From: a virus | IMG/VR virus record: IMGVR_UViG_3300042301_004349 | Span: 1 to 64,000 of that record | DNA length: 64,000 nucleotides | Reading direction: 5' to 3' (one strand) | In this document: positions 1 to 64,000 of the stretch, in pieces | Layout of the letters: each line of letters opens with the position of its first letter | How positions within the stretch are numbered: position 1 is the stretch's first letter | Program-made: the position numbers and the translations under genes | Notes under the pieces: model-generated | The model's database searches: none | Told to the model about the DNA's origin: nothing | Seen by the model: only the letters and a program-made list of their open reading frames with translations

Positions 1-125
1 TACGGTGCGGGTAAAACCCTATCGTGTGGTTTAAAAACAGATAACTCAGGTTCAATATCGGCGTAGCGCTTCACAGTTCCACACTGTTCACCACCAACCA
101 TAAATGGGGTTTCTACTAGTCTCAT
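1..125 (-). CDS. Partial unknown protein (N-terminus only)
   Basis: This is the first 41 codons of a gene that continues beyond base 1. It starts MRLVETPFMV and contains GGEQCGTVKRYADIEPE. No family is recognised. The ATG lies 18 bases after the core of a strong copy of the recurrent promoter-like motif (144-169), which supports the start. The upstream 448 bases are free of convincing genes. Confidence 0.6.
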   Translation of the reverse strand, partial: MRLVETPFMVGGEQCGTVKRYADIEPELSVFKPHDRVLPAP

Positions 126-143
126 ATCTTAATTTTTGTTGAC

Positions 144-169
144 GTAAATGTACGAACAAAACCCTGCCA
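144..169 (-). promoter_or_regulatory. Recurrent promoter-like motif, copy 1
   Basis: On the minus strand this reads TGGCA, 11 bases, GTACATTTAC, ending 18 bases before the ATG at 125. The same two boxes at the same spacing recur at eight other gene starts in this window. The core resembles the Bacteroidota -7 element TA-N2-TTTG. Promoter function is inferred. Confidence 0.65.
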
Positions 170-526
170 CGACAAAAACACTACAAAACCTTGCAACAAA
201 ACTGCTACAAAAAACCGTATAAAGGTACGAACAAATTGTGCGTCCTCCAAACTCAGGTGTGCTACAAAAAAGTGTAGTTGTGCGTCAAAAAAGAGGTGGG
301 TTTGGGACAAAAAGTTCATAAAAAAAAGTTTGGATCGTGTGGAAAGAAAACGGGACGGACCCCACTCACAACCCACCGTCACCAACCAACTCGTCACATA
401 CTATAACGAACCTAAACAAAACAATACGTGAACAAAAATCCGACTCGTTCCATACCGTCCCTATTTATCACCCATTAATACACCAGCGCGTACAAAAAAC
501 AGCGTAAAAAAACGCAGAATCAGCGC

Positions 527-546
527 AAAAAAACGGCGGCCTCCGC
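527..546 (-). terminator. Intrinsic terminator after the 574-849 gene
   Basis: The minus strand carries GCGG-AGG-CCGC, then CG and seven T residues, 28 bases after the stop codon at 574. A second small GCGT/ACGC hairpin followed by T-rich sequence lies just downstream (about 497-520). Confidence 0.6.
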
Positions 547-573
547 TACACAATAACAATCGATTGTTGGTAC

Positions 574-849
574 CTACTTGATTTTATCCACAGGATACGC
601 TTGCAACAAAAACCGTTTATTATACACACGATCCCAGGCACGTCCGTCTAATTCAAACACAGCGGACTTATGAGCAGCCATTAACGCCGCTTGCACGTGC
701 ATCGTAGCAAACCCAATCATCACCTCCTCCATCGTACGACCATTTCCATCTTCACCTACCAACCTAATCCAATCGTTCGCCGTCATCTCCCCCATACCAG
801 TATTCTGAGTATTATTATTACCCCATTCCCAATAGTTCTTCGTCATCAT
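574..849 (-). CDS. Unknown small phage protein, 91 aa
   Basis: No family is recognised. The N-terminus is rich in Trp, Asn and Gly (NYWEWGNNN). The middle is probably helical (MEEVMIGFATMHVQAALMAAH). The second Met may be the true start (846). It is the last gene before a terminator, so it ends the transcription unit of small genes coming from about 3300. Confidence 0.55.
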   Translation of the reverse strand: MMTKNYWEWGNNNTQNTGMGEMTANDWIRLVGEDGNGRTMEEVMIGFATMHVQAALMAAHKSAVFELDGRAWDRVYNKRFLLQAYPVDKIK

Positions 850-859
850 CTCCCCGTTA

Positions 860-1147
860 TTATTTACCCAATGTTTGTTGTAGTTTTTGGATGTCCGTTT
901 TTACATCCTCCACACGTGCACGTTTCTTTAATTCCAATATCTTTCTGTTCTGTTCCACTATGGAATCCATTTTACCATGTTTGACTTGGTGTTCCTCAAT
1001 CATATGTGCCAACACATCCTTAACCAGATCAATACCGTGTTTCGTTTTGGTATCAATGTATCCTGGATATTCTACTGTTGATTTTGAGTAATTACCTTGC
1101 TCATCTACCAACCTAATCTCGATTAGTTTTAAATCATTGTTCGCCAT
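860..1147 (-). CDS. Unknown coiled-coil protein, 95 aa
   Basis: No family is recognised. The C-terminal half is strongly helical and charged (VEQNRKILELKKRARVEDVK), likely a coiled coil. The start at MANNDLKL is preferred to an ATG nine bases upstream because it reduces the overlap with the preceding gene to 14 bases. Confidence 0.55.
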   Translation of the reverse strand: MANNDLKLIEIRLVDEQGNYSKSTVEYPGYIDTKTKHGIDLVKDVLAHMIEEHQVKHGKMDSIVEQNRKILELKKRARVEDVKTDIQKLQQTLGK

Positions 1148-1331
1148 GATTTTCAATTTTATAAATGATTGTTCTATCCACTGGATAACACGCTACTGTT
1201 TCGTCATTATTATCCCTAAATACATACACCCCATCTAACACCCTAAATTTAGCTGCATGGCAGGTACAAGTATATGTTCCGCTGGTTAATGCTTTACTTC
1301 CTGTTATTATTTGTAAATGATATGTTTTCAT
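1134..1331 (-). CDS. Unknown small protein, 65 aa
   Basis: No family is recognised. It has a CTCHAAKF segment with two cysteines and a His, and is predicted mostly beta (MKTYHLQIITGSKALTSGTY). There is no signal peptide. It is packed tightly between two other small genes and overlaps the next one. Confidence 0.55.
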   Translation of the reverse strand: MKTYHLQIITGSKALTSGTYTCTCHAAKFRVLDGVYVFRDNNDETVACYPVDRTIIYKIENHGEQ

Positions 1332-1334
1332 CTG

Positions 1335-1553
1335 CTAATAATTAATTATATATTTTTCATATGCTACATCCATTGCCCAATTAAGTGCTCTATTAACTTT
1401 AAACACCACCACTGATAATTCCTTTATCTGCTCACTATATTCATCATGCTTCTCAACATTGATACCCTTGACTAACTGCATCTTATACCAATTTAATTGT
1501 TCTAAGTAGCGATCATACATTGCCTTCATGTCGGCTATTGCTAATTGGTTCAT
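1335..1553 (-). CDS. Unknown helical protein, 72 aa
   Basis: Apparently all-alpha (IADMKAMYDRYLEQLNWYKM and IKELSVVVFKVNRALNWAMD). No family is recognised. Its start overlaps the end of the upstream gene by four bases (ATGA), suggesting coupled translation. Confidence 0.55.
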   Translation of the reverse strand: MNQLAIADMKAMYDRYLEQLNWYKMQLVKGINVEKHDEYSEQIKELSVVVFKVNRALNWAMDVAYEKYIINY

Positions 1554-1798
1554 AGATTATTATTTTTCCACCACCATTCTACTCCGGTTGGTGTATCATT
1601 ATTTGCTGATGTCCACTGTGATTTTCTCTTAAATGTTGGATCGTAGTTCTCTATACCCCTTAGGTACATATTCATCATTTGCTCCTTCTCCATTGCTTTA
1701 GCTTGTTGAATTATATCTTGGTTATCATTGTAGAATGCTAATCCATTCTGCATAGCTAATTGCTCAACTAGCCAACTTACTGCTGTTTTATTTTCCAT
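1550..1798 (-). CDS. Unknown protein, 82 aa, Trp-rich C-terminus
   Basis: No family is recognised. The N-terminal half is helical and the C-terminus ends in a Trp/Asn-rich stretch (GVEWWWKNNNL). It is coupled by a four-base overlap to the following gene. Confidence 0.55.
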   Translation of the reverse strand: MENKTAVSWLVEQLAMQNGLAFYNDNQDIIQQAKAMEKEQMMNMYLRGIENYDPTFKRKSQWTSANNDTPTGVEWWWKNNNL

Positions 1799-1861
1799 AA
1801 CGAATCGTATATACGTATTTAGGTATTGTGTGGTGTGGCCACCAACTTTTGTGGCTTAATT

Positions 1862-1990
1862 TTAGGGTACTATTTTATGTTTCTTAAGTATTTTCATTAT
1901 TATATTCTTCACTTCAATCGTTCCAATTAGTCTACCTAGTAGGAATGTTGTTATGTAGCTACCAATGATTAGTATTGTTGTAGTTTCCAT
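1862..1990 (-). CDS. Small single-pass membrane protein, 42 aa
   Basis: It encodes METTTILIIGSYITTFLLG followed by a positively charged tail (KNIIMKILKKHK), which fits one transmembrane helix with a cytoplasmic tail. The ATG overlaps the stop of the upstream gene (TAATG), a strong sign of a real coupled gene. Function unknown. Confidence 0.5.
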   Translation of the reverse strand: METTTILIIGSYITTFLLGRLIGTIEVKNIIMKILKKHKIVP

Positions 1991-2259
1991 TATAGTGATT
2001 GGATTTGTTCTAGTAATCTAGTCACATCATCTTCACTTAGATATCCTTCAACATCGCTTGTTACAGGCGTTTCATATGTTAAATCACCATTACTATCCAA
2101 CACGGCTAATTCATATAAACCGTCCTTACCACCATACGACATTGGGCCTTTAACTATGCTCGCTCCATATCCATTTTCAAAGTGAATACGGCTCATAATC
2201 CCACCAAATTCTACACCCATTGGATGATCAATAAATTCCAAATCACTGAATGTTTTCAT
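1990..2259 (-). CDS. Unknown small protein, 89 aa
   Basis: No family is recognised. Residues 1-60 look beta-rich (GVEFGGIMSRIHFENGYGAS) and the C-terminus is acidic and helical (SEDDVTRLLEQIQSL). It overlaps both the upstream 55-residue gene and the downstream membrane protein. Confidence 0.55.
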   Translation of the reverse strand: MKTFSDLEFIDHPMGVEFGGIMSRIHFENGYGASIVKGPMSYGGKDGLYELAVLDSNGDLTYETPVTSDVEGYLSEDDVTRLLEQIQSL

Positions 2260-2410
2260 ATGTAAATTGTTTTTTAGGATGGAACGCCGCTCTGGCTTCG
2301 TCCAATCGTTTTAGAAATTGCCTATTTTTATTATCACCCTTGTCCCATAGTGTTGATACACCATGCTTACGGGCCCACTCTTCCATTGTTAATTCGTTAT
2401 TTACTTTCAT
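2243..2410 (-). CDS. Small basic protein, possible helix-turn-helix, 55 aa
   Basis: Starts MKVNNELTMEEWARKHGVST and continues with a basic helix (RQFLKRLDEARAAF). The pattern of EEWARKHGVSTLW could fit a short helix-turn-helix, but this is weak. It overlaps the following gene by 17 bases and starts nine bases after the preceding stop. Confidence 0.5.
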   Translation of the reverse strand: MKVNNELTMEEWARKHGVSTLWDKGDNKNRQFLKRLDEARAAFHPKKQFTYENIQ

Positions 2411-2419
2411 AATATGAAT

Positions 2420-3301
2420 TTATGCTGTTTGCTTTGCCCCTTCATAACGATTGAAGCGTTTAGTTTGAGTCTCATCAGATATTTCCTTACCAGTTGTTTC
2501 CCAGTGATACACATCAGTAACGAAATCATTGAAATAATCTTGTTTTACCTCAATACCTGTCCAATCGTGATGATATTGTGTTTTAACTAGCAATGATACT
2601 TTATTGTATTTGCCTTGTCCAACAACCCTATAAGCAGATACATTTATGTAATCATAGCGACCACGACCAGTTGTTAAATTGATTGTCTTTGGGTGAGTAT
2701 TTAACTCATAATTACCAATTGAATAATCAGTGATCTCACATACTAATTGAGATGAAACGGAATGTTCAAATCCAACTGCCTTATACGCTTCACGATTATT
2801 TTCGTGAATTTCTTGTTTAACTCTATTTACTTCTTGTTCTAACTTATAGAGTTCATTATTCAAGTCATTATAAGGTCTAGCTATATTTCGATATGCTTCA
2901 ATCCAACTATTATCTATCTTATCAATAACTAATTCAATGTTGGAAGCAACCTTACCTAATACAGTTAGGTAGAACATGTTGTTATGATCTACAGTATTAT
3001 GAGATTGACTATAGTAGATTTCATATGGGTTGAGGTTTTCATCTCTATAATAAGAGTATTTTTTTCTAATACTAATCTTATTAGCCCATCTTTCATCAAA
3101 TGGGGTAATTTCGATACCTTCACCGTTACTATAAGTAATGTTATGAACAATAATATCTAATGCTGTTTTAAACCACTCACGAACCTCATTATTGAGATTG
3201 TTGATTGCAGGATCGTACACTGCGGCTTCGTATTGTGATAACTCGTTCTGCTTAGTTGCGAACTGTGATGCTAGAGCATCTAAGATGATTTGCTTATTCA
3301 T
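2420..3301 (-). CDS. Unknown phage protein, 293 aa
   Basis: No family is recognised. The central part is helical and charged (NNELYKLEQEVNRVKQEIHE, probable coiled coil), with an N-terminal helical segment beginning MNKQIILDALASQF. The ATG at 3301 is chosen over an in-frame ATG at 3355 because the promoter-like motif 3325-3350 lies between them. It has no signal peptide or membrane segment and is the first gene of a run of small unknown genes. Confidence 0.6.
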   Translation of the reverse strand: MNKQIILDALASQFATKQNELSQYEAAVYDPAINNLNNEVREWFKTALDIIVHNITYSNGEGIEITPFDERWANKISIRKKYSYYRDENLNPYEIYYSQSHNTVDHNNMFYLTVLGKVASNIELVIDKIDNSWIEAYRNIARPYNDLNNELYKLEQEVNRVKQEIHENNREAYKAVGFEHSVSSQLVCEITDYSIGNYELNTHPKTINLTTGRGRYDYINVSAYRVVGQGKYNKVSLLVKTQYHHDWTGIEVKQDYFNDFVTDVYHWETTGKEISDETQTKRFNRYEGAKQTA

Positions 3302-3324
3302 AACCTTTAATTTTTTAGTACGAT

Positions 3325-3350
3325 GTAAATGTACGAACGGAACCCTGCCA
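3325..3350 (-). promoter_or_regulatory. Recurrent promoter-like motif, copy 2
   Basis: TGGCA, 11 bases, GTACATTTAC on the minus strand, 23 bases before the ATG at 3301. It follows directly after a hairpin at the end of the upstream gene, so it marks a transcription-unit boundary. Confidence 0.65.
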
Positions 3351-3353
3351 ACC

Positions 3354-3382
3354 AATAAAGGAAGCGCCTATTGGCGCTCCTT
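3354..3382 (-). terminator. Hairpin at the 3368-3940 stop codon
   Basis: Minus-strand GGAGCGCC-AATA-GGCGCTTCC followed by TTTATT. The stem spans the stop codon of the 190-residue gene. The T-tract is weak, so termination is likely but not certain. Confidence 0.5.
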
Positions 3383-3940
3383 AATTAGTGTTAGCTCGGA
3401 TGAGTCGAAACACAACTCACTGAACTCTGCTGGAGTGATAGCATTAGTATCTTCCACTGCTACTTTATAACTCTCCACTTTACCTGTTTTGAGATTAACT
3501 AGCACTACTTGATTTGATACTCTACCACCAACCAGAAGGTAACGATTACCATCAGTGTGTTTGTATCTATTACCTACCTTATGAGTAAGGAAATACTCAG
3601 GGAATTGTTTTTTAATTTGCTCTTTCAATTCCTGCATAGCAATAATCATTGATGCTGGTAGATCAAAGTATCTAACATTGTCCATTTTAGGAGAATCATT
3701 AGATTCATTATCTACATTTACAGGAATAAAGAACGATGAGAATTTATCTACTGGAACTGCAATGTTAACACCTCGACCTGATGATTTTTGCATCACATAA
3801 TATCCACTGTATGGATAGTCTCTATCATCTTCACTCCATGTGAATTTTTGACCTGATCTGCAACGATCACCGTAACGGTCTGTGAAGCCTTTGTAACATT
3901 CGTAAGTAACGCCTTGCTGTGGTTTAATTTTTTCGCTCAT
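3368..3940 (-). CDS. Unknown phage protein, 190 aa
   Basis: No family is recognised. The N-terminal 70 residues are rich in Tyr, Gly and Asp, followed by a helical segment (MIIAMQELKEQIKKQ) and a beta-rich C-terminal part (YKHTDGNRYLLVGGRVSN). No signal peptide. It appears to be transcribed alone: it has its own promoter-like motif upstream and a hairpin at its stop codon. Confidence 0.6.
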   Translation of the reverse strand: MSEKIKPQQGVTYECYKGFTDRYGDRCRSGQKFTWSEDDRDYPYSGYYVMQKSSGRGVNIAVPVDKFSSFFIPVNVDNESNDSPKMDNVRYFDLPASMIIAMQELKEQIKKQFPEYFLTHKVGNRYKHTDGNRYLLVGGRVSNQVVLVNLKTGKVESYKVAVEDTNAITPAEFSELCFDSSELTLIKERQ

Positions 3941-3969
3941 AACTTTTTATTTTTGTTTAAATGTGTAAT

Positions 3970-3995
3970 GTAAATATACGAACTTTACTCTGCCA
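3970..3995 (-). promoter_or_regulatory. Recurrent promoter-like motif, copy 3
   Basis: TGGCA, 11 bases, GTATATTTAC, 29 bases before the ATG at 3940. The upstream box overlaps the end of the 3985-4560 coding region. Confidence 0.65.
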
Positions 3996-4560
3996 GGAAC
4001 AATCTATTGTAATTGTAGAGTGCAACTGGGTTTTCATCAATGATCAATTCATAATTATCCATAACGTGTTCATAAATGGCACTCAATGGTTCATTAATAA
4101 CTTCCCCTACTAATTGAGAGAAATAATCATTAGATACATTCACTGTATTTTGGGATGTGCCTGGTAAACCACAGTATGATGCTTCGCTTACTTCACTGAT
4201 GAACATACCACTGTAGAACCCATTTAATTGGTGTTTATTCATGAATTGATCTGCATTACACCATATTGCAATACATTCTTTATCCCTTAATAACGGTACT
4301 GTCGATTCATCAATAGCATAAGTATAATTGAAGCGTTGTGGGTATATAGATGATTTTGCATCACTAAACATACCAACAGCAAATAATCCACTAGGTGAAC
4401 CATGTCCCATCATTACAATGCGATCATGTTCCTTGATTAGTTGTGTTAATTCATCTCTAGACACACCCCCAGTAACCACAGTGGCTTGGAATACGTTGTC
4501 ATAGATTGGAATTAGGAAATCGGTACTCGGATCATCCGGGTGTATAATTAAAACTTTCAT
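3985..4560 (-). CDS. Possible caspase-fold (clan CD-like) protein, 191 aa
   Basis: Residues 46-60 read DRIVMMGHGSPSG, placing a His-Gly pair (His53) after a hydrophobic strand. Residues 96-104 read CIAIWCNAD, placing a Cys (Cys101) at the end of another strand. A strand-HG followed about 50 residues later by strand-C is the arrangement of caspase-fold cysteine peptidases. The rest is not diagnostic and no flanking adaptor domain is present. It has no signal peptide, so it would act in the cytoplasm. It has its own promoter-like motif. The fold call is an inference; it could be an unrelated Rossmann-like protein. Confidence 0.4.
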   Translation of the reverse strand: MKVLIIHPDDPSTDFLIPIYDNVFQATVVTGGVSRDELTQLIKEHDRIVMMGHGSPSGLFAVGMFSDAKSSIYPQRFNYTYAIDESTVPLLRDKECIAIWCNADQFMNKHQLNGFYSGMFISEVSEASYCGLPGTSQNTVNVSNDYFSQLVGEVINEPLSAIYEHVMDNYELIIDENPVALYNYNRLFLAE

Positions 4561-4563
4561 GGC

Positions 4564-4589
4564 ATAAAGATAGGCAAATTGCTTTGCCC
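4564..4589 (-). promoter_or_regulatory. Recurrent promoter-like motif, copy 4
   Basis: GGGCA, 11 bases, CTATCTTTAT, ending three bases before the ATG at 4560. If the core is a -7 box, transcription would start at or near the ATG. Confidence 0.5.
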
Positions 4590-4598
4590 ATCCAAATT

Positions 4599-4748
4599 TT
4601 AACTTTCAATCCCAATTATGTTCCGTCTCCACCATTTAGCAAACTGTGTGTTTGGTTTTTTAGTGGCTAATGATTCACCCACTACTAACGTTATTGTAAA
4701 TGCAGCTGATGCTAAACACATTAACATTAGGATCACAAATAGAGGCAT
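4599..4748 (-). CDS. Small membrane protein, 49 aa
   Basis: It encodes MPLFVILMLMCLASAAFTIT followed by a basic tail with AKWWRRN, fitting a single transmembrane helix. It follows the acidic 71-residue gene after 12 bases. Function unknown. Confidence 0.45.
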   Translation of the reverse strand: MPLFVILMLMCLASAAFTITLVVGESLATKKPNTQFAKWWRRNIIGIES

Positions 4749-4760
4749 TGTTAGTTTGGT

Positions 4761-4976
4761 TTAGTAGTTGTCGTCGTAATCATCATCATTATCCATAAAT
4801 TCTTCATCAAGGGATGATTCTGAATAGATTAGTTCTCCTAGATCATCTAGTTCCTCATAATATGATTCTAAAGTATAGATAAATTCTTCCAAATCAAAAT
4901 TATCAGGATGACCATTGTGGTTTAACTCGGTTGTTGCTGATAGGATTAAGTCTTTTAGGATGTCTTTAATTTCCAT
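4761..4976 (-). CDS. Small acidic protein, 71 aa
   Basis: No family is recognised. It is very acidic, ending in a run of Asp residues (DEEFMDNDDDYDDNY), with two helical segments before that. It starts two bases after the previous stop, so it is co-transcribed with it. Confidence 0.5.
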   Translation of the reverse strand: MEIKDILKDLILSATTELNHNGHPDNFDLEEFIYTLESYYEELDDLGELIYSESSLDEEFMDNDDDYDDNY

Positions 4977-4978
4977 TT

Positions 4979-5413
4979 TTAATTTAATTTTTTCTTGCTA
5001 TAAATATGTTGATAAAATTCTAGTAGTGTGCCATCAAACTGAAACATTTCCTCTTCCACTTCTTCTTTTTCCATTCTAAATTCAACCCAGAAATCTTTAT
5101 ACATTGCTTCTAGTATTTGAGCTTCATCTCGTTCAAAATCAACAGACAGTCTACGAATACGCTCACTGTGTAGGCCTCTTAATTCATGTACTATAGCAGG
5201 GTCTGTTATGTCTTTGATTGCTTCTCTTTCTAATTTTTGCTCCCACAATAACCACCAATGATAATCACTCATTTCGTAATCACCATTCATGATTTTATCT
5301 TTAAGTGGTTGACGTTTGTGAAGCGGATTTTTACTGCTTTTAAAACGCCTCCACCAATAATAAGGATTGTATTTTGTTGGGGTGTATGTTGCGATTCTAT
5401 CTTTTAATTCCAT
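4979..5413 (-). CDS. Unknown phage protein, 144 aa
   Basis: No family is recognised. The N-terminal third is basic with aromatic residues (YNPYYWWRRFKSSKN) and the rest is helical and charged. The start MELKDRIA at 5413 is chosen because the promoter-like motif 5417-5442 overlaps the longer reading frame. Confidence 0.55.
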   Translation of the reverse strand: MELKDRIATYTPTKYNPYYWWRRFKSSKNPLHKRQPLKDKIMNGDYEMSDYHWWLLWEQKLEREAIKDITDPAIVHELRGLHSERIRRLSVDFERDEAQILEAMYKDFWVEFRMEKEEVEEEMFQFDGTLLEFYQHIYSKKKLN

Positions 5414-5416
5414 AGT

Positions 5417-5442
5417 ATGAATATACAAACGTTGTTTTGCCT
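5417..5442 (-). promoter_or_regulatory. Recurrent promoter-like motif, copy 5
   Basis: AGGCA, 11 bases, GTATATTCAT, ending three bases before the ATG at 5413. The upstream box runs into the stop codon of the DNA ligase gene. Confidence 0.5.
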
Positions 5443-6523
5443 ATTCAAAGTCTCTAATTGCGATCACTTTTGGAAAGCGAGGAATGCCATCTTCTGTTAG
5501 TTCAAAGTACTTAACTGTTGCTTGTTTACCAATCAAATCATTTCGCTTCAGCAATTCAGCCAAGTATTCCCAATCACCATTAACGGCCGATTCAAATGGT
5601 TTACCATTAATTTCGAATTGTAATTTACCCACTTTACCAGTCAAATTACCTTTACCTTCAATTACACCTAGTATTGTAAACTCAGCATCACTGAATGTTT
5701 TATGTTTTAATAGTGATTTGGAACGTTTATTCTCATATTTAGAATCTGTTCTTAGTATTTGCCCCTCATAACCTAAATGCATATAATCATAGTAATAAGC
5801 TAATAGATCATTTTCATTATCGATCTGATCAGTTTGTACTACAGTACAACATTCAGGTAGTTTGAGTTGGAATAATGCTTTGAAGCGCTGAATGAATGTT
5901 CCATCATGACTTGGTAAATCATAAATGTGGTATTGAATACAATTAGCACTTAGTTTTAAATCGTCTCGTGTTGGTTTAGTTTTACGAACGCAAGATATAA
6001 TTGTATTAAAATCAGCTACATTCTTATCAGCATATAATTCACCATCTAGTATTAGATCTGGGTCTTGTTCAAACAAGGGTCTTAGTGAATAATAAATGTG
6101 AGGTGCTGATAGAATTGCTTTACCATTTCGAGACCACATTCCATCTGCTCTAACGATACATCTTACTCCATCCAATTTTGGTTGACCAAAGATTGGGTAT
6201 GCAATTTTATCCTTATAATCATTGTAATCATGAGCTAACATTGGTTTGAAATAGACTGGTGTGTCTATGTCTTCAAGTTTATCCCAATAACCTAGATCCC
6301 TACGTTTAGTATACATTGCTTCTACTTCAGCCTGTGCTTGCTGTTCATCTGTAGTAGCATTCTTCTTACCAACGTTTTTAGCCTTACATTCCGTCCACTC
6401 AGATGTTACCTTTTGCCCATCCAAGAAACCACTAATTGTTCTGAAGTAATTATTCTCGGTTTCGGCTTGCCATGTTGATACCTTACCAGTAACAGATCGT
6501 TTATATAGAATTGGATATATCAT
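5441..6523 (-). CDS. ATP-dependent DNA ligase
   Basis: Seals nicks in duplex DNA during replication and repair, using ATP. Motif I is clear at about residues 115-121 (PKLDGVRC, the Lys being the adenylated residue). Other nucleotidyltransferase motifs follow: ILDGELYAD (about 176-184), YEGQILR (253-259) and a C-terminal OB-fold region including GLTGKV-like GNLTGKVGKLQFE. At 360 residues it is a compact phage type, lacking the N-terminal DNA-binding domain of larger ligases. It follows a group of small genes from about 7800 and has a GTTATG start context. It serves the replisome encoded at 40-64 kb. Confidence 0.93.
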   Translation of the reverse strand: MIYPILYKRSVTGKVSTWQAETENNYFRTISGFLDGQKVTSEWTECKAKNVGKKNATTDEQQAQAEVEAMYTKRRDLGYWDKLEDIDTPVYFKPMLAHDYNDYKDKIAYPIFGQPKLDGVRCIVRADGMWSRNGKAILSAPHIYYSLRPLFEQDPDLILDGELYADKNVADFNTIISCVRKTKPTRDDLKLSANCIQYHIYDLPSHDGTFIQRFKALFQLKLPECCTVVQTDQIDNENDLLAYYYDYMHLGYEGQILRTDSKYENKRSKSLLKHKTFSDAEFTILGVIEGKGNLTGKVGKLQFEINGKPFESAVNGDWEYLAELLKRNDLIGKQATVKYFELTEDGIPRFPKVIAIRDFE

Positions 6524-6526
6524 AAC

Positions 6527-6835
6527 TTAGAAATTTATCACCCAAAACTGCCACCATTTTTTCTTCTTTGGTGTTTTGGGTTCGAATGGTTTAGTATTAT
6601 CATAACAGTTAATTATACCCCCATAACGAGCAGCCATCATTTGTATCATTGTAGCATGCCATTCAGATGGAATTTTTTCGAAATCAGCCCTAATCTCAAT
6701 AGTTAGTTCTACTTGTTTATCCTTCCCAGTTAATAACACCAAATGATCATTCATCTGGACAATATGGGAGGTCTTCATTGTTATTTGTTGACCTTTACCT
6801 ATGGATATTGATCCGTTATTTTCTAATTCCCACAT
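6527..6835 (-). CDS. Unknown protein with C-terminal WWQFW tag, 102 aa
   Basis: No family is recognised. The first 85 residues look like a small beta-rich domain (GKGQQITMKTSHIVQMNDH). It ends in a Pro/Lys-rich linker and KKKKWWQFWVINF. The 12288-12518 gene ends in the same type of tag (KPWWKFW). The start MWELENNG at 6835 gives a TAATATG junction with the upstream gene. Confidence 0.55.
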   Translation of the reverse strand: MWELENNGSISIGKGQQITMKTSHIVQMNDHLVLLTGKDKQVELTIEIRADFEKIPSEWHATMIQMMAARYGGIINCYDNTKPFEPKTPKKKKWWQFWVINF

Positions 6836-6836
6836 A

Positions 6837-7025
6837 TTATTCTCGTTCTTTAACAATTACTTCTAAATTATTATCACTAAATCTTAATCCAACAACTTCA
6901 CCACCGTGATCTGCTGCTTCAACTAATTCTAAGAATTTCTTTAACTCTACGGCTCTTATAAAGAATCCACCTTTAGCATAAGCACCATCATAGGAATCTT
7001 TCCAAAATACTTCTTCGTTAAACAT
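6837..7025 (-). CDS. Unknown small protein, 62 aa
   Basis: No family is recognised. It contains FWKDSYDGAYAKGGF and a predicted helix (FLELVEAADHG). It sits between the DUF932-like gene and the WWQFW-tagged protein in a tight run. Confidence 0.5.
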   Translation of the reverse strand: MFNEEVFWKDSYDGAYAKGGFFIRAVELKKFLELVEAADHGGEVVGLRFSDNNLEVIVKERE

Positions 7026-7043
7026 AATTATGTTATTTAAAGA

Positions 7044-7790
7044 TTAAAGATACGACTCAGCCAATTCAAATAATTGTTCATTCAATTGAATATCCTTTTG
7101 GAAATTCTTAACTGATCTAGCCTTACGACCACCAGATGTATATGAACCACCTAATATCTTCTCTTGTACTCTATTAAATACAACCCACAAATCATTACCT
7201 TGATCTTGTGAACGTGTTGCTGATAGTACATCCATGATATTAACTGTTTTCTTAGTTCTCAATTGAGATGCTTTAACAGCAAAATCACTCATTTCGGCTT
7301 CAGTTAATGTTTTAGCCTTAAATGTATTAATCTTATTTACCAATCCTGGTAGTTTGGAAATAATCTCATTGATTTTGACTTGCAATGATTCGAATGTGTA
7401 ATTCATATGTCGAATTGATACATTGCTAAAGTCAGCATCGCTAACTACTAATCCATTACTACATACTAATCTGAAGATACCAACTCTAAAATTGAATGCG
7501 GCTTTACCGTCATGGGAGTTAGTTAATAGGATTTGAGGGAACGAATCGTCTCCGTTTTCACCTTTAATCATAATATCAGGATTGCGGAACACAACTAAGT
7601 GCTTTTGGAAGCCCTTGTACTTACGAGAATTAACCTCTTGTACTTTAGTTACTTCCCAACCTAAATTCATTAGATCCTCTACTACACGAGATGTAGGAGT
7701 TTGAACATACTTGTCTGACAAGTGAGATGCTTTTTCAGTTGTAAATACTGACGGTGCAATTGCCTTAATGTTTTCTAAACTGTAATTCAT
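7044..7790 (-). CDS. DUF932-like phage protein
   Basis: The overall pattern fits the DUF932 family: an N-terminal VFTTEKASHLSDKYVQTPT region, a central segment PQILLTNSHDGKAAFNFRVG, then FRLVCSNGLVV (about residues 106-116) and a helical C-terminus with AVKASQLR. The family is common in plasmids and phages and its biochemical role is not established. At 248 residues it is near the usual length. It has its own promoter-like motif 24 bases upstream and leads the unit that includes the DNA ligase. Confidence 0.7.
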   Translation of the reverse strand: MNYSLENIKAIAPSVFTTEKASHLSDKYVQTPTSRVVEDLMNLGWEVTKVQEVNSRKYKGFQKHLVVFRNPDIMIKGENGDDSFPQILLTNSHDGKAAFNFRVGIFRLVCSNGLVVSDADFSNVSIRHMNYTFESLQVKINEIISKLPGLVNKINTFKAKTLTEAEMSDFAVKASQLRTKKTVNIMDVLSATRSQDQGNDLWVVFNRVQEKILGGSYTSGGRKARSVKNFQKDIQLNEQLFELAESYL

Positions 7791-7813
7791 AACCTTTATA
7801 TTTTAATTTATAT

Positions 7814-7839
7814 GTAAATCTACAATGATAACTCTGCCC
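7814..7839 (-). promoter_or_regulatory. Recurrent promoter-like motif, copy 6
   Basis: GGGCA, 11 bases, GTAGATTTAC, 23 bases before the ATG at 7790 of the DUF932-like gene. Confidence 0.6.
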
Positions 7840-7847
7840 AGCCAAGT

Positions 7848-8033
7848 TTAATTGAGTACTCCCAAACGTGCATATGCAATTGCTTCTGCAATGGTTTCCA
7901 TTTCATCTTCAGTCATGAAACCATACATTTCATTTATACGATATACGATTTCTTCCTTATCTACACCTCTCAGTGTTAATGAACGAGTCCAATTTTCTAC
8001 TTCCAAACATCTAACTTGTAACTCTGCTGTCAT
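7848..8033 (-). CDS. Unknown small acidic protein, 61 aa
   Basis: No family is recognised. It is helical (EIVYRINEMYGFMTEDEMET). It has its own promoter-like motif upstream and is followed directly by the motif of the next gene, so it may be a one-gene unit. Confidence 0.55.
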   Translation of the reverse strand: MTAELQVRCLEVENWTRSLTLRGVDKEEIVYRINEMYGFMTEDEMETIAEAIAYARLGVLN

Positions 8034-8055
8034 AACCTTTAATTTTAAGTACGTT

Positions 8056-8081
8056 GTAAATGTAAGTGAGGAGCCTTGCCC
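8056..8081 (-). promoter_or_regulatory. Recurrent promoter-like motif, copy 7
   Basis: GGGCA, 11 bases, TTACATTTAC, 22 bases before the ATG at 8033. Confidence 0.6.
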
Positions 8082-8087
8082 CTCAAA

Positions 8088-8279
8088 TTAACCTTCTCTA
8101 TCTTTTTGTTTGCGTCTCAAAACGATCCATTGTTCTTGCTCAGCTAATGATGCGCCTCGTCTAAATAAATCATCCCAACTTTCTTGGCTCAATGGAACTT
8201 GCTTTTTTGGCTTGTTTAATACTCTGTCTAGTTTTTTACTTACTTTGTCTTGAGCTTCGTCTCGAGTTTGAAATGCCAT
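8088..8279 (-). CDS. Unknown small basic protein, 63 aa
   Basis: No family is recognised. It is highly charged and probably helical (MAFQTRDEAQDKVSKKLDRV, then EQEQWIVLRRKQKDREG). It has its own promoter-like motif 16 bases before the ATG. Confidence 0.55.
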   Translation of the reverse strand: MAFQTRDEAQDKVSKKLDRVLNKPKKQVPLSQESWDDLFRRGASLAEQEQWIVLRRKQKDREG

Positions 8280-8295
8280 ATTTTATTTATTTGAC

Positions 8296-8321
8296 GTAAA
8301 TATACGACTCTTACTTTGCCA
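8296..8321 (-). promoter_or_regulatory. Recurrent promoter-like motif, copy 8
   Basis: TGGCA, 11 bases, GTATATTTAC, 16 bases before the ATG at 8279. The upstream box overlaps the last codons of the AdoMet decarboxylase gene. Confidence 0.65.
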
Positions 8322-8709
8322 TCCACTTCCCACTGTTAATTAGAACAAATTCATCTGTGTTTCTATCTATGAACTGCCATGTTGCTGTTTGTAGATTAAA
8401 GTGTTCATTAATGTGAGTTAACACTTGGTTAGGTGTGAAATTTGAACAACTGTATAGATCAAACTGGAACATAGGCAATTCTAAAGCATCCCATACATGG
8501 ATTGAAGCGTGTGATGTTGCTAGTGTAACAGTGCCTGTTATTCCTTCATTTCCAGGTTCATTAACATATATTGAGGTAGGTCCAGCGACAACTACCATTC
8601 CTACTTTACTTACTAATTCTCGAAGCCAATTGTTTAAAACTTCTTCTGATTTGGGAGGGTTAGTGATGTATCCTTTCACTAATAGGTGTAAATGATTTGG
8701 TACAAACAT
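8311..8709 (-). CDS. speD: S-adenosylmethionine decarboxylase (SpeD-like)
   Basis: Predicted to decarboxylate AdoMet, providing the aminopropyl donor for spermidine. The family self-cleaves before a Ser to form a pyruvoyl group. Residues 64-73 read ATSHASIHVW, giving the cleavage Ser (Ser66) and catalytic His (His71) at the same five-residue spacing as in characterised bacterial SpeD. DLYSC supplies the catalytic Cys (Cys88). The residue before Ser66 is Thr where the family usually has Glu. Length 132 aa fits the bacterial/phage single-chain proenzyme. No spermidine synthase is seen in the window. Such genes are known in cyanophages. Confidence 0.75.
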   Translation of the reverse strand: MFVPNHLHLLVKGYITNPPKSEEVLNNWLRELVSKVGMVVVAGPTSIYVNEPGNEGITGTVTLATSHASIHVWDALELPMFQFDLYSCSNFTPNQVLTHINEHFNLQTATWQFIDRNTDEFVLINSGKWMAK

Positions 8710-8724
8710 TACTTTTGATTGATT

Positions 8725-9345
8725 TTATTGATGATCAGATGATGGACAAATCATTTCTAATTCGTGCCATTTGAATTTTGGTTTTTCATTTAAAAATACA
8801 AAGCACCTCCAGTATTTTTGTTTTTCAAAATAGATGTGTTTTTGTAGGTGAGAAGGGATAGCGGCGTTTGTAGATAATCTTTTAACTGGATTATCAAATA
8901 TAATTTTAATTAGAACTGTTAGGTCTTCAGTATCATCCCACTTTCGTTCTTGCTCTTCTAATAATCTCCATTCACCACGGTTTAAATACTGGTCTTGAAG
9001 GATACAATTTAGATATGAAAAAGTTTGTTTTAAATTCTCTTGATTATCAGAAAAAGTTGCTGCTGGTGCTCCATGTCCCTTATCGTAAATGTTTTTAACG
9101 TAGTCGGCAGCATCTGATGTTTTGATGTTTGGTTCTTTATAGAAATCCATCGTTCCTCTATTTACATTAGTGGGACGATTTGTTGATCTATACTTAATTT
9201 TGAGGGGTTGTTCTAAATCTTGCGAATATAGAACTTCAAATACATTATTTTTAACTATAATGTTTTGTGTAAGCGGTGTTATACCTTGACTATAAGATAC
9301 AACAGTTATTAATACTAGTAATAACGATATTAGGCATTTTTTCAT
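8725..9345 (-). CDS. Exported DNA/RNA non-specific endonuclease (NUC family)
   Basis: It has a clear Sec signal peptide (MKKCLISLLLVLITVVSYSQ), so it should act in the periplasm or outside. Residues 87-94 read YDKGHGAP, matching the DRGH motif of Serratia-type nucleases, with His91 as general base. The motif is followed by TFSDNQENLKQTFSYLN and LNRGEWRLLEEQER (121-134), matching the family's conserved Asn helix and L-N-x-G-x-W segment. At 206 residues it is slightly short. Neighbours are small genes of unknown role. An exported nuclease on a phage could degrade extracellular or competing phage DNA, or scavenge nucleotides. Confidence 0.75.
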   Translation of the reverse strand: MKKCLISLLLVLITVVSYSQGITPLTQNIIVKNNVFEVLYSQDLEQPLKIKYRSTNRPTNVNRGTMDFYKEPNIKTSDAADYVKNIYDKGHGAPAATFSDNQENLKQTFSYLNCILQDQYLNRGEWRLLEEQERKWDDTEDLTVLIKIIFDNPVKRLSTNAAIPSHLQKHIYFEKQKYWRCFVFLNEKPKFKWHELEMICPSSDHQ

Positions 9346-9368
9346 GCCTATAAATATATACGATTAGC

Positions 9369-9494
9369 CTATTTTATTAACCAGTCAGTCAATAATGATA
9401 CTACAATGGTAATAACCATACAAACTAAAGCAAACACAGCAAATGAATTGCTGTCTTCTACCTGATCGTCTCTTTTACCCTGTTCTTCACTCAT
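9369..9494 (-). CDS. Small C-tail-anchored membrane protein, 41 aa
   Basis: The start MSEEQGKRDD at 9494 is chosen over a longer frame that overlaps the upstream gene by 71 bases. A charged N-terminus is followed by one hydrophobic helix (FAVFALVCMVITIVVSLL). Function unknown. Confidence 0.5.
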   Translation of the reverse strand: MSEEQGKRDDQVEDSNSFAVFALVCMVITIVVSLLTDWLIK

Positions 9495-9684
9495 TTGAAT
9501 GTTCTTTAATTGTTTCATAATACGATTCACGTAAACGCCTAACAGCACCTTCAGCACTGGCTACACCTGCCTTGAACATTTGTTCCTGGTCTCCATAACC
9601 TCGTTCATTAATTACTTTGAATATTTCTTCAAATATTTCAAATCCAAATAAATTACTACCTAGTGCTTGATACTTATCACTCAT
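9487..9684 (-). CDS. Unknown helical protein, 65 aa
   Basis: Start MSDKYQALG at 9684 gives a TAATATG junction with the upstream gene. It contains FGFEIFEEIFKVINERGYGD and a basic helix. No family is recognised. Confidence 0.5.
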   Translation of the reverse strand: MSDKYQALGSNLFGFEIFEEIFKVINERGYGDQEQMFKAGVASAEGAVRRLRESYYETIKEHSNE

Positions 9685-9685
9685 A

Positions 9686-9970
9686 TTAAAATCGTTTTGA
9701 TAATTCAATAATATATCCTTCTTGTTCTTTAGTTAATTTCCACCCATTACCAAATAGTTTATTGAGTGCTATATTAAATTCATCTGTATTTTCATCTAGT
9801 GCTCTTCGCTCTATACGAGATGATGCTTCTACAAAGCCATCATTTGTAACAACACATGATTTAGAAATATATTCATTATCCTGCATTGCTTCAAAGAATT
9901 CTCTTCGATCATACTTACCCATTGCATAGATAATATCCTCAATAGCTACATCAATGTTAATTGAACCCAT
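9686..9970 (-). CDS. Unknown protein, 94 aa
   Basis: No family is recognised. It is acidic and mixed alpha/beta (MGSINIDVAIEDIIYAMGKY; C-terminus LTKEQEGYIIELSKRF). It is in a tight run of small genes. Confidence 0.5.
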   Translation of the reverse strand: MGSINIDVAIEDIIYAMGKYDRREFFEAMQDNEYISKSCVVTNDGFVEASSRIERRALDENTDEFNIALNKLFGNGWKLTKEQEGYIIELSKRF

Positions 9971-9977
9971 ATTGTTT

Positions 9978-10199
9978 TTAGTTAAAATTAAAGAATTTAT
10001 TTTTACTCATTTCTAATGCTCGTCTTTCACCTTCACTTCGTGGTTTAGATTGTATTCTAACCATTGGTTTCGGTTTACGTCCTCTTGGTTTACCTGATAT
10101 TTCTTCAATATCATCCCATCTTGTCTCTCTAACTTGTTTATAGAAGCGTTCACGAACATGTTTCATGTATTCCTCATCTAATCCAAATTCGTTTTGCAT
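9978..10199 (-). CDS. Unknown basic protein, 73 aa
   Basis: It has an AT-hook-like basic segment GKPRGRKPKP (about residues 37-46) followed by more basic residues, suggesting DNA or RNA binding in the minor groove. The leader upstream contains the 66-base pseudoknot at 10216-10281, 16 bases before the ATG. No wider family is recognised. Confidence 0.5.
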   Translation of the reverse strand: MQNEFGLDEEYMKHVRERFYKQVRETRWDDIEEISGKPRGRKPKPMVRIQSKPRSEGERRALEMSKNKFFNFN

Positions 10200-10215
10200 A
10201 ACTATTTATTTAAAT

Positions 10216-10281
10216 AGGAAAGGTTGCCTACTAACACCTCACACCCGAATTGTAGGCAGGTCGGGTCGCTTAACCTTTCCT
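10216..10281 (-). ncRNA. Pseudoknotted leader RNA element of unknown class
   Basis: Three helices can be read directly. A 10-bp outer stem pairs 10216-10225 with 10272-10281. Inside it, 10226-10231 pairs with 10252-10257 (GCCTAC/GTAGGC) and 10243-10248 pairs with 10261-10266 (ACCCGA/TCGGGT). The two inner helices interleave, so they form a pseudoknot. The element begins directly after the stop of the upstream gene and ends 16 bases before the next ATG. It has no T-tract, so it is not an ordinary terminator. A cis-regulatory role is inferred. Confidence 0.6.
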
Positions 10282-10485
10282 TTAATTTATATAATCTAAT
10301 ATAAGTTCTTCGCCCCTACACATAGACTGTATAGTTTTGAATTTACGTTCATTGTCTAATGGTTTTGCTTCTTTATAGTCATTACACCATACCAGCTGAC
10401 CACCATATGCTAAGCCACTAAAATACTCTAGTTGTGAATTCATCACAATAAATTCTCTACGCTTCTCTTTTTTCTTCCCTGTCAT
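10282..10485 (-). CDS. Unknown small protein, 67 aa
   Basis: No family is recognised. The N-terminus is very basic (MTGKKKEKRREF). An alternative start MNSQLEYF at 10443 would avoid a 29-base overlap with the upstream gene. Contains QLVWCNDYKEAKPLDNERKF. Its stop codon abuts the pseudoknot element. Confidence 0.5.
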   Translation of the reverse strand: MTGKKKEKRREFIVMNSQLEYFSGLAYGGQLVWCNDYKEAKPLDNERKFKTIQSMCRGEELILDYIN

Positions 10486-10636
10486 TTTGAATTAGTTGAG
10501 GATTTGTTTCTAATATATTTGATATAGCATGTACTATTTCTTCAGGTCCGAAGTGGGTTTTCCAATCATATTCATCAGCTACTTTATTAACCCATTCCAT
10601 GTAAAGTTTATATAATTCGTCTTTATTTATCTTCAT
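10457..10636 (-). CDS. Unknown helical protein, 59 aa
   Basis: Start MKINKDELYKLYMEW at 10636 is preferred to an ATG at 10648 because it reduces the overlap with the upstream gene. No family is recognised. It looks helical throughout. Confidence 0.5.
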   Translation of the reverse strand: MKINKDELYKLYMEWVNKVADEYDWKTHFGPEEIVHAISNILETNPQLIQNDREEKREA

Positions 10637-10919
10637 AAACACAATCACTGAATTTTAAGCCCCACATTAATGAAATCATTCCCATTTCTTTCTCAGCCCA
10701 CTGTTTATGGTACTTAAATCTTTTTCTGATTTCAGATACACCCCATTCCTTCCAAATATCGTTTTGTTCTACAGTCATTGTCCATTGTTGATACCAATTA
10801 TCTTTTCTATCTTTGATATCATTAAAGGTAACAGAGTGGCCTGCAATCTCAAACATTTTATTGATTGCATCCTCGACAAACATGTTTTGTTTTTCCTGTA
10901 ATGTTAATCTTTTAGCCAT
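10623..10919 (-). CDS. Unknown protein, 98 aa
   Basis: No family is recognised. Basic N-terminus (MAKRLTLQEKQNMFVEDAIN), many Trp residues and two helical segments. It overlaps the upstream gene by 16 bases. Confidence 0.5.
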   Translation of the reverse strand: MAKRLTLQEKQNMFVEDAINKMFEIAGHSVTFNDIKDRKDNWYQQWTMTVEQNDIWKEWGVSEIRKRFKYHKQWAEKEMGMISLMWGLKFSDCVYEDK

Positions 10920-11515
10920 TTTGATTTGAGTATTTTAGTGTAATAATCAGTTGTTACTGGTTCCTCTCCATGTTTATGTGAAGTCCATGTTTGTGGAGCT
11001 TCTTTTCTACACTGCTCTATCCGTTCACGTTTAGATTTAGTTTTATCTGTTGCATATTCATAATACAACCAAGGTTCCCAATAATGAGAATGATACTTGC
11101 TATATACAGTTAATGCTATTTGATAACCGAAGAATACAAATGAAAATACAGGATTCCATTCGTGTCTGAAATCATCAGATGTCCATTTTGTTTTCCATCC
11201 TAAACTGCAATAGCTAAATCCAACTGTTAGTGGTACTGGATATCTATATTTTAGTTTCTCTTGAAATAAGTTTCCAATCAATTTTACCTTACGTGGGGTG
11301 TTTGGATTAAGTTTATTCCAGTTCTCTTGTTGTTCAATTTCATCACTAGCTGCTTTGTATGCTCGTTCTGGTGTTGCCTTAACCCATTTACGAGGTAGGA
11401 AATATGGAGTACCAATTTGTGTTTTACCAATATACCATTTAAAACTAAATGGCTTGAAGGGGCTCCACAGTGCTTTAATCCATCTAAGGCTTTCTAGTGT
11501 GTATTTTAGTTTCAT
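10904..11515 (-). CDS. Unknown phage protein, 203 aa
   Basis: No family is recognised. It is basic and unusually rich in Trp, Tyr and Lys (FKWYIGKTQIGTPYF; SHYWEPWLYYEYATDKTKSK). No signal peptide. A short hydrophobic strand (FSFVFFGYQIALTVY) could be a membrane-associated segment. The start has a GTTATG context shared with many genes here. Confidence 0.55.
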   Translation of the reverse strand: MKLKYTLESLRWIKALWSPFKPFSFKWYIGKTQIGTPYFLPRKWVKATPERAYKAASDEIEQQENWNKLNPNTPRKVKLIGNLFQEKLKYRYPVPLTVGFSYCSLGWKTKWTSDDFRHEWNPVFSFVFFGYQIALTVYSKYHSHYWEPWLYYEYATDKTKSKRERIEQCRKEAPQTWTSHKHGEEPVTTDYYTKILKSKWLKD

Positions 11516-11518
11516 AAC

Positions 11519-12259
11519 CTATTTTATTTGTCCTAAAGATACGACTCCATCTATGACAATCAAATATTCTCTTGGCATTGTGTCTACAAAGTAATAACGA
11601 CCATTAGTGGATTTGCCTTCAATATCGATGTGTTTATAACCTGTATGTCCTACTACTTGTCTAATTTGAGTACGCAATGTATCATAATTAGCTTTCATTA
11701 ATGCACGAGGACGGATCCAAAGTGGACCTTGAAATACTTCATCACCATAACCACTAGTACCATAAACATTAGTACCCACCTGTTTATATGAACGATATGC
11801 TACTTTTAATGGTTGGTATTTAAACAGATCGTTAAGATACATTGCTAAATTAGGTACGTCCCACATTGTGATAGTATCATCTAACCATTCACTACTTACA
11901 CCAGCATGAGTAACTAATATATCATCAAATTGATATGCTAATTGTAAATGATCTCTATTAGTATCAACAATGTGTTGGATGCTAGGGGCCATTCTTGTTT
12001 GATAACCTGAACAACCATTCTCCCCAATTTCAGGAAAGTAATGATAATCGTGATTGCCAATCAGTAGTATAACTTCTTTATCAGTAGTTGTTTTAAATTC
12101 AATAATGTCTTGAAAATTTTGGATTTGAACTAATCCAGGAACATTAAATGAATCAAAATAATCACCTACAAAGATAATTCTGTCTGCGTCTTGTTCTTGT
12201 TGAACTACTTGTTTCCATGAATTGTGACCATGGACGTCTCCGATTATTACTGTTTTCAT
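11519..12259 (-). CDS. Calcineurin-like metallophosphoesterase
   Basis: Hydrolyses phosphoester bonds with a two-metal centre. The motifs are in order: GDVHGH at residues 8-13, GDYFDS (32-37), GNHDYH (about 68-73), and THAGVS (about 118-123), followed by a C-terminal GHTGYKH. This matches the diadenosine-tetraphosphatase and lambda-phosphatase-like branch. At 246 residues it is a complete single domain. Substrate unknown: protein phosphate or a nucleotide. It leads a short run of genes and has a GTTATG start with a promoter-like sequence just upstream. Confidence 0.88.
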   Translation of the reverse strand: MKTVIIGDVHGHNSWKQVVQQEQDADRIIFVGDYFDSFNVPGLVQIQNFQDIIEFKTTTDKEVILLIGNHDYHYFPEIGENGCSGYQTRMAPSIQHIVDTNRDHLQLAYQFDDILVTHAGVSSEWLDDTITMWDVPNLAMYLNDLFKYQPLKVAYRSYKQVGTNVYGTSGYGDEVFQGPLWIRPRALMKANYDTLRTQIRQVVGHTGYKHIDIEGKSTNGRYYFVDTMPREYLIVIDGVVSLGQIK

Positions 12260-12261
12260 AA

Positions 12262-12287
12262 CCTAAATTTAATAACTTACTTTGCCA
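12262..12287 (-). promoter_or_regulatory. Weaker promoter-like motif before the phosphoesterase
   Basis: TGGCA followed after 10-11 bases by TTAAATTTAGG, ending two bases before the ATG at 12259. It resembles the recurrent motif but the core differs. Confidence 0.35.
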
Positions 12288-12518
12288 TTACCAAAACTTC
12301 CACCAAGGTTTTTCTTGTGTTGGTGCCGGTTTTGAATTTGTTATTTTAAGAGGACGATTAAATATCAAATTAGCATTGCGTTTGATAATTAATTTATCTT
12401 GGTTGCTTAATTTACTCACATCAACATTTACTTGAATAAAGGTTTCAACACCATATGCTGTAAATGTTGTTGTCACAACATGATATTCTTTTCCTTTAAC
12501 ATTGATTGTGTGTACCAT
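12288..12518 (-). CDS. Unknown protein with C-terminal WWKFW tag, 76 aa
   Basis: A small beta-rich domain (KGKEYHVVTTTFTAYGVETF) is followed by a Pro-rich linker and KPWWKFW at the extreme C-terminus. The same tag ends the 6527-6835 protein. Such short aromatic tails often bind a partner protein or membrane, but the partner here is unknown. Confidence 0.55.
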   Translation of the reverse strand: MVHTINVKGKEYHVVTTTFTAYGVETFIQVNVDVSKLSNQDKLIIKRNANLIFNRPLKITNSKPAPTQEKPWWKFW

Positions 12519-12544
12519 AGCATATATAAATATATGCTAGATCT

Positions 12545-12979
12545 CTATTTTAGACTAATCATATCACTTGAGTTGTATATTTTCTCTCCCAACCCATCAA
12601 TTATTTTTATTCCTAAAGAATTACAAATATGTCTTTCAGGAATTTCATTTGCAAATCGATCTCCCCCTTTTGTAAAGACAATTTCAGATTCTGGGTTTAG
12701 TGATTTGATTTTGTTATAGAATGATTTGATCGTTTCACAAACACTACTATCTTGGTCAATTGCAATCTCAGCGTGATCAACATACCTAATAGATTCAATA
12801 ACGGTTTTACGGTATTGTTCATCCTGGAATGAAGGTGTGCCTCGTTTTAATTCTGCTTGTTTATCATTATTTACTATAACCCACAATTCATCAACTAGGT
12901 TTTTAGATAACCTTAGACATTCAATATGACCTGGATGGATTGGGTTTCCATACATTGAGGTTATTCCGTATTTTTTCAT
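12545..12979 (-). CDS. Cytidylyltransferase-like nucleotidyltransferase
   Basis: The N-terminus reads GITSMYGNPIHPGHIECL, with the HxGH motif (HPGH, about residues 16-19) of the cytidylyltransferase family. The C-terminus has a SSDMISLK ending similar to the ISSTxIR motif. Members transfer a nucleotide to a phosphorylated or alcohol substrate (pantetheine-P, glycerol-P, heptose-P, FMN). The substrate cannot be told from sequence. At 144 residues it is a single domain. It may serve sugar or cofactor metabolism. Confidence 0.78.
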   Translation of the reverse strand: MKKYGITSMYGNPIHPGHIECLRLSKNLVDELWVIVNNDKQAELKRGTPSFQDEQYRKTVIESIRYVDHAEIAIDQDSSVCETIKSFYNKIKSLNPESEIVFTKGGDRFANEIPERHICNSLGIKIIDGLGEKIYNSSDMISLK

Positions 12980-12980
12980 G

Positions 12981-13217
12981 TTAAATAAACTTTATAACTA
13001 TTTTAGTTCCATAATCTTGAATTTCATACCCACTCCACCTATTATCTAATTTAAGATATTTGTTAAACTCAAATATAATAATTTCTTTTCCCTGATGGAA
13101 TGATACTAAAGCATTTAGCGCATAGTCAATTGAATACCCTCCTTCTAATTTATGATCTAAAATTAGATTAACAATAACAGGGTCTACATCAGTACTTAAA
13201 AGTATAGTTATATTCAT
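12981..13217 (-). CDS. Unknown protein, 78 aa
   Basis: No family is recognised. It is alternating hydrophobic/charged (NITILLSTDVDPVIVNLILD; EIIIFEFNKYLKLDNRW). It sits between thymidylate synthase and the nucleotidyltransferase with gaps of one and three bases. Confidence 0.55.
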   Translation of the reverse strand: MNITILLSTDVDPVIVNLILDHKLEGGYSIDYALNALVSFHQGKEIIIFEFNKYLKLDNRWSGYEIQDYGTKIVIKFI

Positions 13218-13220
13218 ACC

Positions 13221-14225
13221 TTAATTTGATAAAGGTGCTTTAATAGTTGGGTGTGATTGATAATTTTCTAATTCAAAATTAACCTGTCCATTTATAGCTT
13301 CATCAAATGATTTATGTTCTAAATTAGCTAAGAATATTGGGTTCATTTTTAATTCAGGTAATTCAAATGGTTCTCTACCAATCTGTTCTTTGGCTTGCTC
13401 GATATGATTGGAATACAGATGTACATCTCCCAAATTACCAATCAACTCATCAGGTACCATATCAACTTCTTTTGCAATCATCTCTAATAATAAACCGTAA
13501 GAGGCAATGTTGAATGGTAAACCTAAAAATGTATCTACACTTCGTTGATTCCACATTAATGAAATCGCTCTATATTTTCCAGGATTAACTATTTTTTCTT
13601 CACGAGTGGTTTTTCTAGTGTAAACTTGAAATCCATAATGACAAGGTGGTAAAACCATTTGGTCTAACTCACCTACATTCCAAGCACTAACCATTAATCT
13701 TCTACTATCGGGATTTGTTTTGAGTTCGTTGATTAGATTTTGAATTTGGTCTATAGGATAGGAGTTTAAGTCGAAATTAGGACTAGATGTGTCGTACATA
13801 AATTTATTCCAACTCCTCCACTGCCTACCATAAATTGGACCTAATTCACCCCATACCTTTGCAAAGTCATCATCGGTTTTAATCTTATGGATGAATTCTT
13901 CCATTGGTGGGGTGTCTTGTAGTTCCCAAGTACGAGCTCTTTCATAACGTTTATAAGCATCACCATTCCAAATGTGACAACCATTATCAACTAAATACTT
14001 AATGTTGGTATCACCTCTTAGAAACCATAGTAACTCAGTTACAATAGATTTCCAAGCCATCTTTTTAGTAGTAAGTAAAGGAAATCCATCACTCATTTTG
14101 TGACGGATTTGTCTACCAAACACAGATAGCGTACCAGTACCTGTTCTATCTTCTTTCTCTATTCCATTATCAAGAATGTCTTGTAGTAAGGCTTGATACG
14201 ATCTATCTATATTATTCGGTTTCAT
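13221..14225 (-). CDS. thyA: Thymidylate synthase (ThyA)
   Basis: Converts dUMP to dTMP with methylene-tetrahydrofolate. Diagnostic segments are visible: RTGTGTLSVFGRQIRH (phosphate binding), ELLWFLRGDTNI, the catalytic PPCHYGFQVY (Cys at about residue 193), QRSVDTFLGLPFNIASY, and GDVHLYSNHIEQ. At 334 residues it is longer than the 264-residue E. coli enzyme, partly through a central insertion. It fits with the dUTPase/dCTP deaminase-like enzyme and ribonucleotide reductase to supply dTTP for an AT-rich genome. Confidence 0.95.
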   Translation of the reverse strand: MKPNNIDRSYQALLQDILDNGIEKEDRTGTGTLSVFGRQIRHKMSDGFPLLTTKKMAWKSIVTELLWFLRGDTNIKYLVDNGCHIWNGDAYKRYERARTWELQDTPPMEEFIHKIKTDDDFAKVWGELGPIYGRQWRSWNKFMYDTSSPNFDLNSYPIDQIQNLINELKTNPDSRRLMVSAWNVGELDQMVLPPCHYGFQVYTRKTTREEKIVNPGKYRAISLMWNQRSVDTFLGLPFNIASYGLLLEMIAKEVDMVPDELIGNLGDVHLYSNHIEQAKEQIGREPFELPELKMNPIFLANLEHKSFDEAINGQVNFELENYQSHPTIKAPLSN

Positions 14226-14472
14226 GATTCATATAATTTACAAATTCAAGAGCAGCATCTGGGTTTACTTCTTGTAAATGGTTTAGAGTTAGTTCATACC
14301 TATCAAGCTGTACATGATTTATAAAATTTTCATCACGTAAACTATCTACTGTAGATTGTAATGTTTGTACTTCAACCTTAAATTGATTAACTCTTTCATT
14401 CTGAAAGTAAATTGTTGTTAACAGGGCTAATAATGAGCCTGCTGTTAGTATTGGGTTTATATATTGTTTCAT
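14212..14472 (-). CDS. N-anchored coiled-coil membrane protein, 86 aa
   Basis: One N-terminal transmembrane segment (PILTAGSLLALLTTIYF) is followed by a long coiled coil (FKVEVQTLQSTVDSLRDENF). This topology resembles i-spanins, but no outer-membrane partner is evident next to it. It overlaps thyA by 14 bases. Confidence 0.5.
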   Translation of the reverse strand: MKQYINPILTAGSLLALLTTIYFQNERVNQFKVEVQTLQSTVDSLRDENFINHVQLDRYELTLNHLQEVNPDAALEFVNYMNHETE

Positions 14473-14615
14473 AATACGTTATCTTTATCTTCTTCATCAA
14501 ATAAATCATATCCCTTATAGTCAGGATGATTTTCTTGCATGTAGTCAATCCCTTTTATCCATCTCCAAGCTATCACAGCTGATGCTAATACTATACTAAT
14601 TATTGCTATTGCCAT
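14469..14615 (-). CDS. Small membrane protein with acidic tail, 48 aa
   Basis: It encodes MAIAIISIVLASAVIAWRW followed by a tail ending in DEEDKDNVL. One transmembrane helix is likely. Its TGA overlaps the next ATG (ATGA), supporting a real coupled gene. Confidence 0.5.
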   Translation of the reverse strand: MAIAIISIVLASAVIAWRWIKGIDYMQENHPDYKGYDLFDEEDKDNVL

Positions 14616-14616
14616 T

Positions 14617-14850
14617 TTATTGTTGTTTATATGTTTCTTTATAGTATTGTTCTGCTAAATATGGGTGTGATTTATACCCATCTAGGAAAGCATTTTCAAT
14701 CTGCTCCTTTTCTTCCCTAAGCAAATCATATAAATCTCTCTCAACCTGTTGAAGGTGATGAGCAGTATGTTTACCCATTAAAGTATCGTTCATTGATTCC
14801 ATTCTGTTTCTAACCATTATAATGGCTTGTTGTATTGCTGTCTGTTCCAT
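14617..14850 (-). CDS. Unknown helical protein, 77 aa
   Basis: Start MEQTAIQQAI at 14850 gives a TAATATG junction with the upstream gene. It is helical throughout, probably a coiled coil (AHHLQQVERDLYDLLREEKE). No family is recognised. Confidence 0.5.
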   Translation of the reverse strand: MEQTAIQQAIIMVRNRMESMNDTLMGKHTAHHLQQVERDLYDLLREEKEQIENAFLDGYKSHPYLAEQYYKETYKQQ

Positions 14851-14851
14851 A

Positions 14852-15370
14852 TTAATCCCACCACTTTTCAATATTTTCTTCTAATATACTAAATAATAGT
14901 CGTTTTGCTCTTAAATGATTTATATGTGCTATATTAATAGCAACGCCTGCTTTAGTTTTCTTCTTAAATGGGGGTTTCTTCATTGCCTTAACAGCAACCC
15001 AAATGCGAGGATACTTAATAAAGTAATCATCAAAGTTTTCAGAGATTTCTTTTAAATCCCATTCATAATTACCTGGATGTTCTTTACTCGGTGTGAATAT
15101 AGATTCTGTTTGATGATAATTACTATATTCATGTAAATAATATTCTGATTGTATTTTATCAATTAGTCTAGTACACAACATCATTATTTCAGCATCGCGT
15201 TTAGCTGTTGTGTGACGATCATGACCACCAATGTACTTGGCTTGATTCTTTAGTTTAAATTTTAGTATTTCCCAAATGTAATGAGTGTCCCAATCTTGGT
15301 CATTCCAAATAATTGGGAACCAACGATAAAGATTATAAATACGTCTAAAGAATTGTTTTACCTTGTACAT
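14852..15370 (-). CDS. Unknown conserved-looking phage protein, 172 aa
   Basis: No function recognised. It begins with a basic aromatic stretch (FFRRIYNLYRWFPIIWNDQD), followed by YIWEILKFKLKNQAKYIGG and a His-rich HDRHTTAKRD segment. The style is common among uncharacterised proteins of large phages. It has a promoter-like motif three bases before its ATG and a hairpin upstream. Confidence 0.55.
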   Translation of the reverse strand: MYKVKQFFRRIYNLYRWFPIIWNDQDWDTHYIWEILKFKLKNQAKYIGGHDRHTTAKRDAEIMMLCTRLIDKIQSEYYLHEYSNYHQTESIFTPSKEHPGNYEWDLKEISENFDDYFIKYPRIWVAVKAMKKPPFKKKTKAGVAINIAHINHLRAKRLLFSILEENIEKWWD

Positions 15371-15373
15371 AAC

Positions 15374-15399
15374 ATAAATGTAAAGCAGAAATTTGGCCC
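15374..15399 (-). promoter_or_regulatory. Recurrent promoter-like motif, copy 9
   Basis: GGGCC, 11 bases, TTACATTTAT, ending three bases before the ATG at 15370. The upstream box is part of the hairpin at 15393-15421. Confidence 0.45.
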
Positions 15400-15421
15400 A
15401 ACCAAGTTAATGGTGGGCCAA
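15393..15421 (-). terminator. Hairpin after the 54-residue lipoprotein gene
   Basis: Minus-strand stem TTGGCCCA/TGGGCCAA (8 bp, 13-base loop), starting seven bases after the stop at 15429, followed by ATTT. The T-tract is short, so termination is uncertain. Confidence 0.4.
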
Positions 15422-15428
15422 TAGTAAC

Positions 15429-15593
15429 TTATTTAGTTACAGTTGTGTCAGCTGCGACTACAGTTGAGTCAGTTGCTACTGCAGAACTGTCTACTGCTAC
15501 TGCTGTTGAATCAGTTGTAGTTTCAGTTGTTCCTTTACCACCACAAGCTGTCAATACAGCTGCTACTGCGAAAATTGCGATTACTTTTTTCAT
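15429..15593 (-). CDS. Small lipoprotein with Asp-Ser/Thr repeats, 54 aa
   Basis: The signal peptide MKKVIAIFAVAAVLTAC ends in an LTAC lipobox, so it is a predicted lipoprotein. The mature part is GGKG followed by a low-complexity stretch in which DST/DSS/DTT alternates with Ala-Val (DSTAVAVDSSAVATDS). The start at 15593 is chosen over a longer frame because it begins the signal peptide. It lies last in the exported-protein block. Confidence 0.65.
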   Translation of the reverse strand: MKKVIAIFAVAAVLTACGGKGTTETTTDSTAVAVDSSAVATDSTVVAADTTVTK

Positions 15594-15627
15594 TTGTTTG
15601 TTTGTTTGTTTAATAAATTTATTTGAT

Positions 15628-15653
15628 GTAAACGTACGATAAATATTTTGACC
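15628..15653 (-). promoter_or_regulatory. Promoter-like core before the small lipoprotein
   Basis: GTACGTTTAC core preceded 11 bases upstream by GGTCA, a diverged form of the recurrent motif, 34 bases before the ATG at 15593. Confidence 0.4.
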
Positions 15654-15661
15654 GACCAACC

Positions 15662-17017
15662 CTATAATTGAAGTCTTGAACCTATTAGAAAGAAACTTAG
15701 TATTGGAGAGCCAGGTACCGTTGATAAACTGGCTTTATAATCAAGGTTAAATCCAAATCTTTTGCTCAATTTAAGACTATATCCTGTGCCCACCAAACTC
15801 ATTACATTATAATTCCAAGAACTTCCTAACCTACTGTTGTAGGTGTAAGGAGAAGCCATTAAGAACACTCCTGGAGATAAGGTTGATTTTCGGCTTATTT
15901 GATAAGGTTTAGTCCAAAATGCTGTAGCTGAAGACATCATCGAATATGAATAACTGTTTTCTGCTAACTTCAGTTTAATATTGATAATAGATAAGTTATA
16001 CCCGTATGTACCATATTTTGGATGAGGTACAACATGGGTGAAACCACCAAAAGTCATATGTGTACCTGCTACGTAAGCAACGGTATATGAATAGGCATCT
16101 ATTGATTTGAGTGCTCCGTTTTTAAAATTCATTGTGCTTTTATTCGCAGATAAAGCAAATGATTTAAAATCCATCCATATCATACTTGATACACCCCAGC
16201 TAGATTCTCCTGTAACTGATGCTTGAGACATACTTAATGATATGACTGGTGTAAATCCACCAGAAGAATTTTGAGCTACAGTTAAATCAGACCCCAACAT
16301 TATTGGGTTCATTTTAACTTCTTTTTTCTCCTCTTTCTTTTCCTCCTTTTTTTCTTCAGATTTAGACTCTTCTTTCTTTTCCTCTTTAGTTTCTGTTTTT
16401 GTTTCTTCTTTTTTCTCTTCAGTTTTAGTTTCTGTTTTTGATTCGCTGTTTTCGCTTTTGCTTTCTCCAGATGACTTTGATGAAGAGGAAGATCCAGAAG
16501 ATGAAGACGATTGGGATGATGAGGATGAAGATGAGGAAGATGACGATTGGGTAGATGAACCACTCGAAGTTGCTGCTCCTGAAGAAGCTGTTGATGCTCC
16601 TGAGGCTGCGGCTCCAGAAGCTGCTCCACTTGCTGCCCCTGAGGCTGCATTTGACGCGGCTGAACTTGCCGCTGATGATGCTGCTGAGCTTGCTGCTTGA
16701 GATGCGGCTTGTGATACTGTGTTTTGTACTGTCTGTGTTACTACGGGTGCTGCTACGGGACATGCTAATGAATTATAATAGGCGTAAGTTGTCTGGAGCC
16801 ATATTTGTAATTCTCCACTTGCTACTTGGGCGGGAGTAAATGATTTTATTTGCCCATAAAACGATACTATTGAATTTCCATTTACTATGGTAGTAGTAGC
16901 CGTTTTAACTTGACCTGAACATTTGTCAATAAAGGTTTGTGTATAGATTTGCCCTATCGCTTTTTGAGCGAATAGAAATATAACCAATATCAAAAAAGTC
17001 ACTAACCATTTTTTCAT
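15662..17017 (-). CDS. Exported low-complexity protein with C-terminal beta-barrel-like domain
   Basis: Four parts are visible in 451 residues: a Sec signal peptide (MKKWLVTFLILVIFLFAQKAIG), a short N-terminal domain with two Cys (DKCSGQ, SLACPV), a long Ala/Ser/Gly tract (about 105-185, with AASSAASSAASN-type repeats, then poly-Ser), a Lys/Glu tract (about 185-235), and a C-terminal domain of about 210 residues with alternating polar and hydrophobic strands (AYSYTVAYVAGTHMTFGGF), suggesting an outer-membrane barrel. No family is recognised. It follows the lipoprotein gene, after a terminator. Confidence 0.65.
   Translation of the reverse strand: MKKWLVTFLILVIFLFAQKAIGQIYTQTFIDKCSGQVKTATTTIVNGNSIVSFYGQIKSFTPAQVASGELQIWLQTTYAYYNSLACPVAAPVVTQTVQNTVSQAASQAASSAASSAASSAASNAASGAASGAASGAAASGASTASSGAATSSGSSTQSSSSSSSSSSSQSSSSSGSSSSSKSSGESKSENSESKTETKTEEKKEETKTETKEEKKEESKSEEKKEEKKEEKKEVKMNPIMLGSDLTVAQNSSGGFTPVISLSMSQASVTGESSWGVSSMIWMDFKSFALSANKSTMNFKNGALKSIDAYSYTVAYVAGTHMTFGGFTHVVPHPKYGTYGYNLSIINIKLKLAENSYSYSMMSSATAFWTKPYQISRKSTLSPGVFLMASPYTYNSRLGSSWNYNVMSLVGTGYSLKLSKRFGFNLDYKASLSTVPGSPILSFFLIGSRLQL
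16300..16720 (-). repeat. Coding low-complexity tracts (Ala/Ser then Lys/Glu)
   Basis: Tandem variation of GCAGC-type Ser/Ala codons followed by GAAGAAAAG-type Lys/Glu codons within the 451-residue exported protein. The composition is locally very different from neighbouring genes and produces long spurious reading frames on the other strand. Confidence 0.7.
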
Positions 17018-17045
17018 TATTTGTTTCTAGGTTACCTATAAATAT

Positions 17046-17072
17046 AAAAAAAGGGAGTATTACCTCCCTTTT
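17046..17072 (-). terminator. Intrinsic terminator after the beta-helix lipoprotein gene
   Basis: Minus-strand AAGGGAG-GTAATA-CTCCCTT followed by five or more T residues, directly after the stop at 17071. A clear rho-independent form. Confidence 0.8.
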
Positions 17073-18267
17073 AATTTCCTTTAGATGGAAACCTAGTCCA
17101 TCCATTAACCCATATAGGTTTATCTAATTCAGGTATCACCACATCTATCTCTTTATTGCTCTTTGATAGTGCAAGAGTTTTCAATTGGTCATTTGTTAAG
17201 ATTGTAGTTGCTCTACTGATAAAGTTTAGTGTAGGGTTAAATGTTCCTACTGAATTGTTTTCAAATACTGAAGCTCCATCTTTGACGAATTGTGCAGTTT
17301 CATTACTTTCCAAACTTAAACCACCTTTCATCCAACCCCACACAACACTATTCTTCATTGTGAATTGTGTTGCTCTCCTAAATCTCAAACCTAAATTGTG
17401 GTTTGCTAACGCAGTAGACACATTCGGCCCAACTAAAACCATATTGTAAAGTTTTGGATGTGTATAAGGTTGTGCAGATGAGCCTGTTCCATCATTATCA
17501 CATTCTACACCATTTCCAGCATCACCATTATCTACGAATTGTGGGTCTCTCTTTGCTACACCATTTGTAATTGTTCCAGTGTATCCAAAATCAAAATCGA
17601 AATCATCATCTGCAGTAGCAAATGCATATAAGTTTCTAGGTGATACAGTTCCACCAAAGAATTCAAATGCATCATCATTAGCGTAGATAGTTTGAACATT
17701 CTCAATAATTGTACCACTACCAACCCCACCTAATGTTAGTGCGTTGATTTCAGAGTTTGGCATTGCCGCAATACCAGCATATTCAATTCTTACAAAACGA
17801 AGAACACCACTATTATCTAAATCGTTTGTTCCACCATAAGGTCTACCAATACCACCTTCGATTGTTGGTTCTGATGTTCTATTGGTTTTTGCTCTACCCA
17901 ATATTACAATTCCACCCCAATCACCAGGTGCCTTCTCACCATTTGCTCTACCTGATGTAAATACAATTGGTTTTGTTGCAGTTCCTTCCGCAATTATTTG
18001 TGCTCCTCTTTCGATACACAATGCTCCCTTTTCAGCAATATCGGATACAATTGTTGTACCAGGCTGAATGATAAGTTTTGCTCCATCGGTTACATATACA
18101 TAACCTTTCAATGTCCAAACTTTATCCGCAGTTAAAGTTGTTGTTGTATTGATGTTACCGGAAATTGTTGTTGATGTTGGGATGTTAATCGGCCCATCAC
18201 CACCACCCAATTCCTTTTCGCAACCCAATAACCCAAATGCTAAAATAGCTACTAATAGTTTTCTCAT
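17071..18267 (-). CDS. Beta-helix-type lipoprotein paired with the TonB receptor
   Basis: The signal peptide MRKLLVAILAFGLLGC ends in a lipobox, so it is anchored in a membrane, probably the outer one. The mature 380 residues contain repeated strand-turn units (IIQPGTTIVSDI, GALCIERGAQIIAEG, PIVFTSGRANG, LTLGGVGSGTIIENV) typical of right-handed parallel beta-helix proteins, with Asp-rich turns (TADDDFDFDFGYTG). Its ATG overlaps the receptor stop by four bases, so the two are translationally coupled and probably form one complex. It is not a SusD-type protein. Confidence 0.75.
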   Translation of the reverse strand: MRKLLVAILAFGLLGCEKELGGGDGPINIPTSTTISGNINTTTTLTADKVWTLKGYVYVTDGAKLIIQPGTTIVSDIAEKGALCIERGAQIIAEGTATKPIVFTSGRANGEKAPGDWGGIVILGRAKTNRTSEPTIEGGIGRPYGGTNDLDNSGVLRFVRIEYAGIAAMPNSEINALTLGGVGSGTIIENVQTIYANDDAFEFFGGTVSPRNLYAFATADDDFDFDFGYTGTITNGVAKRDPQFVDNGDAGNGVECDNDGTGSSAQPYTHPKLYNMVLVGPNVSTALANHNLGLRFRRATQFTMKNSVVWGWMKGGLSLESNETAQFVKDGASVFENNSVGTFNPTLNFISRATTILTNDQLKTLALSKSNKEIDVVIPELDKPIWVNGWTRFPSKGN

Positions 18268-20741
18268 AGATTCAAATTTAATGTTAATGAAATTGTTTGT
18301 TCGTTGTTTGTTTTTATTAGATTTCGGTTTTGTAACTTTTGATAATAGATTGATGGTTGCGCAAATACATCACCTATTGCCAATTTTAATTCTCCTTTTG
18401 GAAGTTTATGTAAGAATGTAATATCCAATACATCTCTACTATTTTCAAATATATTTGGATAACCCTGAAATCCTACTGCTGATATCCTATCCCCAACCCT
18501 ATTATATGTTATATTAAGAGTTTCATTCTTTTTATGAATGTTCACTCCACTATTTAGCACATAGTTTGATTGTCCCTGCAATTGTCTTTTTACGCCATTC
18601 ACTTCTACTTCGGAATTCATTATTGAAGCGTTTGTGTAAATGTCAAACCAATCATTTATTTTTTTACGGGCTTCCAACTCAACACCATATAGAATAGCTG
18701 AATTAGGGTTTGTGTAAGTTAATAATAGATTTGATGGAACTGAGCCATCAGCTACGATTTGTTCAATTGGTTTAATGAAGTTCTTACCAAATAGAGAAAG
18801 TGAAATGTTTTCACCTGCTTTTGGATACCATTCGTATTTAAGGTCTACATTATATATGTCAGATTTTTCTAACTTTGAGTTTCCTAATATTTGTGCGTTT
18901 CTAACAAAATCATAATAAGCAAAATTAGCTACTTCTCTAAACTCTGGTCTTGCTAATGTTTTACTTAATGAAAATCTATACTTTGTTTTTTCTTCGTTGT
19001 GTGAAAGGTTTATAGATGGTAATATATCCAAATACTCTCTATCTACATTTACTTTCTGTCCACTAAAATCTGCGGTTGATACATCGAATAAATTATACTC
19101 ACCTCTTAATCCAGTGTTTAATTTCCATTTACCAAATTCGGTATCATACATTGTATATAACGAACCCAAATCAAAATCAGCAGTATATCTATCAGTATTG
19201 TTTGTTATCTCATCTAACATATCAGTTGATAAGTTACGAAATATTCTAGCATTAAATCCTCTGATTCTTTTTAAGTATCCACCACCTACTTTAATATCTC
19301 CAAATTGTTTGTTGATGTTACCATTAAAAGAGTTCTCATCCATTACACTCCAAAAACGATATGTATCTCTCCACGCAGTTTGGTATGGTTCATCTACCCC
19401 CAATGATTTTGTAATTGGATTAACTCTATAATCGGGTTGTTCTCTGAAGGTGTATGTGTATCCTACATTGAAATCTAATGTTTTAACCTTACCATCTAAT
19501 TGAGAACTGATTATAACATTGTTGATATGATTTGATGCAGTAGATAAAACATTTTGCACATTATCAAAGTTATCACCAGTACGAGTTAGGTATGTATCAT
19601 CTGTTTGGTAGTTCACTAATGTTTTCCAGCTATATCTATTCTCACCCAAATAGGTTAAATTGAATAAACCATTTGTTGAAAATCGTTTTGTGAATAGAAC
19701 ATCTTTGTAATCGTATGCCAATTCGGTTGATGATTGATAATCCTTTCTATCAATGTTATTTATTGTGAATGAGTTCCTTACGGTAGAACTGAATAAAGAG
19801 TTCCATTTTCCTTTAACATACCCAAATGATAACCCTCCATTTAAATTCTGGGTGGATTGGATTGTTTCAGTTGATGGATTATTAAATAATTTGGTGTAAG
19901 CTCTCTTATCACCATTACCACTAATTCGGTATTTGTATGTGGACGGGAATGTGGAGGGGAAATCGGTAGCTTGAACTAACTTAAAATCTCTAAAAGTTGA
20001 AACCGAACCCCAACCACTTCCCGATGATATATTGAAAAAGTTATCGGATACTTCTTTTGTTGTTATTTGAACCAACCCACCACTCCAATCACCTGGCTGA
20101 TTTGCCGATGCTGATTTGGAGACTATAATGTTATCAATTAATGATGTTGGGATTATATCAAATGAAAATGCTCTCCTATCAGGTTCGGTTGATGGTAATT
20201 GTGTTTTATTTAGTAGAGCTGAATTGTATCTATCTGCTAATCCTCTTACTAATACAAACTTATCGTTTTGTATAGTTACCCCACTTACTCTTTTAAGTGC
20301 ATCACCAACATTTCTATCGGGAGTTTTCTTAATAAAATCAATTGATAATCCATCTGATACAACATTACTATTTCGTATTGTTCTTACAACTGCGGCTTCG
20401 GTTACCTTTTGAGAAACACTTCTTACAACAACTTCGGATAGTTGTTTTGCATCATCAGGAAATACAATATCAAATTCAGTGTCCTTATCAAATACTACTT
20501 CATTTGTATATTCAGTATATCCAACAAATGTAGATTTAATTTGGTATTTTCCTTCTTTTAATACGATAGAGTATTTCCCATCAGTATCTGATATTGTTGT
20601 GAAAATATCACCAGTTTGGTTTTTAAAAGAAATGTGAGAAAAGTAAAGTGTTTCCGATTTGGATTTTGTAACACCTTTGATTGTTACTTGCGAAAATAAT
20701 AGATTCGGCAAAAGTAACAATAGTAAAAAGAAACGATTCAT
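18264..20741 (-). CDS. TonB-dependent outer-membrane receptor
   Basis: Predicted energy-dependent import channel of the outer membrane. The order is: signal peptide (MNRFFLLLLLLPNLLFSQ), a carboxypeptidase-regulatory-like beta domain (about 20-105, with SDTDGKYSIVLKEGKYQI), a plug domain (about 110-240, with RNVGDALKRVSGVTI, LVRGLADRYNSALL and GDWSGGLVQITTKE), then a barrel of about 580 residues with many aromatic beta-strands. The length of 825 residues is typical. An ATG nine bases upstream is an alternative start. The substrate is unknown. An intact receptor of this kind on a phage is unusual. Confidence 0.9.
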   Translation of the reverse strand: MNRFFLLLLLLPNLLFSQVTIKGVTKSKSETLYFSHISFKNQTGDIFTTISDTDGKYSIVLKEGKYQIKSTFVGYTEYTNEVVFDKDTEFDIVFPDDAKQLSEVVVRSVSQKVTEAAVVRTIRNSNVVSDGLSIDFIKKTPDRNVGDALKRVSGVTIQNDKFVLVRGLADRYNSALLNKTQLPSTEPDRRAFSFDIIPTSLIDNIIVSKSASANQPGDWSGGLVQITTKEVSDNFFNISSGSGWGSVSTFRDFKLVQATDFPSTFPSTYKYRISGNGDKRAYTKLFNNPSTETIQSTQNLNGGLSFGYVKGKWNSLFSSTVRNSFTINNIDRKDYQSSTELAYDYKDVLFTKRFSTNGLFNLTYLGENRYSWKTLVNYQTDDTYLTRTGDNFDNVQNVLSTASNHINNVIISSQLDGKVKTLDFNVGYTYTFREQPDYRVNPITKSLGVDEPYQTAWRDTYRFWSVMDENSFNGNINKQFGDIKVGGGYLKRIRGFNARIFRNLSTDMLDEITNNTDRYTADFDLGSLYTMYDTEFGKWKLNTGLRGEYNLFDVSTADFSGQKVNVDREYLDILPSINLSHNEEKTKYRFSLSKTLARPEFREVANFAYYDFVRNAQILGNSKLEKSDIYNVDLKYEWYPKAGENISLSLFGKNFIKPIEQIVADGSVPSNLLLTYTNPNSAILYGVELEARKKINDWFDIYTNASIMNSEVEVNGVKRQLQGQSNYVLNSGVNIHKKNETLNITYNRVGDRISAVGFQGYPNIFENSRDVLDITFLHKLPKGELKLAIGDVFAQPSIYYQKLQNRNLIKTNNEQTISLTLNLNL

Positions 20742-20834
20742 AATTATCAAGTTAGTTCCCTAATAATTATAAATCGTTATTGTATTTTAATAGACTTTTA
20801 TATTAACAAATTATTAAGCTATTATGAACTAATA

Positions 20835-21551
20835 TTAATTTGGAAATATACCTTTTTTAACCATTCTATCTAAAATTCTAGCACAAGCAATATCTAGTGC
20901 TTTTTTAGTTGCTATAGAAATAGTTGATTGATTAAATTTCATTTCATCTACAGTTGCATCAGACAGGAATGTTAATTCTCTAGTTGTGGTTGCTTCACCT
21001 AACCCACTAGCAGCAAATACAACACCAGTTTCTGCATTGGTAAATCGAACTTGTAAACCTAAACGAGTTACCATCATATTCTTAACACCATCTTTAAGGT
21101 TGATGGTTTCATCTTCAGATACTGAGTAGTCATAACATTCAATTGTTACGAAGTACTCTGCTAGGTTAATTTTACCTCTACCATCTAATGGATTTTCAGC
21201 TATACCTGCTTGTGATGCTTGGAATTGCTTAACCATTCGGTTCTTAATCTCCGTTTTATCTTCGGTAAATTTGAAACGATTAAGGTTTTCTAGATATTCC
21301 ATTGAAATGTTAGCTACACCCAAACCTACTCTCTTTTCCTTTAATTCAGGGTACATTTCATACATTTCATCACTAATACCTGCTTTTAAGATTTGAATAG
21401 GAATTTGCTTACCTTCATAATCCATGAAGCGAGAAATATCAATTGCTGTTTCAAATGATGCTTTGTATTGTTCAGTTTTTGTTGAACCTACGTTTTGGGC
21501 ACTAACATTTATAGTTAGTAATAAACCCAATAATATTAATAAATTTTTCAT
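20835..21551 (-). CDS. Exported CsgG-like protein, 238 aa
   Basis: Signal peptide MKNLLILLGLLLTINVSAQ without a lipobox. The mature protein has the pattern of the CsgG/curli-assembly fold: RVGLGVANIS, AEYFVTIECYDYS, LGLQVRFTNAETG, then a C-terminal helix (FNQSTISIATKKALDIACAR). CsgG proteins form or regulate outer-membrane secretion pores, but lack of a lipidation Cys argues against a direct CsgG role. The 27490-28140 protein ends in a similar motif. The family call is moderate. Confidence 0.5.
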   Translation of the reverse strand: MKNLLILLGLLLTINVSAQNVGSTKTEQYKASFETAIDISRFMDYEGKQIPIQILKAGISDEMYEMYPELKEKRVGLGVANISMEYLENLNRFKFTEDKTEIKNRMVKQFQASQAGIAENPLDGRGKINLAEYFVTIECYDYSVSEDETINLKDGVKNMMVTRLGLQVRFTNAETGVVFAASGLGEATTTRELTFLSDATVDEMKFNQSTISIATKKALDIACARILDRMVKKGIFPN

Positions 21552-21565
21552 ATATAAATTAAGTT

Positions 21566-21588
21566 TAAAAAGGGAACCGAAGTTCCCT
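21566..21588 (-). terminator. Intrinsic terminator with TTCG loop
   Basis: Minus-strand AGGGAAC-TTCG-GTTCCCT followed by TTTTAAAC, just after the stop of the gene ending at 21594. The stable UUCG-type tetraloop makes this a confident call. Confidence 0.8.
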
Positions 21589-21593
21589 CTTAA

Positions 21594-21842
21594 TTAAGCT
21601 TCTGTGTTATCTTTCTTTTTATGAGAGAATTTATCAAATGTATCTGCACCCATTCCTATACCTGTAATAATCATTACGGCATTTACTAACTCTGCTGATG
21701 GAGCAAAATCGGCATGTGAAAATGAGTTTAACATCATTGTAATACATAAGAACATAGCTCCTACAAATGCAATAACTGGTTTTACTGAAGTCGATCCTCT
21801 TTCATCTTTGAATAGATCGATAACCCATTGTTTGAAGTTCAT
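21594..21842 (-). CDS. Small two-helix membrane protein, holin-like, 82 aa
   Basis: A short amphipathic N-terminus (MNFKQWVIDLFKDERGS), then two hydrophobic segments (VIAFVGAMFLCITMMLNSF and LVNAVMIITGIGMGADTF) and a charged C-terminus. This size and topology are typical of phage holins, but holins cannot be identified by sequence alone. It lies next to a second two-helix membrane protein. Confidence 0.5.
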   Translation of the reverse strand: MNFKQWVIDLFKDERGSTSVKPVIAFVGAMFLCITMMLNSFSHADFAPSAELVNAVMIITGIGMGADTFDKFSHKKKDNTEA

Positions 21843-21860
21843 ACTTTTAATTTTTAATGG

Positions 21861-22469
21861 TTAGTGAGATTCGTCGTAAGCGTCTTTTAATAGACCACAT
21901 TTTTGACACTCTAATTCTCCGTCATTATCTGAGTCGCCCCAAACATGTTCGCAGTATCTATGTGCTTTCATTTCGTGTTCTAATTTTAATTTAGCCATTT
22001 CTTGTTCATGTTCCTGAGCATCTTTAGCCATTGCTTGATCGTGTTCTTGTTGATCAGCGGCTAATTCGTGATTTTGTTTGTTTTCAACTACAGCTAAATC
22101 TCTAGCTGCTGCTGCACCTGCTACAAATGCATCTGGGATTAATGGGGTGAGTGGCTTGTTGGTTTCTTTCATATCATTAGTATGACCTAAAGTAACACCA
22201 TCTTCCTCATCCATTTTTTGTACTAACATTTTATCTTTGTCAGTATCGCTGAACCAGTAATCAATAATTTTACCATAACTACCAATGAAGGCACCTAACA
22301 ATAACATTAATAATTCTTTCCATGCTGCGGCCATTGGTGTTTGTCCCACAACAGCAGCAAAAATACCTGCTATTATCAAAATAAACCCACCTAATACCAT
22401 TGCTGTGATGTACCATCTTCTGGACATCATCTTGTTTAATAATTCTTTAAATCCTGTGTTTGGTTGCAT
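21861..22469 (-). CDS. Membrane protein with coiled coil and C-terminal zinc-knuckle-like tail
   Basis: Two transmembrane segments near the N-terminus (ITAMVLGGFILIIAGIFAAV and LLMLLLGAFIGSYGKIID) are followed by a long His/Glu/Gln coiled coil (NKQNHELAADQQEHDQAMAK) and a tail with CEHVWGDSD and CQKCGL that could bind a metal. The hairpin topology resembles a holin or anchor. No exact family is recognised. It is probably in the inner membrane with the coiled coil in one aqueous compartment. Confidence 0.5.
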   Translation of the reverse strand: MQPNTGFKELLNKMMSRRWYITAMVLGGFILIIAGIFAAVVGQTPMAAAWKELLMLLLGAFIGSYGKIIDYWFSDTDKDKMLVQKMDEEDGVTLGHTNDMKETNKPLTPLIPDAFVAGAAAARDLAVVENKQNHELAADQQEHDQAMAKDAQEHEQEMAKLKLEHEMKAHRYCEHVWGDSDNDGELECQKCGLLKDAYDESH

Positions 22470-22488
22470 ACTTAATTTTGTTTATAGG

Positions 22489-22809
22489 TTACCACTTTGG
22501 TGCTTCTTCTTTAAATTCATCACCTTCTTTTTTCTTTTCAGGCTTAGCTGCGGGTTGAGCTGCTGGTTTTTCAATTACTTTTTCTCTAATCACAGTAGTT
22601 CCACCACCTGCTGATTGAGACTGTTGATTCGAGTTTTGAATGTTGATTACTGGAGCGGCTTGTTGTACTGGAGCTGGTTCATCACCACCTGTTAATTGGG
22701 TTACTCCCCAAGTACCTAAACCCATAATTGCTGTTGTAGCAACACCAATAATGGTTTTCTTTAATCCGGATAAAGTTCCGTCATTTGCATTTTCTACTTC
22801 TTCTGACAT
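22489..22809 (-). CDS. Membrane-anchored Pro/Ala/Lys-rich protein, 106 aa
   Basis: A short acidic N-terminus, one hydrophobic segment (IIGVATTAIMGLGTWGV), then a Gln/Ser-rich part (NIQNSNQQSQSAGGG) and a Pro-Ala-Lys tail (EKPAAQPAAKPEKKK). The tail resembles periplasm-spanning linkers such as those of TonB-like proteins, but no TonB C-terminal domain is present. Function unknown. Confidence 0.5.
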   Translation of the reverse strand: MSEEVENANDGTLSGLKKTIIGVATTAIMGLGTWGVTQLTGGDEPAPVQQAAPVINIQNSNQQSQSAGGGTTVIREKVIEKPAAQPAAKPEKKKEGDEFKEEAPKW

Positions 22810-22820
22810 TTTATTTAAAT

Positions 22821-23198
22821 TTATAGTTTGTTAAAGTCTGTTATTCCTAATTGTATTCCTTTAGAATCATATAATCCAATTCTATAAGCCGATGATGGTA
22901 ATGCTGATGTATATACCTTTAGTATATTATCACCTGCTTTTGCATTTATCGTCTCTTTTGATACAACTCTATTAGAAATATCAAAAATCTTAATTGTAAC
23001 TGGTTGAGCGGTTTCTAATTTAACATTCATAGCAACTTCAGTTGTTACGAATGCCGATTCTAATTTAAGTCCAACCGCATTTTGTATTTGTAGTTCTTTC
23101 TTAACTTCTACAATGGGCTCAATCAAATCATCTTTATAACATCCAGATAACAATGTTGTTACTAATACTATTGTAAGTATTCTTTTCATCGTGTTCAT
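22821..23198 (-). CDS. Lipoprotein resembling a T9SS sorting-tail domain, 125 aa
   Basis: The N-terminus (MKRILTIVLVTTLLSGC, second Met) is a lipoprotein signal. Residues from about 50 form a beta-sandwich pattern (VTIKIFDISNRVVSKETINA, then DNILKVYTSALPSSAYRI) like the C-terminal sorting domain of type IX secretion substrates, but here it is nearly the whole protein. The next upstream gene encodes a related protein. Function unknown; perhaps an anchor or adaptor for the larger exported proteins. Confidence 0.5.
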   Translation of the reverse strand: MNTMKRILTIVLVTTLLSGCYKDDLIEPIVEVKKELQIQNAVGLKLESAFVTTEVAMNVKLETAQPVTIKIFDISNRVVSKETINAKAGDNILKVYTSALPSSAYRIGLYDSKGIQLGITDFNKL

Positions 23199-23200
23199 TT

Positions 23201-23545
23201 TTAATTAATTTTAATGGTTGTTTTAGCTATTTGAGTTTTAGACCCATCTTCTAATACTAAGTATAAATATTGGGGTTGTATCGAACTCGTGTAAATTTTC
23301 TTTATGTTTTCACCCGTTTTACCATTGAACCTTTCTCTACTAATGACTTGGTCATTTACTTTATCAATTAAGGTTAATGTATAAATACCGTTTGATGGTA
23401 AATCAAAATATATAGATTGCCCATCAGTTACTAGGCTTTCAGACACACTAAATATCTTTTGTACAGGTGGTGGTGTTGGTTCAATTTCCATTTTGGTACA
23501 TCCCCACAATAACACCACAAATATGAATACTATTTTTTTCATCAT
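23201..23545 (-). CDS. Second T9SS-tail-like lipoprotein, 114 aa
   Basis: Signal peptide KKIVFIFVVLLWGC with a lipobox Cys, then a Pro-rich linker and a beta domain (GIYTLTLIDKVNDQVISRER, GENIKKIYTSSIQPQYLYLV) closely similar in pattern to its downstream neighbour (both have G-E/D-N-I-x-K-x-Y-T-S). The two look like a tandem duplication that has diverged. It overlaps the lectin-domain gene by four bases. Confidence 0.5.
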   Translation of the reverse strand: MMKKIVFIFVVLLWGCTKMEIEPTPPPVQKIFSVSESLVTDGQSIYFDLPSNGIYTLTLIDKVNDQVISRERFNGKTGENIKKIYTSSIQPQYLYLVLEDGSKTQIAKTTIKIN

Positions 23546-25836
23546 TTGATTTTTACTTTTAATTGCCTACCAGCTTTATTAACCGCATCCGTTGTTGATA
23601 TAGATGTTAACCCTAATATATCAGTTATGTTGTTTATTGAGGTGAATATAATTTTATATTCTGTTGTTTTATCTAATATATCTCCACTTGTTATTAAAGA
23701 GCCTATATTAATAAAATTACCTCTATCAGTTCCAAAATTAGTAGGATTACCCTTTGTAGTAAATTCTACTTTTTCAAATTTTAATTTAGTATTATCATAA
23801 TTTAATTTAAATTGTGTTCCAACTAACTCTTGCTGTAATGGATCTACTGATAGTGTGATTATGACTTTGTTATTTATTAATTCTCCCATAGCTATTACAT
23901 TTATTTCATTTGTAATAGAATTATTCACCATACTCATACTTCTAATCGAATTACTACCCATATTGTTTATGCTTTGCTGAGCTGAATGGGATAGATTTAC
24001 ATCACCTAACCAAGTTACACTTATATTGTATGTGTTATTTAATCCACTCAATGTAAATGGTATTAGATTGCGAGTTGAATTAAATTGAGTACCCCAATTT
24101 GATGTTGTTATAGCATCATAGTCTGATTTATTATATAGCTTTAACAAATTAGTTAACGATGTTGATTGTGTTAATGATTGAGTACCTGTTAGGTGTTGTA
24201 AGAGTTTGTATGTATCACTTTCGTTGAATATACCATTACCATCTACATCTGCATTTAGATATTGTATACCATTTGTTAATCCCATACCACTTTGATTTCC
24301 AAATAACCCACCATCAGCTAATTCTTTAAATGCTAAATATACATCTGATACACCAACTATATTATTATATAATGTATTTAGTTCTGTTTGATTTGAATGT
24401 ATTAATTCTATTCCGTGTGGTTTATATACCATTATTGGTGAGAAAGAAAACTCCGATTGTAATCCCCAAAAGAACCCAGCTCGTCTTATATTAGCCGTAA
24501 ATGATGAACCTGCGAAATTAAATTCGGTTGGTGTAGAAATCCAATATGCTGCCCAAGTACCATCATCCCACTGATATGTTACAGGCCCATCCCATAAATC
24601 AAATAATTTTAAATGTGTAACATTGTTTGAAGAGATATTTGTACCTGCAAACTCTCTTTTATCAATTAGAATTTGGTATCGTTGGTTTTGGGGTTCATAA
24701 TCATATACTACACACCACTCAACTTGTCCAGCGCTTGTATTTGCTCTAACTCCCCCACTACTAACTCTAGCCGTATCTAATAAGGTTGTCAAATCCACTT
24801 TACCTAATCCACTTAATTGTCTAGCAGTTCCGTTTACTACATTCCAGTTATTATTTGTAAATGTATATCCTTTTGCTGTAAATTTAGTTTCATCTACATT
24901 AGTTCCAAAATCAATATTGAATGATGCCCTTAATACTTCTCCGTTTGAATGAGTTACACTATTAGTATAGAATTCAGTAAATGTTGCATCATCAGGATTA
25001 GTCCAAGTTCCATATTCAATTACATAAGGATTGGACCAATTATTTGATAAATCGTTCCAACTTGATACCCCATTCCATTTTGCCACTGCATAGTTCTCAC
25101 TACCATTACTACCATTTGGTTCACCAGGTGCCCAGTTATTATATACACCAGGAATATTTCCATTAGTTTGTCCATTTTGGGTTTTCATTGTTATACCCTT
25201 TTCAGGCCCAGCATCAATTTTCCAAGTCCCATCAACAACCTCATCGGTTGCCGCAAACCATACATTTGTTGCAGGAACATTAGCAAATATAAAAGCATCT
25301 TCGGAAGCTGATGTTATTGTTACTAGATAACCTTGCTGTCCTTTGAATGTAGTTAATAATGATCTAGATCTTGCGTTTGTATATGTGGTTCTTTCATTAG
25401 TTGCAGTTATAGGTCTATAAAAGTGTCCATTCACACCATTGTAAAAATAACCAACGGGATTTACAGTTGCTGCTACTGATAATTGAACATTACCAACTAT
25501 CGAACCTGTGTTTATTTTTAATGATGCTAATGCAGTATTAATATCTGCCATTGTTCCCAATACCACCAAACGAGTTTTATTACCTGATAGAGTAAATCCA
25601 CTTGCAGCAATTAATCCTCTCGTTTCATTAAGATAAAATGTAGTATTTGTTGATGGATTTATTAAACTGATTGATGCTAATAAAGTAGATGTTGCACTAA
25701 ATCCACTTAATACGAATCCACTACCATCTTGTCCGTTTGTAGATGGTATAAAAGATTTAGAGTCCGGAGCAGATACACTCTGTCCGAACCCTAAAAATGA
25801 TATAAATAAAAATAATGTAACTAATAAGTGTTTCAT
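23542..25836 (-). CDS. Large exported protein with C-type lectin, dockerin-like and cohesin-like parts
   Basis: Signal peptide (MKHLLVTLFLFISFLGFGQS), then about 100 residues of Ser/Thr-rich strands. A C-type lectin domain lies at about 130-275, with YLVTITSASEDAFIF, WFAATDEVVDGTW, NWAPGEPNG (the EPN calcium/sugar motif) and SSWNDLS. An EF-hand/dockerin-like repeat follows at about 527-552 (NADVDGNGIFNESDTYKLLQ). The last 125 residues resemble a cohesin (GTQFKLNYDNTKLKFEKVEF). The domain order suggests sugar or surface binding plus self-assembly with the next protein. Virion fibre or cell-surface adhesin are both possible. Confidence 0.7.
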   Translation of the reverse strand: MKHLLVTLFLFISFLGFGQSVSAPDSKSFIPSTNGQDGSGFVLSGFSATSTLLASISLINPSTNTTFYLNETRGLIAASGFTLSGNKTRLVVLGTMADINTALASLKINTGSIVGNVQLSVAATVNPVGYFYNGVNGHFYRPITATNERTTYTNARSRSLLTTFKGQQGYLVTITSASEDAFIFANVPATNVWFAATDEVVDGTWKIDAGPEKGITMKTQNGQTNGNIPGVYNNWAPGEPNGSNGSENYAVAKWNGVSSWNDLSNNWSNPYVIEYGTWTNPDDATFTEFYTNSVTHSNGEVLRASFNIDFGTNVDETKFTAKGYTFTNNNWNVVNGTARQLSGLGKVDLTTLLDTARVSSGGVRANTSAGQVEWCVVYDYEPQNQRYQILIDKREFAGTNISSNNVTHLKLFDLWDGPVTYQWDDGTWAAYWISTPTEFNFAGSSFTANIRRAGFFWGLQSEFSFSPIMVYKPHGIELIHSNQTELNTLYNNIVGVSDVYLAFKELADGGLFGNQSGMGLTNGIQYLNADVDGNGIFNESDTYKLLQHLTGTQSLTQSTSLTNLLKLYNKSDYDAITTSNWGTQFNSTRNLIPFTLSGLNNTYNISVTWLGDVNLSHSAQQSINNMGSNSIRSMSMVNNSITNEINVIAMGELINNKVIITLSVDPLQQELVGTQFKLNYDNTKLKFEKVEFTTKGNPTNFGTDRGNFINIGSLITSGDILDKTTEYKIIFTSINNITDILGLTSISTTDAVNKAGRQLKVKIK

Positions 25837-27485
25837 TATTCTATGATTAAGTCTATTTTGTTTCCTTTAGCATCTACTGCATCTGATAAAATAAAGAAGA
25901 ATAAACCTGCTGTATTTGTTAAAGTTGTCTTTGGTGTGAATATTAATTTGTATGGAGTACCAACTTTGATTCTTGCTGTTTTTAATTGATCAATAGAACC
26001 AAATGTTAATCTACCACTATTGTGTGTTGAGAAGTTAGTAATTGTGCTTCCAGCATCAAATATAATATTATCTAATGTTAATTTAGATTCATCATAATTC
26101 ATTATAACTTGCAAACCAGCTAATTCTGCTTTAGTTAAAGTTGTAGTTAATATAACTTTACCATTTTCTAAAGTAGACGTTACACTTAATTTAGCAGTTT
26201 CTACAGCTTCTGTTTGATAAGCCATTATAGATGGTACACTCATAGATCTTTTTAAATTCACTTCACCATTGATTGAGTTAGTATACAAACCACTACTGAT
26301 TCTAGTTGCAATTACTGCAGGATCTGATGAATGTGACCAGTTTAAATCACCACCCCATGCAAATACAGCATGAACTTCTTTTATTGGAGTATCAATTAAA
26401 ACTTTATTCTTAACTACCCCATCCAACCAACTTTGGTTTAATAAACCACTCTGCCATCTTACTGATGTTGAGGTTGATGTTGGGATAGAGGCAATAGTTG
26501 ACATATTTTGTCCCATTACATGAGCAAATAAAGCATAGGAATCGGATTCATTAAATACATTATCATTTAATGTTACGTTACCAACTTTAGTTTCTAAATT
26601 AGGATAAGTGAAGAAATTTGGTGTACCCCCAATATCAGTTTGTGAATGACCTAAGAAGGCTTTATATGCGTCTGATACAGTTACGATATTGTTCATCCAA
26701 GCTTTAGTCATTGTTGGTCCTACGAATACACCAACTGAGTCTCCAACTTTAACTTGTGTTGTAAATAATGCTTCACCACTACCATCTAATGGTAATTGGG
26801 CAATTGGTTGTTGTGCCCAATCAATAGTTCCATCAACTTTTAATTTCATTAACTGGACATTGTGGTCAGTAATAGTATATCCTTGTGGGAATAATACTTT
26901 AACTTTAAATTGCGATGTATTACCAGTTACGTTTGTTAATGATAAATTTGTAGCACTACGAGTAATAGGTGTAATGTTAGCAGAAGCATCATTAACGGCA
27001 TAAGCTAAATCTAATTTATGGATATCGTTATAAGTGTTCTGGTCTTTCAATACAAATTTTTGAGTTGCTATATCACCATTGATTGAAGCATCAGTTCTTT
27101 GAACTGTTAATTGTCCAACATTCCAATCGTTGTTTACTGCATATCCCCAAGGAGTAGCTTGATATTGTCCAGATAAACTAGTAACAGCAACATTTGCTGT
27201 TGGAGTGAATGCGTAGTTATTCCAACCTGTAAAGAATGTTTGGACTGATGTTCCTTGTGAGAACACCGTACTATTTGGTACCATAGCTAAAGCCTTATTA
27301 TTGAATGAATATCTCATCCAAAAATAACGAGGTGTTGTTGTACCTCTAGCTATTGTGTATTTTACAGTTAAGGTATCACCAACCTGATAAGGTGGGGCTG
27401 GTGTTACAGATTGTGATACGGAAATTTGACTAAATGATGTTAAAGATGTTAGGAATATTCCTAAAAATAATAATAATTTTTTCAT
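25836..27485 (-). CDS. Exported protein with dockerin-like and cohesin-like parts
   Basis: Signal peptide MKKLLLFLGIFLTSLTSFSQ; this start is preferred to an ATG 15 bases upstream that would overlap the previous gene. After an N-terminal beta domain (VGDTLTVKYTIARGTTTPRY) it has a dockerin-like segment at about 302-325 (NVTLNDNVFNESDSYALFAH) and a C-terminal cohesin-like domain (LAGLQVIMNYDESKLTLDNI) at about 425-549. The same pair of modules, in the same order, occurs in the next gene, which overlaps it by one base. It is likely a partner or paralogue. Confidence 0.65.
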   Translation of the reverse strand: MKKLLLFLGIFLTSLTSFSQISVSQSVTPAPPYQVGDTLTVKYTIARGTTTPRYFWMRYSFNNKALAMVPNSTVFSQGTSVQTFFTGWNNYAFTPTANVAVTSLSGQYQATPWGYAVNNDWNVGQLTVQRTDASINGDIATQKFVLKDQNTYNDIHKLDLAYAVNDASANITPITRSATNLSLTNVTGNTSQFKVKVLFPQGYTITDHNVQLMKLKVDGTIDWAQQPIAQLPLDGSGEALFTTQVKVGDSVGVFVGPTMTKAWMNNIVTVSDAYKAFLGHSQTDIGGTPNFFTYPNLETKVGNVTLNDNVFNESDSYALFAHVMGQNMSTIASIPTSTSTSVRWQSGLLNQSWLDGVVKNKVLIDTPIKEVHAVFAWGGDLNWSHSSDPAVIATRISSGLYTNSINGEVNLKRSMSVPSIMAYQTEAVETAKLSVTSTLENGKVILTTTLTKAELAGLQVIMNYDESKLTLDNIIFDAGSTITNFSTHNSGRLTFGSIDQLKTARIKVGTPYKLIFTPKTTLTNTAGLFFFILSDAVDAKGNKIDLIIE

Positions 27486-27489
27486 AATG

Positions 27490-28140
27490 TTATTTTTCAA
27501 ATAATTTTGTGACTAATTTATCACAACCTTTTTTGAGAGCATTACTTAGTGAAGTTTGGTTGAATTTACCACCTTCATCCACAAGTAAAGTAGACATTGA
27601 AATTTCAGATGAAGATTCTTCAACAATTATTTCTTTTTCTTTTATCCCATCTTTATATAGGATTCCTTTTAAACGAATGATTACTTCTTCTTCACCTTTA
27701 TGAAAAACTGAAATGTTTTTCTTGGTAGTTAGTACATCTAGATAAATAATTTCAACACGTAATTTATTTTCAGCCTCTGATGATATATTGTATCCTTTAT
27801 CTTGTAAATATTCTTCTAATACGTTTTTAACGCCAAATTCTAAATTACGGTTACCTGCTAATTTACCAACAACTACTTTGTTAGTAACTTTTTCAACATA
27901 GATATGTTCATCTGCGTTGTACCAAATGTTACCTGGGGAGTTTTTGAATGTACCGTCGATTTTATGACTAATTGCATTAGACATTTGTAAATTTTCTTCA
28001 TAAGATTTAAAGAAGTGGCTATATACAAAATATAATTGTACGAATAATGCCGCTATTACAAATGATCCTAGTAAGTATAACACACCTTGCGCAAACACAT
28101 CACGCAGATTGGTGGCCAGGGTAATGGCTTTTTGTTTCAT
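27490..28140 (-). CDS. Membrane-anchored protein with CsgG-like C-terminus, 216 aa
   Basis: A transmembrane segment lies at about residues 17-37 (GVLYLLGSFVIAALFVQLYF), then an exported domain beginning with a coiled stretch. The C-terminal part (NKLRVEIIYLDVLTTKKNIS, then FNQTSLSNALKKGCDKLVTK) shares the FNQ-x-S/T-x-S-x-A-x-K-K motif with the 20835-21551 protein. The first gene of the exported-protein block after the RNA cluster terminator. Function unknown. Confidence 0.5.
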   Translation of the reverse strand: MKQKAITLATNLRDVFAQGVLYLLGSFVIAALFVQLYFVYSHFFKSYEENLQMSNAISHKIDGTFKNSPGNIWYNADEHIYVEKVTNKVVVGKLAGNRNLEFGVKNVLEEYLQDKGYNISSEAENKLRVEIIYLDVLTTKKNISVFHKGEEEVIIRLKGILYKDGIKEKEIIVEESSSEISMSTLLVDEGGKFNQTSLSNALKKGCDKLVTKLFEK

Positions 28141-28176
28141 CTCTTTTAATTTTTAATGGGTTCAGATATAAATATG

Positions 28177-28208
28177 CAAAAAGAAAGGCAACCATTTCTG
28201 GTTGCCTT
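28177..28208 (-). terminator. Intrinsic terminator of the tmRNA
   Basis: Minus-strand AAGGCAACC-AGAAAT-GGTTGCCTT followed by TCTTTTT, ten bases after the tmRNA 3' end. Confidence 0.85.
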
Positions 28209-28217
28209 AGCAAATTG

Positions 28218-28594
28218 TGGAGGTGAAGGGAGTCGAACCCTTGTCCAAATACGGATTTAATAAATCTCGTTCACAAGCTTAGTTCGTTTTTCTAAACTGA
28301 ACAAAATATTCGGTTGGTTCTTCACCATCGGCAACCGATAAACAATGGGTGATTCGATTTCGGGTTCAATCACTTTTCCACCTTGGTACACATTCTATTT
28401 TAAGTCCCACGATGTGTGCGGGAGGGATTAGGCAGCTACTGCGTAATCAGCACCAACGAATGCCATAGCATCTTCGAAGGTCATTGTAGATAATTCTACG
28501 TCATTTATTGTTCGATAGGTATTTACGGATTTCCATCTAACCCGGCTTGCATCAACTCACCAACTCATCGCACCTGTCAAAACCAGGCACCCCC
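28218..28594 (-). ncRNA. ssrA: Transfer-messenger RNA (tmRNA)
   Basis: Rescues stalled ribosomes by trans-translation. The 5' end GGGGGTG pairs with the 3' CACCTCC, and a TTCGACTC-type T-arm precedes the 3' end. The 5' end reads GGGGGTGCCTGGTTTTGACA, the conserved tmRNA start. The tag frame ends ...AFVGADYAVAA followed by TAA at 28428-28430, like the YALAA-type degradation tags of bacteria. The CCA end is not encoded (the discriminator A is followed by CAA), so the host must add it. About 377 bases, normal for the family. It has its own terminator. Confidence 0.92.
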
Positions 28595-28599
28595 ATATG

Positions 28600-28917
28600 T
28601 TAAATAACTTCTGCTTTTCTATTTCGTTTCTTACCCTCTAATATTTTATGAACATCAGCACACAGTTCATATTCTTCTAACTTGATTAAATCATCCATAC
28701 AATTTTTTAATAATTCTTTGTATTGTGATTTTTCAATATTAAATATCATACCACTTGTATCCTTGAATGTGATATCAAATATATCAATCCCGTCTTTATT
28801 TCGTTTATGTGCGCTGAGTACGCATTTAACCATTTTAAGAATTAGATCACTATCTCTATCCTTCATCATTTGAAGGAATTGATGATGATCCTTTAACATT
28901 AAACAGTGACATGCCAT
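28600..28917 (-). CDS. Unknown protein with UVR-like C-terminal helix pair, 105 aa
   Basis: Start MACHCLML at 28917 (an ATG at 28899 is also possible). The middle is mixed, and the C-terminus (LIKLEEYELCADVHKILEGK) resembles the UVR motif, an alpha-hairpin used for protein-protein contact. The 31730-32029 protein ends in a similar helix. It lies just upstream of the tmRNA. Confidence 0.5.
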   Translation of the reverse strand: MACHCLMLKDHHQFLQMMKDRDSDLILKMVKCVLSAHKRNKDGIDIFDITFKDTSGMIFNIEKSQYKELLKNCMDDLIKLEEYELCADVHKILEGKKRNRKAEVI

Positions 28918-29038
28918 AACAATAAATATTAGATACACTGTCTGTACTGTTAAACTGTCTCAATACTACCTTTATCGTAGCAGAGGTTTTCTTCATTCTT
29001 AGCGTCCGTCCAGTCCTTCTTTCGAAGCAGTGTATTTG

Positions 29039-29122
29039 TACCAGGAGCGGGAATCGAACCCGCACTCGCGTTGGCGAACAAGATTTTAAGTCTTGCGTGT
29101 CTACCTATTCCACCACCCCGGC
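29039..29122 (-). tRNA. tRNA-Leu (UAA)
   Basis: 84 bases with the long variable arm expected of tRNA-Leu. The anticodon loop is CTTAAAA, giving anticodon UAA for the codon UUA. The acceptor stem has three G-U pairs. The T-arm GCGGG-TTCGATT-CCCGC is perfect. CCA is not encoded. Confidence 0.93.
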
Positions 29123-29163
29123 ATATGCAACTTTTAAACCACCCAATGAGTTGCCAACATATG

Positions 29164-29322
29164 CTGTAGGGGAAGGATTCGAACCTCCACGCGGCGATTC
29201 GATAAATGACATTTTTGCTAGCTAGCCTGTGGTCAACCCATTATCATTTATCTGTCTCGAACTCCGCACCCTCGAGACGGGAGGGTATGTCTGCCAAGCG
29301 TACGCCTTTTCACCACCCTACA
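29164..29322 (-). ncRNA. Interrupted or degenerate tRNA-like element, 159 bases
   Basis: The ends are tRNA-like: TGTAGGG pairs perfectly with CCCTACA, and the T-arm GGAGG-TTCGAAT-CCTTC is good. A D-arm-like GTGA...ACGC is also present. No proper anticodon arm can be found. Instead about 90 bases hold a 9-bp stem (GATAAATGA/TCATTTATC) and two mutually exclusive stems sharing CTCGAG (ACCCTC/GAGGGT and GTCTCGA/TCGAGAC). It may be a tRNA with an intron, a decayed double tRNA, or a tRNA-like RNA. Confidence 0.55.
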
Positions 29323-29325
29323 ATT

Positions 29326-29553
29326 CTAGTTAATTCTTGTTTGATTACGTCTTACTTCTTCTGCTTCTTTATAAACTCTAACCCAAGTTAAAAATACATC
29401 AACAGGAGCTAAAATCCAACACATAATAATTAGAGCTAGACTTTCAAGACCTGGTGATATTCCTAGACCACCAGACATGACATCTCTGTTCCATTTTTTA
29501 ATAGACATTACAATGCAGTAAAAAAAGCAAGTAAGGTAATAAATCCAAAACAT
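29326..29553 (-). CDS. Small membrane protein, 75 aa
   Basis: Two hydrophobic segments (FWIYYLTCFFYCIVM and SLALIIMCWILAPVDVFL) and a basic C-terminus. No family is recognised. It lies between tRNA genes and is two bases after the preceding stop. Confidence 0.5.
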   Translation of the reverse strand: MFWIYYLTCFFYCIVMSIKKWNRDVMSGGLGISPGLESLALIIMCWILAPVDVFLTWVRVYKEAEEVRRNQTRIN

Positions 29554-29555
29554 AA

Positions 29556-29765
29556 CTATTGTTTAAAGTGTTTTTCAAGTGCTTCAATCTTATCTTCAGC
29601 ATCAACTAACATTTGTAATGCTTCTTCAGCATTGTTATAAAAGTCTTTTGTTGAATGATCTCCGATCCCAGCAGCATGGTTAGATAATAAATCTAGAGAT
29701 AGTAGTGCTTTTGTTTTTTCAGCAACTGCCGAAGCCATAAGCATGTCATATAATTCTTTTTTCAT
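29556..29765 (-). CDS. Unknown helical protein, 69 aa
   Basis: All-alpha with a His-Asp-rich loop (NHAAGIGDHSTKDFYNNAEE) and a C-terminal coiled coil. No family is recognised. Confidence 0.5.
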   Translation of the reverse strand: MKKELYDMLMASAVAEKTKALLSLDLLSNHAAGIGDHSTKDFYNNAEEALQMLVDAEDKIEALEKHFKQ

Positions 29766-29845
29766 ATATTGTTAATTTACACTTTTCTTTTTGCCCATCC
29801 AACATCTTTTTAAATTTTTTATTATGTCAAATAAACGTTGGCACG

Positions 29846-29919
29846 TGGGCCTGGTAGGAATCGAACCTACTACCTTCACATTATGAGTGTGCCGCTCTAA
29901 CCGATTGAGCTACAGGTCC
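29846..29919 (-). tRNA. tRNA-Met or tRNA-Ile2 (CAU)
   Basis: 74 bases. The anticodon loop is CTCATAA, giving CAU. The acceptor stem has an A-C mismatch at the third pair. It lacks features that would mark an initiator, but a lysidine-modified Ile tRNA reading AUA cannot be excluded. CCA is not encoded. Confidence 0.88.
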
Positions 29920-29925
29920 TTGTTG

Positions 29926-29997
29926 AGCTCCCACTCGGAATCGAACCAAGTTATCGTGATTACAAGTCACGCGCATCGCCAGCAATGCTTTAGGAGC
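29926..29997 (-). tRNA. tRNA-Thr (UGU)
   Basis: 72 bases. The anticodon stem CGTGA/TCACG encloses CTTGTAA, giving UGU for ACA codons. The acceptor stem GCTCCTA/TGGGAGC has one G-U pair. CCA is not encoded. Confidence 0.93.
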
Positions 29998-30004
29998 ATT
30001 AATG

Positions 30005-30076
30005 GGTGTAAGGACGGTATCGAACCGTCTTATCGAGCTCCACAAACTCGCGCTTCACCTTAAAGCTTCAGACACC
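30005..30076 (-). tRNA. tRNA-His (GUG)
   Basis: The anticodon stem CGAGT/GCTCG encloses TTGTGGA, giving GUG. It has the extra G at -1 facing C73, the identity mark of tRNA-His. The acceptor stem has two mismatches (U-U and C-U), so function may be weakened. Confidence 0.9.
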
Positions 30077-30087
30077 ATGTATTTTAG

Positions 30088-30159
30088 TACTCAGTACGGG
30101 ATTCGAACCCGTATTACATCCGTGAAAGGGATGTGACCTAGCCCTTAGTCGAACTGAGC
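30088..30159 (-). tRNA. tRNA-Glu (UUC)
   Basis: 72 bases. The anticodon stem CATCC/GGATG encloses CTTTCAC, giving UUC. The acceptor GCTCAGT/ACTGAGT has a G-U first pair. The T-arm is perfect. CCA is not encoded. Confidence 0.93.
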
Positions 30160-30166
30160 AAACCGA

Positions 30167-30382
30167 TTATTCTGCAGTCAGAATAACCTCTGCAATCTTA
30201 GCTTCTGATGCTGATTTTACTTCAAATTGCTCTTCACCACGTTCCACTAAATATTGTACTGTTCTAGCTTCTGCTTCAGTTACTGACATTGCGTCTACTA
30301 GATAATTTACATTTTGTTTTTTAACTTTTCCTCTTTCGTCTTCAGTTGTAAACTGAACTTTTACATTGAAATACTGTGCCAT
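30167..30382 (-). CDS. Unknown small protein, 71 aa
   Basis: Mixed alpha/beta (QYFNVKVQFTTEDERGKVKK, then SVTEAEARTVQYLVERG). The pattern resembles uncharacterised single-domain phage proteins. It is six bases after the preceding stop and just upstream of the tRNA cluster. Confidence 0.55.
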   Translation of the reverse strand: MAQYFNVKVQFTTEDERGKVKKQNVNYLVDAMSVTEAEARTVQYLVERGEEQFEVKSASEAKIAEVILTAE

Positions 30383-30388
30383 GTTTTA

Positions 30389-30679
30389 TTAATTTTGTTT
30401 TTCGTATACTGAATAATCGTAAATGTGAGCTCTATATTTGAATAAGGCTTTTTGAAATTTTTGACGATTTTTGTAATCCTCAAATGATTCATTTTCTCTA
30501 CGAGCAGGACCAATTCCAGCATAGTAGTTGATCACATCATTGTTTAATTTTACTTCATTAGCAAAGAACATCATTTTGGCCATGTTTTTAGAACCAAATG
30601 GTTGATATCCTGTTTTGTACATTTGTTTAATTTCTTCTGGTAATTCGAAACCAGCGTATTGGTTGTGTAATCCTTCCAT
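30389..30679 (-). CDS. Unknown phage protein, 96 aa
   Basis: No family is recognised. It contains ELPEEIKQMYKTGYQPFGSK and a basic helical C-terminal part. A GTATATTTAC core without the upstream GGCA box lies 20 bases before the ATG (30700-30709). Confidence 0.55.
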   Translation of the reverse strand: MEGLHNQYAGFELPEEIKQMYKTGYQPFGSKNMAKMMFFANEVKLNNDVINYYAGIGPARRENESFEDYKNRQKFQKALFKYRAHIYDYSVYEKQN

Positions 30680-30699
30680 ATTTTATAACTTTATTTGAG

Positions 30700-30709
30700 G
30701 TAAATATAC
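30700..30709 (-). promoter_or_regulatory. Isolated promoter-like core
   Basis: GTATATTTAC, identical to the recurrent core, but with no GGCA box at the usual distance. Confidence 0.4.
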
Positions 30710-30717
30710 GACGGGCA

Positions 30718-31311
30718 TTATAAGATTCCAAGCGCTTTCATATTTTCTATTTGATCTTCTGAAAGATTGAAGTCTGGTTCTTCTATTTTGAATTTGTTTG
30801 TAGTGAAACTTTCAATTTTGTCTACTTGTTCAGGGGTAAATACATCTCCAATGAACAAGAAATAACAGTTGTAACATAATAATTCTAAATTTTCTAAACG
30901 ATAATTACGTTTATTATTATCTTTAAAATTAAGTAACAATGGAATTTTATAATCAGTTACTCGGCGTTCACAGAATCCACAGTTGTGACATTCCTCAGCA
31001 ATCCTGCTCTCATAAATTAACCTATTTTTAATTTTTTCTGGATTAAAATGAGATGGATCCATCTGCCCATTTAATATTTGATCTAAAGCAGGTTCTTTTT
31101 TTGCTCCAACTAAATGTTTAGGAATACCTTTACCTGACTGATTAAAATGAATATCAAATAGTGTCTCTCCAGTTTCATCGTCTTTATATAGCTTAGCATA
31201 TGCTTTATAATGAGTGTAAGAGCAATTCAAGTAACGAGCAGCTGCTCTATTACTACGAGTATGCCTCATAGCTCTTAAGATATCATCTTTCGAAAACGGT
31301 TTTGGTTTCAT
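30718..31311 (-). CDS. HTH protein with degenerate HNH-like zinc finger
   Basis: The N-terminal 40 residues look like a helix-turn-helix (DILRAMRHTRSNRAAARYLN). Residues 109-150 follow the HNH-nuclease layout with zinc cysteine pairs (CHNCGFCERR, then CYNCYFL) and the NKRNYRLENLELLC segment. The catalytic DH is replaced by NF and the last His by Tyr, so nuclease activity is unlikely. It may be a DNA-binding regulator derived from an HNH enzyme. Confidence 0.65.
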   Translation of the reverse strand: MKPKPFSKDDILRAMRHTRSNRAAARYLNCSYTHYKAYAKLYKDDETGETLFDIHFNQSGKGIPKHLVGAKKEPALDQILNGQMDPSHFNPEKIKNRLIYESRIAEECHNCGFCERRVTDYKIPLLLNFKDNNKRNYRLENLELLCYNCYFLFIGDVFTPEQVDKIESFTTNKFKIEEPDFNLSEDQIENMKALGIL

Positions 31312-31313
31312 AA

Positions 31314-31727
31314 CTATTTTTTCTTCTTAACATCTCCTTTTATAACTTGTAATAACATCCACAAATCATCTGGGTTCTGTAACAGTATTTCGTTACCATG
31401 AGGATCAACTAAAGATTGTATATTTCCTTCAGGATCAATTCTATCATATAAATAAAAGAATATTAATTCAGATGCTTCTTTACCAAAATTCAATATAATT
31501 AAATTATCAATAGCCTCATAAAATACATCGTCATATTTAGTAAGATCTAAATTAAAATCACTACTTAATAGAAAAGATCTTGTATTTGCTTGTTCTAGAC
31601 TAATTACAATTTTATTAAATAATTCTCTAGTAACATCTTGTTGTGTTTTTTTTCTTCTTGTAAGAGTAGTATCAGAGCCTAAAATTAAATCTATTGATTT
31701 TTTAGCATCATCAATATTTCCTTCCAT
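31314..31727 (-). CDS. Unknown phage protein, 137 aa
   Basis: Helical, with DVFYEAIDNLIILNFGKEAS and FYLYDRIDPEGNIQSLVDP. No family is recognised. It is two bases after the previous stop and three before the next start, so clearly part of one operon with the neighbours. Confidence 0.55.
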   Translation of the reverse strand: MEGNIDDAKKSIDLILGSDTTLTRRKKTQQDVTRELFNKIVISLEQANTRSFLLSSDFNLDLTKYDDVFYEAIDNLIILNFGKEASELIFFYLYDRIDPEGNIQSLVDPHGNEILLQNPDDLWMLLQVIKGDVKKKK

Positions 31728-31729
31728 AA

Positions 31730-32029
31730 CTAAATTTGTTTTATTAAATCCCTTATCTCAATACACTTATCATAGTTTTCATCTTCTACATAATGTTCTA
31801 ATAAGTTTTCAAGAGTTGGTTGCCATTTTTCCTTCTCTAATTCTAGATAAGTAGTTGTACCTGCAATTTGAAATAAAGAAATTGATTTTTTCTTTTTCTT
31901 AATTCCGTCTTTTATAGCAAATATTGTTTCCTCTATAACTGCTCTTCTAATCTCAGGGTGAGTACTTACTTGTTCATAGGTTGCTCCATCCCCAAGTGAT
32001 ATTTTGAACACCGGAATTCTTCTTTTCAT
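31730..32029 (-). CDS. Unknown protein with UVR-like C-terminal helix, 99 aa
   Basis: The basic middle (KDGIKKKKKSISLFQI) leads to a C-terminal alpha-hairpin (HYVEDENYDKCIEIRDLI) that fits the UVR motif. No catalytic motif is seen. Confidence 0.5.
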   Translation of the reverse strand: MKRRIPVFKISLGDGATYEQVSTHPEIRRAVIEETIFAIKDGIKKKKKSISLFQIAGTTTYLELEKEKWQPTLENLLEHYVEDENYDKCIEIRDLIKQI

Positions 32030-32051
32030 ATTTTCCCTTTTTTAACAGTGA

Positions 32052-32405
32052 TTACTCAGCTGTAACCTCTTCTTCAGGTGCTGTAGGTGCTGCAGGTACT
32101 TCTGCTGCTGGTTCTTCTACAGGTTGTTCTTCAGGCATGATTGCCTTCTTGATCATTAACCTAATGTCCTGGATAGGAATTAAGAAACCAATAACATTAT
32201 CAAAAGGAACATCTGTATCCATATTTGCAGTCATATTGAATTGTTGCAAACCTTGGTTTAATTTTGATTGTAACTTTTGAGTCATAGCAGCTTTATCATC
32301 ACCTACTAATGTTTGAGGCAATGCAAATTGTACCTTAATACCCTTTTTAGTTGGGTTATGGTTTACATCTACTTTAAGTTTTGGTTTTATGTTTAAATCT
32401 GCCAT
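32052..32405 (-). CDS. Unknown protein with Pro/Glu/Ala-rich tail, 117 aa
   Basis: The first 90 residues form a folded domain (KLKVDVNHNPTKKGIKVQFA; VIGFLIPIQDIRLMIKK). The rest is acidic and Pro/Ala-rich (EEPAAEVPAAPTAPEEEV), probably disordered. No family is recognised. Confidence 0.5.
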   Translation of the reverse strand: MADLNIKPKLKVDVNHNPTKKGIKVQFALPQTLVGDDKAAMTQKLQSKLNQGLQQFNMTANMDTDVPFDNVIGFLIPIQDIRLMIKKAIMPEEQPVEEPAAEVPAAPTAPEEEVTAE

Positions 32406-32432
32406 TGTATTGTGTTTATATATAAATATTAA

Positions 32433-32975
32433 TTATTCTATAATCTCATCAACTAGACCATATTTTTGTGCTGTTTTAACATCAAAATACCATTCAGCCT
32501 GTCTATCTCTATGTGGTTGTAATATCTTCTGAGTGAGCTTTGTTTTTGATATTAGGTAAGCATCACATATTTTATCAATACGTTCTGTTTCTTTTAATTC
32601 CTGTTTATGGAACGCTACTTTACCATTAATCTCATATGCTGCTTCGTGATACATGAATGTCGAATATTTACTCGCAATTCTGTGATGTCCCGCAGCATAT
32701 ACTATTAGAGCCATTGACATTGCTGTACCATGGCATATAGTATGGATTGGAGTCTGCGAATTATCAATTACATCAATTAATGCTAACCCACTAAATACTT
32801 CTCCACCAAACGAGTTGATAATGAGTTTAATTGGTTCTACTGTTTGTTTTTTAGCGTCTTCCTCGTTAATCTCATATATGTCTTGTATAATTTGATTAAC
32901 TGTTTCACATTCAATGTCCCCCAATGTTATGATTCGACTTAACGGGTCTAATTTAGAACGACGCTCTCTTGACAT
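32433..32975 (-). CDS. clpP: ClpP-like serine protease
   Basis: Forms the proteolytic barrel with an AAA+ unfoldase. The nucleophile region is CHGTAMSMALIVYAAG (about residues 88-103, Ser in MSM) and the catalytic His lies in MYHEAAYE. The C-terminal motif is YFDVKTAQKYGLVDEI; the position of the usual catalytic Asp is occupied by Glu, a visible deviation. 180 residues is a normal ClpP length without a long propeptide. No ClpX or ClpA is seen here, so it would rely on a host unfoldase or act as a virion protease. Confidence 0.85.
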   Translation of the reverse strand: MSRERRSKLDPLSRIITLGDIECETVNQIIQDIYEINEEDAKKQTVEPIKLIINSFGGEVFSGLALIDVIDNSQTPIHTICHGTAMSMALIVYAAGHHRIASKYSTFMYHEAAYEINGKVAFHKQELKETERIDKICDAYLISKTKLTQKILQPHRDRQAEWYFDVKTAQKYGLVDEIIE

Positions 32976-33027
32976 AATTTATAATTTTCTCTTATAAATA
33001 TAAGTCCAAACTATTGCTTAAACAAAT

Positions 33028-33636
33028 TTATTTTATATCACTATCCCCATGAGTCTGGAAGCATATAAGAGGATAATGTCCATAGTAGTTTATTAAATTT
33101 TTCTTTCCTAGGTTATGAAGATACCAATCTACATTACAACTAGTTGATTTTTTATTATCTACCAGCTCAATTAACTTAGCTGCTCCTGTTTTTGATATGA
33201 TATAGGCTTCAGTAGTAAATGCGTTTTTTCTAGCAAACTCCGGTTTGTAAATACCTAAACTATATGTCCCACCCTCATAAGTTCCTCCTATAAATAATAT
33301 ATCAAAATCTTCTGGGGTTGATTCTGTGATGGTTTTTAGAGTGTTTTCAAATTCAGATTTAAACTTAACATCGTCTTCTAATACAAGAGCAATTTCTTCT
33401 TCTGCTTCTATAATCATTTTCCAAGTATTATAGTGACTTGCAAAGCATCCCATAGCTCCATCAGAATCAATAAAATTTTCTTCTGTGATTAATTTATTAA
33501 TCCAAAATTGTTTATCTTCATTTGGTAATTTAGAATAATAAACTGCTCTAACTAGTTTAGGTTGAGGGATTGGATTTTTAGTTACTGTAGAAAGTCTATC
33601 TATTCTATGTGGGAGATTAATTATATATGTTTTCAT
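33028..33636 (-). CDS. Glycosyltransferase family 25-like
   Basis: The start MKTYIINLPHRIDRL is the typical GT25 N-terminus. The middle has GAMGCFASHYNTWKMI and a DxD-type motif in ALVLEDDVKF. C-terminal TEAYIISKTGAAKLIE completes the family pattern. GT25 enzymes transfer galactose or glucose to LPS or, in giant viruses, to proteins. It overlaps the methyltransferase gene by one base and belongs to a sugar cassette with the two GT4 genes. Confidence 0.85.
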   Translation of the reverse strand: MKTYIINLPHRIDRLSTVTKNPIPQPKLVRAVYYSKLPNEDKQFWINKLITEENFIDSDGAMGCFASHYNTWKMIIEAEEEIALVLEDDVKFKSEFENTLKTITESTPEDFDILFIGGTYEGGTYSLGIYKPEFARKNAFTTEAYIISKTGAAKLIELVDNKKSTSCNVDWYLHNLGKKNLINYYGHYPLICFQTHGDSDIK

Positions 33637-34193
33637 TATTTCTTTTTAAACAACATCAATGTGTTTTTAAACCACCATGCTTTGGCTGATTTTCTTAACC
33701 CTGTTGATACACCTTCATTATATTCAAATCCTAAAGATGTAATCTTATCAATAATATAATCATTTGGTTGTTCATTAACATGTCCGTCTCCTCTTTGATC
33801 AGGAATTGCCCAACTTAGTAAAACATAATTATGAGAATGTTTTAAAACATTATTAATGTAAATATCTTCAAATTCTTTAGGAATATGTTCTCCTACTTCT
33901 AAACTTAAGACAAAATCAAAGGTTTTACCTAAATCCATATTTTCACTTAAGTCAACTACCTTCCCCAACCCATTAGTAAGTTCTGGAGTATTTGGGTTGC
34001 CATCATACGCTTCACATTGAATATTTTCTTTGATAATCTCACCTACATAAAACGCAGGCCCACATCCTAAGTCTAATAAAGTTTTAATTTCATTAGTCTT
34101 TAAAAAATCAACCAGTACTGAGCAGAGAGGGATATCATTGTGGTGCCCCACTGTTGTATCATTCTCCCAAAATCCCCTTGTATTAATTTTCAT
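33636..34193 (-). CDS. Class I SAM-dependent methyltransferase
   Basis: Motif I is LLDLGCGPAFYVGE (about residues 40-53), followed by EAYDGNPNTPEL (motif II) and FDFVLSLEVGEHIPKEF (motif IV region). It ends AKAWWFKNTLMLFKK. Close in style to methyltransferases that act on sugars or small molecules in glycan clusters. The start MKINTRGFW at 34193 is chosen to shorten the overlap with the upstream gene to 11 bases. Confidence 0.82.
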   Translation of the reverse strand: MKINTRGFWENDTTVGHHNDIPLCSVLVDFLKTNEIKTLLDLGCGPAFYVGEIIKENIQCEAYDGNPNTPELTNGLGKVVDLSENMDLGKTFDFVLSLEVGEHIPKEFEDIYINNVLKHSHNYVLLSWAIPDQRGDGHVNEQPNDYIIDKITSLGFEYNEGVSTGLRKSAKAWWFKNTLMLFKKK

Positions 34194-34617
34194 TCTTAAA
34201 ATATTCAATGTAATTTAAAGCTTCCATATATGTGCTTCCAAAATGTTGGATCGTAGTCATATCTGCTTTATGTGTAGCACCTTCAGGAAATTTAGATTTT
34301 TCTTCTTCAGTAATAGGAGTAGCCTTAACCCCAGCCCACTGCCAAGTATTATCTACTAAATCAACAAATACCATTCCTTTAGTTGGATGGTTTATTGTTG
34401 AAGGATACCAATAATATCCGTTTTCATCTAGTTTTTTAATAGCTCTATATAACTCAGGTAATACGGCTTCTGTTTGTTCTAAGTCAACTTTTTCAATATG
34501 TTGGTCTGAATTTGAAGCAAATCCACATCCAAAGCAATGCCATAGTTTCTTTTGGTCATGTTCTACCTCATAGCAAAAATTTGATTCGCATATAGGACAT
34601 GTTATTAATTTATCCAT
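34183..34617 (-). CDS. Zinc-ribbon protein, 144 aa
   Basis: The N-terminus has two cysteine pairs (CPICESNFC and WHCFGCGF), forming a zinc ribbon like those at the start of primases or transcription factors. The rest (WYPSTINHPTKGMVFVDLVD, then THKADMTTIQHFGSTYMEAL) has no recognised motif. The start MDKLITC at 34617 avoids overlap with the upstream gene. Its role is unknown although it is embedded among sugar genes. Confidence 0.55.
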   Translation of the reverse strand: MDKLITCPICESNFCYEVEHDQKKLWHCFGCGFASNSDQHIEKVDLEQTEAVLPELYRAIKKLDENGYYWYPSTINHPTKGMVFVDLVDNTWQWAGVKATPITEEEKSKFPEGATHKADMTTIQHFGSTYMEALNYIEYFKNEN

Positions 34618-34624
34618 CTGATTT

Positions 34625-34804
34625 TTATTTTGTTGTTGTGACATTTAAACCTAATTTATCTAATTCAATTATATAAGTGTTAGGTTCATCATTTATTTTA
34701 GATAGTTCTTCTTTTAATAGATCCCATTGCTTAGGAGTTGGTTGATATTCATGACAAGCCTCAACAAATCCTTTCAACCAGATTATAAATTCTTTACTTG
34801 TCAT
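34625..34804 (-). CDS. Unknown small phage protein, 59 aa
   Basis: MTSKEFIIWLKGFVEACHEY followed by PTPKQWDLLKEELSKI is a pattern I associate with a widespread uncharacterised phage protein. It is helical. The start at 34804 limits overlap with the upstream glycosyltransferase to 11 bases. Confidence 0.6.
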   Translation of the reverse strand: MTSKEFIIWLKGFVEACHEYQPTPKQWDLLKEELSKINDEPNTYIIELDKLGLNVTTTK

Positions 34805-36047
34805 CTTCTTTAATTTTAACATTATTATCTAATATCTCAATTAGCTTCTCTCCCATTTTTTCTAAGCTAAATTCATTACGACAAATATACGACTGTCTTT
34901 TTGCTTTTTCAACATATTCTTTATAATCAGTATAAACTGTTTTTAAAGCTAAAGTAGCTTCATCATAATTAGGAGTAAACCATTTTGACTCAGCTATCAA
35001 CATGTTTTCAACCACTGCACTCTTATCTATTGGTTTTAATTCACCTCCAACAAACATACTGAATTCTTTGTTTAGGAAATCTGTATGTCCACTCCACCCA
35101 CTTACAATAATTGGTTTTTGTGACTGAGTGAATTCAATTAGGGGTCTACCATAGCCTTCTCCTTTAGTTAAACTAAACATAGCTTTTACTTTTGGATGAT
35201 TATATAAACTATTCATTTCATCATCAGTTAATTCACCATGTAGTAAATAAATGTTTGGTAAATCACCTCCAACTTTTGATTTAATTTCTTCAATTTTAGC
35301 AATCATAGCATCTCTATCCATAATTGAATAAGTACCTCCATTTACTTTTAAAATCAATCCTGGTTTTACTTTTCTATCTTTAAATGCTTGGAGGAATGTT
35401 GCAATCGTGCCTCCCATATTTTTTCTATCTTCACCAAAATCACCTTGTAACCAATGGCCTACAACTAAGAAATTAAAATGTTCAGGTATGCCTTCTAAGA
35501 CATAATCTATATCTTTATTTATTTCTGTTGTTTTATTATAAATTTTAGTATCAACCCCTTCAAATAACACTTCCATAGGAACTGTAGTTTGAATAATTCC
35601 TACAACTTCTTCAGGATTATCTTTTTTACGTTGCTCATACTTAGAATTTAAAAATACATTTTTAGCATGTTTGCAGGATGTTAATACTAAATCCATTCTA
35701 TTACAACCTTCAATCCATGTTGTTGAACATAAATCTGTTTCAATACCAGCTGTAATTCCAATATTATATTTACCTACCTTTTGAAATTCATTAGGTACAG
35801 TAATCTGAATCCAAATGTCTGGAGTTTGATCTAGTCTAGTATTACTTGGTTGAATACAATCAATAATCTTTTTATGATCAGGATTACTTGGTTGAAGGAA
35901 ATTTTGTGGTGTACCACCCCATTTTTGTGATAGGATTTTTACTTCATATTTGTCTGAATCAATGAGTGCTTTTACTACATCTCTTGATCTTGCTCCGTAT
36001 CCACTAAATGTATTTACTGGAGCACTTATTGCTATAACTGGTTTCAT
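34794..36047 (-). CDS. GT4-type glycosyltransferase
   Basis: Two Rossmann-like halves. The C-terminal half has the nucleotide-sugar signature KGEGYGRPLIEFTQSQKP (E-x7-E form) followed by GWSGHTDFL. The N-terminal half begins PVIAISAPVNTFSGYGARSR. 417 residues is typical. Adjacent to a second GT4 gene (two-base gap), so the two probably act in sequence on one glycan, either on a virion protein, on DNA, or on host surface sugar. Confidence 0.88.
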   Translation of the reverse strand: MKPVIAISAPVNTFSGYGARSRDVVKALIDSDKYEVKILSQKWGGTPQNFLQPSNPDHKKIIDCIQPSNTRLDQTPDIWIQITVPNEFQKVGKYNIGITAGIETDLCSTTWIEGCNRMDLVLTSCKHAKNVFLNSKYEQRKKDNPEEVVGIIQTTVPMEVLFEGVDTKIYNKTTEINKDIDYVLEGIPEHFNFLVVGHWLQGDFGEDRKNMGGTIATFLQAFKDRKVKPGLILKVNGGTYSIMDRDAMIAKIEEIKSKVGGDLPNIYLLHGELTDDEMNSLYNHPKVKAMFSLTKGEGYGRPLIEFTQSQKPIIVSGWSGHTDFLNKEFSMFVGGELKPIDKSAVVENMLIAESKWFTPNYDEATLALKTVYTDYKEYVEKAKRQSYICRNEFSLEKMGEKLIEILDNNVKIKEDDK

Positions 36048-36049
36048 AA

Positions 36050-37504
36050 CTATTTTGCTATTAAATAAGGATTATAATTTAAAGGTTGTTCAGGAGTTTT
36101 AACATGTATTAGTTCATATGAATATCTTGGTTGAAATTTTTCAAGAGTTTCTTCAATACCACTAATAACATTTTTAGACATCCATCTAGCAGACATCATT
36201 GATTCATCTGATGTTACCCATTCACGAGCAGCTTTACCTCTTTCTTCAAAATTTTGAGGTGTGATTGTTTTAAGACCATATAATACTGATATTTGTTCAG
36301 CAATGTCTTCTGGTGTTATCCTATCATCAAATATATAAGGTGTTGGTTGTGAGCCTACTAAACTTAGATTATTTGGGAATATCGGGAAAGCCCATTTGCC
36401 ACAGTTTTTATATTTACCTCTATGATTTGATCCAAATTCAGGAGTGAATTTAATCCATTTACCATTTTCATCTTCAAAACGCATTTGGTCTTGCATACCT
36501 CCAGTTACGGTTGCTATAATAGGTTTACCTACCATCATTGCCTCAGTTAAAGACAATCCCCATCCTTCATTACTACTAGGTAATATAGTGGCATCACAAG
36601 AATTATAAAGTAAATTCATTACCTGCACTGGTTGTTTACCTTGGGATATGATAATACTTTTATCGTTTCTTCCAAAAAGCATTTCTTTAACTGCAATCAA
36701 ATCACTACCATGTTCATCTTTAGGTTGTGTGTGCATTACTAAGCAAACCTTGTCTGCTTGTTTTGGTGATAATGTATCTAAGAATAATTTCCAACCTAAC
36801 ATCAAATCAGGAACTGATTTGCGTCTTATGTTTCTAGCATTATATAATAAACTAAAATCATATTCTTTTTCACTGAATAATTGTTTTTTGTACTCTTGTA
36901 AAGCTAAATATTCAGGTTTAGTTTCATCAATTGGATAGAAATGATCTTCATTTATACCATGAGGCACATATTTAATCACTTTCTCTTCAGCTACATCTCC
37001 CAATACTACTCTATTAATGTTTTCTGTTTGTTTGCTGATTGCAAATAAAGTATCACATGATTCATAGTATGATTTGTTATACATTGGGTATGGAATACTA
37101 TCCCAAATATTTAAATAAATAAGTGGAACTTGTTTTCTTAACTCATGTTCAAACTGAAATAACCAAATCCAGTATCTAGGATCTGTGAAAATCATTATTG
37201 CATCTGGTTTTTCTAAATGCATTATTTGTTTAACATATTCTATAGTACCATATCCTTTAACGGGATAAATAAATACACTAGCATCTTCAATCTTAGCATA
37301 TTCATTAGTACTAGCACATATGTCCATCTTTTTACCTTCTTCAGGGTGGTTTACACCACCTCCTAAGTTGACCCAATTAAAGTGATGAGCGGTACCCACT
37401 ACTATTTCTCTAGCCATAGTGGATATACCGCTCGTCATTCTAATATCATCACAAAGTAATAAGATTTTTTTTCTTTGTTCTTGTGGGATATAACCTTCTT
37501 TCAT
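36050..37504 (-). CDS. GT4-type glycosyltransferase, second
   Basis: Begins with KKILLLCDDIRMTSGISTMA and ends the second Rossmann domain with SSNEGWGLSLTEAMMVGKP, the GT4 donor-binding motif with both Glu residues. 484 residues. It starts just after a small ribbon-helix-helix-like gene. The acceptor is unknown. The ATG has a GTTATG-type context. Confidence 0.88.
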   Translation of the reverse strand: MKEGYIPQEQRKKILLLCDDIRMTSGISTMAREIVVGTAHHFNWVNLGGGVNHPEEGKKMDICASTNEYAKIEDASVFIYPVKGYGTIEYVKQIMHLEKPDAIMIFTDPRYWIWLFQFEHELRKQVPLIYLNIWDSIPYPMYNKSYYESCDTLFAISKQTENINRVVLGDVAEEKVIKYVPHGINEDHFYPIDETKPEYLALQEYKKQLFSEKEYDFSLLYNARNIRRKSVPDLMLGWKLFLDTLSPKQADKVCLVMHTQPKDEHGSDLIAVKEMLFGRNDKSIIISQGKQPVQVMNLLYNSCDATILPSSNEGWGLSLTEAMMVGKPIIATVTGGMQDQMRFEDENGKWIKFTPEFGSNHRGKYKNCGKWAFPIFPNNLSLVGSQPTPYIFDDRITPEDIAEQISVLYGLKTITPQNFEERGKAAREWVTSDESMMSARWMSKNVISGIEETLEKFQPRYSYELIHVKTPEQPLNYNPYLIAK

Positions 37505-37511
37505 AACGTAG

Positions 37512-37706
37512 TTAGTCTTCTTTTTTTAATTGAGTGTTTAGTTGGTTGTGTACCATTTTGCGAAATTCTTCATCAGTTAAATATAAATACATTGCACGCT
37601 CTGTTAATTTCTGGATGCTGAATTTATGTTTAACACAGGCTATTTTGAATTCTTCAAATAACGATTCAGGCACCTTTACACTGGTTAATTGCATTTTTTC
37701 TGCCAT
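37512..37706 (-). CDS. Small ribbon-helix-helix-like protein, 64 aa
   Basis: One N-terminal strand (QLTSVKVPESLFEEFKIACV) followed by two helices fits the ribbon-helix-helix fold of small repressors. It is preceded by a TATATATTTATA-type sequence. It could regulate the sugar cassette just downstream, but no operator is recognised. Confidence 0.55.
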   Translation of the reverse strand: MAEKMQLTSVKVPESLFEEFKIACVKHKFSIQKLTERAMYLYLTDEEFRKMVHNQLNTQLKKED

Positions 37707-37748
37707 AGTTTGTAGTTTTTATATATTCGGATATAAATATATAAACTT

Positions 37749-38690
37749 TTAGGAAACTACGATTTTGTCGCAAAGCTCTGGTTTATCCATATAAGGACAC
37801 CATTTACATGAGCTTTCACCAACATTCTTAATATATGATTTTATTTGTGGTTTTCCAACACTATCAAAACAATCTTTAAGAAAATTATTAAAATTATCTA
37901 TTGCTTGCTTTCGTTTGATTTTCCCACTTGCTGGTTTAAATGATTGAACCCTTGGGGTTGGGTATTCTGATTGTTCCCATATTTTACGTTTAACGATAAA
38001 ATATTCTACTTCAATCTTTTCAATATCAACCCCAAATTGTTTTGAAAAGTACTCCTTGTATAATAATACTTGAGCAATTTTACTATCATCTTTTTTTTCT
38101 CTATCACCCCACCCTCTTGTTGATGTTTTGATGTCATATATATAAATTTTATCTAAATCTTCATCATATAATACAAAATCGATAAATCCTTTTAAAAACA
38201 CATTATTAGCAACATTCGTTAATATTGGTATTTCAATACCTAATAATTTTACTCGACGGATGGTAAATAATACGTTTCTATTTTTCTTAATCCATTTCAT
38301 TATAGCAACAGCATCCTCATAAAACTCTCCCATTTCTTGAGGAGTGGTAAAATGAGCTCCCATTTTTTTATATTCTTTAGAATATACTTCTGAGAATTTA
38401 GCTTGAAATAGTTCTTCTAGATCCATTCTATCAGCTGCTGCTCCACTCACATTATACATCGTTTCAAGATACGATTGTATAGTTTCGTGAAATGCGGTTC
38501 CAAACACAGTATGTATACTAGCTTGGTATGGTTGTTTATTTTCTACATAAGTTAAATACCACTTATGAGGACATGAAGCCCACATAGTATATTGAGAATA
38601 AGATACAGTTTTGTGAAATGCAAGATTAACCTCAGGTTGTTGGTGGTTTTTTATCTTAAGTTCAACTTCAGATAGTTTCTTTTTTGCCAC
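37749..38690 (-). CDS. PD-(D/E)XK nuclease, Cas4/RecB type
   Basis: A DNA exonuclease-like fold. The N-terminal SYSQYTMWASCPHKWYL and FGTAFHETIQSYLE are hallmarks of the RecB/Cas4 family. The catalytic core is GFIDFVLYDED and IYIYDIKTS (D...K). A four-Cys iron-sulfur cluster is likely: the N-terminal Cys and the C-terminal CKWCPYMDKPELC. 313 residues. It lies next to replication genes and may process recombination ends, like phage Cas4-type nucleases. Confidence 0.88.
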   Translation of the reverse strand: MAKKKLSEVELKIKNHQQPEVNLAFHKTVSYSQYTMWASCPHKWYLTYVENKQPYQASIHTVFGTAFHETIQSYLETMYNVSGAAADRMDLEELFQAKFSEVYSKEYKKMGAHFTTPQEMGEFYEDAVAIMKWIKKNRNVLFTIRRVKLLGIEIPILTNVANNVFLKGFIDFVLYDEDLDKIYIYDIKTSTRGWGDREKKDDSKIAQVLLYKEYFSKQFGVDIEKIEVEYFIVKRKIWEQSEYPTPRVQSFKPASGKIKRKQAIDNFNNFLKDCFDSVGKPQIKSYIKNVGESSCKWCPYMDKPELCDKIVVS

Positions 38691-38943
38691 TAATTTCCTG
38701 TTTAATTTTTTCTAAATATAAAATTGCATCCATATGCTCTTGTTTGGCATGTTCAATCCATTCAAGAATCGATAGATCGGTACGATCAAGATCAACACCA
38801 TATTTTTTCTTACCCATAAGGGCTCTTGATGTAAATTGATCAATAATTGAGCTTACAACTGAATCTAATTCATGTAATACACCATTATCGTCTTCAACAC
38901 AGTAATTTCCTTCAAAGGGGTGGCGTTGTTCTTTATTTTCCAT
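38668..38943 (-). CDS. MazG-like NTP-pyrophosphohydrolase-type protein, 91 aa
   Basis: The segment KKKYGVDLDRTDLSILEWIE followed by HAKQEHMDAILYLEKI has the helical pattern (E/D-rich helices with ExxD) of small phage nucleotide pyrophosphohydrolase-like proteins. The full MazG motif is not complete, so the enzyme call is uncertain. Confidence 0.55.
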   Translation of the reverse strand: MENKEQRHPFEGNYCVEDDNGVLHELDSVVSSIIDQFTSRALMGKKKYGVDLDRTDLSILEWIEHAKQEHMDAILYLEKIKQEISGKKETI

Positions 38944-39307
38944 TGATTTGTGATATTATATTGTTTAATTCGTCTTTAGGAAGCATTGAAATATATTCTT
39001 TTGCTTCCTTCTTACTTACTTCAAAATACAATGATACTGCCTCTATTTCGCCAGCATCAAATTCAGCTTTATTTTTAGCTTTGATATATTTAAGATACTT
39101 GTATTGTTTTGGGATAATATCTCTATACAAATTATACAGATACTCCCCTTTCATTTGCCAAGTATTCTTTTGAACCACATTAACAACCTCACAATAATCA
39201 GGATCCATACTGAGAAAACGATTAATCATCCAGTTGTTCCATCCTTCATCACCTAAGTATGCTCCTTTATTAGTTGTGATATTCTTAATGTGGTCAAATA
39301 TATTCAT
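38933..39307 (-). CDS. Clamp loader small subunit-like (T4 gp62 type)
   Basis: The pattern WMINRFLSMDPDYCEVVNVV followed by YNLYRDIIPKQYKYLKYIK matches the N-R-x-L-S ... R-x-K-R-F-x-x-W-x-K layout of phage gp62-type subunits, and the C-terminus has AKEYISMLPKDELNNI. It lies close downstream of the large clamp-loader subunit, as expected. Similarity is by pattern only and the protein is shorter (124 aa) than T4 gp62 (187 aa). Confidence 0.6.
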   Translation of the reverse strand: MNIFDHIKNITTNKGAYLGDEGWNNWMINRFLSMDPDYCEVVNVVQKNTWQMKGEYLYNLYRDIIPKQYKYLKYIKAKNKAEFDAGEIEAVSLYFEVSKKEAKEYISMLPKDELNNIISQINGK

Positions 39308-39576
39308 TAGTATTGTCTTGTATTTTGTAACACGTCATTTTTTAATTTATCAATACGACTTGTAAAGTGGCTGTATTGAGATTTGATTTGCTTATCTAGA
39401 TTATCATTGATTGCTCTTTGGAGATTTTCCGCTCGTTCAGTTTGAGAATGATTATCATAGATTTGTTGACCTAATTCATTTATTTGGTCTTGGAGTTTAT
39501 CCATTCTTTTGGCGCTATAATATGCTGTAACGGCATTGGCTACTGCTATTATAAGTAATGCTATTGATGTTATCAT
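39307..39576 (-). CDS. N-anchored coiled-coil protein, 89 aa
   Basis: One transmembrane segment (SIALLIIAVANAVTAYYSA) followed by a long coiled coil (RMDKLQDQINELGQQIYDNH). No family is recognised. Stop and next start overlap by one base. Confidence 0.5.
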   Translation of the reverse strand: MITSIALLIIAVANAVTAYYSAKRMDKLQDQINELGQQIYDNHSQTERAENLQRAINDNLDKQIKSQYSHFTSRIDKLKNDVLQNTRQY

Positions 39577-39579
39577 AAT

Positions 39580-39858
39580 TTAAAATTTAATAATTCGTCC
39601 ACCTTCTTCTTCAGGTTCAGTGGGTTGTGATTGTGTTTGTTGTCTCATTTGTATTGGTAGAAATTCTGCATTTACATTACCACAAGCCATACAAGCAAAC
39701 ACTTGAATAGGAATCAAAGCATCTTGTGCTGTTCCTGTTAATAATCGAGATGCTTTTCTAAGCAATACTCCTTCTTGGAAGACTTGACTACCACACTTAT
39801 CACAAGATACAGGTGATGTTTTGTCTAAACCAATGTTTAGGTTCATTTGTTGATCCAT
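39580..39858 (-). CDS. Zinc-ribbon protein next to the clamp loader, 92 aa
   Basis: Two CxxC pairs (CDKCG and CMACG, about 40 residues apart) form a likely zinc ribbon, with QEGVLLRKASRLLTG between them and a Pro/Glu tail. The start MDQQMNLN at 39858 shares its A with the stop of the clamp-loader gene (TAATG), showing coupled translation. It may be a small accessory subunit of the replisome. Confidence 0.55.
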   Translation of the reverse strand: MDQQMNLNIGLDKTSPVSCDKCGSQVFQEGVLLRKASRLLTGTAQDALIPIQVFACMACGNVNAEFLPIQMRQQTQSQPTEPEEEGGRIIKF

Positions 39859-40778
39859 TATAATACTTGTTTTTGATTTGTTTCTAATACTTTGGCTATA
39901 CAAGCAGCAAAGTTAATTTCTTTATCAGGTACAACACCTGCTCTCCAAATAAAATCATCCAATATAACTGATAATTGAGCATCATTACCATAACTAAATT
40001 CAGTTAGATGGTCAAACATATAGCGATAAGCCGTTTGAAAGTCGTCTATTTGAGCATCAGCTACAAGTTGGCGTACTTGATACCAAGCGTTTTTCTCGCG
40101 TTTAGATAGTATTTGAACCAATTGTTTAGTCCAATTATCATCTAAAGCAGTAATAACTAATTTACTTTCCTTAACGTTAGATTGTAATACTTTAATTACA
40201 GAACGAATATCAGGATAAAATTCATTAATAACTCTAGCCACATCAGCCATTTCATATGTAACACCTTCAACATCTAAAATGTTGATGCATATGTGTTTTG
40301 CAACAGCACCTTTAGTTGGTGGTTTTAACATATGTAATTCACAACGTGATTGTAATGGCTCAATTAAACGCTCAACATAATTACAAGTCAATATAAAGCG
40401 AGTATATGCTGAATATTCCTCAATTAGATTACGTAGTGCTGCTTGAGCTGGTTGTGTTAAGAAATCAGCCTCATCTAGGATTACTACTTTAATAGGCTGG
40501 AATGATGCTGTTGAGGCAAATCCCTTTACTTTATCTCTAATAGTATCAATCCCATTCTCATCGCTAGCATTGAGGTAAAGATAGTCGCATTGAATATTTC
40601 CTACAATTAGTTTAGCTAATGTAGTTTTACCTGTACCTGCGCTGCCAGCAAATATGAAATGGGGGATATCGTTTTTAGCAATACAATCGGCAATACGGTC
40701 TTTAACAGCATCGTTACCAATGTATTGTTCTAATGTTTGGGATCTATATTTCTCAATCCAGAGTGTGTGTTGTCTCAT
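39858..40778 (-). CDS. Sliding-clamp loader large subunit (AAA+, T4 gp44 type)
   Basis: Opens and loads the sliding clamp. Walker A is FAGSAGTGKTTLAK (about residues 43-56), Walker B is VVILDEADFL (about 98-107), and the arginine-finger SRCE motif is present (QSRCELH). 306 residues, close to T4 gp44 (319). It is followed by the gp62-like gene and encoded close to the clamp and polymerase. Confidence 0.92.
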   Translation of the reverse strand: MRQHTLWIEKYRSQTLEQYIGNDAVKDRIADCIAKNDIPHFIFAGSAGTGKTTLAKLIVGNIQCDYLYLNASDENGIDTIRDKVKGFASTASFQPIKVVILDEADFLTQPAQAALRNLIEEYSAYTRFILTCNYVERLIEPLQSRCELHMLKPPTKGAVAKHICINILDVEGVTYEMADVARVINEFYPDIRSVIKVLQSNVKESKLVITALDDNWTKQLVQILSKREKNAWYQVRQLVADAQIDDFQTAYRYMFDHLTEFSYGNDAQLSVILDDFIWRAGVVPDKEINFAACIAKVLETNQKQVL

Positions 40779-41140
40779 AACTTATTTTGATGTTTAATAA
40801 CATTATTAATATACGCTTCTATATTTGCCTTACCAACTGGGTTTGCAGAGTGGCAATTCCATGTGGGGAACGGTATATTATGGTCAAGGCAATATTCACC
40901 TAGCCATTTAGCAGCATCATAACCACTTAATGTTTCTTTCTTCTGCTCTCTAGCTTTGCGTTTAGACATTCCTGCCTCTACTTTAGCTTTAGCTACATCT
41001 TCTCCCAAATCATGGTCGAATGATACTTCATCAGGAATCCCATTTAATCTAACCCACGCTACAAAATCTTTGTAGTTACGAACAATAACCCACCCCTCTG
41101 TTTGAGGGGTGCGGATATCGTCCAAGTATAATTTCTTCAT
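40775..41140 (-). CDS. Cyclic-phosphate-processing receiver-like domain protein, 121 aa
   Basis: The start MKKLYLDDIRTPQTEG, the SFDHDLGED segment and the WNCHSANPVGKANIE ending match the receiver-like domain found near RNA-repair systems. Residues D8, D9 and the DHDLG acidic cluster fit a metal-binding site. A role in RNA or signal processing is inferred from the family, not shown. It overlaps the clamp-loader ATG by four bases. Confidence 0.65.
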   Translation of the reverse strand: MKKLYLDDIRTPQTEGWVIVRNYKDFVAWVRLNGIPDEVSFDHDLGEDVAKAKVEAGMSKRKAREQKKETLSGYDAAKWLGEYCLDHNIPFPTWNCHSANPVGKANIEAYINNVIKHQNKL

Positions 41141-41149
41141 GGGGTAAAA

Positions 41150-42778
41150 TTACATCCCAAATCCTGCCATACCACCCATGTCATTGTCCTTTTTCTCATT
41201 AGGTTTTTCATGGATAACACATTCAGTCATCAATAATGTAACTGCAGCTGCAGCAGCGTTTTCAAGGGCGCAACGAACTACTTTAGTTGGATCGATGATA
41301 CCTGAATCAAATGCATCTACAATTGCTCCTTTGCTAATATCTGGTACCATGTTTTTAGTTTTAATTAATTGCATCCACCAATCGCTAGAATCTTCACCAG
41401 CATTAGTTAAGATTTGATTAAATGGTTTACCACAAGCCATAAACACGATTTGTTTACCTTTACTTTTATCATCACTTCCTAATGAATTGTTGATATCAAG
41501 TGCTTTTCTAGCTTGTAATAAAGCAACTCCAGCACCTGGTAAAATACCTTCTTCAAGAGCAGCTTTTGTTGCTTGTAAAGCATCGTCAATACGATCTTTC
41601 TTTTCTTCGATTTCAATTTCATTACCACCACCAACATTGATAATAGCAACACCACCAACCATTTTACCTAAACGCTCTTGATATTTTTCAATCTCATAAG
41701 GTGTAGTGTCTGGTTTGTCCATTTGAGCTTTAATATTCAAGATACGCTCTTCAATCTTATCAACATTACCTTTACCATCAACAATTGTAGTTGTATCTTT
41801 TCCAACAGTAGCAACTCTAGATTTACCTAACCAGTTAATATCTAGTTTAGCTAATGTCATACCTTTATCAGATGAAATAACCTGACCTCCAGTTAATGTA
41901 GCAATGTCTTCCAAAATTGCTGTTCTACGATCTCCAAATTCAGGAGCCTTAACAGCACATACTTGCAATACACCTCTAGCTTTATTCATTACTAGGGTAG
42001 CAAGTGCTTCACCATCAATGTCTTCAGCAATAATTAAAAGAGATTTACTCTCAGTAGAAACACGTTCAAGTAGTGGAAGTAAATCCTTAACTGCACTAAT
42101 ACGTTTGTCATAAATTAAAATATAAGGATCATTTAAAGTAACTTGCATTGAGTTATTATCAGTTACAAAGTAAGGTGATTTATAACCTCTATCAAATTGT
42201 AAACCTTCTACAACCTCAAGTGTTGTTTCACCTGTACGTGATTTTTCTACTGTTACTACTCCATCTCTACCTACTTTATCAATTGCTGTTGCAACGATAT
42301 TACCAATTTCTTCATCACCATTTGCTGATAATGTAGCAATTTGTTTAATTTGGTTTTCGTCAGTTACATCTACTGACATTGATTTTAATTCATCAACTAC
42401 AATCTTAACTGCCTCTTCAATACCACGTTTTACCTGAGTAGCATTAGTTGAAGCATAAGCTGTCGCTTGTAAGGCCTGTGTTGCAATTGAATAAGCTAGT
42501 ACTGTTGATGTTGTTGTACCATCACCTGCTTGATCAACCGTTTTAGATGCTGCTTGTTTAATAACAGTAGCTGCCATGTTTTCAATTGGATCTTCCAATG
42601 TAATTGACTTAGCTACAGTTACACCATCTTTTGTTGATGCTACTTGGCCATATTCTTTTTCAATTAATACGTTACGTCCAAAGGGACCCATCGTAGTTGC
42701 TACAGCTTTGTAGACCTTGTCTACACCTTCCTGTAGTTTTTCTTTTGCTTCGCGATCGAAACTGATTATTTTACTCAT
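41150..42778 (-). CDS. groL: GroEL chaperonin
   Basis: Complete 542-residue chaperonin. The ATP-binding motifs QAGDGTTTSTVLA (about 84-96) and VVEGLQFDRGYKSPYFVT are intact, as are GAGVALLQARKALD and the GGMAGFGM tail that is usual in bacterial GroEL. It forms an operon with groES and probably folds phage structural or replication proteins. A full GroEL/GroES pair is rare in phages and may replace or supplement the host system. Confidence 0.96.
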   Translation of the reverse strand: MSKIISFDREAKEKLQEGVDKVYKAVATTMGPFGRNVLIEKEYGQVASTKDGVTVAKSITLEDPIENMAATVIKQAASKTVDQAGDGTTTSTVLAYSIATQALQATAYASTNATQVKRGIEEAVKIVVDELKSMSVDVTDENQIKQIATLSANGDEEIGNIVATAIDKVGRDGVVTVEKSRTGETTLEVVEGLQFDRGYKSPYFVTDNNSMQVTLNDPYILIYDKRISAVKDLLPLLERVSTESKSLLIIAEDIDGEALATLVMNKARGVLQVCAVKAPEFGDRRTAILEDIATLTGGQVISSDKGMTLAKLDINWLGKSRVATVGKDTTTIVDGKGNVDKIEERILNIKAQMDKPDTTPYEIEKYQERLGKMVGGVAIINVGGGNEIEIEEKKDRIDDALQATKAALEEGILPGAGVALLQARKALDINNSLGSDDKSKGKQIVFMACGKPFNQILTNAGEDSSDWWMQLIKTKNMVPDISKGAIVDAFDSGIIDPTKVVRCALENAAAAAVTLLMTECVIHEKPNEKKDNDMGGMAGFGM

Positions 42779-42781
42779 AGT

Positions 42782-43072
42782 TTATTTTTCTAATACAATT
42801 AACAAATCTGTTTCCTTCATAATAATATATTCCACATCATCAACAGTAACCTTGTTACCCCCGAATGAAGGAAATACCACAACATCTCCTACCTTAAGTG
42901 TTGTTGGAACAAAAGCCCCTGTTTCTGTTGCCCTACCAGGACCAATTTCCACAATCTCACCTTGTAGTGGTTTTTCTTTACCTAAGTCAGCAACAACAAT
43001 ATTGCCATACTTTTGTTCTTGATTTTCATCTTGTTTAATCACAACGTGATTATGTAATGCTTTTATTTTCAT
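42782..43072 (-). CDS. groS: GroES co-chaperonin
   Basis: 96 residues with the GroES pattern: IKALHNHVVIKQDENQE at the N-terminus, GEIVEIGPGRATE, the mobile-loop region, then KVGDVVVFPSFGGNKV and the C-terminal strand. It caps GroEL. It starts 58 bases after the Hsp20 stop codon and ends four bases before groEL. Confidence 0.95.
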   Translation of the reverse strand: MKIKALHNHVVIKQDENQEQKYGNIVVADLGKEKPLQGEIVEIGPGRATETGAFVPTTLKVGDVVVFPSFGGNKVTVDDVEYIIMKETDLLIVLEK

Positions 43073-43098
43073 TGTTTTATTTATTTTATAACTAAAAT

Positions 43099-43118
43099 GA
43101 AGATACTGACAGGTCTTC
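43099..43118. repeat. Inverted repeat, left copy, between hsp20 and groES
   Basis: GAAGATACTGACAGGTCTTC on the plus strand. Its reverse complement, with one extra base, recurs upstream of hsp20 at 43773-43791. It may be an operator shared by the chaperone genes, or a local hairpin terminator. Confidence 0.5.
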
Positions 43119-43130
43119 GGTTTTCAAAAC

Positions 43131-43721
43131 TTATTTTATTGTAACTTTTTTAGGCTTGTTTTCTTTAGCAAATGGAATTTCTAAAATTAACAATCCTTTT
43201 TCTAAAGTAGCAACCATTTTTTGTAAGTCATACTTACTTGAGATTTTAATCCCAATATCAAAACTTGCTTTTTTAATTGTTCTTAACAAGTATCTATACT
43301 CGTTCTTTTCTGATTCTTCATCCTTATCTGTTTTACGATAAGCCACACGTAGTGTTTCTGAATCCACAATTATATCCAGATCTTCTTTGTCTAGACCTAC
43401 TGCTGCAATTTCTATCAGCAGCCCATTTTCTGTTTCTTGAATATCGCAAGGAATACTTGCTACTTTTTCCTTAATAGGACGATACCCTGCATTACTATCG
43501 AAGAAAGATTTCCATAATAGATCCCATTCTTCATTGTAATTCCAAAAGTCGTCGTATGTTGGTTGGATTAATGAATTACCACTATTAAAAATTGAAGTGG
43601 TACCAATAGCTGGAGAGTAACCAAATGTGAGGCTTGTATTGCCTGATGTTGTGTTGAATACGGCTGATGTGCTTGTTCCTTGCAAGGTAACAGGGACATC
43701 CCCAAAGTTTGTTTTTGTCAT
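43131..43721 (-). CDS. Hsp20 family small heat-shock protein
   Basis: The alpha-crystallin domain is in the C-terminal half: VASIPCDIQETENGLLIEIA, EDLDIIVDSETLRVAYRKTD, SFDIGIKISSKYDLQKM and the LEKGLLILEIPF strand, with an IPF motif near the C-terminus. The N-terminal 90 residues are specific to this protein. It holds unfolding proteins for the GroEL/ES pair encoded just downstream. Confidence 0.88.
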   Translation of the reverse strand: MTKTNFGDVPVTLQGTSTSAVFNTTSGNTSLTFGYSPAIGTTSIFNSGNSLIQPTYDDFWNYNEEWDLLWKSFFDSNAGYRPIKEKVASIPCDIQETENGLLIEIAAVGLDKEDLDIIVDSETLRVAYRKTDKDEESEKNEYRYLLRTIKKASFDIGIKISSKYDLQKMVATLEKGLLILEIPFAKENKPKKVTIK

Positions 43722-43772
43722 TTTTTAAACGTTTGTGCTTCCCTAAGGTAAGCGGTTGATAGATAAATAAAT

Positions 43773-43791
43773 AAGACCTGTCAAGTATCTT
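43773..43791. repeat. Inverted repeat, right copy, upstream of hsp20
   Basis: AAGACCTGTCAAGTATCTT on the plus strand, the near-reverse-complement of the repeat at 43099-43118. On the coding strand it contains TTGACA, followed downstream by AT-rich sequence, so it may overlap the hsp20 promoter. Confidence 0.5.
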
Positions 43792-43811
43792 AAATATAAA
43801 TATATACGAGC

Positions 43812-44534
43812 TTAAATTTTTGCTAACATCACATAAGATGATTTTTGTCCATCTTCACTTGCAAAATCTAATTTCATTGCCCCTTCATTGCTAACCCACA
43901 TAGTGCCTGCTGCTCCGTAATTAGCATCAAAAATAGACTTTAAATATTCTGCATTGAATTGTAATGGTGTTTGAATACCATCTTTTGATTCCAATGGCAC
44001 TTCCTCAAAATCAATCTTATTTGAATGGCCTTCGGGTTCGCCTAAAGTGAAATTAATTATTTTACCTGTGTCTTTTGATGATAAACTAATAGTGCAAAAT
44101 TCACTACCTAATGCTTTCTTAGCTTTAATCCATTTACCAATAAATTCATTTGTAATACCGAATGAATAATCGCTTTCAAATTCCTCAACTGTAAAGTTTA
44201 CTTGTGGTGCTAACATCAAATTAGCAAGCGCATACTCTAAGTTGTATTCATTGTCGGCTACTAATAGTTTAGTGGCGATGTTGCCTTGGAATTGTATATC
44301 CGTAGTAAGGAATTGGTTACATATACCAACAAGCTTTAGAAATTTACTTGTGTCAAATATAACAAACTCACTATCGACTAATTCAACAGGACCTGTTACT
44401 ACACCTACCATATCTTTAGTGGCAGAGAATGTCTTGATAGTTGCTACCTTATCTTTAACACTCCATCTTACTTTTTCACCTACTCCATTTAAGTAGTACT
44501 TGTCTATCAATGAGACGAATGATTGTTTTTCCAT
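43812..44534 (-). CDS. DNA polymerase sliding clamp (T4 gp45 type)
   Basis: 240 residues with the expected two-domain clamp pattern: FVSLIDKYYLNGVGEKVRWS, NIATKLLVADNEYNLEYA, and a C-terminal domain ending KLDFASEDGQKSSYVMLAKI. Length matches T4 gp45 (228). Located next to the polymerase and clamp-loader genes, which supports the call. Confidence 0.82.
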   Translation of the reverse strand: MEKQSFVSLIDKYYLNGVGEKVRWSVKDKVATIKTFSATKDMVGVVTGPVELVDSEFVIFDTSKFLKLVGICNQFLTTDIQFQGNIATKLLVADNEYNLEYALANLMLAPQVNFTVEEFESDYSFGITNEFIGKWIKAKKALGSEFCTISLSSKDTGKIINFTLGEPEGHSNKIDFEEVPLESKDGIQTPLQFNAEYLKSIFDANYGAAGTMWVSNEGAMKLDFASEDGQKSSYVMLAKI

Positions 44535-44535
44535 A

Positions 44536-44874
44536 TTATTTCCAAAATATTTGAATTAAAATTATAACAACTCCTAGGCTTAAACAAGTAAGTGTTTTAG
44601 GAGTTAGAGGCTCATCAAACATATAATGAGACATGATTGTGAATACTGCTACTCCAATACCAAATCCAATTAAACGTGAAGGCCATATAGCACCATCATA
44701 TGCTGCTACAAAATATTTTACAGAATACATAAATAATAGCGAAATAGGTACTCCCATACATGCTACTAATAATGTATTGTTTTTAAACCATTCATATTTA
44801 ATTTGTCCTTGTAATTGGAGAAATGTAATGATTTGAGCTAACAGACCAAATATAAAACCTTTGAATAAATTCAT
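44536..44874 (-). CDS. Four-helix membrane protein, EamA-like half, 112 aa
   Basis: Four hydrophobic segments (GFIFGLLAQIITFLQLQ; LLVACMGVPISLLFMYSV; RLIGFGIGVAVFTIMSHYM; LTCLSLGVVIILIQIFW). The pattern, with the conserved final helix, resembles half of an EamA-type transporter. It is upstream of the clamp gene with one base between them. Function unknown. Confidence 0.6.
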   Translation of the reverse strand: MNLFKGFIFGLLAQIITFLQLQGQIKYEWFKNNTLLVACMGVPISLLFMYSVKYFVAAYDGAIWPSRLIGFGIGVAVFTIMSHYMFDEPLTPKTLTCLSLGVVIILIQIFWK

Positions 44875-44877
44875 AAC

Positions 44878-44903
44878 GTGAATATACGATTAATATTTGG
44901 ACT
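44878..44903 (-). promoter_or_regulatory. Promoter-like core with weak upstream box
   Basis: GTATATTCAC preceded 11 bases upstream by AGTCC, ending three bases before the ATG of the four-helix membrane protein. Confidence 0.4.
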
Positions 44904-47475
44904 AACCAAATTTAAAAAATTTACTTGCTTTTTCATGCATCGATGGAAAATCCCAACCCAAATCCTCATATATACCTACTAACTTATTCATTAATGTTGC
45001 TTCGAATCCCTCATCTCTATCAGCATATTGATCAATAAACTGGTTGATGAATTCTGGGTCTTTGCCTGTGAAACCAATTACATCAATTCGGTATGGGTTA
45101 TCCTTTAGTTGGATATATTTCATTTTATCACCTTCAGTGAAACATGGATATTGCTTATCTAGTTTCTTGAAGCGCAATAAATCATTATACCATATTGCTG
45201 CTTTGGTATTAATAGGACATTTTAATTTTAATGTACTAAATATCTCACCAATGCCTGGTTTACGATCAATGTATGAGGATACTTGTTTTACTCCTGTAGG
45301 TTTAGCTAGTTCAGCAATGGGGATTGTTTTAACAAGTTTCTTAAAATCAATTATTTGTTGATCAATATCTGATTTAGGTTTACCAAACATAATGTCTTGG
45401 ATCAATTTCTCCCCAAATTTAGAATACATTGGAGTCATATTTGATTTCATCAAGTCAAGACCCTTCATGTCTAGTTCATCAACAGTAACACCCTCCTTAT
45501 TTACAATATACATTGCATAACGGCGCTTACCTGCAAAGTAACCTCTTTCAATAATCACTTCCTGCTTTAATTCAAAGTAGTGAGGACGTTCTTTAACATT
45601 GAAATATTCTCTAGTTACTTTATCAATATTATCATTTGCTGCTTTTTGTATTTCTGTAGCAATTTCTAATACTGCTTTAATATATTCATCCTTAGTTTTA
45701 GTTTCAGGATAACGCTGTAACACTAAATCTTTACATTCAATAAACAATGAATCAGTATCAGAGGTAACTACATAGTCCTTATCTGTAGTGCCTAACTCTT
45801 TATTCATCCACTTGTTTACAAATTTGATTGATTCTTGTGTTACGCGTTGGCCTGTTAATGTGATTGCTTTGGATATAAGTTTATGACCATCGGTATAGCG
45901 CCAACCATTAATAGCATAGCAACCATAAACGTCATTCAATTTAATTTTATAGGCGTGTTGTCTTCTATTATAAAATTCACCTTTAACAGCATCACCTGAT
46001 TTGTATGCTTGTTTCATTAGGTTCTTATATTCAACACGTTTATTAAACCAATCAGTTAATACATCACATACTACTGATGATTTATCTGTTCTAAACATAG
46101 CACCAGATGCTGCAACTAGTATATCACCTTTTTCAATGAAACTGATAATTTGCTCTACTGTAGTTTGAGATTGGTTAGTTGTTTTATCATCTTTAAGACG
46201 CTCAATAGTAATCATTTGTTTAGGATCCATTCGTTTTAGATCACCTAATGTCCATTGATTGTCATACTTATCATTATTAACTATTCGGCCAACATATGTT
46301 TCAATGCCAATGTTAAGTGAACGTATAATTGACGGATACAGCGATGTAAAGTCCAAGTCAATAACCCATTCATAAAGTCCAGGTACTGGGTCTTTTAAGT
46401 AGCCACCAGCATATTCTTCCTTGATGTCATATAGTGCAGGACGAGTAGTAGTTGGTTTGTTTGGTGAAACTATACCTTGACGTTTTAGATATGTTAATAT
46501 AGCTCCATCATTTAACGCTGTTGATAGATAGATTTGTTCATAAGGCACATGACACAAATGACAAATAGCAATAGTTAATTCAATAAATTTAAATCGTTTT
46601 TCTAATTCAATAAGAATTTCAACGTCACGAATGTTATATTCAATGAATTTATTTATGTCCTCAGTAAATAATCTATCAAGATTACCTTCATATTCGATTT
46701 TAGATAATTTAGCATATTTCTCTCCAATATCACCTAATCGATAAGATGGTTCTTGTTTAGCGTTGTATTTTTTAAATAACAACATATAGTCCAAATGATT
46801 CAACCCTGCTAATTCTACAGGAGAATCATTTACATATTGTCCAAATTTAACTTTCTTAAGTGGAGATAAACGAATAGCTTGATTAGCTCCTAATTGGTTC
46901 TCAATTCTATAATATAAGAATGGAACGTCAAAATATTCACTATTCCAACCAGTAACAATAGTAGGATCTAATTGTTCCCACAAATTAAGAAATGCATGTA
47001 ATAAATCATGCTCATGAGGGAATGGAATAATTGCTCTACTTTCTTCATTAATAGTTTGTAACTGTTTTTTCTCATCTAGGATTAAACAATAATACTTTTT
47101 AGTAGTATTATCATAAACAGCAATAGAAGTAATTTTAGTAGGAGCACGTTTGATAAGATCAGGTGTTAATGCACCTGCAATCTCACACTCAATATCGAAA
47201 TAAACAATATTCTGCCATTCAGGGGCATCATCACTATCTCTGTATTTATCAATCAATACTGCTGTATTAGCATCTAAATCAGATTCATATAGTGAATTAT
47301 CCTTCCAATCATATTTAGTAATTGGGTTTGCTCGTTTACCATCTAATGTAGGAAATTGACCATTTGGGTCAATAATGTAGCGTGGACGATTATATTTAAA
47401 TTCGTTCCAACCAGTTTTGTCATCACGTAGATGAAATGTATAGGTAGACCTATCGTAATAAATTGCTTGATACAT
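44902..47475 (-). CDS. DNA polymerase, family B (T4 gp43 type)
   Basis: The main replicative polymerase. The 3'-5' exonuclease motifs are YFDIECE (about residue 93) and GWNSEYFDVPFL (about 178). Polymerase motif A is DFTSLYPSIIRSLN (about 370), motif B is KLNDVYGCY (about 500), and motif C is TSDTDSLFIE (about 560). 857 residues, close to T4 gp43 (898). Its gene follows a hairpin after the deaminase gene and has a short leader. Confidence 0.96.
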   Translation of the reverse strand: MYQAIYYDRSTYTFHLRDDKTGWNEFKYNRPRYIIDPNGQFPTLDGKRANPITKYDWKDNSLYESDLDANTAVLIDKYRDSDDAPEWQNIVYFDIECEIAGALTPDLIKRAPTKITSIAVYDNTTKKYYCLILDEKKQLQTINEESRAIIPFPHEHDLLHAFLNLWEQLDPTIVTGWNSEYFDVPFLYYRIENQLGANQAIRLSPLKKVKFGQYVNDSPVELAGLNHLDYMLLFKKYNAKQEPSYRLGDIGEKYAKLSKIEYEGNLDRLFTEDINKFIEYNIRDVEILIELEKRFKFIELTIAICHLCHVPYEQIYLSTALNDGAILTYLKRQGIVSPNKPTTTRPALYDIKEEYAGGYLKDPVPGLYEWVIDLDFTSLYPSIIRSLNIGIETYVGRIVNNDKYDNQWTLGDLKRMDPKQMITIERLKDDKTTNQSQTTVEQIISFIEKGDILVAASGAMFRTDKSSVVCDVLTDWFNKRVEYKNLMKQAYKSGDAVKGEFYNRRQHAYKIKLNDVYGCYAINGWRYTDGHKLISKAITLTGQRVTQESIKFVNKWMNKELGTTDKDYVVTSDTDSLFIECKDLVLQRYPETKTKDEYIKAVLEIATEIQKAANDNIDKVTREYFNVKERPHYFELKQEVIIERGYFAGKRRYAMYIVNKEGVTVDELDMKGLDLMKSNMTPMYSKFGEKLIQDIMFGKPKSDIDQQIIDFKKLVKTIPIAELAKPTGVKQVSSYIDRKPGIGEIFSTLKLKCPINTKAAIWYNDLLRFKKLDKQYPCFTEGDKMKYIQLKDNPYRIDVIGFTGKDPEFINQFIDQYADRDEGFEATLMNKLVGIYEDLGWDFPSMHEKASKFFKFG

Positions 47476-47490
47476 AACTTAAATGTAAGA

Positions 47491-47510
47491 TGGGGGTTTT
47501 GACACCCCCA
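47491..47510 (-). terminator. GC-rich hairpin between the deaminase and polymerase genes
   Basis: Minus-strand TGGGGG-TGTCAAAA-CCCCCA six bases after the stop at 47516. It lacks a T-tract, so it may act as an mRNA stabiliser or processing site rather than a terminator. Confidence 0.4.
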
Positions 47511-47515
47511 ATTTA

Positions 47516-48061
47516 CTATAATGAACTTCTTTGCTTATCACCCTGCCACTGCCCATTGTATTCTTCGGCAGAATCACATTCATGGAAATAAATTTGTGCT
47601 ACACGAGCATCTTTTTCAATGAATATAGTTTCATGAACATAAAGCAACGTACCCATATTTTCAGTTTCAAATCCTGGATCAAACACGGGGCTATTAATAA
47701 TTGCTCCGTTGCGATATAATGATGAACGTTGTTTAATGAATGCTACTCTATTATTAGGAATTTTGCAACCTTCGTGGAATGTAATATCATATACACCTTC
47801 ATACAACAACCAACCTTCATCTCCATCTAACCTAATAGGATCAACTGGAGTGTATTCTGTTAGTTCGGTTTTGGATTTTAAGACTTTACCAATTTTGTTA
47901 CTCTTTTTGTTTAGAATTCCTCCCTTTCCATTTTCAACATACTGCATTCCCACTTTATTTACTGATTTAAGGGATAAATCGTAACCAACTTGTGCAGGTT
48001 TGCCTTTTGTGTTTTCTAACTTAAGTAATCCTTGTTCAAGGATTTGTTCAGCGTTTAACAT
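47516..48061 (-). CDS. dCTP deaminase/dUTPase-fold enzyme
   Basis: The trimeric dUTPase/Dcd fold is indicated by PAQVGYDLSLKSV (N-terminal strand), RVAFIKQRSSLYRNGA (the RSS substrate motif), SPVFDPGFETENMGT and KDARVAQIYFHE, ending with YNGQWQGDKQ. The DPGF motif favours dCTP deaminase or the bifunctional form. It would limit dUTP or supply dUMP for ThyA. 181 residues is normal. Confidence 0.85.
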   Translation of the reverse strand: MLNAEQILEQGLLKLENTKGKPAQVGYDLSLKSVNKVGMQYVENGKGGILNKKSNKIGKVLKSKTELTEYTPVDPIRLDGDEGWLLYEGVYDITFHEGCKIPNNRVAFIKQRSSLYRNGAIINSPVFDPGFETENMGTLLYVHETIFIEKDARVAQIYFHECDSAEEYNGQWQGDKQRSSL

Positions 48062-48065
48062 AACT

Positions 48066-48248
48066 TTATTTTATTTTTTTAGACTCTACGTATTTTGCTT
48101 TTAATATTTCAGCTCTACGTTTAACTGATGGTTTTGTGAATGTTTGTCTTTCGCGTAATTCTTCAACAATACCCATTTTACTATGTTTGTTTTTGTATTG
48201 TTTTAATACTTGCTCAATAGGTTTATTACGTGCGTCGATTATAATCAT
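48066..48248 (-). CDS. Small basic protein (S21-like pattern), 60 aa
   Basis: The pattern IIDARNKPIEQVLKQYKNKH with ELRERQTFTKPSVKRRAE strongly recalls ribosomal protein S21 (which has L-K-x-F-K-x-K-x-x-x-x-G-I-x-x-E-x-R-x-R-x-x-Y-x-K-P-S-x-x-R-x). S21 homologues are known on some large phages. It could alter initiation by phage-infected ribosomes. Confidence 0.72.
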   Translation of the reverse strand: MIIIDARNKPIEQVLKQYKNKHSKMGIVEELRERQTFTKPSVKRRAEILKAKYVESKKIK

Positions 48249-48261
48249 ACAGATAAATATA

Positions 48262-48423
48262 TTAAAGTTCCTCTACAATTCCTAATATTTCTGCTAATCC
48301 TAATAGGATTGCAGTATCCACGAACATTTGATTAAATAAAAACCAACAAGCTGTCAGTCTTAATGCGCTTTTGAATAAACTTATCCAAAAGTGTGTGTTT
48401 GTTTTACTCTCCTTTGGCTGCAT
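48262..48423 (-). CDS. Small hydrophobic protein, 53 aa
   Basis: MQPKESKTNTHFWISLFKSA then a hydrophobic stretch (CWFLFNQMFVDTAILLGLAE) and an acidic end. It overlaps the preceding phosphoribosyltransferase gene by 20 bases. Probably membrane associated. Function unknown. Confidence 0.4.
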   Translation of the reverse strand: MQPKESKTNTHFWISLFKSALRLTACWFLFNQMFVDTAILLGLAEILGIVEEL

Positions 48424-48817
48424 AGTCTGCTATTGTTTTTGAATCAGCTCTTTCCCATGGATATACAATCCATTCATCTTCAACTACTTCATGAAAGAAT
48501 GTAGGTTGAACTGATGCTGTTAATTTAGTATGAATTGTTGTAAATGGGATTCCATATTTCCAATAATTGTACATTGTAGTTCCAGAATCACAAATATCAT
48601 CAACAACTAGTGTTGTATTATTTATTACCATTCCTGGTTTAAATAATGGGATACTTAATTTATGAGATAGCATTACCATAGGAATTAATCCTCCTCTAGG
48701 CATACCATAAACATGTTTAATATCATAATTGCTGGATAGTATTTGAGCCGCTATATTTTCTATAGCGGCATCAATGTACTCCCAAGTAATAAACCTTTTA
48801 TTAGAATTTTGCTCCAT
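48404..48817 (-). CDS. Phosphoribosyltransferase-like protein
   Basis: The PRPP-binding motif is TLVVDDICDSGTTMYNY (about residues 68-84), typical of type I phosphoribosyltransferases. The N-terminal hood is short (YGMPRGGLIPMVMLSHKLS). 137 residues. The substrate may be a purine base or, given the neighbouring deazaguanine genes, a related base, but this is only a context-based guess. Confidence 0.82.
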   Translation of the reverse strand: MEQNSNKRFITWEYIDAAIENIAAQILSSNYDIKHVYGMPRGGLIPMVMLSHKLSIPLFKPGMVINNTTLVVDDICDSGTTMYNYWKYGIPFTTIHTKLTASVQPTFFHEVVEDEWIVYPWERADSKTIADYAAKGE

Positions 48818-49433
48818 TTACTTCAATTGCATGTAAGAATTCTTCTCTAATTAAATTATCTTTCTCCATAAACACACCACTAAATTTATTTGTAGTCATT
48901 ACAGAACCATGTTTAATACCTCTGTGTGAGCAACAAGTATGTTTACAAGCAATACTAACTGCTACTGATTCACACTGCATTTTATCTGCAACATAATCGT
49001 GAATTTGTGTTGTTAATGATTCTTGCATTTGTGGTCTACGACCAAACCATTCAACAATACGATTCAATTTACTCAAACCAATAACATTTTCAGCAGGAAC
49101 ATATGCTACGGTAGCATAACCTGTAAATGCTAAATTGTGGTGAGCACACATACTAACAATAGGAATACCTGATTGAATTACTAACCCATCGTATCCTTCA
49201 TCATTAGGGAATACTGTAATATTTGGCTCGTCAGTAACAGAACCTACAATTAGATCTTTCAACCATGCCTTAGCAACACGACGAGGTGTATCTACTGTTT
49301 GACGATCTGCTTTATAATCGAATCCAACTGCTGTAAGGAACTGAGCGTATGCTGCAGATGCATTTTCGATCATTTGCTCAATTTCTTCTGGTGTACGAGC
49401 TAGATTACCATTTGATTTTTCTAATAATTTCAT
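48801..49433 (-). CDS. folE: GTP cyclohydrolase I (FolE)
   Basis: Makes dihydroneopterin triphosphate from GTP, the first step to 7-deazaguanines. The zinc ligands are visible in VSMCAHHNLAF (Cys, His-His) and ACKHTCCSHRGI (Cys). Central motifs YVPAENVIGLSKLNRIVEWF and RRPQMQESLTTQI are intact. 210 residues. It is the first enzyme of the queuosine-type pathway encoded nearby. Confidence 0.94.
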   Translation of the reverse strand: MKLLEKSNGNLARTPEEIEQMIENASAAYAQFLTAVGFDYKADRQTVDTPRRVAKAWLKDLIVGSVTDEPNITVFPNDEGYDGLVIQSGIPIVSMCAHHNLAFTGYATVAYVPAENVIGLSKLNRIVEWFGRRPQMQESLTTQIHDYVADKMQCESVAVSIACKHTCCSHRGIKHGSVMTTNKFSGVFMEKDNLIREEFLHAIEVNGAKF

Positions 49434-49434
49434 A

Positions 49435-49530
49435 TTATTTTAATTTATTAATTTGTCTAATCATGTTTACAGCACCAAATGCTGATAGTATTGCTATTAC
49501 AATATAACCTCCAATAATTAATTCTTCCAT
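49435..49530 (-). CDS. Tiny membrane protein, 31 aa
   Basis: MEELIIGGYIVIAILSAFGA then a short basic tail; one transmembrane helix. It fits exactly between queE and folE with one-base gaps. Small, so the call is uncertain. Confidence 0.4.
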   Translation of the reverse strand: MEELIIGGYIVIAILSAFGAVNMIRQINKLK

Positions 49531-49531
49531 A

Positions 49532-50362
49532 TTATACGTTTAATGTTTTATTCCAAGCAGCAATATGCAGTCTTGTCAAACCACGGAAACGATATTTTTT
49601 AGCCATTTCCAAACAGAATTGAGTACGCTCCTCAAACTCAGCAGCATCATCTAAACCAGGCATACAAACAACGTTTTTAAGTGGTATATTAAATGGTACT
49701 ACAAAGTCACGGAATAATTCTTGTACATCTTCTTCTGTACTAATAACGAACTTAAATTGGTAGTTTGAATGTTCCATAATGCGACTAATAGCAGCGGGAA
49801 CAATACGTTGCTTCTCAGTCATACCTGAGTTAGCTAACTTAGGTGAGCAATTAATTTGGTCTAACTGACTGAATAATTCATCTCCAATATAAATTGTACC
49901 ATTTGTTTCAATTTCACTATATGGAGTAATTGAAGTATCTAATTTATACCAGTAATATAGGAAATTACAAATTGCCTCTTGATGTCCCTTAATTGTAGGC
50001 TCACCACCAGTCCAAATAATATGAATATTACCATCTTTAATATCATCATAAACATCCTGTTCTTTCCAACGATCAATTAGATATTGAAAATCTTTATCTT
50101 CACCTCTCCACAACCACTGGCTTGTAGAATCACAAGTCCAAGTTGCTTTACCTTCAGCATGAAGGTCACCAACGAATATTTCTCCATCTTCTAATGTTTG
50201 TTCTTTCATTAACTTGTTGGTAAACATTCTGCTCATACCACAGGTAAGATTACAAACACCAAGACGGACAAAGTAAGAAGGAACTCCAGAAGAAATACCT
50301 TCACCCTGCACACTGTAAAAATCACTACTGATTAGTAGTTTATTTGGATCAATTTTGCTCAT
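49532..50362 (-). CDS. queE: 7-carboxy-7-deazaguanine synthase (QueE, radical SAM)
   Basis: A radical SAM enzyme forming the deazapurine ring (CPH4 to CDG). The N-terminus SSDFYSVQGEGISSGVPSYF is the QueE signature. The radical SAM cluster is seen as CNLTCGMS (two cysteines) with a third Cys after an unusually long insert (TWTCDSTSQWL), and IIWTGGEPTI follows. The C-terminal half is longer than in E. coli. Its start overlaps the upstream microprotein stop (ATGA). Confidence 0.9.
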   Translation of the reverse strand: MSKIDPNKLLISSDFYSVQGEGISSGVPSYFVRLGVCNLTCGMSRMFTNKLMKEQTLEDGEIFVGDLHAEGKATWTCDSTSQWLWRGEDKDFQYLIDRWKEQDVYDDIKDGNIHIIWTGGEPTIKGHQEAICNFLYYWYKLDTSITPYSEIETNGTIYIGDELFSQLDQINCSPKLANSGMTEKQRIVPAAISRIMEHSNYQFKFVISTEEDVQELFRDFVVPFNIPLKNVVCMPGLDDAAEFEERTQFCLEMAKKYRFRGLTRLHIAAWNKTLNV

Positions 50363-50481
50363 TTAAATATTGTTTTTATATAATTGAATATAGGACTAAA
50401 ATTATGCCATTCCAAGATTATAAACATAATGCTTGGATGTCTATCTCCACAAAGTCCTAATACATGGATTATTTCGTGCAT
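50359..50481 (-). CDS. Microprotein with HExxH-type motif, 40 aa
   Basis: It begins MHEIIHVLGLCGDRHPSI and ends in a hydrophobic basic stretch. HEIIHVLGLCGD matches the metzincin-type zinc motif in form but the protein is far too short to be a peptidase. It may be a zinc-binding peptide or translation-coupling leader for queE, since its TGA overlaps the queE ATG. Confidence 0.4.
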   Translation of the reverse strand: MHEIIHVLGLCGDRHPSIMFIILEWHNFSPIFNYIKTIFK

Positions 50482-50482
50482 G

Positions 50483-51328
50483 TTATAATGATTTAATATA
50501 TTGTTCTAATCTATCTTCTGGTTGCCATCCCAATCTTTGGGTAGCATCCTTATTTTTTCTTAGTGTTTTTCTGTAATTACCTTTTTCATCCTTCATATAG
50601 ACTTTTACACAGTAAAATTTATTTATAAACATCTCAGCAACTTCATTTATAGAATAATTTTTACCAGTTCCTAACTCCCAAGCATCTTCATGCTTTTCAT
50701 CATTGAAGGCTACTCTAATTAAACCGTCTACAATATCGTCAACATGAGTAAAATCTCTTCTTTGTTCACCATCACCTACTATTGTTATGGGATAATTTTT
50801 TGCTACTTGTCCTCTCCACCTTCCTATAACTGCGGCCCAATCTCCTTCTAAAATTTCGTTTGGTCCATACACATTATAAAACCGTACAATTTCTGCATTT
50901 AAGCCAAAGGATTGTTTATACATCTTAACAATTTCTTCTCCCATGTGTTTAAAAGCAGCATAAGGGGATTGATAAGGATTATGCCATCTAGAAGAAGAAC
51001 CAGAATAAATAACCTTAGCACCTATTTCATTTGCAAATTTACATACACTTAGAGTACCTTGAGTATTAACTCTAAAAGTTTCTTCTGGGTTTAGAAATGA
51101 AGGTTGGATTCTGCTTAGTGCTGCTAAATGGAAAATTAAATCAAAATCTTTATCCATTAAACCAACACTCTCAATATCACCATAGTAATAATAACAACCT
51201 GGTGTTTCATTTTCTTTTAATCCTATAGAAAGATCATCCAATGAACTGACATTGTATCCTTCTTCTAATAATCTTTTAATAAGATTACTTCCTATAAATC
51301 CATTTCCTCCAGTTACTAATATTTTCAT
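50483..51328 (-). CDS. NAD-dependent sugar epimerase/dehydratase (extended SDR)
   Basis: The Rossmann motif is VTGGNGFIGSNL (residues 5-16). The catalytic site is SGSSSRWHNPYQSPYAAFKH with Y-x3-K (about 128-132), followed by RFYNVYGP. 281 residues. Likely a GalE- or GmD-like nucleotide-sugar enzyme. It may feed the glycosyltransferases at 33-37 kb. Start at MKILVTGG chosen because it begins the fold. Confidence 0.9.
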   Translation of the reverse strand: MKILVTGGNGFIGSNLIKRLLEEGYNVSSLDDLSIGLKENETPGCYYYYGDIESVGLMDKDFDLIFHLAALSRIQPSFLNPEETFRVNTQGTLSVCKFANEIGAKVIYSGSSSRWHNPYQSPYAAFKHMGEEIVKMYKQSFGLNAEIVRFYNVYGPNEILEGDWAAVIGRWRGQVAKNYPITIVGDGEQRRDFTHVDDIVDGLIRVAFNDEKHEDAWELGTGKNYSINEVAEMFINKFYCVKVYMKDEKGNYRKTLRKNKDATQRLGWQPEDRLEQYIKSL

Positions 51329-51346
51329 GGTTGTATAATACACAAA

Positions 51347-51380
51347 TTAAAAAACATCCACCTTTTTAGGGGTGGATGTT
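51347..51380 (-). terminator. Intrinsic terminator after the 51391 gene
   Basis: Minus-strand AACATCCACC-CCTAAAAA-GGTGGATGTT followed by TTTTAA. A 10-bp stem with a T-tract, 10 bases after the stop at 51391. Confidence 0.85.
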
Positions 51381-51390
51381 AAGGAGTGAA

Positions 51391-51627
51391 TTAAGCTTCT
51401 GCTAATTCAGTGTTTTTCATGCGACGACGAGTCAAGTTATACATTGCGTTTGCAATTGTATTGTTTACTCTACGTCTGAAGGATGTAATGTTAGACAAAT
51501 GGCTAACAGAATAACCTGTTTCTTCAGATAATCTTGTCAAATCACCAATACGTTGACGGTGAGTGAAGAATGACAATTTTGCTGTGCGGTTTAAGTAGTT
51601 TGCACGTACTTTAGTTTGATAACTCAT
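51391..51627 (-). CDS. Small basic protein, possible DNA-binding, 78 aa
   Basis: Rich in Arg, Thr and Ser (RANYLNRTAKLSFFTHRQRI), with a possible helix-turn-helix (LSEETGYSVSHLSNITSFRR). It may be a small regulator. It lies downstream of the QueC-like gene and ends with a strong terminator. Confidence 0.55.
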   Translation of the reverse strand: MSYQTKVRANYLNRTAKLSFFTHRQRIGDLTRLSEETGYSVSHLSNITSFRRRVNNTIANAMYNLTRRRMKNTELAEA

Positions 51628-51646
51628 AACTATATTTGATTTTTGT

Positions 51647-52522
51647 TTACGAATTGTGTTCAGCTAATACTTTTTCCACATGAGCCTTAGCTACTTCCCA
51701 TGTTACGGGTCCTGTTTCGTCAGCATATGCTACAGGATCAGGACGTCCTAATTTAATGAATGCTTCAATACGCTCTACTGATGCAGCTGATTTATAATCA
51801 CTAAACCAAGCTGTATAACTTACTCTATCATCTACTTTTATAGAATGTATCATCGGTTTATAAGATGTATTTGTACGAGCATATACTTCATCAAAATTGA
51901 GACCCAAGATATCACAAGATTTTTGCCCATCCTCTAGAATATCAAATTTATTAACTTCAAGATATGGGGTATAATGATATACTAAATCAGCGTCCCAATT
52001 ACCTGCTTTAAATGCTTCAAAATCAACATCACGGAACTCTTGTCTGCAATCAGGATAAATTGCATGATCACCAGCATGGATTCCCATTGCAATGGCTACT
52101 GGTTGTCCTACAGTGCAATCTTCTCCAATATTTTTAGTTGCAACTGATAATGCTACAGCCTGGATTAATGATGAGAATATTTTGTTTCTATTAGGTACAA
52201 CTGTTTCTTTCATGTTGTCCTGTTCGTAATGTCCTTCAGGAACATCACTACCACCAGTTACTAAAGATGAATTTAATAGTTGAGATAAACCATCCAATTT
52301 AATAATTTGAAAGTTTACTTTACATCCATTAAAACAACTTTCATTTTTAGGGCACGTTTCATTAATGTACTCTACTAATGATGTAGCACGCTCTAATTCT
52401 ACTTTGTGTTTTTGACCATAGTCAAATCCTAATGCTGTTACTTGATAGCCGTTAGCTAATAGGTGTAACAATAATGAACTACTGTCCATTCCACCTGACA
52501 GTGATAATACTGCTTGTTTCAT
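51647..52522 (-). CDS. queC: QueC-like PP-loop enzyme lacking the zinc cysteines
   Basis: The N-terminal PP-loop is LSLSGGMDSSSLLLHL (residues 6-21), followed by LGFDYGQKHKVELERA and PNRNKIFSSLI, all characteristic of QueC, which turns CDG into preQ0 via an amide. The C-terminal zinc site is missing: the usual T-x-S-C-Y is TNTSY (217-221), and C-G-x-C-x-x-C-x-x-R-x-x-A-F is DYKSAASVERIEAF (242-255), so all four Cys are replaced. Instead Cys57, Cys63 and Cys67 form a new cluster. The reaction may stop at another product or be a decarboxylation. Confidence 0.85.
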   Translation of the reverse strand: MKQAVLSLSGGMDSSSLLLHLLANGYQVTALGFDYGQKHKVELERATSLVEYINETCPKNESCFNGCKVNFQIIKLDGLSQLLNSSLVTGGSDVPEGHYEQDNMKETVVPNRNKIFSSLIQAVALSVATKNIGEDCTVGQPVAIAMGIHAGDHAIYPDCRQEFRDVDFEAFKAGNWDADLVYHYTPYLEVNKFDILEDGQKSCDILGLNFDEVYARTNTSYKPMIHSIKVDDRVSYTAWFSDYKSAASVERIEAFIKLGRPDPVAYADETGPVTWEVAKAHVEKVLAEHNS

Positions 52523-52552
52523 AGATAATTTTTATTTGTTTGGGATTGTATT

Positions 52553-52585
52553 TATTTATTAAACGCTTACTCCCGTTTAAGCGTT
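52553..52585 (-). terminator. Hairpin after the 70-residue gene
   Basis: Minus-strand AACGCTTA-AACGGGAG-TAAGCGTT followed by TAATAAAT. The stem spans the stop codon at 52577. A terminator with a weak T-tract. Confidence 0.55.
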
Positions 52586-52789
52586 ATCAAACAATGCTTT
52601 GATTTTAAAGAATTGATCTAGAAATGGTTTTTCATAAATGAAAATAATACCATTTTTATAAGGTGAGTGAGCAATAACCTTAGTACTACGTCTTGCTCCT
52701 ACAAGACTAGCATATTCTGCTACTTGTTTTCCTAGACGAGAACCTGCTGGTTTGCCTAGATAATCATAAAGTGAAATCATTAGTTGCAT
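52577..52789 (-). CDS. Unknown small protein, 70 aa
   Basis: Basic and mixed (GKPAGSRLGKQVAEYASLVG, then NGIIFIYEKPFLDQFFKIK). No family is recognised. It lies between the transglycosylase and the QueC-like gene, so it may belong to the DNA-modification pathway. Confidence 0.5.
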   Translation of the reverse strand: MQLMISLYDYLGKPAGSRLGKQVAEYASLVGARRSTKVIAHSPYKNGIIFIYEKPFLDQFFKIKALFDNA

Positions 52790-52794
52790 AACTT

Positions 52795-53580
52795 TTATTT
52801 TATAAATTTTCTAAATTGTTGTACGTTAAATGTAATATCTTCAACCTGCCCACTCAAATCTTTCTCAAAATAATGCTCTAGTTTTTCTTTTGGTTTCCAG
52901 GTCAAACCACTATCAGTGTATCTCTGTCCTTCAGCACCAACTAAAATAGGATTAGACGTATCCACTGATTTAACAAATGTCCAATCTTTATATGACATAA
53001 ATTCTTGTGGTAATGAACATCCTAATAAATGATGATAATGAGATTTTCTAATGGTATTAGACGCAACTAAACGTCTAATAAATTCCATTCTACCATACAT
53101 TGCTGCTTTTAAATGATCCATTCCTTCATATTCTTTCTGATATGCAATACTTGAATGGTTAAAAGCAATATGAGTATAACCTAAGTCTACTAATGTTTGA
53201 TATGTTGTTATTAATTCACCCATATCTTGTCCCTGACACACTGCCATTAAGTTAACACCTTCTGGTAGGTTTGGCTTATGGTTTATCATCCAACTTTTAG
53301 CATTAACTAGAGTTGTTGTTGAATCATTCCAGGCATCAGGTACAATGAATATATCTGGTTTTATTAATTCAATTTTAGACAATAGATCCTCTGTTGTATG
53401 AACTACTCCTTCAAATAGACCATTATCACATATTATAAACCGTTTATCTTTTCTAGATTTTTCAAAAAATAACTTATATTGATCGTATTGATCAATTAAA
53501 TGTGGTAAGCAATAATCATAATCATTCCATTTGTATGCGTTATGCATCAATGCTAATGGTAATTCATGACTAATTTTCAT
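52795..53580 (-). CDS. dpdA: DpdA-like 7-deazaguanine DNA transglycosylase
   Basis: Exchanges guanine in DNA for a 7-deazaguanine, by analogy with tRNA-guanine transglycosylase. The TIM-barrel landmarks are visible: FIICDNGLFEGV (about 48-59, with the Asp), FIVPDAWND (78-86), HHLLGCSLPQEF (183-194, like HLMGVGxP of TGT) and VKSVDTSNP (203-211, like the nucleophile region DSSSP). No zinc site is seen. 261 residues is short, as in phage DpdA groups. It lies in the middle of the deazaguanine genes. Confidence 0.8.
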   Translation of the reverse strand: MKISHELPLALMHNAYKWNDYDYCLPHLIDQYDQYKLFFEKSRKDKRFIICDNGLFEGVVHTTEDLLSKIELIKPDIFIVPDAWNDSTTTLVNAKSWMINHKPNLPEGVNLMAVCQGQDMGELITTYQTLVDLGYTHIAFNHSSIAYQKEYEGMDHLKAAMYGRMEFIRRLVASNTIRKSHYHHLLGCSLPQEFMSYKDWTFVKSVDTSNPILVGAEGQRYTDSGLTWKPKEKLEHYFEKDLSGQVEDITFNVQQFRKFIK

Positions 53581-53857
53581 AATGATGTAATTTAGCTTTT
53601 AATTTATCTATTCTAATTTGACAATACCATTTTCCTAACCAACTAGAAGCATTTTTGTATCTTTCTTCCCAATATTTGATTTCTTTATTAATAGGTTTAT
53701 TGAATTTTTCAAGTATATCAATATCATAATAGCTATTATTTTCTAACATAGCTTCTTCCCAATACCCTTCAGTATAATGGGGGTGTTGTTGTTCATATTC
53801 TTCACGAAGTATTTTACGACGTGCTTTTTCTAGATTTTTTTCAAGTTTCTTACTCAT
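53570..53857 (-). CDS. Unknown basic helical protein, 95 aa
   Basis: N-terminus KKLEKNLEKARRKILREEYE is a charged helix. The rest has several Trp (WEERYKNASSWLGKWYCQIR). No family recognised. It overlaps both the DpdA-like and QueD genes by 8-11 bases. Confidence 0.5.
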   Translation of the reverse strand: MSKKLEKNLEKARRKILREEYEQQHPHYTEGYWEEAMLENNSYYDIDILEKFNKPINKEIKYWEERYKNASSWLGKWYCQIRIDKLKAKLHHYEN

Positions 53858-54311
53858 ATATGGCAGTATTTTTAGCGTGTTCCATGAATTCTACTCTCAC
53901 AACACTAACTCTACCACTAGTTTCTTCCTGAACAAATGTATTTAGTTTTTCAAAGACATATTTTGCAAATTGTTCTGCACCTGTAGCCGGGATTACTCTT
54001 AATTGAATGATTCCTAAATCATTCATTGTTTTAAATCCACCTAATGCAGGATCATCTTCAGCTACTATTGTTGTATGATCAAACATATAATCCATCCATG
54101 CTTTTGGGTTCATACCATCGATATTACCTTTGGCACGTTTCATACCACCAAAATCCCAAACCCAATTTCGTTCGTCTAATTCACCTTCGAACCATACTCT
54201 AAACGATACACCATAACCATGAAGGAACCTACAATGAGTACCTTCTGCTTTCCATTGACGGAACACTGTGCTAAAACCGTCAAACAACTTTGTTGATTGA
54301 TACTTTGCCAT
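53850..54311 (-). CDS. queD: 6-carboxytetrahydropterin synthase (QueD)
   Basis: Converts dihydroneopterin triphosphate to CPH4, the substrate of QueE. Zinc ligands are in FLHGYGVSFRVWFEG, the T-fold strand WVWDFGGMK follows, and FDHTTIVAEDDP carries the catalytic His/Asp. 153 residues, slightly longer than the usual 120. The catalytic Cys region is THCRFLHGYG. Confidence 0.88.
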   Translation of the reverse strand: MAKYQSTKLFDGFSTVFRQWKAEGTHCRFLHGYGVSFRVWFEGELDERNWVWDFGGMKRAKGNIDGMNPKAWMDYMFDHTTIVAEDDPALGGFKTMNDLGIIQLRVIPATGAEQFAKYVFEKLNTFVQEETSGRVSVVRVEFMEHAKNTAIYE

Positions 54312-54312
54312 A

Positions 54313-54531
54313 TTATTTATCTTTTTTTATTGTGATATTTGATCTGAATAAGATACCTGCCATTAGATTTAATCCACATGCTTCCCAGAATCCAATATAT
54401 CTTAATCCAAAAATACTTGGCATTAATTGGTTCCATAAAAATTGTAAAGGTAATCCAAACAGCAATGCTGCTAGAATTAATAATGCTACAATGTAAAATA
54501 CTTGTCCTATTGGTTTCATATCGTTATTCAT
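54313..54531 (-). CDS. Small two-helix membrane protein, 72 aa
   Basis: Two hydrophobic segments (VFYIVALLILAALLFGLPLQ and CGLNLMAGILF) and a basic end. Start MNNDMKPIG at 54531 reduces overlap. Function unknown. Confidence 0.5.
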   Translation of the reverse strand: MNNDMKPIGQVFYIVALLILAALLFGLPLQFLWNQLMPSIFGLRYIGFWEACGLNLMAGILFRSNITIKKDK

Positions 54532-54727
54532 TTTCTGTTCCTTCATTATTTAATTCATCTAATTCTTCTTGATTTACCATTCTCCAGTTTTTATCATCAT
54601 CAATAATGCTATAAACCTGATCCATAATTTCTTCTAACTCTTTAGTTAGTAAAGCAACATCAACATTATCTTCTGTTAATTGAGTTTGGATTTGCTCTGC
54701 TCTATTTAGTAATTCTATTAAGTTCAT
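54524..54727 (-). CDS. Unknown acidic helical protein, 67 aa
   Basis: NLIELLNRAEQIQTQLTEDN then a second helix, ending in a Glu/Asn-rich tail. No family is recognised. Confidence 0.5.
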   Translation of the reverse strand: MNLIELLNRAEQIQTQLTEDNVDVALLTKELEEIMDQVYSIIDDDKNWRMVNQEELDELNNEGTENE

Positions 54728-54924
54728 TTTTTCTTATTTGGAGTGAATTTAAGTATTTCCTCTGACAATACCACTCTTCCTTTGGTATTTCTTGGTTCAT
54801 AGGGGCAGTGTCTACATTGATCACCACAGCAACTACCTCTATTAATGTGGAAGAGCGCAGTAAAAATTACGCGCTCTCCCTCCACATAATAATCAATTTC
54901 GTTTTTTAATTGTTTAGGCTTCAC
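54724..54924 (-). CDS. DUF5522-like Cys-rich small protein, 66 aa
   Basis: The pattern DYYVEGERVIFTALFHINRG followed by SCCGDQCRHCPYEPRN matches DUF5522, a small Cys-rich family common in bacteria and of unknown function. Four cysteines in CCxxxCxxC are likely to bind a metal. It overlaps nrdA. Confidence 0.72.
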   Translation of the reverse strand: MKPKQLKNEIDYYVEGERVIFTALFHINRGSCCGDQCRHCPYEPRNTKGRVVLSEEILKFTPNKKK

Positions 54925-56638
54925 AAGATACGCATTCAGATAAACGTTGTAAATTGTCTCCTCTCAATACAGATTCAGTACGCAAATAATACAATGTTTT
55001 AATACCAGCTTTATGTGCTTCTTTATGTACTTGAGATATCCATTTTGGGGTATCGTTTGGATCAAAACACAAGTTTAATGAAATAGCTTGATCAATATAT
55101 TTTTGTCTAATAGCGTTTTGTTTTACTATTTCTAACTGATTAATTTCTTTAAATGTTAAGAAGATTGATTTTTCTTCATCAGTTAGAATATAACCAGGAA
55201 CGTTAACTACTGATCCTTGATCTTTTAGAATCTGATCCCAAACACTATCAATATTATATCCTTTTTTCTCTAACAGGTCTTCTAGTATTCTATTTCGTTT
55301 AATGAATACACCCTTTGCTGTTTTAAGGTTATATACATTCGCTGGAATTGGTTCAATCGATGGTGACACACCTCCAGAGATATGAGCATTTGATACCGTT
55401 GGTGCAATTGCTAAATGATGTGAATGTCTTAGCCCAGTACCTTTACACCATTCAGGTTCACCATATAGTTCTGCTTGGTCACGTGATGCTTTTAGTGCTT
55501 CTGCCTGAATAAATTCAGATATAACTCTAGTTAAAGCTGATGATTGGATACTTGCAAATGGTAATCCTTTTGATTGTAGTAATGTATGCCATCCTAAAAC
55601 ACCAATTCCAATTGCTCTACCTTTAGTTGCAGAACGAACTGTATTTTCCATGAATTTAATGTTCTTAGCTCTATCAATAAATTCTTGTAATACACCTTCT
55701 AAGAACCAACATGTTACTTCAGGTAATGTCATACCATTCTCAAACTTATAGTCCTTCCACTCACCCCAACGTGCTAAATTCAATGATGATAAGCAACAAA
55801 TAAATGAATGTAGTTCATCTGTGTATAATGAAATCTCACTACAAATATTTGTCATTGATACATGAAGATTTAACTTCTTATATCCTTCAGGATTTGCATT
55901 ATTAACATTATCTTCAAACATGATATAAGGTTCACCAGTTTCAAGACGTGTTTTTAATATCTCACCCCACAAACGCATAGAACGTTCATCTTTATTTTCC
56001 AACTTTTCCATAAATGTGTCATCAACAACAACACATTGGTGTAAATTCAAACACTGGCGATTAACATCACCTTTTGGTCTACGAATTTGTAAGAATTCTT
56101 CAATATCTGGGTGGTTGATGCTTAGATTAACAGATGCTGCACCTCTTCTAACTGATCCTTGATTTGTAGCAAGGATAGTTGAATCATAAATTTTACACCA
56201 AGGCACTACACCTTCAGAAATACCATTATCTTTAATAGCTTTACCTCTACCTCTAATACGAGACACCCCAATACCAACACCACCACCTTGAGATGATAAT
56301 CTCATTAGTTCGGAGTTTGCATCAGCAATACCTTCAATAGAATCACCAACATCAATACCAAAACATGAAATAGGCATTCCACGCTCAGTACCTAAATTTG
56401 ATAATACTGGAGATGCTAAACATAGCCAGTTTTTTACTATTGCTTCATAGAATATTGGTTGCAAATCTTTACGTCTTAATCTACGTGAAGCTGCTTTACT
56501 TACTCTCTTAAATGCACCAAATACATCTTCATCAGGCATCAAATATCCTTTAGAAATCATACTTAATGCTATCTCATCCATCCAGGAAGGAAAATCTTTA
56601 CCTTTAACCCAGGTACTGGTATCTACTTGTATACTCAT
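54914..56638 (-). CDS. nrdA: Ribonucleotide reductase class I alpha (NrdA), compact
   Basis: Reduces ribonucleotides to deoxyribonucleotides. Active-site segments include PISCFGIDVGDSIEGI, LMRLSSQGGGVGIG, GVSPSIEPIPANVYN, and the C-terminal redox pair CVSCEA. At 574 residues it is much shorter than E. coli NrdA (761) and lacks the N-terminal ATP-cone, so it may escape dATP inhibition. It follows nrdB and thioredoxin in the same operon. Confidence 0.93.
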   Translation of the reverse strand: MSIQVDTSTWVKGKDFPSWMDEIALSMISKGYLMPDEDVFGAFKRVSKAASRRLRRKDLQPIFYEAIVKNWLCLASPVLSNLGTERGMPISCFGIDVGDSIEGIADANSELMRLSSQGGGVGIGVSRIRGRGKAIKDNGISEGVVPWCKIYDSTILATNQGSVRRGAASVNLSINHPDIEEFLQIRRPKGDVNRQCLNLHQCVVVDDTFMEKLENKDERSMRLWGEILKTRLETGEPYIMFEDNVNNANPEGYKKLNLHVSMTNICSEISLYTDELHSFICCLSSLNLARWGEWKDYKFENGMTLPEVTCWFLEGVLQEFIDRAKNIKFMENTVRSATKGRAIGIGVLGWHTLLQSKGLPFASIQSSALTRVISEFIQAEALKASRDQAELYGEPEWCKGTGLRHSHHLAIAPTVSNAHISGGVSPSIEPIPANVYNLKTAKGVFIKRNRILEDLLEKKGYNIDSVWDQILKDQGSVVNVPGYILTDEEKSIFLTFKEINQLEIVKQNAIRQKYIDQAISLNLCFDPNDTPKWISQVHKEAHKAGIKTLYYLRTESVLRGDNLQRLSECVSCEA

Positions 56639-56653
56639 CTTATAATTTTAATT

Positions 56654-57604
56654 TTAAAGGTCTGACCAATCTGCGTTTGACTTAGAATAACTAGTCACAC
56701 GTCCTGCAAAGAAATCTTGATGTGTTTTTCCACTTGTTAAATGTCCGAACCAATCCATTTGTTTTAATAGGTTAGGATCAATATCATTGAAAATACCATT
56801 ATAACCTAATTCAACCATTTTCTCATTCGCTCTCGCTTTGATAAATGTTTTTAATTGTTCTATATTTAATCCTTCAATATCTCCCATTTCAAATGCTTTA
56901 TCAATAAAATCAAATTCTAATTGAACTGATAATCGACAAGCCTCTGCTACATTTGAACGCATTTCTGCTGTATCTAATTCAGGTTGTTCTTCTAATAATT
57001 TTTTAAATAACCAACATCCTGCTTTTGAATGTAATGATTCATCTCTAACACTCCATTCTACAATCTGACCAGTTCCTTTCATTAAGTTTCTTAATTGGAA
57101 TGACATTAATATAGCGAATGAAGAGAATAAATTAACACCTTCAGTAAATGCTGAGAATATAGCTAGTGATAATGCTTTTTCTTCAATATTATCACCTGGT
57201 ACTTCAATTAAACGATCAATTTTTGCTTTTGATGTTTCATCTTCTAAAAATGCTTGGAAATCATCTAAGCCTAGTTCTTCATTTAATCGAGCATAAGCTT
57301 CAGCATGGATGCTTTCAAAATCAGCAAATACACGAGCCATAGCTTGAATTTCTGGTTTTGGGAACCACAATGATACTTTAGTAGACCAATAATCATTAAC
57401 GTGTACTTCAGTTTGAGCAAATGATTTTAGAATATTTCCTATCAAGTTCTTCTCTGAATCGGTTAATTTTAATTTCCAATCATTTAGATCGGAAGCTAGA
57501 GGTACTTCATCAGCCAACCAATGCACTCTGTGTTGATCTTTATAGAAGTTAAATGCTTCTTGGTATTCAAATGGTTTGTAGAAAATACGTGGTTCAGTTA
57601 TCAT
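56654..57604 (-). CDS. nrdB: Ribonucleotide reductase class I beta (NrdB)
   Basis: Carries the di-iron cofactor that generates the radical. Metal-ligand segments are visible as FAQTEVHVNDY, VFADFESIHAEAYA, and EWSVRDESLHSKAGCW. 316 residues. It overlaps the thioredoxin gene by four bases (ATGA) and precedes nrdA by 15 bases. Confidence 0.93.
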   Translation of the reverse strand: MITEPRIFYKPFEYQEAFNFYKDQHRVHWLADEVPLASDLNDWKLKLTDSEKNLIGNILKSFAQTEVHVNDYWSTKVSLWFPKPEIQAMARVFADFESIHAEAYARLNEELGLDDFQAFLEDETSKAKIDRLIEVPGDNIEEKALSLAIFSAFTEGVNLFSSFAILMSFQLRNLMKGTGQIVEWSVRDESLHSKAGCWLFKKLLEEQPELDTAEMRSNVAEACRLSVQLEFDFIDKAFEMGDIEGLNIEQLKTFIKARANEKMVELGYNGIFNDIDPNLLKQMDWFGHLTSGKTHQDFFAGRVTSYSKSNADWSDL

Positions 57605-57861
57605 TTTAATGAATTTAATAAGTTAATTAATGTTGGTTTTGATTGCATACCCAAGGTACGCTTTACTTCTTGCCCATCAACTTCTATTACCAAAGTAGGT
57701 ACTGAACGAATATTATATTTTAGTGTTAGATCGGGATTACTATCAACATCTATTGTTTCAAAATTAACATCTGTTAATTCTGATTGAACTTGCGCTACTA
57801 AAGGAGCAAGCTGTTTACATGGGCCGCACCAAGCAGCCGTGAACCTTTTTACCGTTACCAT
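57601..57861 (-). CDS. Thioredoxin/glutaredoxin-like reductant
   Basis: Thioredoxin fold with active site AAWCGPCKQLAP (residues 9-20), VDSNPDLTLKYNIRSVPTLV and the cis-Pro segment. 86 residues, shorter than E. coli thioredoxin. As it overlaps nrdB, it is probably the dedicated electron donor of the phage reductase. Confidence 0.9.
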   Translation of the reverse strand: MVTVKRFTAAWCGPCKQLAPLVAQVQSELTDVNFETIDVDSNPDLTLKYNIRSVPTLVIEVDGQEVKRTLGMQSKPTLINLLNSLK

Positions 57862-57896
57862 AATTTTTATTGTTGTATTTATAAATATAGTATATA

Positions 57897-59279
57897 CTAT
57901 TGACCTCTACTAAGCTCAAAAAACTTTTGTTGAAGGTAATCTTTATCGTCATTATTGACACTACTGTATTGATTTACAGGTCTAGAGTCATCATCATCTT
58001 CATCATCTAATGGCGTTTCGTATATATCTATTTTTCCGTTTGATGTATCTATTTTGGAACCAAATGTTAATCCGTCAGCACCATATCTATTTTTCATAAC
58101 GTGCCAACGTCCTGTTCCATTTACTTTGTCTTTTCTACCACGAGCTAGAGATAAAATAATATCTCCAATCATAATTTTTTCATATGAACCTGCTGCATTG
58201 TCTCCTTCAATAATGTTGCTTTTAGCAGCACCTCTATTTGCTTGAGATGGAGATATAACTGGTATTCCTAATTCCTTAGCTAATGCTTTTGCTCCAACAT
58301 AAACATCATCAATTTCTTCCTTACGTTCTCCATTTCTAGAGCGAGATGAACTCTTAACATAATCAAGATAATCAATAATGATTAAATCTGGTTTGAAATC
58401 ATGTTGCATTTCTAGTTGTTGGAGGTGTGCCTGGATAGTGTCGAATGATGCTCGTTTTGGGGGGTATTCTTTAATAACAACCTTACCTCTTACTTTACTA
58501 ATAGTTTCTTCAACTTTAGCTCTATGTTTATCTAGAGTATCAACAGGAATCCCTGTAAATACAGCATCGTATCTTTTACCTACATAACCTTCAGCTAATT
58601 CTAATGAATAGTGTACTACATTAAATCCTAAAGCGGCAGCATAGGCTCCCATATCAATAACAGCCCATGACTTACCACCTCCAGGATTACCAAACACTAA
58701 TACCAAATCTCCTTTACCCATTCCTCCCTGAGTTAGGCTATTGAATACAGGCCAAGGGAAAGGTATTGCGTTTCTATCATCTATTCTGTATCTTGATTCA
58801 ATATCTTTGTCATATTCATGACCAATATTTTTATCTTCACCTGCTTTTAAGGCATTATTCATTAGTGTTTTAATACTATCATAATCACCCATACCAAGCA
58901 AATCAACAGAAGTCATGATTGCTTTTTTTACTTGTTGATTTTTACAAAAATTAGTAAACTCATTCTCTACCCACTCTAAATCATTTGCTTGTGATTCCTT
59001 ATACGCTTCTCTTAATCCTTCAGTAATAGCAATTTTTAAAACATCATTATCAATTTTCTTTACTTCAGTAGATAGTACCTCCATTGTTGGTACTGTGTGG
59101 TACTTAGAGAAATATGATTGTATTTCTTTAACAACCCACTGATTTGCTTGATTTTCAAAATATTCTTTTTCAAGAGAATCAGATACGTTTACTAAGAAGT
59201 TTTTCTGTGTTAATAATGCTCCAATTACTTTTGTTTGGAATTGTGGTCCGTATGCTTGTAATTTTTGTAATGTTGTCAT
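57897..59279 (-). CDS. Replicative DnaB-type helicase (T4 gp41 type)
   Basis: RecA-like ATPase domain with Walker A FGNPGGGKSWAVID (about residues 199-212) and Walker B LIIIDYLDYVKSS, followed by DnaB-family segments (SPSQANRGAAKSNIIEGD; MKNRYGADGLTFG). N-terminal region (about 170 residues) is helical as in DnaB. 460 residues. It loads with the SSB/recombination proteins upstream. Confidence 0.92.
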   Translation of the reverse strand: MTTLQKLQAYGPQFQTKVIGALLTQKNFLVNVSDSLEKEYFENQANQWVVKEIQSYFSKYHTVPTMEVLSTEVKKIDNDVLKIAITEGLREAYKESQANDLEWVENEFTNFCKNQQVKKAIMTSVDLLGMGDYDSIKTLMNNALKAGEDKNIGHEYDKDIESRYRIDDRNAIPFPWPVFNSLTQGGMGKGDLVLVFGNPGGGKSWAVIDMGAYAAALGFNVVHYSLELAEGYVGKRYDAVFTGIPVDTLDKHRAKVEETISKVRGKVVIKEYPPKRASFDTIQAHLQQLEMQHDFKPDLIIIDYLDYVKSSSRSRNGERKEEIDDVYVGAKALAKELGIPVISPSQANRGAAKSNIIEGDNAAGSYEKIMIGDIILSLARGRKDKVNGTGRWHVMKNRYGADGLTFGSKIDTSNGKIDIYETPLDDEDDDDSRPVNQYSSVNNDDKDYLQQKFFELSRGQ

Positions 59280-59292
59280 AACTTTTTTAAAT

Positions 59293-60321
59293 TTAATTAA
59301 GAGAATTTATATAACCAAAAACTTCTGTAAGCCAATTATCTACGTTTGGTATTGATTCTCCCAATTTATCATTCACGTATATTTGGTGAAATAGATACTT
59401 ATTTAATTCATACGAATCATTAAAAGCATCTTTTACCAACTGTTTATTTTCAGGTGATAGGAAACTTCCATCTAAAGACATTAATTTTTTATTAATTTCT
59501 AATTGATGTCTTCTTTCTACCACTGACAAATATAATTTATTTTCATTTATTTTATTAGCAGACGATTCAATAATGTCACTTAATTCAATTTTATTCTCAC
59601 TAGTTAATTCAGGGAATAATTTAAGCAATTTAACAGGTCCTAATCCACTAATTCCAGGAACGTTATCAGATTGATCACCCATCAATATCTTATAATTAAG
59701 AAAATTATAACTACTAACACCGAATTCTTCTAATACATCTTTTGGTTTGTATACTTTCTTTTTAACTGGAGAATATACTTGAACTTTATTAGAAATTAAT
59801 TGTAAGAAGTCTTTGTCGGCAGACATAATTGTTACGCTTGTCGTCTCATTATATACCTGGAATTTATTTGATAAATAACCGATAATATCATCTGCTTCTA
59901 AACCATCAATACTAATAACAGTAACTGGTAGGCATTTAAGATACTGAATCAATCTTGCCATCTGGTTGTTTATACTCTCTGTTTCTTCTTCTTTTGAGGA
60001 GAAGATAGAGTAATTTGTCATACGATTAACATGACGATTTGCTTTATACTCAGGGTATAAGTTTCTCCTAGCATTCGAGCCACCAACACCATCAAATACA
60101 ATTATTACTTTAGTAGGGTTAAGCATTTTAATTGCATAACCGATTGACTTTAAAAATCCAGTTAGGCCACCAATGTGGTGGCCATTTGGATTTATGTGGT
60201 TAATCATGGTAAACGCTCTTAGGAAAGTGTTTAAACCATCTATTATTAAAATTGAATCTAGTGATGTACGAGTGTCAGGTTGAATACTTGAGATTAAATC
60301 AAAGTATTTATTCTTGGACAT
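59293..60321 (-). CDS. 5'-3' exonuclease/flap endonuclease (FEN-like, T4 RNase H type)
   Basis: Removes RNA primers and flaps. Acidic motifs are in order: ILIIDGLNTFLRAF, VIIVFDGVGGSNARR, IDGLEADDIIGYL, SADKDFLQLI, GDQSDNVPGISGLG (helix-hairpin-helix). 342 residues. It overlaps uvsX by 14 bases. Confidence 0.92.
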   Translation of the reverse strand: MSKNKYFDLISSIQPDTRTSLDSILIIDGLNTFLRAFTMINHINPNGHHIGGLTGFLKSIGYAIKMLNPTKVIIVFDGVGGSNARRNLYPEYKANRHVNRMTNYSIFSSKEEETESINNQMARLIQYLKCLPVTVISIDGLEADDIIGYLSNKFQVYNETTSVTIMSADKDFLQLISNKVQVYSPVKKKVYKPKDVLEEFGVSSYNFLNYKILMGDQSDNVPGISGLGPVKLLKLFPELTSENKIELSDIIESSANKINENKLYLSVVERRHQLEINKKLMSLDGSFLSPENKQLVKDAFNDSYELNKYLFHQIYVNDKLGESIPNVDNWLTEVFGYINSLN

Positions 60322-61399
60322 CTACTAAATTTATTTCTTTGAAATTTTCTTCCATTTCATCTTCCTCAACAATATCGAAGTCAGCTGATCCTAGAATCTG
60401 TAGCCACTCATTTGAGTGTTCTTTTTTATAGATATCAATTGCTTTTTTATCATCAGGGATAAAACCATGAACTGTCATTGTAACAGTACCTTTTGTTTGT
60501 ACTCCAGTAACGTGATTTTTATCAGCAGATATCTTAGTACGCTTAGCAAATTCTACGTCTTTACCGTCTTTAGTTGCTTTAATCTTACTAGTACCACTAT
60601 TTGATACGTTGCCGAATGTAATTACAAATGATGAATCGAAGAACATTGTATCACCACCCTTATTTTTCAATTTAGGTTGTTCCATTGGTGAATTTGGTTT
60701 TGCAACCCATACCTTATTAACTGCTACAAATGTATTTGTATACGGTTGATTTTCTTTACGAGATAAGATAATCTTTTGGTTAATAAAGTTACCAAATGTT
60801 TGAGACATTGCTCCTGCATTCCACTCATTGTTATTTTTGTTTGATTCAACTGATAGTCTACATGGGATTGATCCTACTGAGTCCCACAGGAATAGTAGAT
60901 CGAATGGTAGTTTTCCTGCTGCTTGTTCACTTAACAAATCAGCTACAAACGCACCTACATCTTCAATTGTGTTTAATGAACCTCTATCAACATAAAGGAA
61001 GAAACCTTTATAATCAATAACTTCACCTGTTTCAGGATCAGCTACAGAAGTTAATTCAAAACCCATTTGTTGAGCATGTTCCCAATTCCATTTCATCTCT
61101 GTAATGATGAAAACAGGTAGAACCCCCATTTTTTGTGCAGATACTGCTGCTTCAAGCATTGCAGTTGTTTTACCTGTATCGGAGTGACCACGTAACAAGG
61201 TTATATGGCCCATAGGAATACCAGGAATAGACAGTACGTCTTGGAATGCTTTTGAAAGCGGAATCCACCTTTGCGGTTTAAATTTAACAGATTGATCTAA
61301 GAATTTAGATTTCTTAAAAGCATCAATGTTAAATGATTTTTTTAACGATTCAGATACTACAGTCGTTAAACTGTCTTTACTTTTTGCCATCTTAGCCAT
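60308..61399 (-). CDS. uvsX: UvsX-like recombinase (RecA family)
   Basis: Catalyses strand exchange in recombination-dependent replication. Walker A is LRGHSDTGKTTAML (about residues 68-81), Walker B-type strand LLFLWDSVGSIP, and the later AVNKVWVAKPNSPM segment. 363 residues, near T4 UvsX (391). Its stop codon overlaps the exonuclease gene and SSB is four bases upstream. Confidence 0.9.
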   Translation of the reverse strand: MAKMAKSKDSLTTVVSESLKKSFNIDAFKKSKFLDQSVKFKPQRWIPLSKAFQDVLSIPGIPMGHITLLRGHSDTGKTTAMLEAAVSAQKMGVLPVFIITEMKWNWEHAQQMGFELTSVADPETGEVIDYKGFFLYVDRGSLNTIEDVGAFVADLLSEQAAGKLPFDLLFLWDSVGSIPCRLSVESNKNNNEWNAGAMSQTFGNFINQKIILSRKENQPYTNTFVAVNKVWVAKPNSPMEQPKLKNKGGDTMFFDSSFVITFGNVSNSGTSKIKATKDGKDVEFAKRTKISADKNHVTGVQTKGTVTMTVHGFIPDDKKAIDIYKKEHSNEWLQILGSADFDIVEEDEMEENFKEINLVDVQE

Positions 61400-61402
61400 T
61401 TA

Positions 61403-62221
61403 TTAGTCATTAAATAGTGAATCAAATTTATCAGTTGCTGTTTCTCTTGGTTTTACATCTAGTGTGTAAGGTTGGATTGGAGAATTTAATGATTTCAAGA
61501 AATCATCTTCATCATCTACAATCGAGGTTGGAGTAGCATCTGGTGTTGATTCATCTTCAGGAGACAACCATTTTTGCAATACATCTTTCAATGCCTCGTA
61601 AGTATATTTACGATTAATAGCCAAAATGTCTGGTTGTTCTTCTAATGACTTGGTTACAAACGCAGCATCTTCAGAGATAGGAGTGGATTTTGGTTTAGGT
61701 CTTAAAGTACATTTAATACCTTTTCTACCAGCGATAACATCTTCAATTGCTTCAACTGTAAAGTCACGACCATCTGTAATGTCGGTAAAATCACCGTAAT
61801 CTTCATCACTAGCGATACCCATTAATTGATCATTTACTAGTTTACCAACTTCCCATAGACGTACACCTGCACCCTCTTCACCGCGAACGATTACTGGAGC
61901 GAAATAACGTGTTTTAGGGGAGATTTTGTTAGCTAGAGTCCAATCATCTTTATCTGATGATTTACGTAGTTTCTTAGCAAAATCTGTGATTGGGTCTTCT
62001 TCACCCCAGTTGCTAAGTGCTAAAATTGGTCCTTTTGAAAAACCATAGTGCATTTGAACTTCGCGCAATGGCCACTCTTTTCTAAAAGTGTTTGGGACGA
62101 TTCTGATCTGGTGTTTACCTGCTTTTGGTTTCCAGAAAATTTTAGTGTAGTCGATTTTTTCACGACCTGCGCCTTTGTTGGCGTTCGCTTCAAGCTTCTG
62201 CTTGACAAAACTTAAATCCAT
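61403..62221 (-). CDS. Single-stranded DNA-binding protein (T4 gp32 type)
   Basis: Starts MDLSFVKQKLEANANK and contains IFWKPKAGKHQIRIVPNTF and EGAGVRLWEVGKLVNDQLMG, as in gp32-type proteins of large phages. No zinc-finger Cys motif is present, unlike T4 gp32. The C-terminal tail is acidic (SPEDESTPDATPTSIVDDED), the site expected to recruit UvsX, helicase and polymerase. 272 residues. Confidence 0.85.
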   Translation of the reverse strand: MDLSFVKQKLEANANKGAGREKIDYTKIFWKPKAGKHQIRIVPNTFRKEWPLREVQMHYGFSKGPILALSNWGEEDPITDFAKKLRKSSDKDDWTLANKISPKTRYFAPVIVRGEEGAGVRLWEVGKLVNDQLMGIASDEDYGDFTDITDGRDFTVEAIEDVIAGRKGIKCTLRPKPKSTPISEDAAFVTKSLEEQPDILAINRKYTYEALKDVLQKWLSPEDESTPDATPTSIVDDEDDFLKSLNSPIQPYTLDVKPRETATDKFDSLFND

Positions 62222-62300
62222 ATTGTTTTTTGTTTAATTGTAAGTCGTTCTATGAACGGAATATATTGTGAATCTATGATTCTAAATTTGGACCTCCAAA

Positions 62301-62717
62301 TTATTTATTGAAGTCTATTATTTTATGGATTGCTGTATCTAATCGACGCAAGTCAGGACCATCTGTCAATAAGATACAATTTTTATAATCATTCCAATTT
62401 ACGATGAAATTTTTGTCCACCACACCATTGTTTAAAGTTCTTATTAAAGTATTAAGAGCATTAATGGTGTATAATGTATTGGATTCTTTTTTACGATGTA
62501 ACAAGATAGTATTAGCCATCGGAGCATCTTGCATGTTGCCCGAGTCAATATTATAAGTACATATCAATTCTTCACTTTGAGGAGATTCTAGAATGAATAT
62601 CTTGTTAAAGAGAATAGCGTAACGACGGTTGATTGTACTAACTGTATTTTCCAAATCCAATGGAGTTGTGAATGTACAGAATAATTTGTTCAAGTCTAAT
62701 TCGTTTAGTTGTTCCAT
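62301..62717 (-). CDS. Unknown phage protein, 138 aa
   Basis: Mixed alpha/beta (DLENTVSTINRRYAILFNKI; MANTILLHRKKESNTLYTIN). No family is recognised. Located between the family A polymerase and SSB genes, so a replication role is likely. Confidence 0.5.
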   Translation of the reverse strand: MEQLNELDLNKLFCTFTTPLDLENTVSTINRRYAILFNKIFILESPQSEELICTYNIDSGNMQDAPMANTILLHRKKESNTLYTINALNTLIRTLNNGVVDKNFIVNWNDYKNCILLTDGPDLRRLDTAIHKIIDFNK

Positions 62718-62726
62718 AATAAATAT

Positions 62727-64000
62727 TTATATTTTCTCCAAACCGTGATACGATTGGCCTTGTTTAATGGTTACTGGATATTTTAGTGTATTTATTATAT
62801 CCGAAATTAATTCTTTGTCTTCTTCACTATAATCAAATAAGAAAGCATCATAAGTATACAATACTAATTTTGTTTTTTTACCTTCTAATTTACTTAATAC
62901 TAATCTTAGTAATTCAACATTTGTTGATGTTTCTTTACTTTGAATTATATAATTAAATAATTTTGATCGAGTCATATCAGCATCGAACATAAATATTTTA
63001 TTATCTGTCGCTAGGTGTTTTCCATATTGGTACGTATCCCACATACTATCTATAAACATATCTACCTGTTTAAAAAATGGCTTATTTTTATATTCAGCCC
63101 AAACACCACCATATAATTGCTTGAATGTTAATTCTTTAGCTTCTTGTGGTGTAACATCTAACACTGTGGCTAATGTTTCATAGGTACTTCGGGTATTAAG
63201 AAACTCAAAGCCAATCATTTCACCAATCAATCGTGGGTGATAACCCTGGAAATCAAGTTCAATAAATTTATCGTTTTCAGGTTTAAAACACATACGTTCA
63301 CCATCATCTTTATTTAAAGCAGCAAAATTAATGCTATTAAATGTATTGGATGGGCGTGAAGTTGTTGTATATAAATTATATTGAGTGTATATTCTACTGC
63401 GATTTAAATTAAATTGTGGGTTTGTTAATTTCCCATTGTAATAATCAATAAAGCAGTTTTTATCGACCATTATGCCGTTTTTTTCAATATGATAGAATAC
63501 GTCTGCGGTGTAGAAATTTTGAAATTGAAATGCTGTATCACCCAGTGTGTGTTGTTTAATAACAGGTAATGCTATGTTAAATATTTCTTCACACATTTCA
63601 TAATGTTTGCTGATTGGGATTAAACAGTTAACATTGGGTATTGAATAATGTTTGCTATAGTAATAATTAATACAGGTATTGTCTAGTGATTTAATATCAA
63701 CTTGTTCAATAAAGTTTACATCATATAATTTGTCAGACAGTGGGTAGAAGTAATGCAATGCTTTTTTCTTATCCAACGTCCATAACTTATCTGTGTTATT
63801 TAATAACCAATCAAGTAATTCTGTTTTGTCTATACCGAAAGATTCATTATGGTTTAGACACAGTATGTATCCTTTTTTACCATTAAGGGGTCTAAGATAT
63901 ACTAAACTTAATTCAGTAAGGGAGGGATGAAAATTATCATTAAACGGGATGAACCGAATGAAGCAATCTCCAAATGCACGAGGCAGTTGCGATGATTTTT
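62727..64000 (-). CDS. Diverged family A DNA polymerase-like protein (partial)
   Basis: The reading frame is open to the window edge, so the N-terminus (any exonuclease domain) is outside; it does not start at an internal TTG near 63776. Family A landmarks: TTSRPSNTFNSINFAAL (about 63310-63370), motif A FIELDFQGYHPRLIGE, an O-helix-like AKELTFKQLYGGV, and motif C LYTYDAFLFDY. The motif A Glu is replaced (GYH), and the motif C HDE is YDA, keeping one Asp in each. It may be an active but unusual polymerase, or an accessory protein. PolB is encoded elsewhere in the window. Confidence 0.7.
   Translation of the reverse strand, partial: KSSQLPRAFGDCFIRFIPFNDNFHPSLTELSLVYLRPLNGKKGYILCLNHNESFGIDKTELLDWLLNNTDKLWTLDKKKALHYFYPLSDKLYDVNFIEQVDIKSLDNTCINYYYSKHYSIPNVNCLIPISKHYEMCEEIFNIALPVIKQHTLGDTAFQFQNFYTADVFYHIEKNGIMVDKNCFIDYYNGKLTNPQFNLNRSRIYTQYNLYTTTSRPSNTFNSINFAALNKDDGERMCFKPENDKFIELDFQGYHPRLIGEMIGFEFLNTRSTYETLATVLDVTPQEAKELTFKQLYGGVWAEYKNKPFFKQVDMFIDSMWDTYQYGKHLATDNKIFMFDADMTRSKLFNYIIQSKETSTNVELLRLVLSKLEGKKTKLVLYTYDAFLFDYSEEDKELISDIINTLKYPVTIKQGQSYHGLEKI

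Follow-up and report, generated by a model that had tools for sequence, protein, structure and literature searches.

A putative PhoB-controlled cassette for phosphorus uptake at the outer membrane, carried by T4-like phages of Bacteroidota

In Flavobacterium johnsoniae, Fjoh_0545 and Fjoh_0546 lie in the phoBR operon and rise by log2 fold changes of 8.0 and 9.9 under phosphate depletion; the first encodes a TonB-dependent receptor (TBDT) with three Pfam domains and the second, beside it, a lipoprotein of beta-helix fold (Lidbury et al., PMC8115612). This pair (PUSIV, lipoprotein FII), together with Fjoh_3857/Fjoh_3856 (PUSIII, lipoprotein FI), is the nearest known system to the locus described here. 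Induction of such a pair by phosphate depletion has been published for F. johnsoniae only, and loci of its Pho-regulon set are repressed under nitrogen and iron limitation (PMC8115612). ElpS of Caulobacter is likewise a surface lipoprotein of phosphate starvation (PMC2996285) and is said to be related to FI and FII (PMC8115612); we liken it to the lipoprotein of our locus by description, although ElpS, unlike the latter, is released from the cell with the T2SS (PMC2996285). The SusC/SusD glycan importers also join a receptor to a lipoprotein, which in our locus is a predicted beta-helix and not a SusD.

Phage DNA is rich in phosphorus, and many waters are poor in it. Cyanophage pstS and other phage genes were reportedly found to be under host PhoB by Zeng and Chisholm in 2012. 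The phosphate-stress genes of cyanophages are driven by the host PhoBR (PMC10976474). Such pstS-type genes answer the same phosphate problem at steps that lie within the cyanobacterial outer membrane, whereas the pair described here would be an outer-membrane, TonB-dependent system of Bacteroidota-type phages. A survey of phage phosphorus auxiliary genes lists pstSCAB, phoD, ppa, ugpQ, pit and phoR/B/U; neither TonB nor porin appears as a term in its text, and none of the genes it lists serves uptake at the outer membrane (PMC10987575). We found no paper on phage-encoded TonB receptors in the open-access literature. Phosphorus auxiliary genes of phages are thus already known, and the new aspect would be a phosphorus system of phages that is placed at the outer membrane and dependent on TonB.

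The locus compared with these systems is a pair of genes, g10 and g11, in the window, by which we mean the whole analysed stretch of 64,000 nucleotides, taken from positions 1-64000 of a virus record of 171,171 bp (33.6% GC):

g10, 18264..20741, minus strand: predicted TonB-dependent receptor with a CarboxypepD_reg-like N-terminal extension, a plug and an OMP_b-brl_3 barrel
g11, 17071..18267, minus strand: predicted right-handed beta-helix lipoprotein with lipobox LLGC, then CEKEL; its start overlaps the g10 stop
Pho-box-like direct repeat TTAATA-ATTTG-TTAATA, 20801..20817, minus strand: 76 nt upstream of the g10 ATG

The likely start of g10 is ATG 20741 and not TTG 20750. Judged by published description, the pair resembles those of F. 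johnsoniae in its receptor Pfam trio, in the adjacent lipoprotein of beta-helix fold and in its putative phosphate control. All three domains (PF07715, PF13715 and PF14905; Plug, CarbopepD_reg_2 and OMP_b-brl_3) pass the Pfam cut-off in g10, with OMP_b-brl_3 at 2e-25, and the TonB-dependent receptor named in an original prediction for this DNA therefore rests on a solid match. The N-terminal extension is absent from many phage receptors (L024, L025, L029, L039, L042 and others), in which the signal peptide runs straight into the part near query residue 85. The coupled beta-helix lipoprotein of the same prediction is supported in g11 by the lipobox, by strong conservation of the family and by a right-handed beta-helix obtained with an AlphaFold2 model and Foldseek, the fold models of g11 and of g09 being of middling confidence. 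Its CEKEL after the cysteine is a motif that presumably resembles known surface-export signals. A Pfam search with g11 gave no SusD match; PDB sequence searches found no similar solved structure for g10 and nothing useful for g11 or g09. In all 69 viral loci long and complete enough to judge, the lipoprotein comes directly after the receptor and starts at its stop, with a 4-nt overlap in 65 and a 2-nt gap in 4. Unlike the F. johnsoniae pairs, this one is carried by phages and has a TTAATA-type box in the window. Moreover, many bacterial pairs have phosphate genes in their locus, whereas the viral flanks of the cassette, searched for PitA and phosphatases, hold no homologue of either, so that for the inner membrane the phage seems to depend on transport by the host.

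The exported block and its parts

The interval 15429-28140 is filled by thirteen consecutive minus-strand ORFs, numbered from g01 (27490-28140) down to g13 (15429-15659), and lies beside a tmRNA, as had been predicted. A simple hydrophobicity test over all genes of the 171,171-bp record called a hydrophobic segment at the N terminus, or a membrane segment, in 12 of the 13 block genes against 27 of the 205 others (Fisher p=2.5e-9), which bears out the claim that nearly all are exported or membrane proteins; indeed, the 13-gene stretch richest in such signals in the whole genome falls within the block. Besides g10 and g11, the features are:

tmRNA, 28217..28594, minus strand: called by ARAGORN; immediately upstream of the block, flanking g01
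g01, 27490..28140, minus strand: predicted membrane-anchored Lipoprotein_16 (YajG-like; Pfam 3.7e-6), core; homologue of immuto gp19
g02, 25836..27500, minus strand: predicted exported, dockerin/cohesin-like; C-terminal half akin to g03 (blastp E 4e-16)
g03, 23542..25836, minus strand: predicted exported C-type lectin (Lectin_C 1.9e-5), also cohesin-like, core; immuto gp13
g04 and g05, 22821..23545, minus strand: small lipoproteins akin to each other; likeness to Por_Secre_tail/DUF3244 lies under the cut-off
g06, g07 and g08, 21594..22809, minus strand: small membrane proteins, possibly holin-type; g06 has a homologue in immuto gp16
g09, 20835..21551, minus strand: predicted exported, CsgG-like fold, core; immuto gp17 (51%)
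g12, 15662..17017, minus strand: predicted exported, Ser/Lys/Glu-rich, C terminus barrel-like by eye, core; immuto gp18
g13, 15429..15659, minus strand: small lipoprotein with lipobox LTAC

Several of the predicted protein types stand in part. Of the two CsgG-like proteins, g09 is supported by fold, its AlphaFold2 model (pLDDT 68) matching CsgG in Foldseek with E 2.4e-6, probability 1.0 and a TM of about 0.4; g09 shares this predicted fold with the curli pore CsgG but has neither a lipobox nor a Pfam CsgG match, and no curli genes were seen. The other, g01, is not supported as CsgG-like and matches Lipoprotein_16 in Pfam. Among the dockerin/cohesin-like proteins with a lectin, the C-type lectin of g03 stands, since its Lectin_C match passes the Pfam cut-off, and a profile search with g03 matched C-type lectins in the PDB; the cohesin match (0.01) lies under the cut-off. 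The two T9SS-tail-like lipoproteins, g04 and g05, are small lipoproteins indeed, with a T9SS tail match (0.014) that likewise lies under the Pfam cut-off.

The record carries a gp23-type major head protein, a portal, TerL and tail fibres at ~88-125 kb, outside the block, and by these hallmark genes it is a genuine T4-like phage. Flavobacterium phage immuto is the closest match for its chaperonin and many of its replication genes, and 210 of the 218 called genes of the record lie on the minus strand. The original prediction had set its exported proteins against virion structural components, and the identified virion module does lie elsewhere; with signal peptides present as well, a virion role for g10 and g11 was judged unlikely; a look for proteomics on this point found none. 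The phage tmRNA encodes its own tag peptide, and five tRNA genes adjoin it (28217-30159). GroEL and GroES are encoded at 41150-43072 and two related, adjacent glycosyltransferases at 34794-37504. Homologues of FolE, QueC, DpdA and QueD of immuto lie at 48801-49433, 51647-53580 and 53850-54311, a set that suggests a 7-deazaguanine DNA modification pathway in the phage.

Judged by the gene content of relatives, the block is two units, namely a widespread core (g01-g09 and g12) and an accessory cassette, g10-g11, that sits between g09 and g12 as an insertion. The search for viral relatives of g09 gave at least 499; the best 80 of these have g12 in 78 cases, g06 in 73, g03 in 65 and g10-g11 in 5, and of the 50 with enough flank on both sides, 45 have no copy of the pair near g09. 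Immuto has homologues of g01, g03, g06, g09 and g12 and, in its genome, no homologue of the receptor. The spacing between g09 and g12 has a median of 31 bp without the pair, against 4454 bp with the pair inserted (two loci). Thus, because the core is usually present without the pair, we regard g10-g11 as an accessory cassette at this position. In a 326-kb jumbo record (L037 and L241, one contig), g10-g11 and g09 lie tens of kilobases apart, which is another sign that cassette and g09 are independent. The same gene order, when sought in relatives, is kept, and by these comparisons the core is a widespread, conserved exported/membrane module of T4-like phages related to immuto, which (g12 and g09-g01; 15662-17017 and 20835-28140) could serve in lysis or egress. 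One coordinated programme of surface remodelling, as originally proposed for all thirteen genes, does not agree with these data: g10-g11 is separable, with ~46 different signatures of flanking genes around its viral copies, and within the block a Pho box precedes this unit alone, none of the other genes having one consistently. Of the three functions originally put forward, the uptake of nutrients has good support in the case of two genes out of thirteen, g10 and g11.

Spread, kinship and upstream repeat of the pair

A total of 112 viral relatives of g10 were found, the best 80 of which share 64-94% identity. Of 35 records with the cassette, 16 also have strong T4-like genes for TerL and/or capsid, the capsids falling into two size classes; many of the other records are fragments. 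Contamination by bacterial DNA was rejected, as records with the cassette have hallmark genes of T4-like phages as well. By its setting, away from the virion genes of a true phage, the cassette is a set of phage auxiliary genes. The two genes are under strong purifying selection (dN/dS 0.065-0.135 for g10 and 0.067-0.168 for g11). A search of a phage collection for g10 and g11 gave weak copies and none that is close. The weak ones occur in short faecal records that have no annotation and are perhaps not phage, and in a huge phage of 634 kb from a metagenome (LR745206.1, L161:7455-11295), whose distant receptor/beta-helix pair stands in reverse order and has no good Pho box.

A scan of 84,980 species genomes gave one strong bacterial match, Aquirufa antheringensis (receptor 63%, lipoprotein 72%). 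In a maximum-likelihood tree, 40 phage receptors group with that of Aquirufa in a single, fully supported clade (SH-aLRT), which stands apart from 32 other paired Bacteroidota receptors. The original prediction had counted a very recent insertion against itself; the codon use of g10 and g11 is mildly atypical (8th and 13th lowest of 111 genes in codon likelihood), yet the tree, within the receptors sampled, shows an old phage lineage rather than such an insertion. After the pair, the Aquirufa locus continues with genes for a phosphatase-like protein, PitA, a phosphonate HD oxygenase, an alkaline phosphatase and a PhnX-like hydrolase. More widely, the lipoprotein is present in 186 of 396 genomes of the bacterial class, and 40 bacterial loci contain 24 pairs with the order and strand of receptor then lipoprotein. 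The neighbours in 36 bacterial loci are led by OmpR-type response regulators with PhoB as the top family, PhoB being the best match for 6 of 10 neighbours checked singly, though these matches stay under the cut-off curated for TIGR02154; the neighbours further include PitA, PhoU_div and a porin selective for phosphate (Porin_O_P). Many bacterial copies have no phosphate genes nearby, so that such neighbours are not strictly defining for the pair.

The box of the Bacteroidota pairs is a direct repeat, TTAACA-N5-TTAACA, upstream of the receptor, which we take to be similar to the Bacillus PhoP box. A box score of at least 10 is reached by 17 of 24 bacterial pairs, against 24 of 355 other genes of the same regions (p=2.5e-13) and 1 of 30 other receptors of the same Pfam family (p=1e-7), while pstS of the same class, the positive control, has the box in 15 of 30. 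By these comparisons the repeat appears to behave as a Bacteroidota Pho box. The main test on phages used a matrix from bacterial sites only, which replaced a hand-weighted score whose tolerance of T at position 5 was set after seeing phage sequences. Of 52 phage receptor promoters in a non-redundant set, 20 score at least 9 with this matrix, while the other intergenic upstream regions of the same contigs do so in 4 of 344 cases (p=4e-16); the tests are not fully independent, since the phage upstream regions are related. About half of the phage receptors are without a significant box (24/53 at p<0.05), and many phage boxes are spaced 73-88 nt before the start codon. The Pho box thus holds for the phage receptors as a group, and the window copy is a weaker variant with T for C in both halves (TTAATA against TTAACA). 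With the post hoc, T-tolerant hand-set weights it ranks 1st of 217 upstream regions and is the only site of at least 11.2 in the 171-kb genome; with the bacteria-derived matrix it ranks 5th of 217. Shuffling gave p=0.005.

A proposed phosphorus importer and its alternatives

We propose, with a probability of roughly three in four, that g10-g11 is an outer-membrane phosphorus-uptake cassette run by host PhoB. It also seems likely, in wider terms, that T4-like phages of Bacteroidota carry a mobile, coupled TonB-dependent transporter and lipoprotein under host PhoB as their own phosphorus importer for the infected cell. From the pairing, coupling, mobility and selection described above, the kinship to a Pho-boxed bacterial pair beside PhoB and phosphate genes and the repeat in phages, we infer the remaining steps, namely that PhoB binds, that the genes are expressed, that the proteins lie at the surface, and what they transport, as follows. 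In a phosphate-starved cell, host PhoR/PhoB would be active, and PhoB might bind the direct repeat at 20801-20817 and switch on the coupled genes. Both proteins would be exported by Sec; g11 would be lipidated and may cap or assist g10 in the outer membrane, at the cell surface. Powered by host TonB-ExbBD, g10 might then import phosphate or a phosphorus ester, and host Pst/Pit would complete the uptake and supply phosphorus for phage DNA synthesis.

The pair might instead serve a nutrient other than phosphorus, for example a glycan or a siderophore, the repeat being the site of another regulator. Beta-helix folds are typical of polysaccharide-active proteins, g03 nearby encodes a C-type lectin and the receptor family of g10 serves many ligands. 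We nevertheless consider this improbable, given that g11 is not a SusD, that the box precedes pstS in the same bacterial class and other receptors rarely, and that the similarly built F. johnsoniae pair responds to phosphate depletion while loci of its set are repressed when nitrogen or iron is limiting (PMC8115612). Less probable again is superinfection exclusion, in which g10-g11 would replace or occlude a host outer-membrane receptor used by competing phages. Phages do alter TonB-dependent receptors, as Cor does with FhuA (PMC11436027), and the neighbouring block genes are also exported. Exclusion would not lead one to expect a full-length receptor, a coupled partner, a Pho-type promoter or kinship to phosphate loci. 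Moreover, the exclusion factors of the Cor kind that we know of are small proteins blocking the host receptor, not whole receptors, so that full-length g10 fits exclusion less well. That the pair is functionless passenger DNA lately acquired from the host, as its mildly atypical codons and its close kin in Aquirufa might hint, is very unlikely with 40 phage copies and one bacterium in a single clade, many contexts, records of two capsid size classes and a dN/dS that already contradicts it.

To conclude, our results favor host-controlled phosphorus uptake by g10-g11 and offer concrete targets, namely a 17-bp candidate operator and two genes. TTAACA-N5-TTAACA, with pstS as positive control, is suggested as a usable Pho-box motif for Bacteroidota. 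If the proposed reading is true, the cassette would represent a class of auxiliary genes absent from the phosphorus-gene survey (PMC10987575) and from the literature found, and an uncharacterised Pho-regulon lipoprotein family would be tied to phage fitness. The phosphate strategy of the cyanophage type would then extend to polysaccharide-degrading Bacteroidota and to the first barrier of the cell.
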